Below, piece after piece: positions 1 through 25,416 of a stretch of 25,416 nt of DNA. Each line of letters begins with the position of its first letter. The first letter of the stretch is position 1. The translations under genes and the position numbers were made by a program. Below the pieces are notes generated by a model. That model did not search any database, had not been told where the DNA came from, and was given only the letters and a program-made list of their open reading frames with translations. The stretch covers positions 1-25,416 of the IMG/VR virus record IMGVR_UViG_3300017971_000722. One strand, 5' to 3'. The DNA is from a virus.

Positions 1-80
1 ACTAAATAAAAACAAAGAATACTACAACACAACAGAATAAAAAGATAGAAAACAAAACTACAAACAAAACAGATAAGAGT

Positions 81-137
81 ATAAAGTAGAGAGAAGGGCG
101 GGTATAGTAAATAAAGTAGTAAGGGCGGTATAGTTAA
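81..137 (+). repeat. Two-unit imperfect tandem repeat
   Basis: Unit 1 (81-110) and unit 2 (111-137) both begin ATAAAGTAG. Both then contain AAGGGCGG followed by TATAGT, separated by slightly different numbers of bases. The G-rich core stands out in an otherwise AT-rich stretch. Repeats of this size in a phage leader could be repressor or replication-protein sites, or slippage products. The sequence does not decide between these. Confidence 0.6.
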
Positions 138-439
138 AAGATAATGTTAATGTATAATAAGAGAGATAGAGAAAAGATAGGGTTGATAGGCTGATAGTTG
201 ATGGCTGATTTCCCTGCCATATCTGCACCAAAATCGCCATCTGCCAAACGCCTAAGACCCTTGATATATAAGGCTTTCAGCAGCATTGAAGATCGGGCAT
301 TGTCATAAAAGAATCGAGTAAAAAGGAGTGGTTTTCTGCTCTGGCGAATGGCAGTTGGCGGGGGCGGGTGACAGTGCAATCAGCAGAAAATTTCAGGTTG
401 GTCTCCGGGGGAACCTTAGAACGTATTACAAATTAAAAA

Positions 440-468
440 TTGAGATTTTTTAATATCTAGGATAAAAT
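440..468 (+). promoter_or_regulatory. Sigma70-like promoter
   Basis: TTGAGA at 440-445 is followed by a 17-base spacer and TAAAAT at 463-468. Each hexamer differs from consensus at one or two positions and the spacing is ideal. A transcript would begin near 475, only a few bases before the ATG at 482. That first gene would then be almost leaderless and would lack a ribosome binding site, which none of its upstream bases supplies anyway. Confidence 0.4.
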
Positions 469-481
469 ACCAAATACAAAA

Positions 482-850
482 ATGACCAGTTTTTTAAAAC
501 CAAAAGCATGTTCCATATGTGGTCGAGCATTACCACTACAAAGGAACTATGCTGCTAAATACTGTTCTGACTCTTGTAGATCTATTGCATCTAAAAATTG
601 GGCATGTAACCAAATGGTCTGTACAGTCTGCGGTGAACCTTCTGGAAACAAAAAATACTGTTCTTCCTTCTGTAAAGAACAAAGGAAAGAATCTAAAAAG
701 AACAGATGTCTAATCTGTGGAAATCTAACTACAAACGAAAAATACTGCTCTCGTAAATGTTTCGGAATGGCCGTTGGTAAATGCAATAACCTTTTTCTGA
801 AAAACAGAAAACATATCAACCATAACTTTTGGGCTTTTTTTAATTTCTGA
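482..850 (+). CDS. Small protein with three tandem Cys4 zinc fingers
   Basis: The 122-residue product has three copies of a Cys4 knuckle: C10-C13-C28-C32, C47-C50-C60-C64 and C76-C79-C89-C93. Each has the form CxxC, then YCSxxC. This spacing fits small treble-clef or MYND-like zinc-binding units, which occur at the N-termini of phage HNH and other nucleases. No nuclease domain follows. The remaining tail (about 95-122) is basic and aromatic, so this may be a free-standing nucleic-acid-binding protein or the remnant of an endonuclease. The ATG at 482 has no Shine-Dalgarno sequence, but a promoter-like element ends 13 bases upstream. Gene reality is well supported by the repeated cysteine pattern. 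The function is inferred. Confidence 0.7.
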   Translation: MTSFLKPKACSICGRALPLQRNYAAKYCSDSCRSIASKNWACNQMVCTVCGEPSGNKKYCSSFCKEQRKESKKNRCLICGNLTTNEKYCSRKCFGMAVGKCNNLFLKNRKHINHNFWAFFNF

Positions 851-900
851 AAAATATAATACAGAATTTTTTGGGGAGCTTTTTAATAGGAGGATGTACA

Positions 901-1281
901 ATGGCAAAAAAACAAAACCTCATCCAAGTAATATTCACAACCCCTAAAGGATCCCCCCTCGGCAGAGTACGCGAATGGGAGACTCGCAACGACTTCTACC
1001 AATGTTTGAACCAGCTCAAAGAATATTATTTAAGGAGTTATGAAGACTGGATTCACAAAATGGATGAAACCGAAGATGGAACACCTAGGTATGGTTGGAT
1101 GCATGAACAGGGACGCGATTCTGAACTGACTATTAAATGGTGCCACTATGATGAAGTTGGAATGTTGGATGCTGGTTGGATCAAAAAGGAAAACTATAAA
1201 ACTGTAGAAGAATTTCCAGAAGTCTTATCTAAGCTAATAGAGGAGACTACACGAAATTTCAACAGTAGGTTGGAAGAATGA
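901..1281 (+). CDS. Hypothetical protein (126 aa)
   Basis: I do not recognise this family. The frame is open from 871, but the ATG at 901 is preferred because a strong AGGAGG lies at 888-893, and the codons before it read as non-coding. The product is soluble, acidic overall and rich in Trp, Tyr and Glu. It has no signal peptide, membrane segment or cysteine motif. A TATAAT hexamer at 855-860 could be a -10 box, but no good -35 is present. The stop overlaps the start of a 38-codon membrane ORF in an ATGA junction, so the two are probably translated together. Confidence 0.7.
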   Translation: MAKKQNLIQVIFTTPKGSPLGRVREWETRNDFYQCLNQLKEYYLRSYEDWIHKMDETEDGTPRYGWMHEQGRDSELTIKWCHYDEVGMLDAGWIKKENYKTVEEFPEVLSKLIEETTRNFNSRLEE

Positions 1282-1394
1282 AACCACCTTATAGAGACCT
1301 CCTACTACCACTATTCTTACCCATCATCTTACTGCTATCCCTGCTAATAATCCTCTCATGGAAACTCTATCAACGAGGCCGCTATGTCTACTAA
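1278..1394 (+). CDS. Tiny single-pass membrane protein (38 aa)
   Basis: This short frame runs from an ATG overlapping the upstream stop (ATGA) to a TAA inside the next gene, overlapping its start by 11 bases. The product has a charged N-terminus (MKPPYRD). A continuous Leu/Ile-rich helix covers about residues 8-28, followed by a basic tail (KLYQRGRYVY). That layout is a one-helix inner-membrane protein. Such products in phages include holin-like, spanin-like or toxin-like peptides, but nothing here picks one. The gapless position between two genes and the clean hydrophobic segment support a real gene. Its upstream purine-rich sequence (GGAAGA) is a weak ribosome binding site. Confidence 0.55.
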   Translation: MKPPYRDLLLPLFLPIILLLSLLIILSWKLYQRGRYVY

Positions 1395-1773
1395 AAAATT
1401 CTCTGAGCTAGGCAAAGATGACCAAATCCGTTTACGCTCTGATATTGATGTGGCCTCCTCAGCCTTAGGGCAGGATGACTACGAGCCTCCCTTCGACCAC
1501 CCCACACGCCACCGCTTTGCCCAGTACGGGCTTTGCGCAACGTGCAGGTATTTGAACTATGCCTGCTCACAGTTCCGAGTGCTGCACTGCCGCTGTTCAG
1601 AGCTGGAGATGAATCTCACCGAGGACCATCCAGTGAAAGAGTGTACCAGCTACACCAACCGCCATGCCCTGTCGCTGAACGAGATGAAGGAGATCGCTTG
1701 GATCATTGACATTGAGAATGATCCCATTGGCTTTAAACTTTTAGACAAAGAAAACGAAGGAGAAGAAAGATGA
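1384..1773 (+). CDS. Cysteine-rich, probably metal-binding protein (129 aa)
   Basis: Six cysteines cluster in the middle of the 129-residue product: C51, C54, C61, C69, C71 and C87. The first four fall within the motif CATCRYLNYAC and nearby HCRC. This suggests a zinc or possibly iron-sulfur site, with no recognised enzyme family. The flanks are acidic and end in a Glu/Lys-rich tail. Codon use is richer in C-ending codons (1440-1700) than in the neighbouring genes, hinting at a separate origin. The start overlaps the end of the 38-residue membrane ORF. The stop overlaps the next start as ATGA, giving coupled translation. Confidence 0.65.
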   Translation: MSTKKFSELGKDDQIRLRSDIDVASSALGQDDYEPPFDHPTRHRFAQYGLCATCRYLNYACSQFRVLHCRCSELEMNLTEDHPVKECTSYTNRHALSLNEMKEIAWIIDIENDPIGFKLLDKENEGEER

Positions 1774-2222
1774 AGAAAAGAATGATGAGTATTATTGTAG
1801 TAGTATTCACCCTAGCACTCTTAGGTGCTATTGTATCCACAGCAGCACAAGCCCAGACGCCGACAAAAGAGCTTCTGTTCAAATGGTCACAGGATGCGAA
1901 CGACATAGCAGACCCCTACTTTAGGGGCTGGAAGGTGTACATCACCGAAACCAGTGGCACCGACTACCAACCGTTCGCTACGGTGCTGTATGTGGGGCCA
2001 TCACAAGACGTCTATACTTCAACTGAAACCCTTACAATGCCAGATGCACAGGAGCACACTTACTACTTTGTTATCACAGCGTATAATGAATTTCCTGGTG
2101 AAATCATAGAGGAGACAGGCTACAGCGAGGAACAGTCTGTGCTGATTGCCCTTACTCCTTATCCGCCTGGTAGCATACCGTTCCAATTCACTGTGGAAAT
2201 AGTAATAGAAGAGACGCCATAA
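1770..2222 (+). CDS. Exported fibronectin type III-like protein
   Basis: The 150-residue product opens with a textbook Sec signal. It has a KKR start, a hydrophobic core (residues 7-23) and an A-Q-A-Q cleavage region near 28. The mature part is a single FN3-like beta sandwich. The markers are the LLFKWSQDAND strand, the GWKVYITE strand and the HTYYFVITAYNE strand, with a final YSEEQSV strand. FN3 modules bind sugars, proteins or surfaces and are common in phage virions, but a signal peptide on one suggests export to the periplasm or cell surface. The gene overlaps its upstream neighbour as ATGA, and its TAA shares a base with the following ATG (TAATG). It is the smaller partner of the next gene, which has the same fold. 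Confidence 0.75.
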   Translation: MKKRMMSIIVVVFTLALLGAIVSTAAQAQTPTKELLFKWSQDANDIADPYFRGWKVYITETSGTDYQPFATVLYVGPSQDVYTSTETLTMPDAQEHTYYFVITAYNEFPGEIIEETGYSEEQSVLIALTPYPPGSIPFQFTVEIVIEETP

Positions 2223-3019
2223 TGATAAGGAAAGCTACTGTGATATTGCTGCTACTGCTAATGGCGGTAGCAGCAATGGTAATAGGAAGCCCTGCTGTTA
2301 TCCTAGCATCAGATGTTACCTTAACCTGGGATGCTAACAGCGAATCTCATTTAGCTGGTTATAAGGTGTATTATAAAAAGCAGAGCAGTGGTCCTTCTTA
2401 CGACGGAACAGAAGCTGAACAAGGATCTTCTCCAATCACAGTTTCATTACAGGACCTTGCAGATATAGACAATCCAACCTATACACTAACAGGTTTCCCC
2501 ACAATAGACAATGATAATTACTATTGCTTTGTAGTTACTGCATATGCTATCTCTGAAGAAGATGGTCAGATCTTGGAAAGTGACTATAGTAATGAAGCCT
2601 GTACAGAGCATGAAGGAGGAATTATTCCCTATCCTCCATTAAACGCGCCAACGCTAATAGCTGTAGTTGAAGGTGTTGAAGTGGTAATTCCTGATACACT
2701 ACCAGCCAATATAAATTCAGAGAATCCAAGCATAACCGTAGCCGTCAACGTAGCAGGAGACATTACTAAATATAATAATGTGCTTATTGTAGTGGAAATC
2801 TATGATGCAGATAACGAATCAGAAGGCATATTATATGTCAATGGTGTAGAAGTTAAGGTGTTGTTTGGAGTGAAAGACGATTCTTTAGACAAGGTGGTTA
2901 CGGAAGTATCAATCCAGACAGATATAACTCTATGGAATGAAGGTATGAATACAATTACATTTGAGCATGTAGAGACTCTTGGTTATAGGGTAGATAGTAT
3001 AAATTTGCAATTTAATTAA
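2222..3019 (+). CDS. Exported FN3 protein with C-terminal beta domain
   Basis: This 265-residue protein has a long Sec signal (about 1-30, ending near VILA-SD), then an FN3 domain at about 31-127. Diagnostic strands are VTLTWDAN, LAGYKVYYKK and YYCFVVTAYA, ending in SDYSNEAC. The C-terminal part (about 140-265) is another all-beta module. It contains GILYVNGVEVKV and a closing stretch TLGYRVDSINLQF, resembling jelly-roll carbohydrate-binding modules. I cannot name the family. Two cysteines (in YYCF and NEAC) could form a disulphide after export. It is coupled to the preceding FN3 gene by TAATG, so the two are probably made together and may form a surface complex. Similar FN3 wording is familiar from Desulfobacterota proteins. 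Confidence 0.75.
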   Translation: MIRKATVILLLLLMAVAAMVIGSPAVILASDVTLTWDANSESHLAGYKVYYKKQSSGPSYDGTEAEQGSSPITVSLQDLADIDNPTYTLTGFPTIDNDNYYCFVVTAYAISEEDGQILESDYSNEACTEHEGGIIPYPPLNAPTLIAVVEGVEVVIPDTLPANINSENPSITVAVNVAGDITKYNNVLIVVEIYDADNESEGILYVNGVEVKVLFGVKDDSLDKVVTEVSIQTDITLWNEGMNTITFEHVETLGYRVDSINLQFN

Positions 3020-3097
3020 GGATGGTGTGGGAAGCGTACTCTATGAACAAGCTTGGCACTGTGATTCAGAACAGCAGAGTAGAGGTAATTAATAATA

Positions 3098-3502
3098 ATG
3101 TTTGAAGCAGTAGTGAACATTCTGGCTATGTTTGGTTTGATGGTAATAGTGAGCATTGCCTACCTAAAGATTAAAGGGAAGCTGGAGATAAGCCATATAT
3201 CTACCAAACCCAAAACTGCCACCTACGATGTGCCGCCAGAGCACGTAGGAGAGCTGCTGGAGCTGCACTACGAAATTGATTCCTTGAACCGGGCTTTGAC
3301 TTCCAGCTATGGTATTGAAAGTAAAGAGCACTGGAGAGCTTTATTGGTAGAAAAAGAACTGTTTTATTTCAGTAAGATTGAGACGCTGGCTAGATTGTTT
3401 GGTAATGCTGCAGAGCACTTTCAAGATTACTCTGATCCACCCACTCCAAGCATTAACTTCAACACGAATAAGATTACGGTTTACTTAGAGAACCGCAAAT
3501 AA
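3098..3502 (+). CDS. Membrane-anchored hypothetical protein (134 aa)
   Basis: An N-terminal hydrophobic helix (about residues 4-24) is followed by a basic stop-transfer stretch (KIKGKLE) and a soluble, helical region. The predicted layout is one transmembrane anchor with a cytoplasmic or periplasmic helical domain. No known motif is visible. A GAGG lies about 12 bases upstream of the ATG, which is somewhat far. The 78 bases between the preceding stop and this start hold only a 27-codon frame. Function unknown. Confidence 0.65.
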   Translation: MFEAVVNILAMFGLMVIVSIAYLKIKGKLEISHISTKPKTATYDVPPEHVGELLELHYEIDSLNRALTSSYGIESKEHWRALLVEKELFYFSKIETLARLFGNAAEHFQDYSDPPTPSINFNTNKITVYLENRK

Positions 3503-3522
3503 ATTTACAAGGAGAAAATACT

Positions 3523-3726
3523 ATGTTGATTAAAACGGAAAAGGACAGCGGCAGAGAAGTATATGTGAATGTGTTGGGGATGAACTATGCTGAGAAGAAA
3601 CCTAACGGTACATGGCAGCTATCATTCCCCGACAGCCACTCCATTATAGTGGCAGAGAGGTTTGGCGAGGAGCTGAAAGACGCTGTTAATATCTTAAAAA
3701 TCCACTACAGGGAGAAGAATAGATGA
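3523..3726 (+). CDS. Small hypothetical protein (67 aa)
   Basis: A strong ribosome binding site (AAGGAG at about 3510) precedes the ATG at normal spacing. The 67-residue product is soluble and mixed alpha/beta, with a YAEKKPNGTWQLSF strand pair and an amphipathic C-terminal helix. No motif identifies it. Its stop overlaps the start of the aldo/keto reductase gene as ATGA, so it belongs to the same translational unit. Function unknown. Confidence 0.65.
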   Translation: MLIKTEKDSGREVYVNVLGMNYAEKKPNGTWQLSFPDSHSIIVAERFGEELKDAVNILKIHYREKNR

Positions 3727-4517
3727 AGCTCTGCTTAGGCACAGTGCAGTTAGGCTGTGGAACCTACGGAATAAATAGAAATGTAGAAGATCAACATACT
3801 GCTCTCAACATGTACAGAGCAGCCAGGGACTGCGGCGTGGAGTACTTTGACTGTAGTTTTGAATATGGCGATTCTTTAGAAAGACTGCTCTATGCCATAG
3901 GCAAAACCGGCTCTTATAGCGAACCAAAACTAATAGTGAAGCTAAATCCCAATGATGGAGTTAGACAGGTAGAAGTGATGCAGTGGTTTAGAGATGGCCA
4001 TGATTGCCGGTGTCTCATGAGTCATGGCCCCACTGGAGCCAGCTTTAAAGATTTATGGGGCAGGTGGTGCGAGCGCCTGGGCTGCTCTGTCTACTCGCCG
4101 CAAGAAGCACAGGCGGTGAGTGAGTGGGCTGACGTAGTGCAGCTACCTTACAATGTATTGGATCAAAGACTGAAGGATTATCCAGACATCAACTACGAAC
4201 CTATGCTACGCAGCATATTTCTACAAGGACTGTTGTTGATGAAAGATATACCACCTTGGGCAGATCGCTACGTTGCTCCTGTGCAGCGTAAGGCTGCTGA
4301 GTATGGCATCTCCACTATGGAGTTGTGCTTGTGGTTTGTGGAGAGCACTTTCCCAAATACCTTAGTGAGCTTTGGTGCTGACAGTCCCAGACAGATTGAA
4401 GAGGTAGCAGAGGTAGCTAAGAAAGCAGAGAAGAAAGTACATGAGCTAGGGTTTCCTTACTTTGCCTATGGCTTGCAGTGTGATGAGCTGCGGGTAATAG
4501 ATCCGAGGTTTTGGTAA
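3723..4517 (+). CDS. Aldo/keto reductase family oxidoreductase
   Basis: The 264-residue product begins with the family signature LGTVQLGCGTYGINR. It keeps the whole catalytic tetrad: D43 and Y48 in FDCSFEYGD, K73 in LIVKLNP, and H101 in LMSHGP. The family uses NADPH to reduce carbonyls or, in sugar pathways, to oxidise or reduce sugar intermediates. The protein is shorter than typical (about 300), but the terminal SFGADSPRQIEE motif, where the cofactor phosphate binds, is present. It overlaps the next gene by one base (TAATG). In bacteria, reductases of this type often sit beside SpsF/NeuA-type cytidylyltransferases in surface-glycan clusters. The same pairing here suggests a role in nucleotide-sugar synthesis, and the substrate cannot be read from the sequence. 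Confidence 0.85.
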   Translation: MKLCLGTVQLGCGTYGINRNVEDQHTALNMYRAARDCGVEYFDCSFEYGDSLERLLYAIGKTGSYSEPKLIVKLNPNDGVRQVEVMQWFRDGHDCRCLMSHGPTGASFKDLWGRWCERLGCSVYSPQEAQAVSEWADVVQLPYNVLDQRLKDYPDINYEPMLRSIFLQGLLLMKDIPPWADRYVAPVQRKAAEYGISTMELCLWFVESTFPNTLVSFGADSPRQIEEVAEVAKKAEKKVHELGFPYFAYGLQCDELRVIDPRFW

Positions 4518-5203
4518 TGGGAAAAATAGTAGGAGTTGTACAGGCTAGAACAGGCAGCACTCGATTGCCTCGCAAGGTTCTGCTAGAAGTAGAAGGGTAT
4601 TCTGCGATAGAGCTGCTGTTTAGCAGAGTAAAGCAATCTGTGTTTGTAGATGAATGGTGGTTAGCTACTACAGAGTTAGATGAAGATGTGGTATTGTCTA
4701 TAGTAGCCAAGCTTTCTGGTCTTAAAGTATACAAAGGCAGTGAGGAGAATGTTCACAACCGCTTCTGTCAGATTGCCTACTTGTCGGAAGCTGATTACTT
4801 GGTGCGGATAACGGGAGACTGTCCTTTTATGGACCCAATGGTAATTGACTATGTAGTTTGCACCCCAGGAGAATGGGATTACTGCTCTAACATTAGACCT
4901 GTGCGCACTTTCCCTGATGGCTTGGATGTTGAAGTGTTCAGCAGAAGAAAGCTCTTCAGTACGGCCAATAGCTCTAGTCCAGAGGTGCAGGAGCACGTGA
5001 CACCTGGTATGTACAATGAGGCCGACAGCCATTGTGTTGAAAGCGTAGCTGACTTCTCCCACCTACGGTGGACTCTGGACTACCGGGAGGACTGGAATCT
5101 GATAAAAACCTGCTGGAAGTATTTTCTGCCTCGTAGAGATTTTAGCTGGCTGGAAGTGCTGGCATGGCAGACTAAATATTATCCTATGTCACTTTGGAGA
5201 TAG
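4517..5203 (+). CDS. SpsF-type cytidylyltransferase
   Basis: The 228-residue product matches the SpsF / CMP-sugar synthetase-like family of GT-A-fold nucleotidyltransferases. It has the nucleotide-binding loop QARTGSTRLPRK (residues 9-20) and GSEENVHNRF (74-83). It also has the metal-site motif RITGDCPFMDP (97-107), PDGLDVEVF (133-141) and the late EHVTPGMY and RWTLDYREDW motifs. Members activate an acidic sugar, such as a nonulosonate, with CTP for surface polysaccharide or flagellar glycans. The frame is open from a TTG at 4511, but the ATG at 4517 overlapping the upstream TAA is preferred, with GAGG nine bases before it. No NeuB-like synthase is present in the window, so any pathway is incomplete or uses host precursors. 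Confidence 0.85.
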   Translation: MGKIVGVVQARTGSTRLPRKVLLEVEGYSAIELLFSRVKQSVFVDEWWLATTELDEDVVLSIVAKLSGLKVYKGSEENVHNRFCQIAYLSEADYLVRITGDCPFMDPMVIDYVVCTPGEWDYCSNIRPVRTFPDGLDVEVFSRRKLFSTANSSSPEVQEHVTPGMYNEADSHCVESVADFSHLRWTLDYREDWNLIKTCWKYFLPRRDFSWLEVLAWQTKYYPMSLWR

Positions 5204-5207
5204 GGTA

Positions 5208-5663
5208 ATGGAAAAAGTTAGTGATAAAATAACTGCTTTGCAGGAAAAGTTCTCTTGGCTAGAAGGGTTTATTGCTGAGATTGTACAGAAAGAAATTCCT
5301 CCTAGACAGTGGCTCTATGAAAATGGATTTTTTAGAATAAAACTCAACTGGACTAGGTTTGACCATGTGACTCCTCTGGCTCAAGCTTTCCCCGGTTTTG
5401 GTCTTATAGAGATATATATGCGCAAGGTTGATAGGCATCCAAAAAGTCGTAGCAGAGAATCTGCTGAGGAGTTGTTGAAAGATATCATAGTACATGAGAT
5501 TAATGAGTATTTTGGGGTGGTAGATACTCCGCATGTTGCTTGGCGAGAAAACAAGGAAGCGCAAAGAGTAAAGGAGTTCTTAAATAGCAAGGGCATTTAT
5601 AGATCTGAAACTATAAATGGTGTTTTAAATTCTAAGTCAACTAAGGAGTCTAATGGAAGATAA
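5208..5663 (+). CDS. Hypothetical protein with a zincin-like HExxE segment
   Basis: The 151-residue product has no recognised family. Residues 92-109 read DIIVHEINEYFGVVDTPH, with H96, E97, E100 and H109. The helix followed by a histidine is reminiscent of small zincin-like phage proteins, but the canonical second histidine of HExxH is absent, being E100 here. It could be a degenerate or divergent metal-binding protein. The ATG at 5208 follows a GGAG about ten bases upstream and lies four bases after the cytidylyltransferase stop. The 3' end overlaps the next gene by 11 bases. Confidence 0.6.
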   Translation: MEKVSDKITALQEKFSWLEGFIAEIVQKEIPPRQWLYENGFFRIKLNWTRFDHVTPLAQAFPGFGLIEIYMRKVDRHPKSRSRESAEELLKDIIVHEINEYFGVVDTPHVAWRENKEAQRVKEFLNSKGIYRSETINGVLNSKSTKESNGR

Positions 5664-6483
5664 AATGATAAAACGTATTTTGTCTATTATGGCAGTGGTG
5701 TCTATTGTCATCGTTCTGCTGTGGGATGCGCACCAGCGCTCCCCGCTTACTAGGGCCACTAGCATAGTGTACCGAATGGCCAACAAGCTGGAGGACTTCC
5801 GACAAACTGGGGACTTTGAGGGGTTGTTTTTTGATGTAGAAGCTAACAAGCACATTGTTGGGCTGAGTGGAAAGTTCTACGGCTATGTGCAGTGGACGCA
5901 GATAGTAAGCAAAAAGAAACATTTTTGGGAAGCAGCTGAGATAGAAATCAACGGGGTTAAACAATACAACTACTGGAATCAGTACTGCTATGTGCTCGCA
6001 CAGATGTTGGACAATTACTTCAAGGCTGCTGGTATTACGTCTGTAATTCTTATTATAAAGGCTGACAGAATTGGTGCTCCGCTACTGCCTGTCGGCTACC
6101 CGGCTGAGGCTTGTAAGGAGAAGGGCTACTGCGGCTTTTGGTCCTATCATATGGTCAATGCAGTAGTGACAAACAGTGGTGATTCTTATGTATATGATTT
6201 GAGTTGGAATAATGTTGGTCCTATGTTGCTGGGTGAATATTTGCAGAAAAGATTTCGGAATCCAAGACATACTCTTCATCTGTGTGAGGTAAATAATGTG
6301 AGACAATTAGAGCAGTTTTTGGTACCAGTGAAAGGTGGTGAACCATACTATGGAACATTTTTGGAGTGGGAAGTTTTTAGCCAAGTGCAAGGGCCAGAAG
6401 TACATGACGGTATACTGCCAGGCGATAGAACAGTATATAAAGAATCAGGAATTACCGGATTGGATTTTCCTACACCCTTCTGA
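5653..6483 (+). CDS. Exported transglutaminase-like cysteine protein
   Basis: An N-terminal hydrophobic helix (residues 8-24, after MIKR) anchors or exports the 276-residue protein. The soluble part contains a plausible transglutaminase/papain-like triad. C112 lies in [15 protein letters not shown] at the start of a helix that ends in an AAGI turn. H166 lies in [11 protein letters not shown], and D182 in YVYDLSW. Order, spacing and surrounding strands match the family, whose members act as peptidases, amidases or crosslinking enzymes. An outward-facing enzyme acting on peptidoglycan or surface proteins is plausible. The ATG at 5653 is chosen for the AAGGAG four bases upstream; ATG 5665 is an alternative. 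The last 26 or more codons overlap the terminase frame, which is unusual. Confidence 0.65.
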
Positions 6484-8182
6484 TTACAGCCAGCCTCAAC
6501 GCTTTCAGCTCTTCTGTGGGATGCTGGAGAGCCTTGACCTCAAGAAGCGTCAAGATAAGGCTCACCCCAGGCTCCTCAAGTGCTTGCAGAAAAATGGCAT
6601 TAAGGACAAGGACATTCTCTGGTGGTACATTAAAGAGTTTTTAGGCTTCACCGTGCCTAGAGAATGTACCTGTCAGCTTCACAACCCTGAGTTCAACTCT
6701 TTAGATTTTCCTCACAAAGCTCCCTTTGACTATGTAGCGGATATGTTCTTTGAGAATGTAAGGAACAGTATTGCTTTCGCCAATAGGACTGGCGGCAAGA
6801 CTACCAACGTAGCTATTCTTAATCATCTGGATATGTTGTTTAAGAATGGTTGTGAGGTAGCTAGTGCCGGAGCTATCAAAGACCAAGCCAATAAGGTGTA
6901 CCGTTACTTTCAGTCCTTTCACAAACACCCAGAACTTAAAAAGGCATTGTCTAAAGATCCCACTAAGTCTATGACTATCTACAAGAACGACAGTATGCTG
7001 GAGGTTGTGACTGGCAGTATTAAGGGATTGAATTCTCCTCATCCTCAGAAAGCTCGTATTGATGAAGTGGAGCTGATGGACTGGGATGTATTACAGGAAG
7101 GTCTCAGCATGAGCGTTAGTAAAGATCTTCCTAATGGAGAAGTAATAAAGGGACAGAATACATTTTTGAGTACTCGTAAATATGACATCGGCACCTTCCA
7201 ACGGCTATTGTCGGAAGCTGAAGAAAGTGGAATGGATGTCTATTGTTGGTGTATATGGGAGGTGCTTGAAAAGTGCACAAGGCAGTGTAGAGATGATCCT
7301 AAGTACAGCAATTGTCCGATAGAGTATTTCTGTAAGGGATTGGCTCACAAGTGCTCTGGATACTACAAAGTGGGAGACTTTATTGATAAGGCTAGGACTT
7401 TGAGTAAAGATGTACTAGAGGCACAGTGGCTCAACAAAAAACCATCTCAGGAAGCTCTTGTGTATGGGGGCTATTGGAACAGAGAAGTCCACATGGGGCT
7501 GAAGCCAGACTTTAAACCTACTGGACCTAATGTGATGGTTGTTGGTAGTATTGACTTTGGCAGCAGTCCTGGCCATCCTTTTGTCTACCAGAAGTCCTAT
7601 GTTGACTACAGTGACATATATAGAGCTTTGGATATTGCTGAGGATGAGCCTCTGGAAGGAAGATTCAAGATGCGTTTTTGGATCTTTTATGAATATCGCT
7701 CTTCTTCTGCTACTATGGAGCAGCATAGTGAGAAGATAAAAAATTCACCTCACTACCATCCTAATGAGATGATCTTTGCTGACCCTTCTGCTAAGCAAGC
7801 CCGTATAGATTTAGAAAATCTTTACGGTATAAATACCTACAATGCTGTAAATGCGCTGGAAGGGATTGACTTGGTGAGAGCCCATTTGCAGGTGTTCAAT
7901 GACTATGACACAGATGGTGAGCCTATTGCTTTTCTCTATTTGATTCCTGGCTACTTGGATACAGCTGATGATTTAATAGGCAGCGATGTGGAGTTTGAAC
8001 GCTATCGCTATCCGAGGGGTTTGGACGGAAAACCACAACGGTTTAAACCTCTACAGGTTGATGATCATGGGATGGACTGTATTCGTTACATTATACAGAG
8101 TTGCTATGAGCCAGAGGTGATAACGCGCTTCGCCATACCACCTCAAGAGATAATAGAGAGTGGAGGATATTGGTTCTCGTAA
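6404..8182 (+). CDS. terL: Terminase large subunit
   Basis: This is the DNA-packaging motor and headful nuclease. Numbering from the ATG at 6404 (592 aa), the ATPase has a deviant Walker A (NRTGGKT, 127-133) and Walker B RIDEVE (218-223). The RNase H-like nuclease carries D384 in [11 protein letters not shown]460 in FADPSAKQ and D553, D554 and D558 in DDHGMDC. Between them lies a cysteine-rich insert with seven Cys (281, 283, 291, 295, 304, 310, 317), probably a metal-binding knuckle. The frame is open from a GTG at 6335 and also has an ATG at 6350. The 6404 start is preferred because it overlaps the upstream gene least and has AAGGG ten bases before it. No small terminase gene is obvious nearby. 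Confidence 0.93.
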
Positions 8183-8183
8183 C

Positions 8184-8213
8184 TTTAAAAAATAAGAGAG
8201 AGAATAATATAAT
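8184..8213 (+). promoter_or_regulatory. TTTAAA-N18-TATAAT element upstream of portal
   Basis: TTTAAA (8184-8189) and TATAAT (8208-8213) are separated by exactly 18 bases, in the 67-base gap before the portal gene. Initiation would fall near 8220, upstream of the portal ribosome binding site (TGGAG at about 8234). The same pair with the same spacing, and the same ten bases TAATATAATT, recur at 18907 and 19991. Confidence 0.5.
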
Positions 8214-8249
8214 TAAAAGTGGAATATTGAATAATGGAGCATAAACAGT

Positions 8250-9713
8250 ATGTTCGATAACTACAGATTGAAGAAGCAGCTACAGAGAGAACAGTTAGAG
8301 TATGAAATCTCTCAGTACAAAGCTGCTAATAGTATAATGTCTGGAATAGAAGCAAGGTATGCTCGTCCTGACCCTGATGAGCATCTCTGGCTACAACTTG
8401 GTGAGAGTGGTGATGGTAAATACGCTGCTGCTCTCTCAGAAGAAGACCACTACGAGATGCTGGACCAGGCATGGAAGATGTTCAAGACTAACCTGTTTGC
8501 TAGAGCCATTGTTAGGAATCTCGGCAAGTTCATCCTTGGTAAAGGTCCTATTGTAAAGCCAGTCTCTGACAACCAACTCATAAAAGACAAGTGGAAAGAG
8601 TTCACCTATCTCAACAAGTGGTCTCTCAGAGAGAAGGAGATAGTAAGAAGAGTGTTCAGAGATGGAGAGGTGTTTCTTAGGAAATTCATAGACCAACAGA
8701 CAGGCGACACAAAGCTACGTTTTCTAAGAGCGCAGATGATAAGGAATCCTAAAAATGATAAAGACGTAAACAAAGCTGAAGATGTGAGTTTTGGCATAGG
8801 CACTAATAATGACGATGTAGAGGAGCCACTTACCTATTACTACTGCAAGATGAACGACTCTACTCTTATTGAGAAAATACCTGCTTCAGAAGTTATCCAC
8901 ATTAAAATCCTTACAGACAGCGATATGAAACGAGGAATGAGCTTTCTGCTTATTGCTATGCGGATGCTGACTAAGTATGACAGCTGGATGGAGGACAGGA
9001 TATCTCTGAACCAAGCACGTTCTGCTATAGCTCTAGTCCGTAAGGTTGAAGGCACAGGCAGTGCTGTAGAGAGTATAAGGGATGCATATCGGGCTGAGCA
9101 TAAGGATGCTGATAAACACAAACAAAAAGCCTTTCAACGGGGCACCGTATTGACGGCTTCAAAAGGGATCAGCTATGAAATGCTCAGCCCGAATATTCAG
9201 GCTTCCGATGTGAAAGACGACGGCAGGAACATGCTGTTAGCTATTGCTGCTGGTTGTGGCTTTCCGGAGATGATGCTCACCAGCGACTACAGCAATGCTA
9301 ATTACTCAAGCTCTATGGTAGCGCAGAATCCTTTTGTGAGAGAGATAGAGGATTGGCAGGACTTCTTTACTCATTACTATAAGAACGAGATATTCATTCC
9401 TGTCATGAAAGCCTATCAGGAGTATGGTGATAAGAAGATTCCTGATAAAGAAGATTTGGACTGCACGATAGAATGGCCCCCACTCATATTGGCTGATATT
9501 TATAAGAACAATCAGGCCAGAGAGATACAGCACCGCAACAAGATCATCTCTAAGAAGACTTGGCAGGAAAGGGAAGGACTGGACTCTGATGAGGAAGAAA
9601 GGAACATGGAAGACGAGCAAGGTAAGGATATATATTCGAATCCCTTTAACATGCCTGTATCGCCTGTGAATCAGTATTCGCAATTTGGAGATAGTGAAGA
9701 TGAATCTATGTGA
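8250..9713 (+). CDS. Portal protein
   Basis: The 487-residue protein is of normal portal length and sits directly after the terminase, as expected. Recognisable segments are NLFARAIVRNLGKFILG near residue 80 and the region GMSFLLIAMRMLTKYDSW around 230, which is typical of lambda/SPP1-type portals. The stem and crown helices follow, and the C-terminus is acidic and disordered (EERNMEDEQGKD onward). The portal forms the dodecameric ring at one capsid vertex through which terminase pumps DNA and to which the tail attaches. TGGAG lies ten bases before the ATG. The 3' end overlaps the homing endonuclease gene by 14 bases. Confidence 0.88.
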   Translation: MFDNYRLKKQLQREQLEYEISQYKAANSIMSGIEARYARPDPDEHLWLQLGESGDGKYAAALSEEDHYEMLDQAWKMFKTNLFARAIVRNLGKFILGKGPIVKPVSDNQLIKDKWKEFTYLNKWSLREKEIVRRVFRDGEVFLRKFIDQQTGDTKLRFLRAQMIRNPKNDKDVNKAEDVSFGIGTNNDDVEEPLTYYYCKMNDSTLIEKIPASEVIHIKILTDSDMKRGMSFLLIAMRMLTKYDSWMEDRISLNQARSAIALVRKVEGTGSAVESIRDAYRAEHKDADKHKQKAFQRGTVLTASKGISYEMLSPNIQASDVKDDGRNMLLAIAAGCGFPEMMLTSDYSNANYSSSMVAQNPFVREIEDWQDFFTHYYKNEIFIPVMKAYQEYGDKKIPDKEDLDCTIEWPPLILADIYKNNQAREIQHRNKIISKKTWQEREGLDSDEEERNMEDEQGKDIYSNPFNMPVSPVNQYSQFGDSEDESM

Positions 9714-10659
9714 GTGTGGATGTGGTGAAGGGTGTAAGAATAGATTTGTAAATGGTCACAATCGGAGAGGCAAGAAACAATCTAACCACCAGAGAGAAAC
9801 AGTTAGTCTGATGATGCTGAATAATAATCCTACTAAAGATCCTAAAGTGAGAGAAAAAATTCGGCAAGCTCATCTAGGGAAAACTTTATCAGAAGAGCAT
9901 AAGTTGAAATTAAGAGATCTTCATTTAGGAGATAAAAATCACTTCTATGGTAAGAAGCATTCTTTAGGATCTAGACAAAAAATGTCAGCTTCTTTAAAAG
10001 GTAGGAAGATGTCTGATGAAGCAAAGGAAAATATGAGAGCTTCTGCTAAGCGAGGAGATGACAATCCATCTAGAAGGCTAGATGTTAAAGCTAAGATAAG
10101 TACTAAAATGAAAGGAAGAACATTTTCCGATATAACTAGAAAGAAGATGAGTGAAAGAGCTAAAGGTAGGAAGCCCTCTGAAGAGACTAAAGCAAAGATT
10201 CAGGCTACTAGATTATATGGTGATGATAATCCTGCTAGGAGACCAGAGATTAGAAAGTTAATTAGTGAGAAGAACAAAGGAAGAGAAGTTTCTGAACAGA
10301 CTAGAGTTAATATGAGTATTGTTTCACTATTACGATTTCAAGACAAAACTAAACATCCTAGATGGAAGGGAGGAGCTTCTAAAGATCCCTATTGCTCTGT
10401 CTGGAAGAATAAAGAGTATAAAAGAGATCTTATGGAGAGGGATGGATTTGAATGTAAGAATCCGGATTGCTGGAATACAACAGAACGTTTGACATTGCAT
10501 CACATAGATTATGATAAGGAGAATTGCCATCCTAGTAATCTAATAACTATCTGTGGAAGCTGTAATGCTAGGGCTAACTCGAATAGAGATTATTGGAGGG
10601 AGATATACTCTTCTATTGATGGGATAAAAGAGGATGGCGCGGCAGTAATCTGTGGCTAG
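9700..10659 (+). CDS. Free-standing HNH homing endonuclease (NUMOD3-type)
   Basis: The 319-residue product starts with a cysteine-rich segment (CECGCGEGC). It then has a series of basic helix repeats of the NUMOD3 kind (about 50-200), such as GKTLSEEHKLKL, GRKMSDEAKENM and GRKPSEETKAKI, which grip DNA. An HNH nuclease follows (about 245-295): ERDGFECKNPDC, LHHIDYD and NLITICGSCNARAN. The third catalytic-motif position is Asn rather than His, giving an HNN variant known to be active in relatives. The frame is open from a TTG at 9685, but the ATG at 9700 has GGAG nine bases upstream and is preferred. It sits between portal and phosphoesterase as a mobile insertion that does not interrupt either gene. 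Confidence 0.9.
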   Translation: MNLCECGCGEGCKNRFVNGHNRRGKKQSNHQRETVSLMMLNNNPTKDPKVREKIRQAHLGKTLSEEHKLKLRDLHLGDKNHFYGKKHSLGSRQKMSASLKGRKMSDEAKENMRASAKRGDDNPSRRLDVKAKISTKMKGRTFSDITRKKMSERAKGRKPSEETKAKIQATRLYGDDNPARRPEIRKLISEKNKGREVSEQTRVNMSIVSLLRFQDKTKHPRWKGGASKDPYCSVWKNKEYKRDLMERDGFECKNPDCWNTTERLTLHHIDYDKENCHPSNLITICGSCNARANSNRDYWREIYSSIDGIKEDGAAVICG

Positions 10660-10668
10660 GAGGGTATT

Positions 10669-11997
10669 TTGGCTGCAAAGATTGAGACAGAGAGTTTACT
10701 CAAGCACCTTGTTGACCTAATTAAAAAACACGGAGAAGGGCTATCGCTAAGGAGATTTGAAGCTCTTAGCAAAGGCAAGTACAGCGAGAGACCTTATGTT
10801 ACTCGTTGGGGAAGTTGGTTGGCGGCAAAGGAGGCTGCTATTAAATATGCTAATAATAACGATATTGAGATAGCAAAAAACAAAGGCAAGAAAGAGGAAG
10901 TATTAGACTTAGACAATCCTGTAGAGCATGAAAATGCACTACTCCGCAAAGAGATAGACCACCTAAGACAGCAAATAACCTACCTGAAGAAAGAACGCGT
11001 ATCTGAGGAGGAAATAAAGAAATATCTATTTGACTTAAAAGACTTGGAGCCGGAGATCCCTAATTGGACTGTTGATTTGACCGAAGATACAGTAATAGGT
11101 GTTCCATGCCTCCAGCTATCAGATTGGCATTTTAATGAGATAGTATTCCCAGAGCAAGTATTTGGTAAGAATGAATATAATATTACTATCGCAAAAACAA
11201 GAGTAAGGAATCTTGCTAGGGCTACTATTGATCTTTTAAAGAGCCATTTAGGTGGGGATTATCCTGGCATTGTTGTTCTCCTCAATGGAGATTTCCTTAG
11301 TGGAGATATCCATGAGGACTTAACCTCTACCAATGACAAGCCTATAATGCCTGCTTTCTTGGATGTCTTTAATGTTCTCTCTTGGTTCCTGGAGACGATG
11401 CTTTCTGAGTTCAATAAGGTGATGGTGTTTGGTTGTGTTGGCAACCATCCCCGTACTACAGATAAAATACCAGCTAAGAATAAAACGTACACCAATTACG
11501 ATTGGTTGTTGTACCGGCTGGTGGAGAAGTGGTTTGAGGAGAAGGATGGGATAAATTTTTATATTTCTGATGGGGATGATTTACAGTTCAAGATCTACCA
11601 TCACCGCTACCGCATGACTCATGGTGATCAGTTCAGAGGTGGTACAGGTTTTATAGGTCCTTATGCTCCTATTACTAGAGGAGAGATAAGGAAGAGGGCT
11701 GCTGCTGAGACTCTGAACATCAACTATGATACGCTGGTGATAGGTCACTTTCACCAGCTCATGGTGTTGGACAGGGTGATTGTAAATGGCAGCTTGGTTG
11801 GATACGATGAGCTGGGAGTGAAGTCTAACTTTCCTTATCAAGATCCCAAACAAGCTCTTTGGATAACTCATCCTAGGAGAGGCATTACCATCAGCGCTCC
11901 TGTATTCTGTGACCGCAAGATGGTACAGAAGTATAGGGCTGATGGCAAGTGGGTGTCGTGGATGCCTACAGATGGAACTAACAAAGAAAAAAGCTAA
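10669..11997 (+). CDS. Calcineurin-like metallophosphoesterase with HNH-repeat-like N-terminus
   Basis: The start is a TTG at 10669 with AGGAGG five bases before it, giving 442 residues. Residues 145-400 carry all metallophosphoesterase motifs: D152 and H154 in SDWHFNE, G207-D208 in LNGDF, GNHPR at 258-262, H318 in MTHGDQF, and GHFH at 359-362. These bind two metals and hydrolyse phosphodiesters or phosphomonoesters. The N-terminal 60 residues (SLRRFEALSKGKYSE to TRWGSWLAAKEAA) resemble the small helical repeat associated with HNH homing endonucleases. A coiled coil follows at about 86-115. A DNA-binding front on a nuclease-like phosphoesterase fits a DNA-processing role. The gene follows the homing endonuclease closely, and its own function in the head module is not known. 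Confidence 0.85.
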   Translation: MAAKIETESLLKHLVDLIKKHGEGLSLRRFEALSKGKYSERPYVTRWGSWLAAKEAAIKYANNNDIEIAKNKGKKEEVLDLDNPVEHENALLRKEIDHLRQQITYLKKERVSEEEIKKYLFDLKDLEPEIPNWTVDLTEDTVIGVPCLQLSDWHFNEIVFPEQVFGKNEYNITIAKTRVRNLARATIDLLKSHLGGDYPGIVVLLNGDFLSGDIHEDLTSTNDKPIMPAFLDVFNVLSWFLETMLSEFNKVMVFGCVGNHPRTTDKIPAKNKTYTNYDWLLYRLVEKWFEEKDGINFYISDGDDLQFKIYHHRYRMTHGDQFRGGTGFIGPYAPITRGEIRKRAAAETLNINYDTLVIGHFHQLMVLDRVIVNGSLVGYDELGVKSNFPYQDPKQALWITHPRRGITISAPVFCDRKMVQKYRADGKWVSWMPTDGTNKEKS

Positions 11998-12334
11998 TTA
12001 CATACTTCAGCGTATCTACTGTGTGATACGCGAAGGAGAGGTATCGTTAGTATTCAGCAAAGACCTTGGCACTTGGTCTGGTCTGTTGAGTGGGAAGCAT
12101 ATTATAGTACATCCGTGCAGGAAAGTACTGAGCACTATGGTACATGAATTTCTACATCTCCTCTATCCGGATGCTATGGAGAGTAAGGTCTACAAGTGGG
12201 AACGTGAGATGATGCTATTGTTGACTGATAGACAGTTGGAGAACTTAGCATGTCGTCTTCCACAGATTATGAATCTTATCCCGTTTTTTGAGAATGTTTT
12301 AGAACTCAAAAAGGAACTGCAGAGGAGAAGATAA
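11972..12334 (+). CDS. Small zincin-like metalloprotease domain (120 aa)
   Basis: A single zinc-binding helix with HEFLH (H58, E59, H62) lies in STMVHEFLHLLYP, with W76-E77 or E79 as the likely third ligand. That is the minimal zincin core seen in small SprT-like or ImmA-like phage proteins. The preceding half has beta strands. No signal peptide is present, so the protein is cytoplasmic. The frame is open from 11909, but the ATG at 11972 overlaps the phosphoesterase end by only 26 bases and begins a normal protein. Upstream Shine-Dalgarno signal is weak. Its substrate is unknown; in phages such proteins may process virion or host regulatory proteins. Confidence 0.75.
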   Translation: MELTKKKANYILQRIYCVIREGEVSLVFSKDLGTWSGLLSGKHIIVHPCRKVLSTMVHEFLHLLYPDAMESKVYKWEREMMLLLTDRQLENLACRLPQIMNLIPFFENVLELKKELQRRR

Positions 12335-12335
12335 A

Positions 12336-13181
12336 ATGAAGATCAGAAAGACATTTCTAATATTTCTATTGTCGAGTTTTTTGGCGGCTGGATGTTTAGT
12401 AACGACTACCAGCAACATCCAGTATTATGATAGTAAGGTTTCATGTGATTCTTTAGAAGAAGCCTTTAGATCCCAGTTTGTTGTTAAAACAGTTTTTTAT
12501 ACTGCCCAAGGGGCTGAAGTGCCTATTAAGGCAAAGTCTACACATATTGGAGACGGATATCTCCTCATACTTACTCATTGCTGCGATAATGATATCGAAG
12601 CAAGTCCTGATCTAGCTCGTTATGTTGGGTTAAATGCTACAAAAAGATATTTCATAGATGAGAAAGAGTTGGAATGGGTTGGTAAGATAGATGATGTTAC
12701 TTTGTTGTATGCTGATTGGCTGAAAGAATATCCTACTAGTCCTGCTTTTGGTGATAGTGATAATCTGAAAGTTGGGAACGAGGTTTTTGTATATGGTTAT
12801 AGCAATGGTCTAGTCTTTAACTTCAAAAGAGGCGAAGTTTCCTGTGTTGATATGGAGACTATGAATGAAGATTACAAACAATACTATCATTATGGGAATT
12901 TGGCTTTTGTAATTTCTATTCCATTGAATTCTGGCGATAGTGGCAGTCCTGTTTTTGCTTTGCATGATGGGGAACTTGAAATCATTGGGGTGGTTGTTGC
13001 TGGGTGGGTCACCAGGATGGCGGGTCAATCACAGGGGCTGTGTTTTGCTTTGAGGAGTAATTTTGTGAAGAAGTGTATTGAAAAAATAAAATTAGGAGAA
13101 CCATTGGAAGTAGAGAAGGAAAGTAATGAAATAATTAAAGGCTGGAGTGATGACGACTTCGGCATGCCACATTATAGATAA
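12336..13181 (+). CDS. Lipoprotein trypsin-like serine protease
   Basis: The 281-residue protein has a lipoprotein signal: KIRK, a hydrophobic core, then the lipobox LAAGC with C20 as the lipidated cysteine. The chymotrypsin-fold triad is intact. H81 lies in LTHCCD, D119 or D120 in GKIDDVTLLYA, and S202 in NSGDSGSPVF. The chain should therefore be an active, membrane-tethered serine protease outside the cytoplasm. HtrA-like phage proteases are rare; this one lacks a PDZ domain and has several cysteines (C82, C83, C170). The gene follows its upstream neighbour after one base with GAGGAGA before its ATG. It is likely a lysogenic-conversion or exclusion factor rather than a virion part, but this is inference. 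Confidence 0.8.
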   Translation: MKIRKTFLIFLLSSFLAAGCLVTTTSNIQYYDSKVSCDSLEEAFRSQFVVKTVFYTAQGAEVPIKAKSTHIGDGYLLILTHCCDNDIEASPDLARYVGLNATKRYFIDEKELEWVGKIDDVTLLYADWLKEYPTSPAFGDSDNLKVGNEVFVYGYSNGLVFNFKRGEVSCVDMETMNEDYKQYYHYGNLAFVISIPLNSGDSGSPVFALHDGELEIIGVVVAGWVTRMAGQSQGLCFALRSNFVKKCIEKIKLGEPLEVEKESNEIIKGWSDDDFGMPHYR

Positions 13182-13195
13182 GGAGATAGGAGAGC

Positions 13196-13594
13196 ATGAA
13201 AAAATTTATCTTATTTTTTATTACTCTGAGTTTTGTAATTATATCTAGTTCTGTAATAGCTTTCAACATTTTCGAGTGGCCTAGCAAGCTGCCTGATACT
13301 CCTCTTAAGGAAGTTCGTTGGACTAACAATATGCTTTGGGAGGTGTATGATGCTAATGGGGACGGTAGGATTGATTGTGCATTAGGCTGGAAGAAATGGT
13401 ATCCGAGTGAAAGGAAGTATGAGTGGAGTGTTAAAATAGGAAAGCCATTGTACTATTGGCTCGACTTGGATGAGAACTGTGAAGGAGTGCATAGAGGAGT
13501 TGATGGGGAGATGGTATTTTCTCATGAAGAGTATCTGTATGATAAGCGCAAGGATGGCCTAAATGGAAATGAAGAAGTAGGTTACAGAGGATAA
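13196..13594 (+). CDS. Secreted EF-hand-like protein (132 aa)
   Basis: The first 22 residues are a Sec signal ending at VIA-FN. The mature protein is Trp- and Tyr-rich. It includes one calcium-loop motif, DANGDGRID (residues 52-60), of the EF-hand or dockerin type, and a second acidic stretch (DLDENCEG). Two cysteines (in IDCAL and DENCEG) could pair after export. No enzyme motif is visible. The gene follows the lipoprotein protease by 14 bases with GGAGA and AGGAGAGC before the ATG, so it is likely co-expressed with it. A second secreted protein with a similar calcium loop lies at 18941. Confidence 0.7.
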   Translation: MKKFILFFITLSFVIISSSVIAFNIFEWPSKLPDTPLKEVRWTNNMLWEVYDANGDGRIDCALGWKKWYPSERKYEWSVKIGKPLYYWLDLDENCEGVHRGVDGEMVFSHEEYLYDKRKDGLNGNEEVGYRG

Positions 13595-13606
13595 GGAGAG
13601 TGTATT

Positions 13607-13918
13607 ATGACTGCTGTAGCAAATAGCTTTTATGAAGATCATACTGGGATGATTTGGTATATTGATGATTCTGGCAACATAAGTCCCTCAATTGAATCTG
13701 GCTCTACTTGGTGTGACACTACTAATGGTGACTACAAGATTTATGATGGTACTGAATGGAAGAAGTATGAATGGAAAGAGGCTGAAGAGGAAGAAGATAA
13801 ACTCTCAAAATTGAAGCTCGACTGGTATGATAGATTCAATAAAAAAATAAAAAAGAAAATAGAAAAACCTACAGAAGAAGAACAGCTTGAGATAGGCGGC
13901 CGATTCCTTGATATATAA
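13607..13918 (+). CDS. Hypothetical protein (103 aa)
   Basis: No family was recognised. A strong ribosome binding site (TAAGGAGAG) precedes the ATG. The N-terminal half is strand-rich and contains SGNISPSIESG and NGDYKIYDGTEW. The C-terminal half is a highly charged Lys/Glu helix (about 57-95). The TTG start of the next gene lies inside its last codons. It has the look of a small virion or assembly accessory, but nothing supports a specific role. Confidence 0.6.
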   Translation: MTAVANSFYEDHTGMIWYIDDSGNISPSIESGSTWCDTTNGDYKIYDGTEWKKYEWKEAEEEEDKLSKLKLDWYDRFNKKIKKKIEKPTEEEQLEIGGRFLDI

Positions 13919-14216
13919 AACCTGCACCCATCCTGAACACAAAGGTAGGAGGAATATACCTCTTACCTATTTTTCTAAGCATCCTAAGACTAAAGATGGC
14001 CGACAGTCTATTTGCAAGGAATGCAACAGGAGAGCTGCTAGAGAGAGAGTCAGAAGGTTACAGAAAGAAAAAAAGAAGATAAAACCAAGGCAGGATTACA
14101 AGGAGCCTCTGGAAGAACTGGATTATCATGAGCTGAAGGAGGACTTGGACTATAAGGAGCCTTGGAACAGTAGAACTCTATTGAAGGATCTTAGTATAGA
14201 CGAGAATGGCAGTTGA
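13908..14216 (+). CDS. Small zinc-finger protein (102 aa)
   Basis: The frame starts with a TTG at 13908, preceded by AGGCGG eight bases upstream; no other start is available nearby. Residues 4-46 form a zinc-binding unit: C6 with H8 or H11, then C36 and C39 in SICKECNRR. Between them is the YFSKHPKTKDGRQ turn. This pattern is common at the N-termini of phage endonuclease VII-like proteins and small recombination-associated zinc fingers. Here the domain is followed only by a basic stretch and a Glu/Leu/Tyr repeat tail (YKEPLEELDY, LDYKEPWN). DNA or RNA binding is likely. It overlaps both neighbours by 11 bases. Confidence 0.6.
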   Translation: MIYKTCTHPEHKGRRNIPLTYFSKHPKTKDGRQSICKECNRRAARERVRRLQKEKKKIKPRQDYKEPLEELDYHELKEDLDYKEPWNSRTLLKDLSIDENGS

Positions 14217-16704
14217 AAGTGTAAATGAAGCATTAATGAACTTCCTCCTTAAGAGGAGTCACTACATTCAGAGGTATGAGAATGGTACTATTACTGAAGT
14301 GATGGCTCCTTACCATAGGGCTAAACAACAGTTGGCTGAAAGTGTGATGAGGTTGGAAGACTATGGGACTGGTTACACTTTACAGTATCGTATTGACAGG
14401 CTGAATAGCCAAATGGCCGAAATAGATGCTGTACTCTCAACTGCTACTGCTGAGGGGATTAATAATTTGCAGGAGAATCTTTCCCACTTTGCTTATGACC
14501 ACAAGGAAGTTTATGAGGACTTACTAGATACAAAGTTTGGCGAGATAGGGATTAATATTACTAGAATTCCATTTGAGCATGTAGACAGAATGCTTAGCAG
14601 TCCTTTAGGAATGCAGGGAGCTGATTGGCAAGCTAGGTTTGAGAATCGCTATGGTCAGCAGTTAGTGAGGATAAAGGAAGAGCTATCACAGAGTATGATT
14701 TTGGGGGAGGATATGGCTAAGGCTTCTCGTCGCTTGTGGGGACAAGGAGCCTTAATGACCGGCACAGTTGGTAGGAGCTTACAAGATACAGCAAAAGTGA
14801 TAACTAGAACTGAGATAATGAGAACTCAGAATATAGTTAACAAGGCTATATATGATGAGAATATAGATGTAATAAAAGGACTAGAATTTTGTGCTGTTTT
14901 GGATGATAGAACTTGTATAGTTTGTGGAAGTCGTGATGGAAAGATCTACTATTATAACCAAAATCCTCCAGGACCATTTGATACGCCTCCTCTTCATCCT
15001 CTTTGCAGATGTGTATTCTGTCCCCTAACTAAGTCTTGGAGGGAGCTTGGTGTAAATGCTGATGAAGTTCCCCAAGGTACTAGAGCTGCTTTTGATGGTC
15101 AAGTACCAGCTAGTCTTAGTTATGATCAATGGCTAAGAGCGATGGATGCTGCTGATCCAGATTTTGTTAAAGACATACTTGGTAAGAGATACAAATACTG
15201 GCAGACAGGACAGTTATCTTTAAAGAAGATGGTATCAGACAACAGAATAATTCCATTAGAGGAGCTAAAGAAAATAACAAAAGAGAAACTGCTAAAAAAA
15301 GGATTGCCTCTGGTGGCAGCCGAAATGCCAACCTGGAAAATCGCCGACCTGATTAATGATATAACGCTTGGCGATTTCCTAAAGGCGGTACGGAATGGAG
15401 AAACAAGCAAAGTGTCTTCTTACTTCGATGATATCATCAGCCACCAACCACTCTCCGTAGTCCAGCACAACCTGAATGATGTGAACGTAATGCGCTACAT
15501 GTATGAGCGAGGTATGAGCACTAATCAGATGCATGGTTTCTTGGGTGATTACAGCAAAATGTCTAGAGCTAAGTTGTATAAAGGTGGTATACCTGTCCAA
15601 CCAACAGCTCCTGAGTTACAAGCTAAAATGACAGCTCGCCAGATTGCTGCCAGAAAAAACAAATGGATTAAAACAAAACAGCATCACAGTATAGCCGATA
15701 ACACAGAGCTGGAGATTGCTGATGGTCTTGGAGCAGACCATGTAATAGGCAACACTCCCTTTGATGTCTTTCTCAATAATGAGTTTATAGAAGTGAAGAC
15801 TATGCTGAATAATACAAGTGGTCTCAAAGGACAGATCTCTATGCATGTAGAGGCTATCCCTCGCAAGCGTGCTTTTGTGAAGAAATACGGAGTGAGAGGC
15901 CACACGGTAGCTATAGACAAGACGCCTGGTAGTGAGACATTCGGTAAGATATTCTACAGGGAAGGTTTCAAGAAGTATAGACTGGAAAACATGATAGAAG
16001 TCAAAGACTATGATCACCTAAAACAATTGCTGAAAAAAGGAGCTAAGGAGCCACCCACAATAGCATCTGTAAAGGCGAAGGTACCGAAGCTGAACACATT
16101 GAAGAAGAACGAGAACTGGGCTAAAAAGAACCTACGTCTTGTTGAGGCTGACTACGACGAGCTGGACAATGATGTTGCTAACTTATTTAACAGCTACTTG
16201 AAGGGAGCGGCTGATGAGTTACAAGTGAAGCCTGTAGCTGTGAGGTTTGACGAGAGGCTGTTTTTAGGCAAGAATGCTAACGTAACAGCTCTATCTTTTG
16301 AAGATGGTACACTGGCTTTCAATCCTAAGTTCTTTCAACATATGGATGATTTGAAGTTGTTCATGAAAGAGCAGAATGACATAGGACAGTTTGTGACTGC
16401 CAGCCGAGGCCATGTGTTCAGACATGAACTTGGGCACTTGCGCTACTTCCAGATGGGCGGCACTGAGGCTACCGCTACTCGTAAGCTATCCAAGAAACAT
16501 TTGGGGATGCTGAGCAAGGATGTGGGCAAGTCCAATATGCCTCGTTACTTGAGTAAGTATTCTCTGAAGAATGAAGGAGAATTCTACGCTGAGATGATGT
16601 CTCGTAAACTTGCTGGTGAACGGCTGCATCCTGTCACCATCAGGATACTGAATAACATAGAGAAAAGTATTAAGAAGTTAAAAGTGAAGAAGAGAAGAAA
16701 ATAA
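14206..16704 (+). CDS. MuF minor head protein fused to nuclease-like and zincin domains
   Basis: At 832 residues this is about twice the length of a plain MuF/SPP1 gp7-type head protein. The MuF part is residues 1-280. It ends in the TRTEIMR motif and a cysteine cluster: C229, C237 and C240, then H264, C267, C269 and C272 in LHPLCRCVFC. Residues 500-570 resemble a PD-(D/E)XK nuclease: D520, then E529 and K531 in FIEVKTM, within a PFDVFLNN-EFIEV layout. Residues 735-800 carry a zincin motif, HELGH (740-744), with E792 or E796 as third ligand. Virion MuF proteins with toxin-like tails are known. The middle region (15290-15500) has more C-rich codons than its surroundings, suggesting acquisition. 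No separate virion role for the C-terminal domains can be shown here. Confidence 0.8.
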   Translation: MAVESVNEALMNFLLKRSHYIQRYENGTITEVMAPYHRAKQQLAESVMRLEDYGTGYTLQYRIDRLNSQMAEIDAVLSTATAEGINNLQENLSHFAYDHKEVYEDLLDTKFGEIGINITRIPFEHVDRMLSSPLGMQGADWQARFENRYGQQLVRIKEELSQSMILGEDMAKASRRLWGQGALMTGTVGRSLQDTAKVITRTEIMRTQNIVNKAIYDENIDVIKGLEFCAVLDDRTCIVCGSRDGKIYYYNQNPPGPFDTPPLHPLCRCVFCPLTKSWRELGVNADEVPQGTRAAFDGQVPASLSYDQWLRAMDAADPDFVKDILGKRYKYWQTGQLSLKKMVSDNRIIPLEELKKITKEKLLKKGLPLVAAEMPTWKIADLINDITLGDFLKAVRNGETSKVSSYFDDIISHQPLSVVQHNLNDVNVMRYMYERGMSTNQMHGFLGDYSKMSRAKLYKGGIPVQPTAPELQAKMTARQIAARKNKWIKTKQHHSIADNTELEIADGLGADHVIGNTPFDVFLNNEFIEVKTMLNNTSGLKGQISMHVEAIPRKRAFVKKYGVRGHTVAIDKTPGSETFGKIFYREGFKKYRLENMIEVKDYDHLKQLLKKGAKEPPTIASVKAKVPKLNTLKKNENWAKKNLRLVEADYDELDNDVANLFNSYLKGAADELQVKPVAVRFDERLFLGKNANVTALSFEDGTLAFNPKFFQHMDDLKLFMKEQNDIGQFVTASRGHVFRHELGHLRYFQMGGTEATATRKLSKKHLGMLSKDVGKSNMPRYLSKYSLKNEGEFYAEMMSRKLAGERLHPVTIRILNNIEKSIKKLKVKKRRK

Positions 16705-16869
16705 ATGCTCACAATACTCCAATGCGGAAAGTGTAAATACAAATTAGAGTGGGTCATAACTGACGACCTAGAAGACTCCTACTACAAGTGTCAAAAATAC
16801 CCAAACAAGATTCCTACCTATGTAGAGGAAGCTACTGAGGAGTGTCCTAAATTTGAAGAGAAAGGATAA
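16705..16869 (+). CDS. Small zinc-ribbon protein (54 aa)
   Basis: The ATG lies immediately after the MuF stop (TAAATG), and the TAA ends five bases before the sulfotransferase start. The product has two cysteine pairs or halves: C7 and C10 in QCGKCKY, C29 in YYKCQKY and C48 in EECPKF. This is a rubredoxin- or zinc-ribbon-like arrangement with a loose second knuckle. Size and acidity suggest a small metal-binding partner. Its position directly after an effector-like gene is where a cognate immunity or chaperone gene would be expected, but nothing in the sequence tests that. Confidence 0.6.
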   Translation: MLTILQCGKCKYKLEWVITDDLEDSYYKCQKYPNKIPTYVEEATEECPKFEEKG

Positions 16870-16874
16870 GGAGA

Positions 16875-17624
16875 GTGGTTGATACAGCAAGTTTTGTCTT
16901 TAACAGCGAGGAAGCAGCAAAGCAGTTTAACAAGGCTGTTGACTTTATAAAATGGCATGGTGGTAAGTGCTATAGGATTACAAATAGCACTATGGCTGTA
17001 GGGCTGAAGAACACTAATGTTAAGTTTAACCTGAGGCCGAAGCTGTTTGCGGAGGAGAAGGTATTTGGTATTGGCTTTGGTAGAACTGGCACTATGAGTC
17101 TGGCAGATGCTATGAGCATACTAGGATATAAGAGCAGAAAACAGAGACCAATAACCATGAATGATGTGGCTGATTATGACTTCATTGGTACTCTTCCTAA
17201 TTTAGAAAGTATTAAGATTTTCAATTCTCTAACCATTAATGCTAAGTTTATAATGACTGTTAGAGAGATGGAGTCCTGGATAGAATCCTGTAAAAAGACA
17301 TTAGGAGCTAGAGTCTCTGAAAAGGCTAAGAACCTGGTAGTGGGTTTGTATAAGGAAGAGGACTATTGGCAGTATTGGTCTCATGTACAGTGGGATGAAG
17401 AGCTGTATAGACAAGCGATGGTCAAATACACAGAGCTAGTTCGAAAGTATTTCAAAGAAGAGCCAGAAAAACTATTAATCTTAGATATTAGTAAAGGTGA
17501 GGGTTGGGAAAAGCTCTGTCCTTTTCTCGGCAAGGAGATACCGGAGGAGTCTTTCCCATGGCGACACCAGGGAGTGCTTGGAGTTGATGCTGTTAATGGT
17601 GATGATGAATTAGCAGGAGAGTAA
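16875..17624 (+). CDS. Sulfotransferase-like protein
   Basis: The 249-residue product has the PAPS-binding P-loop VFGIGFGRTGTMSL (residues 63-76). The ILGYKS turn follows. The family's FIMTVREMESW motif is also present, where the Arg and following residues contact the 3' phosphate. Such enzymes transfer sulfate from PAPS to sugars, lipids or amino acids. The N-terminal 60 residues are unlike the family and may be a small separate domain. The start is a GTG at 16875 only one base after AAGGAG, which is closer than usual, so an unannounced downstream start is possible. It is followed after two bases by a cyclodeaminase-family gene, so the two probably act in one pathway. Confidence 0.75.
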   Translation: MVDTASFVFNSEEAAKQFNKAVDFIKWHGGKCYRITNSTMAVGLKNTNVKFNLRPKLFAEEKVFGIGFGRTGTMSLADAMSILGYKSRKQRPITMNDVADYDFIGTLPNLESIKIFNSLTINAKFIMTVREMESWIESCKKTLGARVSEKAKNLVVGLYKEEDYWQYWSHVQWDEELYRQAMVKYTELVRKYFKEEPEKLLILDISKGEGWEKLCPFLGKEIPEESFPWRHQGVLGVDAVNGDDELAGE

Positions 17625-17626
17625 AG

Positions 17627-18637
17627 ATGACCAGAAAGATAGAAGGGTTGAGGGAAGCTTTCATACTAACAGAGCCGGAGATAGAAGGGATTTTAAATAG
17701 AGTAGGATGGAAGGAGATAATTAATAGGGTCGCAGAAACTTTTGTTGAAGAGGCTAATAGTAATACAGTATCACCGCCTAAGACTATTATAGAAGTAGAT
17801 AAGTACAAGAATGACTACAGAGTGATGCCTAGTTATATGCTGAAGTATCCAGACTTTATTGGCACCAAAATAGTCTCTGCTTGTACTTACAATCCAGAGT
17901 ACGGATTTCCTTTGGCTATGGGGACTTATATCTTAAATAAAACCAGATTTCAGATTCCTGTTCTGTTATTTGATGCGAATATAACAACTGCTTACAGAAC
18001 GGCAGCTGCTAGTGCGGTGGCTGCTAGAGAGTTGGCTGCTGATCCGAAAGAGCCCAGAGTTTTGGGACTGGTTGGGTGTGGGCAACAATCCTATTATCAC
18101 ATTCCAGCCATCTATTCTGTGTGTGAGAACATAGAAACAGTACTTATCAACGACAAGAGCAAAGAGGCAGAGGAAAAGCTAGAGGATCATTTCAAGGACC
18201 TCTATGATATGTGCGCTGTGAAGAAAACAGATGTACTGCTTGGGGCAGATATCGTGGTGACTCTTACTCCTACTAAACAGCCACACATGTTTCCAAATAA
18301 TTTGGACAGGGCTTACAGAAAGCAAGTCATCATAGCTGCTGGAGGGGACAGTGAGAGCAAAATGGAGTGGGCTTCGCAGATTTTCACTACCGTCGATCCT
18401 TACTGTGATAGCCTTGCGCAGGTCTCTCACACTGGTACTGTATGTAGTGCTATTGGGCTTGGATATATACGTTTAGAGGACATAAACTCCCTAGGAGATC
18501 TGATGGTAGGGAAGAAGGAAATGAGCTTCGGTAAAAATAAGAAGATGTTTTTTAGTACTGGTGTTGCTTTACAGGATTTAGCCATGGCTATACTACTGTA
18601 TCAGGAACTAGAAAAAGGTGATCCCATAGGAGGATAA
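17627..18637 (+). CDS. Ornithine cyclodeaminase / mu-crystallin family protein
   Basis: The 336-residue product matches the family throughout. YRVMPSYM (64-71) and K81 in GTKIVSA fit the substrate pocket. RTAAASAVAARELA (124-137) follows. A Rossmann NAD loop, GLVGCGQQ, lies at 147-154, D241 in AAGGDSESKME, and the C-terminal STGVALQDLAMA is present. Members convert ornithine to proline with loss of ammonia, or make other imino and amino acids such as diaminopropionate precursors (SbnB type). Which one applies here is not readable. CAGGAG before the ATG gives a good start. Coupling with the sulfotransferase-like gene and the glycan enzymes at 3723-5203 suggests a shared decoration or metabolite pathway. 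Confidence 0.85.
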   Translation: MTRKIEGLREAFILTEPEIEGILNRVGWKEIINRVAETFVEEANSNTVSPPKTIIEVDKYKNDYRVMPSYMLKYPDFIGTKIVSACTYNPEYGFPLAMGTYILNKTRFQIPVLLFDANITTAYRTAAASAVAARELAADPKEPRVLGLVGCGQQSYYHIPAIYSVCENIETVLINDKSKEAEEKLEDHFKDLYDMCAVKKTDVLLGADIVVTLTPTKQPHMFPNNLDRAYRKQVIIAAGGDSESKMEWASQIFTTVDPYCDSLAQVSHTGTVCSAIGLGYIRLEDINSLGDLMVGKKEMSFGKNKKMFFSTGVALQDLAMAILLYQELEKGDPIGG

Positions 18638-18638
18638 A

Positions 18639-18905
18639 ATGAATTACCTGTCTGATATGGAGGGCTACCTTGGTGATTTCGGCAGTAACAGCACTAGGAA
18701 ATTTTTTGAAGAGACTGCAGAGAGACACAAACTTATCCATCTCAGCTCGTTCCTTTCCAGGGGAGAGTCAATAGATCTTGCAGCAATCATTGCAGAGGTG
18801 CGAGGCGTCGAATGGCCGAAGATAGATGGTATGAGTGAGGCTGCTGGTAATTTGGTTGAAGCTCTACAGAAGGTTAGGGGCGGGATAGTGTTTATAGAAG
18901 ATTGA
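18639..18905 (+). CDS. Small hypothetical protein (88 aa)
   Basis: The ATG at 18639 is one base after the preceding stop, with AGGAGG at 18628 supplying a strong ribosome binding site. The product is helical and soluble, with KFFEETAERHKLIHLSSFL and SIDLAAIIAEVRG as helices. It has no cysteine, signal or catalytic motif. It is likely the third gene of the sulfotransferase/cyclodeaminase unit. Function unknown. Confidence 0.65.
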   Translation: MNYLSDMEGYLGDFGSNSTRKFFEETAERHKLIHLSSFLSRGESIDLAAIIAEVRGVEWPKIDGMSEAAGNLVEALQKVRGGIVFIED

Positions 18906-18906
18906 C

Positions 18907-18936
18907 TTTAAAAATTAGTGCAGGAGTTAATATAAT
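18907..18936 (+). promoter_or_regulatory. TTTAAA-N18-TATAAT element
   Basis: TTTAAA (18907-18912) and TATAAT (18931-18936) are 18 bases apart, identical in layout to the elements at 8184 and 19991. The sequence lies in the short gap between two genes. If it is a promoter, transcription would begin around 18943, almost on the following ATG. This is awkward and leaves other roles open. Confidence 0.4.
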
Positions 18937-18940
18937 TACT

Positions 18941-19414
18941 ATGATGAAATACATAATGAGCATAGTGCTTATTTTTGGTTTTTGTCTTTTCTCTTCTATT
19001 GGGTTTCAGGCAGAGCGTCATGATTCCAGAACTTTTTGTATTGAAGCTCCGAAAAGCTGGAGTATACCTCATCTGTCCTGTATTCAGGTGCCGACTAGAT
19101 ATTTTTATGAGATTCGCTCTTTGCCTTTAATATGCGTGGAGAAGGTGTTTTATAATAATGGTAGTTTCACTGGGTTGCGCAGGTTAGTATTGTTGAATAT
19201 CAGATCAAATACTTCTGTGGCTTGGAATGTTTACTATGAGGAAGACAATACGGTGTTTTTAATCTCCAGAGGTCGCAGGAGTCCTAAGATGTTGGACAGA
19301 GATGGAGATGGTCTTTTTGATACTGATCATTATTGGAAGCAGAGCAGAGGAGAGTTGATGAGTCTGACTAGTAAAGAAGTGCAGTTATTGATGAGAGATA
19401 GAGATGCCAGTTAG
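18941..19414 (+). CDS. Secreted protein with calcium-loop motif (157 aa)
   Basis: Starts are possible at ATG 18941 or 18944; an in-frame TTG at 18902 would place a non-secretory stretch before the signal and is rejected. Residues 4-22 form a Sec-type hydrophobic segment ending near SSIGFQA. The mature part is strand-rich, with four cysteines or fewer and no enzyme motif. Near the C-terminus lies DRDGDGLFD (119-127), a calcium-binding loop like that of the secreted protein at 13196, followed by HYWKQSRGEL. The two may be distant relatives or share only the loop. A CAGGAG lies 14 bases before the ATG, a long spacing. Confidence 0.6.
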   Translation: MMKYIMSIVLIFGFCLFSSIGFQAERHDSRTFCIEAPKSWSIPHLSCIQVPTRYFYEIRSLPLICVEKVFYNNGSFTGLRRLVLLNIRSNTSVAWNVYYEEDNTVFLISRGRRSPKMLDRDGDGLFDTDHYWKQSRGELMSLTSKEVQLLMRDRDAS

Positions 19415-20003
19415 CACCTACAAAGACTCGAAGGGCTGCTATGCACAATGGGGAGGCTCAGGGGCTAAATATTACTATCCCTGTGGGAATACTGCTGCTA
19501 TGAACAAAGCAAAGCAGAAAGCCCATATACAAGGTGTAGCTGCTAAGGGGGCTGGCTATAAAGGCGAAGGAAATATGACCGCCATGGAGATAGCCTTTAA
19601 GAAAACTATGAGAGAGAAGCAGAAAGAGCTGAAGACAAAGAATTGGACAGAAGCAGACTATCATGCTCATGATACTTGGTTTCATATCACAGAGGAAGAG
19701 AAAGCTAATAGAAATAAGTCTGGTGGTAGTAATGTAGGGAAGTATAAGGGAGTGAAAAGCTTCTGTGGTCCTAGTGGCGGAGCACCTGCTGGTACTTTCC
19801 CAGTCAATACTAGAAAGCGGGCCATCGCTGCATTGGCCTATGCGCGCAATGCGCCAAAGCCAGAAGGCATTAAAGCTTGCGTGTGCAGAAAGTACCCCGA
19901 TTTAGATGCTTGTAAGAAAAAGAAGAAAGAAAGTTATGAAGGAGGATGGTATAGGACTTCTGGCGGTAAGTGGATGAAGAGTAAATCAATTTTAAAAAGG
20001 TAA
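19404..20003 (+). CDS. Head-module protein of unknown function (199 aa)
   Basis: Residues 10-45 contain the pattern CYAQWGGSGAKYYYPC and a KAKQKAHIQG helix, a short module often seen in phage genes near the prohead protease. Residues 118-165 hold FCGPSGGAPAGTFPVN, then TRKRAIAALAYARNA and CVCRKYP, another recurring phage motif. Both are recognised from memory of structural-module proteins of unknown role rather than from a named family. The tail is Lys-rich (KKKKKESYEGG onward). The gene overlaps the secreted gene before it by 11 bases, starting at an ATG with GAGATAGAG upstream. Confidence 0.65.
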   Translation: MPVSTYKDSKGCYAQWGGSGAKYYYPCGNTAAMNKAKQKAHIQGVAAKGAGYKGEGNMTAMEIAFKKTMREKQKELKTKNWTEADYHAHDTWFHITEEEKANRNKSGGSNVGKYKGVKSFCGPSGGAPAGTFPVNTRKRAIAALAYARNAPKPEGIKACVCRKYPDLDACKKKKKESYEGGWYRTSGGKWMKSKSILKR

Positions 20004-20020
20004 TAGGCAGATAATATAAT
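19991..20020 (+). promoter_or_regulatory. TTTAAA-N18-TATAAT element upstream of protease/scaffold
   Basis: TTTAAA (19991-19996, at the end of the preceding gene) and TATAAT (20015-20020) are again 18 bases apart. TATAAT is followed at once by TGGAG, the ribosome binding site of the protease gene, 6 bases before its ATG. Initiation at the usual distance would start inside or after that site. The element may therefore be a promoter with an unusual start, or a shared RNA signal. Confidence 0.4.
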
Positions 20021-20031
20021 TGGAGTAAAAG

Positions 20032-21441
20032 ATGAAAGATAAAATCAAAGCACATAGAATTAGAACAGAGGACATTGTTGACTCTTGGGACAGTTCTATC
20101 TTTAGTGAAATTGTAGAGCAGAACATTAATGAGGATGAACATACAGTTTCTGGAGCTTGTATTTTCGGCACCAGGTTTTCTGCTAATGGCTACGTGTATC
20201 AGGATGCAGCTGTTGATAAGTTGACTCAGCTTGCTAATGGTACCAAGTTCTTTATTGACCATCCTAGTAAGGATGAGCAAAAGCAGCGAGATGGCGTAAG
20301 ACCAATGACTTCTTGGGCTGGAGTTTTCTCCAACTCTCGTAGACAAGGCGATAAGGTTTATGCTGATTTAAAGGTTAGAGAGTCTTGGTGGCCGCTGGTT
20401 AGAGATGTTGCTGTGATGCGACCGCCTGGCATTGGCAATAGCATTAACAGCAGGGTGAAGGTCTTCAAAAACGAAAAGGGCGAGGAGAGCATTCTGGATA
20501 TAGATCTCCTGAAGAGTGTAGATCTGGTTAGTTCGGCAGCCACTACGCAGGATCTTTTCCAGCACATGCCTGACCTCTCCAACAAAGAGGAAGAGATGGA
20601 GATAAAAGAATTCTTTAAACAATTCAACATTGAAACTGAGCAAGAGGACTTAGAGGCTATAATGAAGTCCAAGATTGACAAGGTCATTAAAGAGGGACTT
20701 CTTAAGGATAAACTAAAAGAGAGAGACATTAACAAGGCTATTAGCCAACTCAACTGGGATGTCTCTGATGTAGTTGATCAGATTCTTAGGTCTGACAAGG
20801 CTGCTGCTGATAAGAAGAAAGAAATTAGTAGTGTGATGGATGATTGGGAATCCGAGATTACTAAGATATTAAATGGTAACATTAAAAAGAAGACTGATGG
20901 TAAAACAGATCAGTCTGATAGTAAGGAGCGAGAAATGAAGATAGAAGAACTAACACTGGACCTGATTAAGAATGAAAAGCCCGACCTTATTGAACAGATT
21001 CTGGCAGAGTTGGGTGAGGCAGAACGGGTAAAGACTCTGGAGGCAGAGAACGAAACGATGAGTAATAAGATAAAAGAGATGGAGGAATCCATCAAGTCGA
21101 AAGACGAAGAAATTACTGCTCTGAAGACCGAGAACGAGGACCTCAAGAAGAAGGTTGATGAGTACGAGCAGAAAGACAAGAAGGTAGCTAAAGAGGCCCT
21201 CATCCAAGAGAAACTGAAAGAAGTCAAGCTTCCTGATGAGGCTATGAGCGATGTGTTCATGGCTGATTTGATGCTGAAGGATGAAGAGGGTATTGAAGCT
21301 GCTATTAAAGACAGAAAGGAACTTTGGTCTAAAGGCTCCGGTAAGGTTAAGAATGTTGGTGAGTCGTTTGACGACAAGCAAGAGCCGGACAAAGATAAAA
21401 GAGAGAAAGCCAAAGGTTCTTTCACTAGCAAATTGAAATAG
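20032..21441 (+). CDS. Prohead protease-scaffold fusion
   Basis: The N-terminal 180 residues match phage prohead proteases: H77 in FIDHPS, the SWAGVF strand, S137 and S140 in GIGNSINSR, and D164 in KSVDLVSSAAT. These cut scaffold and capsid precursors during maturation. From about 185 the chain becomes charged and helical. A long coiled coil runs from 330 to 390 and the tail is Lys/Asp-rich, the build of a scaffold. The order protease, scaffold, capsid is standard. Two in-frame internal ATGs with good ribosome binding sites (20596 and 20935) could yield scaffold-only products, as with the nested scaffold in lambda. TGGAG lies 6 bases before the main ATG. Confidence 0.82.
   Translation: MKDKIKAHRIRTEDIVDSWDSSIFSEIVEQNINEDEHTVSGACIFGTRFSANGYVYQDAAVDKLTQLANGTKFFIDHPSKDEQKQRDGVRPMTSWAGVFSNSRRQGDKVYADLKVRESWWPLVRDVAVMRPPGIGNSINSRVKVFKNEKGEESILDIDLLKSVDLVSSAATTQDLFQHMPDLSNKEEEMEIKEFFKQFNIETEQEDLEAIMKSKIDKVIKEGLLKDKLKERDINKAISQLNWDVSDVVDQILRSDKAAADKKKEISSVMDDWESEITKILNGNIKKKTDGKTDQSDSKEREMKIEELTLDLIKNEKPDLIEQILAELGEAERVKTLEAENETMSNKIKEMEESIKSKDEEITALKTENEDLKKKVDEYEQKDKKVAKEALIQEKLKEVKLPDEAMSDVFMADLMLKDEEGIEAAIKDRKELWSKGSGKVKNVGESFDDKQEPDKDKREKAKGSFTSKLK
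20587..20598 (+). promoter_or_regulatory. Internal ribosome binding site and in-frame ATG (scaffold start 1)
   Basis: GAGG at 20587-20590 is followed by the ATG at 20596, in frame with the protease gene (residue 189). The product would begin just after the protease domain and be 281 residues long, nearly all helical scaffold. Confidence 0.45.
20923..20937 (+). promoter_or_regulatory. Internal ribosome binding site and in-frame ATG (scaffold start 2)
   Basis: AAGGAG (20923-20928) lies six bases before the ATG at 20935, in frame (residue 302). The match and spacing are better than at many real starts in this window. The product would be 168 residues, made of the coiled coil and the basic tail. 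Confidence 0.55.
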
Positions 21442-21458
21442 CAGGAGGAAGTACAGTA

Positions 21459-21986
21459 ATGGCTGGTGAAAATAGATACCTGAGAGGCGACATTAGAGAG
21501 TTGTATGCCCCTGTGCACGGTAGCACTGTTATAGAAAAGGGTGATTTTGTTGTTATCTGTAAACAAGCAACTTCTGTTACTCATAGTACGGTACAACTTG
21601 CTACAGCAGATCATTATGCTTATCCGATTAGTCTGTGTACAGGAACTACTCATACTCGGTTTGCCCAGCAATTTGCTGGTGTTGCCATGAAAGGCAGTAG
21701 AAGTGGAGTGACGGAAAATATCCCGATTGCTACAGCTGGTATATTCCGCTATCCTGCTAAAACAGCAGTGGCGGTGTATCCAGGATATGCCGTGAATGCT
21801 ACGACTTCTGCTGCAGAAGTTTTTTATGATCAAAAAGTCAACTACAAGACTGATGCAGGAAGTAGTGATCTTACCATCGGTTTTTGTATGGAATATGATA
21901 CCACAGGAACAAATATTGACTTTAACCTCATTACGAGGTTCTCTGGAGTCTCTTGGGGTGATATGTTCCTGATTGGTACGCAATAA
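21459..21986 (+). CDS. Small head protein, copy 1 (decoration or head-fibre-like)
   Basis: The 175-residue product sits between scaffold and capsid genes, where decoration proteins are usual. It is all-beta and repeats nothing internally. Diagnostic segments are APVHGSTVIEKGDFVVIC, FAGVAMKGSRSGVTENI, GIFRYPAKTAV and the end FNLITRFSGVSWGD. Its relative at 22007 is nearly identical over long stretches, and a third, more diverged relative lies at 22551. The family looks like the beta-sandwich decoration (DUF2190-like) group, but this assignment is tentative. GGAGGAAG lies a normal distance upstream of the ATG. Confidence 0.7.
   Translation: MAGENRYLRGDIRELYAPVHGSTVIEKGDFVVICKQATSVTHSTVQLATADHYAYPISLCTGTTHTRFAQQFAGVAMKGSRSGVTENIPIATAGIFRYPAKTAVAVYPGYAVNATTSAAEVFYDQKVNYKTDAGSSDLTIGFCMEYDTTGTNIDFNLITRFSGVSWGDMFLIGTQ
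21510..21553 (+). repeat. 44-base identical block shared with copy 2 (mate 22058-22101)
   Basis: The block at 21510-21553 is identical to 22058-22101 and covers the VHGSTVIEKGDFVV coding segment, including synonymous positions. The offset between copies is 548 bases, the same as for the other identical block. Confidence 0.85.
21883..21949 (+). repeat. 67-base identical block shared with copy 2 (mate 22431-22497)
   Basis: The block at 21883-21949 is identical to 22431-22497, also with a 548-base offset. It codes for the C-terminal CMEYDTTGTNIDF to RFSGV region. Identity at silent sites over 67 bases beside more diverged flanks suggests gene conversion or strong constraint. Confidence 0.85.
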
Positions 21987-22006
21987 TTCAGGAGGTACTC
22001 TAGGAA

Positions 22007-22534
22007 ATGAGTGCAGAACATAGATATTTGAGGGGTGATACTAGGGAGATACATGCTCCTGTGCACGGTAGCACTGTTATAGAAAAGGGTGATTTTGTTG
22101 TGATTTGTGAGCATAATACCTCTGTCACCCATAGTGCTACTTTGCTGGCGACGGCTGATTACTATGCCTATCCAGCTAGTCTGTGTGCTGGTACTACCCA
22201 CATACGCTTTGCAGAACAATTTGCTGGTGTTGCTATGAAAGGTAGTGCTAGCGGTGTAACGGAAGACATCCCGATTGCTACGGCTGGCATCTTCCGCTAT
22301 CCTGCCAAGACGGCGGTTGCGGTGTACCCTGGTTATGTTGTTTGTGGAACTACCTCTGGAGCTGAAGTCCTTTATGACCAGATGGTCAACTACAAAACGG
22401 ATGCTGGAAGTTCTCGTTTGGCAATCGGTATTTGTATGGAATATGATACCACAGGAACAAATATTGACTTTAACCTCATTACGAGGTTCTCTGGAGTTTC
22501 GTGGTATGATTTGTTTTTGCTTGGCACGCAATAA
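22007..22534 (+). CDS. Small head protein, copy 2 (paralogue)
   Basis: This 175-residue product is the same length as its upstream neighbour and aligns to it without gaps. Differences are scattered in the middle (for example HNTSVTHSATLL against QATSVTHSTVQL), while the parts quoted for copy 1 are conserved. It probably forms mixed or alternative subunits on the capsid. AGGAGG lies at 21990-21995 before the ATG, a slightly long spacing. The gene is 20 bases from copy 1, a simple tandem duplication. Confidence 0.7.
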   Translation: MSAEHRYLRGDTREIHAPVHGSTVIEKGDFVVICEHNTSVTHSATLLATADYYAYPASLCAGTTHIRFAEQFAGVAMKGSASGVTEDIPIATAGIFRYPAKTAVAVYPGYVVCGTTSGAEVLYDQMVNYKTDAGSSRLAIGICMEYDTTGTNIDFNLITRFSGVSWYDLFLLGTQ

Positions 22535-22550
22535 TTAGTAGGGACTTCTA

Positions 22551-23087
22551 ATGAGTGACTATGACCGCAGAGTGTATAGAAGAGGCCAAGGTCGGGCTGG
22601 TTACTCTTGGGAAGACTATAAGAAGATCGTGTTGGATGTCCGAGGCAGCACTGAAATCAGCAAAGGTGATTTGCTGTTTTTGGATAAAGCAAATAATTTA
22701 AGAGATGGTGGTGATAGTACGGCAAACTGGACGGCTTATCCGTTTAGTGATCTGTACGGCACCACCAGAACCTTGGCCAGCAACAGGACTTTAGCTGCTA
22801 CATATTTCATAGGAGTTGCTGGATGGCATTCTGATAGCGGCGTAACCGAGAAGATTAGTGTTATGACTGATGGTCTTTTTAATTATCCGATGAAGCATGC
22901 CAGACATACAAAACTCACTAGATATATTATCCCAGCTGGTTCTGGCACAACTTTGTACTCCCAGAAAGTGGCCGTGAGTAGCACGAGTAGTGATTATATT
23001 GGGCTAGTATGCGACAGTGGAGATTTTCGGAGTTCGGTAGATGTGCAGATTTGTACCTTGCTGCATTACTTTGATCCAGCATGGTAA
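22551..23087 (+). CDS. Small head protein, diverged third relative (178 aa)
   Basis: This gene is related to the two preceding ones at a distance. DVRGSTEISKGDLLFL corresponds to PVHGSTVIEKGDFVVI. FIGVAGWHSDSGVTEKI corresponds to FAGVAMKGSRSGVTENI. GLFNYPMK corresponds to GIFRYPAK. The N-terminus is longer and Arg-rich (YDRRVYRRGQGRAG). The C-terminus ends LLHYFDPAW. A weak AGGGA ribosome binding site precedes the ATG at 22551. Its position beside the capsid gene fits a capsid-surface or connector protein. Confidence 0.65.
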   Translation: MSDYDRRVYRRGQGRAGYSWEDYKKIVLDVRGSTEISKGDLLFLDKANNLRDGGDSTANWTAYPFSDLYGTTRTLASNRTLAATYFIGVAGWHSDSGVTEKISVMTDGLFNYPMKHARHTKLTRYIIPAGSGTTLYSQKVAVSSTSSDYIGLVCDSGDFRSSVDVQICTLLHYFDPAW

Positions 23088-23114
23088 ATAAACTACAAGA
23101 AGGAGTACAACAAA

Positions 23115-24191
23115 ATGTTTAGAAATAAAATAGGTGTGGCAGTAAAAGACCTCATCGAGCAAGCGGGACCTCAGGGTGCTGTGGATATTATCCGTGAAGT
23201 GCTCGAAGAAGGCAAATATACTCCTGAAGAGCTGTTCTCTCTTAGGGAGATCTGGTATGCCACTGAGGGAGACAAGGACGTCAGTGAAGCTATCTCCAGT
23301 GATATGTTTCCGCAAATCACTAGTGAGATCATCAACAAGAAGTTGATTGATGCTTACAACAGGGTGAAGGTCATCGGTGATATGCTTACTACTACGGTTT
23401 CTTCCAATATGGAAATTGAGACTGTGGCGGGTTTTGATGCTTCCGAGAATCCTGAAGAGGTTCCGCAGGGTCACGAGTACGAAGACTCTAACATCACTGA
23501 GAAGTACGTGACCATTCCGCATACCAAGTATGGTCGTCTCATCAGCATCACTGAGGAGATGATATACTTTGACAAGAGTGGTCAGATTCTTACTAGAGCA
23601 CAAGGCATTGGTGAGAAGGCTGCACAGTACAAAGAGAAGTTGATTGTTGAAGGTATTCAGGACATTAACAGCGACGTCTTCAGACCTTCTGGAGTTCCTA
23701 CGGCTTTCTATAGGACAGCGGCTTCTGGTGATAGGAAGATCAACTCTAAGTCTTCTACGGCTTTTGGTGAGAGTGGGCTGGAAGAGGCTTTCAAGCTTAT
23801 GCACAACATGACTGATGAGAATGGTGACTATGTGTATATTGATACTGGCAGCTTGTATCTGTTGGTACCGCAGGATCTGTGGCTTGAAGCTCTTCAGATG
23901 AGCAATTCAACCCTCACGCCTGAGTCGGCTGAAAATGCAGTAAATGTTTACAAGGGAGCTTTCACTCCGTTGACATCTCCATATATCACAGCTCAGAATA
24001 ATGGCTACTGGTATATTGGTGACTTCAAACGGGACTTCTGGTGGTCAGAGGTTTGGCCGCTTCAGACCTTCACGATGAAGCCCGGTAACGAGCAAGAGTT
24101 CCGTAGAGACGTTAAGGCTACTTTTAAGGTTAGATTCTATGGTCAGATTGGTGCTGTTGATGACAAGCACAGCTACAAGTTTACTAACTAA
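23115..24191 (+). CDS. Major capsid protein (HK97-fold, probable)
   Basis: At 358 residues, after protease/scaffold and before a terminator, this gene is in the place and size of the major capsid protein. The first 50 residues are helical and charged, consistent with a removable delta domain. The rest has FPQITSEIINKKLIDAY, the PHTKYGRLISITEEMI strand-helix, PQDLWLEALQMSNSTL and a C-terminal RRDVKATFKVRFYGQIG segment that is typical of phage capsid proteins. Two-fold and loop residues cannot be read directly. AAGGAG precedes the ATG. Its ending is followed by the strongest terminator of the window, as expected for a gene made in large amounts. Confidence 0.8.
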   Translation: MFRNKIGVAVKDLIEQAGPQGAVDIIREVLEEGKYTPEELFSLREIWYATEGDKDVSEAISSDMFPQITSEIINKKLIDAYNRVKVIGDMLTTTVSSNMEIETVAGFDASENPEEVPQGHEYEDSNITEKYVTIPHTKYGRLISITEEMIYFDKSGQILTRAQGIGEKAAQYKEKLIVEGIQDINSDVFRPSGVPTAFYRTAASGDRKINSKSSTAFGESGLEEAFKLMHNMTDENGDYVYIDTGSLYLLVPQDLWLEALQMSNSTLTPESAENAVNVYKGAFTPLTSPYITAQNNGYWYIGDFKRDFWWSEVWPLQTFTMKPGNEQEFRRDVKATFKVRFYGQIGAVDDKHSYKFTN

Positions 24192-24208
24192 TAAGTAGTA
24201 TATAAATG

Positions 24209-24257
24209 GGCAGGACGGACAGAGGTGGCTAGATTTTCTCCCCGCGTCCTGCCTTTT
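24209..24257 (+). terminator. Intrinsic terminator after capsid gene
   Basis: GGCAGGACG (24209-24217) pairs perfectly with CGTCCTGCC (24245-24253) to give a nine-base GC-rich stem with a 27-base loop, followed by TTTT. The loop may carry an extra short stem. It lies 18 bases after the capsid stop, with no reading frame across it. Confidence 0.8.
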
Positions 24258-24283
24258 AAAAATTCCTTTGGAGGAAACTCAAA

Positions 24284-24775
24284 ATGGCAAGAGCACATGG
24301 ACCAGGAAGAGGAACAGGCTATCAGAGAGGTGAGCTTTCTGGTGCTACAATAACTACTTTCCCTTCTGGCACAACGATTAGTAAGAATGCAATACAAACC
24401 GGTGGCGGTGTTACTGCTGCTGGTGAAGTTAGAGGTAGTCAGTTTTATGATACTACCACAAGCGGCTATCCTATAAGCTACGGGACTGCTGCTTTTATTA
24501 TAGGAGCAGGTACCTGCGCGGCTGCGACTGGCGAGTGTACGCCTTCCGCTGCTGCGATGGGACTGAGTACGATCACAGCCGTTGTGGCTAGTGCTTCTAC
24601 TGCTGAAGCCAACATCACTCCGATGTTTGTTACCTTTGATAGGGGTGGTGGGGCTGAATGGCATTCCAGTGCAACTCAAGTCTGCTTCCATGTTTATGCT
24701 GGAGCGCAGGCTGGAGCTAGTGGAAAAAATCTTGTAGGTGGCGTTTCTGTCCATTATATCGCCATCGGTCAGTAA
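24284..24775 (+). CDS. Glycine- and threonine-rich small protein, copy 1
   Basis: The 163-residue product starts after a GGAGG ribosome binding site and reads as a beta-rich structural protein: ARAHGPGRGTGYQRGELSGA, TTFPSGTT, GGGVTAAGEVRGSQFYD and the end VSVHYIAIG. The last segment resembles the C-terminal strand of H-type lectin and fibre-like modules. No signal or catalytic motif is present. It is a likely capsid decoration or head-tail fibre protein. The next gene is a paralogue, and together they form a tandem pair beyond the capsid terminator. Confidence 0.65.
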   Translation: MARAHGPGRGTGYQRGELSGATITTFPSGTTISKNAIQTGGGVTAAGEVRGSQFYDTTTSGYPISYGTAAFIIGAGTCAAATGECTPSAAAMGLSTITAVVASASTAEANITPMFVTFDRGGGAEWHSSATQVCFHVYAGAQAGASGKNLVGGVSVHYIAIGQ

Positions 24776-24790
24776 TAGGAGGGTGATAAA

Positions 24791-25282
24791 ATGGCTAGAT
24801 CACATGGAGCTGGAAGAGGAACTAGCTTTCATAGAGGACTTCTGTCTGGTGCCACAGTAGTCACCTTTCCTTCCGGCACAACTACAACTAAAGGCTCTCT
24901 GCAGACTGCTGGCGGTGTTACGGCTTCTGGTGAGGTTAGAGGCACTCAATTCTATGATACTACTACAAGTGGCTATCCAATAAGCTATGCTAGTTCAGGA
25001 AAAATCATTGGGGCTGGTACTTGTAGTGCTGGCACTGCAGGAGAGGTTACTCCTTCTGCTGCTGCTATGGGATTGACTACAATTGATGTAGTAGTAGCTA
25101 GTGCCTCTACTGCTGAAGCTGCCATTACTCCTCTTTATATTTCTTTTGATAGAGGAGGAGGAAATCCCTGGCAATCTGGCACTACTCAAGTTCACTTTTC
25201 AGTTTGGAGTGGGGCACATGGCGGTACTGGATTAACTACCTTCCCCGGCGTTTCTATTCATTACATAGCAGTAGGTAGTTAA
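24791..25282 (+). CDS. Glycine- and threonine-rich small protein, copy 2
   Basis: This product has the same 163-residue length as copy 1 and aligns with it throughout: ARSHGAGRGTSFHRGLLSGA, TFPSGTTTTK, GGVTASGEVRGTQFYD and the closing VSIHYIAVG. The region TPSAAAMGLTTIDVVVASAS is especially close. AGGAGGG is placed well before the ATG. The divergence is larger than between the copies at 21459 and 22007, so this duplication is older or less constrained. Confidence 0.65.
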   Translation: MARSHGAGRGTSFHRGLLSGATVVTFPSGTTTTKGSLQTAGGVTASGEVRGTQFYDTTTSGYPISYASSGKIIGAGTCSAGTAGEVTPSAAAMGLTTIDVVVASASTAEAAITPLYISFDRGGGNPWQSGTTQVHFSVWSGAHGGTGLTTFPGVSIHYIAVGS

Positions 25283-25293
25283 GGAGAACAGCT

Positions 25294-25416
25294 ATGGCAA
25301 CTGATATCAGTCACAGGAAGATGAAAAGCTGGCAGGGAGTCATTGATATGGCTTCAGCTGCTAGTGGCAGTATACATTGGACGCCTATACTAGATGTAGG
25401 CAACTACATGGAGAAA
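25294..25416 (+). CDS. Start of a further head-region gene (partial)
   Basis: An ATG at 25294 with AAGGAG nine bases before it opens a frame that runs off the end of the window after 41 codons. The visible part begins MATDISHRKMKSW and contains SGSIHWTPILDVGNYMEK. No family can be assigned from this fragment. Its position after two decoration-like genes suggests a further structural or head-completion protein. Confidence 0.6.
   Translation, partial: MATDISHRKMKSWQGVIDMASAASGSIHWTPILDVGNYMEK

Follow-up and report, generated by a model that had tools for sequence, protein, structure and literature searches.

Two adjacent genes on a virus fragment, one encoding an aldo/keto reductase (AKR) and the other an SpsF-type cytidylyltransferase, are best explained as a module that tailors and activates a nonulosonic acid (NulO, an acidic sugar of nine carbons) of the pseudaminic type, a reading to which we assign a probability of roughly 0.7. 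SpsF would couple its presumed sugar acid substrate to CMP, the form used by glycosyltransferases—a role well supported by family and context. The activity of the AKR is somewhat doubtful; its probable role is the redox half of a sugar modification, by analogy with the prophage protein EpaA most likely at C8, which would yield a variant sugar. This sugar might be placed on the host surface, where it would block later phages or change the serotype; alternatively, it might decorate a protein, perhaps one of the virion. Its skeleton would be supplied either by the host or by phage genes that lie outside the sequenced fragment.

The window analysed covers a linear virus record of 25,416 bp from end to end; the record, itself a fragment, encodes terminase, portal, head-morphogenesis and capsid genes. 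The features relevant here are:

3523–3726, plus strand: 67-amino-acid gene with no assigned function (no Pfam match above cut-off)
3723–4517, plus strand: AKR of 264 amino acids, compact form with a shortened beta4/alpha4 segment (PF00248)
4515–4519, plus strand: TAATG stop/start overlap of AKR and SpsF (direct reading of the sequence)
4517–5203, plus strand: SpsF-type cytidylyltransferase of 228 amino acids, predicted to form a CMP-activated sugar acid (PF02348)
6335–8182, plus strand: terminase large subunit, a context gene outside the pair (phrog_9, phrog_5653; 58% identity to contig L141)

Direct reading confirmed the coordinates, frames and TAATG overlap given by the first-pass annotation. 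The AKR runs from an ATG at 3723 to a TAA stop at 4515–4517 and SpsF from an ATG at 4517 to its stop at 5203, one base being common to both, an arrangement which suggests coupled translation. At 3723–3726, ATGA joins the AKR start to the TGA stop of the 67-amino-acid gene, and the two are probably carried on one transcript; on the other side, the next gene begins 4 bases after SpsF. The pair lies upstream of the terminase, the distance from SpsF to the terminase start being 1.13 kb, in keeping with the earlier estimate of less than 1.2 kb, and this location suggests late expression. Candidate terminase starts are a GTG at 6335 and an ATG at 6350; a gene at 5653–6483 overlaps the start by ~134–149 bp in a different frame, and the true start may be later than called. 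The slightly higher G+C content of the pair (46–48%, versus 43–45% in the terminase, portal and capsid genes) does not mark a recent arrival. Several further features were observed in the record. A Sulfotransfer_4 protein (97.5 bits) is followed after 2 bp by an ornithine cyclodeaminase/alanine-dehydrogenase-like protein (160 bits) at 16875–18637, a second metabolic pair set between head genes. Directly after the portal, 9685–11997 holds a NUMOD3/HNH homing-endonuclease-like gene and then a 442-amino-acid protein that matches an HNH repeat weakly and whose sequence, by eye, resembles a metallophosphoesterase. The capsid gene is preceded by three related tandem-duplicate genes (21459–23087), of which the first has a weak match to phage cement, and followed by two related tandem-duplicate genes of 163 amino acids (24284–25282).

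SpsF is intact and, in its AlphaFold2 model (pLDDT 93.7), of cytidylyltransferase fold. The protein matches PF02348 with 57.1 bits (cut-off 22.6) over the nucleotide-binding half, keeps every residue invariant among 20 aligned relatives and carries the QARxxSxRLPxK loop together with the TxDCP and TxDxxxD acidic motifs. It matches 6oew, a Leptospira cytidylyltransferase, over nearly its full length (E 7e-27), and 6oew is also the best PDB match of the model (TM 0.90), followed by KdsB (Kdo) and NeuA cytidylyltransferases. An NCBIfam search of SpsF gave no close model, the top matches being Kdo cytidylyltransferases far under their cut-offs; these matches lend some weight to the view that the substrate is a different acidic sugar (Kdo or legionaminic acid, for example). 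The SpsF of Bacillus subtilis, of the same cytidylyltransferase type, serves legionaminic rather than pseudaminic acid in the spore crust, with no AKR mentioned (PMC7439481). Further, a query of the phages collection with the window SpsF matched one protein only, the Kdo-type enzyme of a megaphage, and the 462-kb uncultured phage L002 (LR756500.1) carries KdsA-, KdsB- and KdsD-like genes in series with glycosyltransferase-like genes (named by eye), by these predictions a Kdo set in a huge phage. We nevertheless consider another acidic sugar unlikely, given that the 6oew match spans the whole of SpsF and that of KdsB only the N-terminal half, that the closest viral relatives neighbour an inverting-type PseB, and that the cellular clusters are those of pseB/pseC/pseG/pseI. 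In a tree built by a quick method, the window SpsF joins the SpsFs of a group of phage contigs typified by L010 (SH-aLRT 96), inside the side associated with aminotransferases and apart from most SpsFs associated with short-chain dehydrogenases (SDRs).

The AKR is divergent (~30% identity to relatives, long branch), and since its His segment is also shortened it may not be a working reductase. It scores 30.1 bits against PF00248 (cut-off 24). A profile of 27 relatives aligns to residues 1–79 and 114–264; the His segment in between (~residues 80–113) counts 34 residues versus ~56 family columns and does not align. The AlphaFold2 model, for which, as for SpsF, the alignment excluded plasmid-derived rows, has a mean pLDDT of 81.9, and its Foldseek matches are AKRs (TM 0.66–0.68). 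The claim that both proteins keep the expected catalytic residues thus stands for SpsF, and for the AKR extends to Asp43, Tyr48 and Lys73, which align with the family (Asp and Lys in 28 of 28 rows, Tyr in 27 of 28). For the catalytic His, the probable candidate is His101, in the motif LMSHGP, a choice made by eye because the segment is unaligned to the profile and has a pLDDT under 50; a MAFFT alignment places His93 in the catalytic His column, and this placement in the modelling alignment may have lowered the local pLDDT.

A decaying remnant, with an inactive AKR whose beta4 His segment has been lost and with either SpsF alone or neither protein still at work, would explain the 22-residue shortfall, the low model confidence (below 50) at residues 79–109 and a Pfam match that covers residues 3–75 only. 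A shortening in the same segment also occurs in the AKR of the viral contig L065, where AKR and SpsF are 0.33 kb apart. We hold decay to be improbable, however, as both frames are open without a stop, the base composition is near that of the phage core genes, a Shine-Dalgarno-like sequence is present, the overlaps are exact, and the AKR gives a good alignment over its C-terminal half (83 bits), with the HGP motif at about the right place. In the AKR tree, the window protein sits on a long branch with no secure placement, and a clade with phage AKRs was not rejected (p-AU 0.45). Joint inheritance of AKR and SpsF from one phage source was considered and set aside: SpsF groups with the phage cassettes, and the AKR branch is too long to place.

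Gene neighbourhoods show the pair to be associated with the pseudaminic acid (Pse) pathway in bacteria as well as in phages. An AKR alignment scan, covering 84,980 species with one genome apiece, retrieved 51 cellular loci, 39 of which hold at least two of pseB, pseC, pseG and neuB within ~7 kb. This fraction is biased upward by two features of the search: its alignment included AKRs taken from Pse loci, and the scan used one ten-residue motif, with confirmation against the window protein. (An eight-sequence AKR alignment was too diverse for scanning.) An spsF gene lies within 7 kb in 40 of the 51 loci and within 150 bp in 21. The first-pass annotation had called the pairing a hallmark of bacterial surface-sugar pathways; these counts support narrowing it, in bacteria, to the pathway of pseudaminic-type NulO. 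Typical clusters have the order pseB-pseC-AKR-(SDR or class III aminotransferase)-spsF-pseG-pseH-pseI (e.g., L091, L100 and L109), with the same AKR subfamily at or near the same SpsF family in the 40 spsF-bearing loci; they represent a larger cellular pathway, of which the window has two genes only. In a NulO cluster of Moritella/Vibrionaceae, a bifunctional SpsF-AKR gene follows pseC and is itself followed by a dehydrogenase gene (PMC7371886). A tight group of window-related AKRs (L129–L131, L133–L135, L138 and L140), mostly from Phenylobacterium/Caulobacteraceae with some from other alphaproteobacteria, was observed outside any Pse cluster.

The first-pass annotation also presented the pair as odd in a phage, a view that does not hold: an SpsF alignment scan of viral contigs found 142 viral relatives, several with an adjacent AKR, and a fused prophage counterpart, EpaA, has been published (PMC12053666). 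Alignment queries were needed, since neither SpsF nor the AKR gave a match when viral contigs were scanned with the single protein. Eighty relatives were kept and, together with L089, found by its AKR, make up the 81 loci examined, in which PseB occurs in 58, NeuB in 53, a class III aminotransferase in 50 and an AKR in 8; PseC calls among them may include other aminotransferases. Among the 48 whole viral records (47 found via SpsF and L089 via its AKR), NeuB is present in 35 and an AKR in 8. Contigs with both TerL and portal are phage, and some of the others may be misassigned host DNA. Separately, 25 of the 81 loci have a cytidylyltransferase fused to a class III aminotransferase, usually beside PseB (L014–L016, L019, L021, L024, L025, L028–L031 and others).

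The AKR adjoins SpsF in at least seven other viral contigs (L010, L011, L012, L018, L020, L061 and L089). In L010, L011 and L012, the gene order is TerL, GNAT, a short NeuB, a small gene, PseB, AKR, SpsF, class III aminotransferase, a Maf/PseD-like protein, phosphatase and portal; L018 and L020 hold parts of such a cassette on shorter contigs. The L010 PseB scores 455 bits, above the equivalog cut-off of 407.75 for the inverting dehydratase, and a pseudaminic-type product is therefore expected. As in the window, the AKR lies directly 5′ of SpsF in these five contigs and in L089, and the L010 group further resembles it in having the nearest SpsF in the tree and a cassette near the terminase. 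In contrast to the window, these contigs also carry PseB, a NeuB-like protein, GNAT and, as far as the contig extends, a class III aminotransferase, and the L010 group belongs to a different phage lineage, with a P22-like portal.

The closest characterized counterpart is EpaA of Acinetobacter baumannii prophages, a fused CTP_transf_3 and Aldo_ket_red protein of 542 amino acids with the cytidylyltransferase first. As established by complementation and NMR, EpaA and the SDR EpaB convert host Pse5Ac7Ac, the precursor, which is supplied by the host genes psaA-F, to 8ePse5Ac7Ac, a prophage system that helps to change the host capsule sugar (PMC12053666). Prophages that change the capsule through other genes are also known (PMC13228068). 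The likeness to the window pair is one of domain description, both being phage-borne combinations of CTP_transf_3 and Aldo_ket_red; the epaA-epaB module also lacks a synthase, like the window contig, and EpaA serves a nonulosonic acid. Unlike EpaA, the window pair consists of two genes with the AKR first and a TAATG overlap, and an SDR reference search and Pfam scans found no EpaB-like SDR among the window ORFs. The pair would thus represent half of an EpaA/EpaB-type system but is not classed as EpaA itself, being unfused, in reverse order and here without EpaB; by this comparison it is a split version of a type of sugar-tailoring system already known from phages. A search of the phages collection for EpaA-like proteins with a related AKR gave partial matches only, below 32% identity.

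A module for pseudaminic-type NulO has against it the divergence and short His segment of the AKR, the lack of a close NCBIfam model for SpsF and, like the missing EpaB-like SDR, further gaps in the gene content of the window. The search of the rest of the record proposed earlier found no NeuB-like synthase and no recognised glycosyltransferase in 25 kb; a class III aminotransferase is likewise absent from the window, and PseB, PseC, PseH, PseG and PseI are absent from the record, a fragment. The nearest relative, the 55.5-kb contig L141, is the sole terminase relative found (TerL 58% and portal 60% identical). In place of the AKR/SpsF pair, L141 has a gene resembling glycosyltransferases (family 2 by eye) immediately upstream of the terminase. 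Farther upstream, 17–30 kb from the terminase and on the same strand, L141/L143 carries NeuB (162 bits), PseB (394 bits, just under the 407.75 cut-off), a DegT aminotransferase that matches PseC, GNAT, a PseF-like cytidylyltransferase, GT4 and others; no AKR was found in L141/L143. The corresponding region is out of view in the window, which ends ~6.3 kb upstream of its terminase. Since the contig is a fragment and its nearest relative has a synthase, the earlier remark that the pair stands without a synthase is true of the 25.4-kb contig and does not extend to the phage. As a separate observation, the L141 head-morphogenesis gene (13799–20085) is broken by intein-like segments (by eye) with an HNH-like gene, whereas the window copy is uninterrupted.

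Within the preferred reading of a tailoring and activation module, two versions differ in the origin of the precursor. In the first, which is conceivable at odds well below even, the phage has no synthase and modifies and re-activates host pseudaminic acid, altering a capsule, LPS or flagellar glycan. EpaA/EpaB, with a precursor supplied by host genes, sets the precedent, and the flanks of the window pair are free of pathway genes. However, the nearest relative has its synthase set in a region absent from the contig, and NeuB or a NeuB-like gene is also present wherever a viral record has an AKR near SpsF. In the second, which we rate slightly higher but still at less than even odds, the rest of a Pse-type pathway lies elsewhere in the phage and a Maf-type or other transferase would pass the sugar to a virion or host protein. 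The larger gene sets of L089, the L010 group and L143 argue for such self-sufficiency, as do a Maf/PseD-like gene in four phage contigs and the placement of the L010-group cassettes inside the packaging/head gene block, which makes late expression likely. Against it, no transferase was found in the window, and L143 uses a different cytidylyltransferase and lacks an AKR, so that its set need not occur in the window phage.

The identity of the partner enzyme leads to a more specific proposal. Among the 40 spsF-bearing cellular loci, an SDR occurs in 8 and a class III aminotransferase in 28, the two never together; the aminotransferase is thus found in 0 of 8 loci with an SDR versus 28 of 32 without (Fisher P = 6e-6, optimistic because some loci are near-duplicates; families called by phmmer with a handful of reference sequences). 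An 8-amino-3,5,7,8,9-pentadeoxynonulosonic acid is known from the LPS of Flexibacter maritimus (PMC3210612). On these two grounds, the AKR could oxidize C8 of pseudaminic acid in general, whether free or CMP-linked, with an SDR partner leading to the 8-epimer, as in EpaA/EpaB, and a class III aminotransferase partner to an 8-amino sugar. On this view, 8-amino-pseudaminic acid would be the product of the L010-group and window phages, which would link it to a virion or host protein. This is a speculative proposal that we think unlikely to hold, and a literature search meant to test the 8-amino product through the O-antigen gene cluster of Tenacibaculum yielded nothing useful.

The window pair adds an unfused, aminotransferase-type relative to the one characterized phage system that alters pseudaminic acid. 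More generally, NulO genes, often covering several pathway steps, are common in viral contigs and can occupy the packaging gene block. If the exchange of partner enzymes around a C8-oxidizing AKR is real, it would supply genes with which the making of 8-amino nonulosonic acids can be tested, and a route by which phages may alter capsule or virion sugars.

What the first reader, a model, noticed from the sequence alone, without database searches (positions are those of the whole stretch)
14206..16704. MuF head protein carrying a nuclease-like segment and a C-terminal zincin
The sequence shows a MuF cysteine cluster (C237, C240, then C267-C272), a later EVK with an upstream Asp (D520, E529, K531), and HELGH at 740-744 in one uninterrupted 832-residue frame. 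MuF proteins with effector tails injected or carried in the virion are known as a class. This particular pairing of a PD-(D/E)XK-like domain with a zincin is not one I recall. It may be a virion-borne effector that cuts DNA or a protein in a newly infected cell.
Basis: partly seen in the sequence, partly recalled or inferred. Interest (0 to 1): 0.85.

Follow-up and report, generated by a model that had tools for sequence, protein, structure and literature searches.

The report
Phage head protein with nuclease and protease
This uncultivated phage makes a head protein whose tail carries a predicted DNA-cutting enzyme joined to a predicted protein-cutting enzyme, and relatives swap further enzymes into the same protein, so it is probably cargo that the virus injects into the bacterium it infects.

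Summary
Window 14206-16704 is one 832-residue frame: a full MuF head protein (1-~345), a helical linker, a PD-(D/E)XK nuclease fold (~473-620) and a zincin (~628-832). AlphaFold is confident of the last two (pLDDT 87); they resemble Hjc resolvase (Z 10.3) and lethal-factor-type metallopeptidase (Z 10.0). Sequence libraries do not assign either enzyme.

All 12 IMG/VR contigs found with one domain have both, adjacent, behind MuF (pattern-seeded scans). The tail is not structural: close relative L044 ends where MuF ends, L026 and L045 carry other tails, and 41 of 71 complete MuF frames are bare. In 7 of 11 proteins further cargo (zincins, ADP-ribosyltransferases, GNAT) sits at three junctions. 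A 54-61 aa four-cysteine gene follows in exactly the 7 proteins that have the linker.

Best reading: a MuF "polyvalent" effector, packaged via the portal and injected; the nuclease cuts DNA and the zincin processes the chain or a host protein. The class is known. A PD-(D/E)XK module in it is absent from the survey passages I read. Function is untested.

The parts
14206..16704 (+). whole gene, 832 aa, MuF - linker - PD-(D/E)XK - zincin
   Evidence: open frame; the only match in its own record
14206..15240 (+). MuF minor head protein, residues 1-345
   Evidence: PF04233 38.9 bits at 156-271; TIGR01641; phrog_241 3-440; the 60 listed of 882 isolated-phage matches stop at residue 343-346
14914..15021 (+). 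MuF cysteine cluster C237, C240, C267, C269, C272
   Evidence: C237, C240, C267, C269 invariant in 7 of 7 aligned; intein insertion sites in L006, L010 and L044
15241..15621 (+). helical linker, residues 346-472, present in 7 of 11 core proteins
   Evidence: alignments and BLAST segments; low confidence in the whole-length model
15622..16065 (+). PD-(D/E)XK nuclease fold, residues about 473-620
   Evidence: AlphaFold model; Hjc Z 10.3; E501, D520, E529, K531 kept in 11 of 11
15763..15798 (+). catalytic motif D520 - 8 residues - E529-V-K531
16087..16701 (+). lethal-factor-like zincin fold, residues 628-832
   Evidence: AlphaFold model; Z 10.0 over 171 residues
16423..16437 (+). HELGH, zinc-binding motif, residues 740-744
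   Evidence: H740, E741, H744 kept in 11 of 11
16573..16593 (+). EGEFYAE, residues 790-796, holds the probable third zinc ligand
   Evidence: E792 and E796 kept in 11 of 11; E790 is Q in L129
16705..16869 (+). small four-cysteine ORF, 54 aa, starting at the base after the MuF stop codon; possible partner or immunity protein
   Evidence: similar ORFs of 55-61 aa follow MuF in L004, L005, L007, L010, L016, L018
6335..8182 (+). terminase large subunit (context)
   Evidence: weak PHROGs matches, best 2.8e-06; homologous and syntenic in relatives
8250..9713 (+). portal protein (context; expected docking partner of MuF)
   Evidence: PF05136 1.2e-28
20032..21441 (+). probable prohead protease and scaffold (context)
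   Evidence: position, coiled coil and look of the N-terminal part (by eye), weak PF06810 0.0062 below cut-off; homologous in relatives
23115..24191 (+). major capsid protein (context)
   Evidence: PF25209 2e-25

Best explanation
It is a virion-borne multi-enzyme ('polyvalent') MuF effector. The MuF part binds the portal and carries the chain into the head, and the chain travels into the cell with the DNA. There the PD-(D/E)XK domain cuts DNA (host, or that of a competing element). The zincin, always fused directly behind it, either cuts the chain at its domain junctions to free the enzymes or cleaves a host protein. Shown here: domain order, predicted folds with matching signature residues, co-occurrence of the two enzymes, exchange of extra enzyme modules around them, and dispensability of the tail in related phages. 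Inferred: packaging, injection, catalytic activity and all targets.
For: MuF assignment and gene order portal - MuF - protease/scaffold - capsid kept in relatives as far as the fetched stretches reach. Both folds at high confidence. Active-site residues of both enzymes kept in 11 of 11 proteins; the core of the ten relatives is 41-56% identical to the window. Mean pairwise identity of nuclease (0.51) and zincin (0.55) lies in the range of scaffold (0.48), MuF (0.54), portal (0.59) and capsid (0.61) over 6-8 phages, so the enzymes are about as constrained as structural proteins. Tail absent in 41 of 71 complete MuF frames and in close relative L044. Seven of 11 core proteins carry further cargo: PF03496 ADP-ribosyltransferase in L004 (1.2e-22), L010 (1.1e-18) and L016 (7.6e-13), GNAT in L018 (PF00583 21.0 bits, cut-off 20.7), further HExxH stretches in L004, L005, L010 and L129. 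A small ORF follows the window gene and six relatives, as described for most MuF toxins (PMC5576092, passage). Literature: MuF-fused enzymes are predicted to be injected effectors (PMC5512222, PMC5576092, PMC9503650, passages); SPP1 gp7 is targeted to the procapsid by the portal in few copies (PMC6316719, passage).
Against: No virion or infection data exist for this phage. Neither enzyme is assigned by Pfam or by sequence search of solved structures, so the enzyme calls rest on predicted folds; Foldseek alone is borderline and the zincin rmsd is 4.2 A. A viral-library structure match, A0A6J5R747 (225 aa, E 5.2e-11, 29% identity over 145 columns), is too short to hold MuF and both enzymes: it may be one domain standing alone or a fragment, and which domain it matches was not shown. 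The small downstream ORF follows the linker, not the nuclease-zincin pair. The window protein carries none of the extra cargo and no exact match to the junction motif.
Confidence: 0.62

Rival explanations
1. Sub-reading A: the zincin is a self-processing peptidase that cuts the MuF chain at domain junctions inside the head or after entry, freeing nuclease and cargo.
For: A short motif G[VLI]x[AVI][EK] occurs 22 times in ten core proteins against a mean of 6.0 in shuffles (highest of 1000: 17), and 15 of 22 lie within 30 residues of an alignment-defined module edge, a zone of 13.8%; among 120 orderings of the same residue classes it gave the highest count there. L026, which lacks this zincin, has none in 1842 aa. 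PMC5512222 (passage) proposes autoproteolysis for such domains, with P1 DdrB as precedent.
Against: The motif was chosen by eye on the same proteins, so the statistics are inflated. In L129, found later, only 1 of 3 copies is at a junction. The window protein has no copy. Junction linkers may simply share composition.
Confidence: 0.35
2. Sub-reading B: the zincin acts on a host protein (for example a defence or nucleoid protein) and does not process its own chain.
For: Single chains carry up to three HExxH stretches (488, 1214 and 1601 in the protein of L003/L004; 510, 834 and 1214 in that of L005), more than self-processing needs; LF-type metallopeptidases are listed as toxins of polymorphic systems (PMC3482391, passage).
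Against: In the 12 contigs found, this zincin is always directly behind the nuclease, which would fit an intramolecular job.
Confidence: 0.4
3. Nuclease and zincin work during assembly, for example trimming packaged DNA or maturing head proteins, not in the infected cell.
For: The gene lies among packaging and head genes; the nuclease fold is nearest to Hjc, an enzyme of branched DNA.
Against: Related phages with homologous terminase, portal or capsid lack the pair (L026, L044, L045), so assembly does not need it; a prohead protease candidate is already present at 20032-21441.
Confidence: 0.12
4. The tail is a degenerate structural extension that only looks like enzymes.
For: Sequence libraries do not assign it; enzymes are inferred from folds.
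Against: Named active-site residues are kept in 11 of 11 at 41-56% core identity; bare MuF relatives exist.
Confidence: 0.05

Closest known systems
Polyvalent proteins of phages and conjugative elements (Iyer et al. 2017, PMC5512222; passages read)
   Same: several unrelated enzymes in one chain, zincin the most common module, MuF and ART among the hubs, genes beside virion genes
   Different: [quoted passage not shown] here a PD-(D/E)XK fold is the constant module, and L005 has a weak ParB-like end (PF08857 0.027) in the same chain, with a look-alike by eye in L010
MuF polymorphic toxins (Jamet et al. 2017, PMC5576092; passages read)
   Same: MuF N-terminus with C-terminal nuclease, metallopeptidase or ART; a small ORF usually follows, as here; predicted delivery with phage DNA
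   Different: here two constant enzymes plus exchangeable inserts; the small ORF tracks the linker and not the two enzymes; that study ties MuF toxins to temperate phages, and no lysogeny gene was looked for here
Hjc-type Holliday junction resolvases (PD-(D/E)XK fold)
   Same: predicted fold, Z 10.3 over 100 residues; E, D, ExK order (the signature of the fold is recalled)
   Different: no sequence match; substrate unknown; fused to a head protein
Lethal-factor-like zincins (Pfam ATLF) and phage minor capsid proteins with similar predicted structure
   Same: fold Z 10.0 over 171 residues, HExxH plus downstream Glu; BFVD entries named minor capsid protein or lethal factor among the matches
   Different: the window zincin has no Pfam ATLF match, rmsd 4.2 A; only some cargo zincins of relatives match weakly, below the cut-off (L005 25.3 and L010 20.0 bits, cut-off 27.4)
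SPP1 gp7 (PMC6316719; passage read)
   Same: MuF head protein, gene after the portal
   Different: gp7 carries no enzyme tail

Membership tests
MuF head proteins | MuF domain above curated cut-off | tested here: met
   PF04233 38.9 bits against 29.6; TIGR01641 49.3 against 39.65
MuF head proteins | gene in the head module with the portal | tested here: met
   portal 8250-9713, capsid 23115-24191; order kept in relatives
Polyvalent proteins | two or more unrelated enzyme domains in one chain | tested here: met
   two folds predicted in one chain; more enzymes in relatives
Polyvalent proteins | protein delivered into the host with the DNA | not testable with these tools
   needs virion proteomics and infection
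MuF toxins (Jamet et al.) | small ORF (under 150 aa) directly following, putative immunity | tested here: met
   54-aa four-cysteine ORF at 16705-16869; similar 55-61 aa ORFs in 6 of 10 relatives. That it gives immunity is not shown; a first listing with a 60-aa limit had missed it
PD-(D/E)XK nucleases | alpha-beta core with E, D, ExK active site | tested here: met
   helix 19-36, strands 49-51, 54-61, 92-99 and 110-114 of the model; E501, D520, E529, K531 kept in 11 of 11; fold matches
PD-(D/E)XK nucleases | metal-dependent nuclease activity | not testable with these tools
   bench assay needed
Hjc resolvases | sequence-level membership and junction cleavage | tested here: inconclusive
   fold only; no sequence match to solved structures
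Zincin metallopeptidases | HExxH plus downstream Glu in a zincin fold | tested here: met
   H740, E741, H744, E792, E796 kept in 11 of 11; fold Z 10.0
Pfam ATLF (lethal-factor family) | match above the Pfam gathering score | tested here: not met
   no ATLF match for the window zincin; it may work like one but is not filed as a member

The most novel reading that the evidence does not exclude
An injected viral polyprotein: one MuF chain loads several enzymes through the portal, and its own zincin cuts them apart at a shared junction signal, with the PD-(D/E)XK nuclease and zincin as the fixed processing-and-attack unit, three slots for exchangeable enzymes, and a small four-cysteine partner protein matched to the linker.
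Probability: 0.22. Interest if true: 0.75.

Novelty: new variant of a known kind. Interest (0 to 1): 0.52.

Why it matters
Proteins injected with phage DNA act in the first minutes of infection, yet few MuF fusions have been tested. Here a family of relatives keeps one nuclease-protease pair constant while other enzymes come and go around it. That gives a natural experiment: the constant pair can be tested for processing and the variable modules for host targets. If the nuclease works it adds a DNA-cutting fold that the 2017 polyvalent-protein survey, in the passages read, did not list.

Tried and rejected
Close relatives by the whole protein or the nuclease alone: single-sequence IMG/VR scans found none; only the zincin query did, after which alignments found the rest. 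Isolated phages: nuclease and zincin segments had no tblastn match, although MuF did in 882 records (60 listed, all stopping at residue 343-346). Species genomes: the core alignment found nothing. A nuclease profile over 392 genomes of the phylum of L026 gave 6 genomes with weak hits (7 places), which on reading look like thioredoxin-type proteins: rejected. Sequence profiles against solved structures gave only chance-level matches. All IMG/VR and genome-contig scans start from short conserved peptides, so more distant relatives, or either domain alone, could have been missed.

phrog_115 seemed at first to cover the nuclease (18-670); the segment alone did not match it, so that lead was dropped. 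The zincin segment matches phrog_21401 (pilot protein) at 5.2e-05 and phrog_17197 (peptidase) at 0.03; neither was pursued.

Junction motif as a genome-wide prohead-protease site: it occurs 4 times in the 33 window genes scanned, none of them MuF, close to the shuffled rate by my estimate; rejected. In eleven other long MuF frames it occurs 6 times, with no junction analysis made. Tree-like inheritance of the pair: pairwise identities between genes do not correlate (r between -0.42 and 0.37), so neither vertical descent nor exchange could be shown.

Immunity gene: I first concluded that no small ORF follows the window gene, because one search listed ORFs of 60 aa or more. Reading the three frames and the downstream stretches of 12 relatives corrected this. 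The four-cysteine ORF was sought with a rule made after seeing the first copies; L006 (772 nt), L129 (306 nt) and L026 (584 nt) hold little downstream DNA.

Pfam on relatives' cargo left much unassigned: the L047 tail, L018 slot 2 and L004 slot 1 gave nothing, and L016 slot 1, L045 and L026 only chance-level matches. L007's C-terminal ART-like domain is by eye plus a weak DRAT match (0.032). The cargo zincins of L004, L026 and L129 are called from HExxH by eye.

Fold matches: the tool warns that middling Z is common. The nuclease rows are mostly PD-(D/E)XK proteins and the zincin rows zincins, and each covers most of its domain.
Full report
What is there. Window 14206-16704 (+) is a single 832-residue frame. 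It is the gene for a MuF minor head protein (PF04233, residues 156-271; TIGR01641) in a head module with terminase, portal (PF05136), a probable protease/scaffold and capsid (PF25209). The window is a whole IMG/VR virus record of 25,416 bases. In isolated phages the 60 listed of 882 MuF matches stop at residue 343-346, so residues 346-832 are an added tail.

The tail's two enzymes. Neither half of the tail is assigned to an enzyme family by Pfam, NCBIfam or solved-structure sequence search; PHROGs gave only weak matches. An AlphaFold model of residues 473-832 on 10 natural rows has mean pLDDT 87.3 and pTM 0.82. In the structural comparison model residues 21-138 match the Holliday junction resolvase Hjc (1gef, Z 10.3, rmsd 2.4 A, 100 residues), with SPARDA nuclease subunits, RecU and restriction enzymes lower in the list: the PD-(D/E)XK fold. 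Residues 158-356 match lethal-factor-type zincin (4xm8, Z 10.0, rmsd 4.2 A, 171 residues) and PPEP-1 (6r55, Z 7.0). Foldseek alone is borderline (best E 1.4e-3 for a nuclease and 6.3e-3 for a zincin). A whole-length model keeps both domains but is poor over the MuF cysteine region and the linker (pLDDT 68.6 overall).

Conservation. Scans of IMG/VR found the nuclease or the zincin on 12 contigs. Two pairs of contigs carry identical proteins, so with the window there are 11 distinct proteins: window, L002, L004 (= L003), L005, L006, L007, L010, L015, L016 (= L017), L018, L129. All 11 have both domains, adjacent and in this order, behind MuF; in L010 MuF is split over two frames. E501, D520, E529, K531, H740, E741, H744, E792 and E796 are kept in 11 of 11; E790 is Q in L129. 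The middle letter of ExK varies (V, F, H, C). Core identity to the window is 42-56% in nine and 41% in L129. One result does not fit strict pairing: the best viral structure match, A0A6J5R747 (uncultured phage, 225 aa, E 5.2e-11, 29% identity over 145 columns), is too short to hold MuF and both enzymes.

A chassis with exchangeable cargo. Seven of the 11 proteins carry further modules at three places: between MuF and linker or nuclease (L004, L005, L010, L016, L018, L129), between linker and nuclease (L005, L018), and after the zincin (L004, L005, L007, L010, L016). Identified cargo: ADP-ribosyltransferase PF03496 in L004 (1.2e-22), L010 (1.1e-18) and L016 (7.6e-13); GNAT in L018 (PF00583, 21.0 bits against 20.7); HExxH stretches in L004, L005, L010 and L129, those of L005 and L010 weakly ATLF-like and below the cut-off; a weak ParB-like end in L005 (0.027) with a look-alike by eye in L010. 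Nothing is inserted between nuclease and zincin in any of the 11. Four (window, L002, L006, L015) carry no cargo; L006 has an intein.

A linked small gene. The base after the MuF stop opens a 54-aa ORF with four cysteines (16705-16869). Similar ORFs of 55-61 aa follow MuF in L004, L005, L007, L010, L016 and L018, and were not found after L002, L006, L015, L129, L026 or L044. The seven with the ORF are exactly the seven of 11 that have the helical linker (residues 346-472), and the four without lack it; two of those four hold under 800 nt downstream. This suggests a partner of the linker, perhaps an immunity protein, rather than of the nuclease or zincin. [quoted passage not shown]

Not structural. 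On them 71 MuF frames were complete with the MuF end reached (five are exact repeats): 41 have at most 40 residues after MuF, 3 have 41-100, 27 have more. Seven of the 27 carry the nuclease and zincin, and 8 more have an HExxH without them. Eleven further frames were set aside (10 run off a contig end, 1 partial). L044 (MuF about 49% identical, capsid 66%, scaffold 46%) ends at the end of MuF. L045 (MuF 35%, portal 48%, capsid 53%) has a different 264-residue tail with HExxH. L026, from a Planctomycetota genome record (MuF 46%, terminase 56%, portal 60%), has an 1842-residue MuF with an ART (9.3e-12) and an HExxH stretch by eye, but neither of the window's two enzymes. So the pair is an optional module in this phage group.

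Mechanism. Established: SPP1 gp7, a MuF protein, is drawn into the procapsid by the portal in few copies, and only about 25% of virions lacking it are infectious (PMC6316719, passage). MuF fusions are predicted to be injected effectors (PMC5512222, PMC5576092, PMC9503650, passages). From this I infer packaging and injection. The nuclease most likely attacks host or rival DNA. For the zincin two jobs are about equally likely. Self-processing is favoured by its fixed place beside the nuclease and by a short motif, G[VLI]x[AVI][EK], found 22 times against 6.0 expected and within 30 residues of module edges in 15 of 22 cases. That motif was picked by eye, an independent protein gave 1 of 3 at a junction, and the window itself has none. 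A host target is favoured by the presence of up to three HExxH stretches in single chains.

What is known and what is new. Zincin and ART modules and MuF hubs are described for polyvalent proteins (PMC5512222, passages). MuF toxins with nuclease or metallopeptidase ends are described (PMC5576092, passage: more than half of 191 with a nuclease domain, 20% with a metallopeptidase). In PMC3482391 the rows read for Tox-REase-1 to -10 list no MuF delivery, though Tox-REase-5 lists caudoviruses among its carriers, and PMC5512222 says its ParB-like DNases are not accompanied by other DNase domains. Searches on MuF or polyvalent proteins with peptidase and nuclease terms listed no paper on this combination by title and start of abstract; supplementary tables could not be read, so an earlier unlabelled listing is possible. 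I rate it a new variant of a known kind.

Noticed in passing
L010 2261-8547 (and 3192-3692): MuF gene interrupted before the C237 equivalent by what looks like a split intein: an N-part ends in a stop, a separate 166-aa HNH-like frame follows, and a new frame opens with the C-part. A second intein with a DUF559 remnant sits before the C269 equivalent.
   Followed up: partly
L006 3085-6657 and L044 707-2164: More inteins in the MuF cysteine cluster: L006 has one with a DUF559 endonuclease (5.7e-16) before the C267 equivalent, similar to L010's second intein but two residues away; L044 has a mini-intein at the C237 site of L010's split one.
   Followed up: partly
window 17627-18637: Ornithine cyclodeaminase / mu-crystallin family gene (PF02423, 7.9e-47) between MuF and the capsid genes; no homologue in the fetched stretches of the ten relatives compared.
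   Followed up: partly
window 16875-17624: Sulfotransferase-like gene (PF17784, 1.3e-27) after MuF and its small ORF; no homologue in the fetched stretches of the relatives.
   Followed up: partly
window 3723-5203: Adjacent aldo/keto reductase (PF00248) and cytidylyltransferase (PF02348) genes, a pair resembling surface-sugar synthesis genes (that link is recalled).
   Followed up: no
window 12336-13181: Trypsin-like protease (PF13365, 2.7e-08) with a lipoprotein-like N-terminus by eye.
   Followed up: no
window 9685-10659 and 10669-11997: NUMOD3/HNH homing endonuclease (NUMOD3 4.1e-16) overlapping the portal end, followed by a gene with a homing-endonuclease-associated repeat (3.8e-05, below cut-off).
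   Followed up: no
L047 2-535 and 297-4382: Close MuF relative whose MuF frame appears broken; the long second frame has an unrelated tail without the nuclease or zincin, with a stretch that looks kinase-like by eye; Pfam found nothing.
   Followed up: partly
L004 7841-8047, L005 7081-7281, L007 7796-7999, L010 8553-8762, L026 10526-10744: A second short cysteine-containing ORF of 66-72 aa after MuF in several relatives, similar by eye to each other and distinct from the 54-61 aa one.
   Followed up: no
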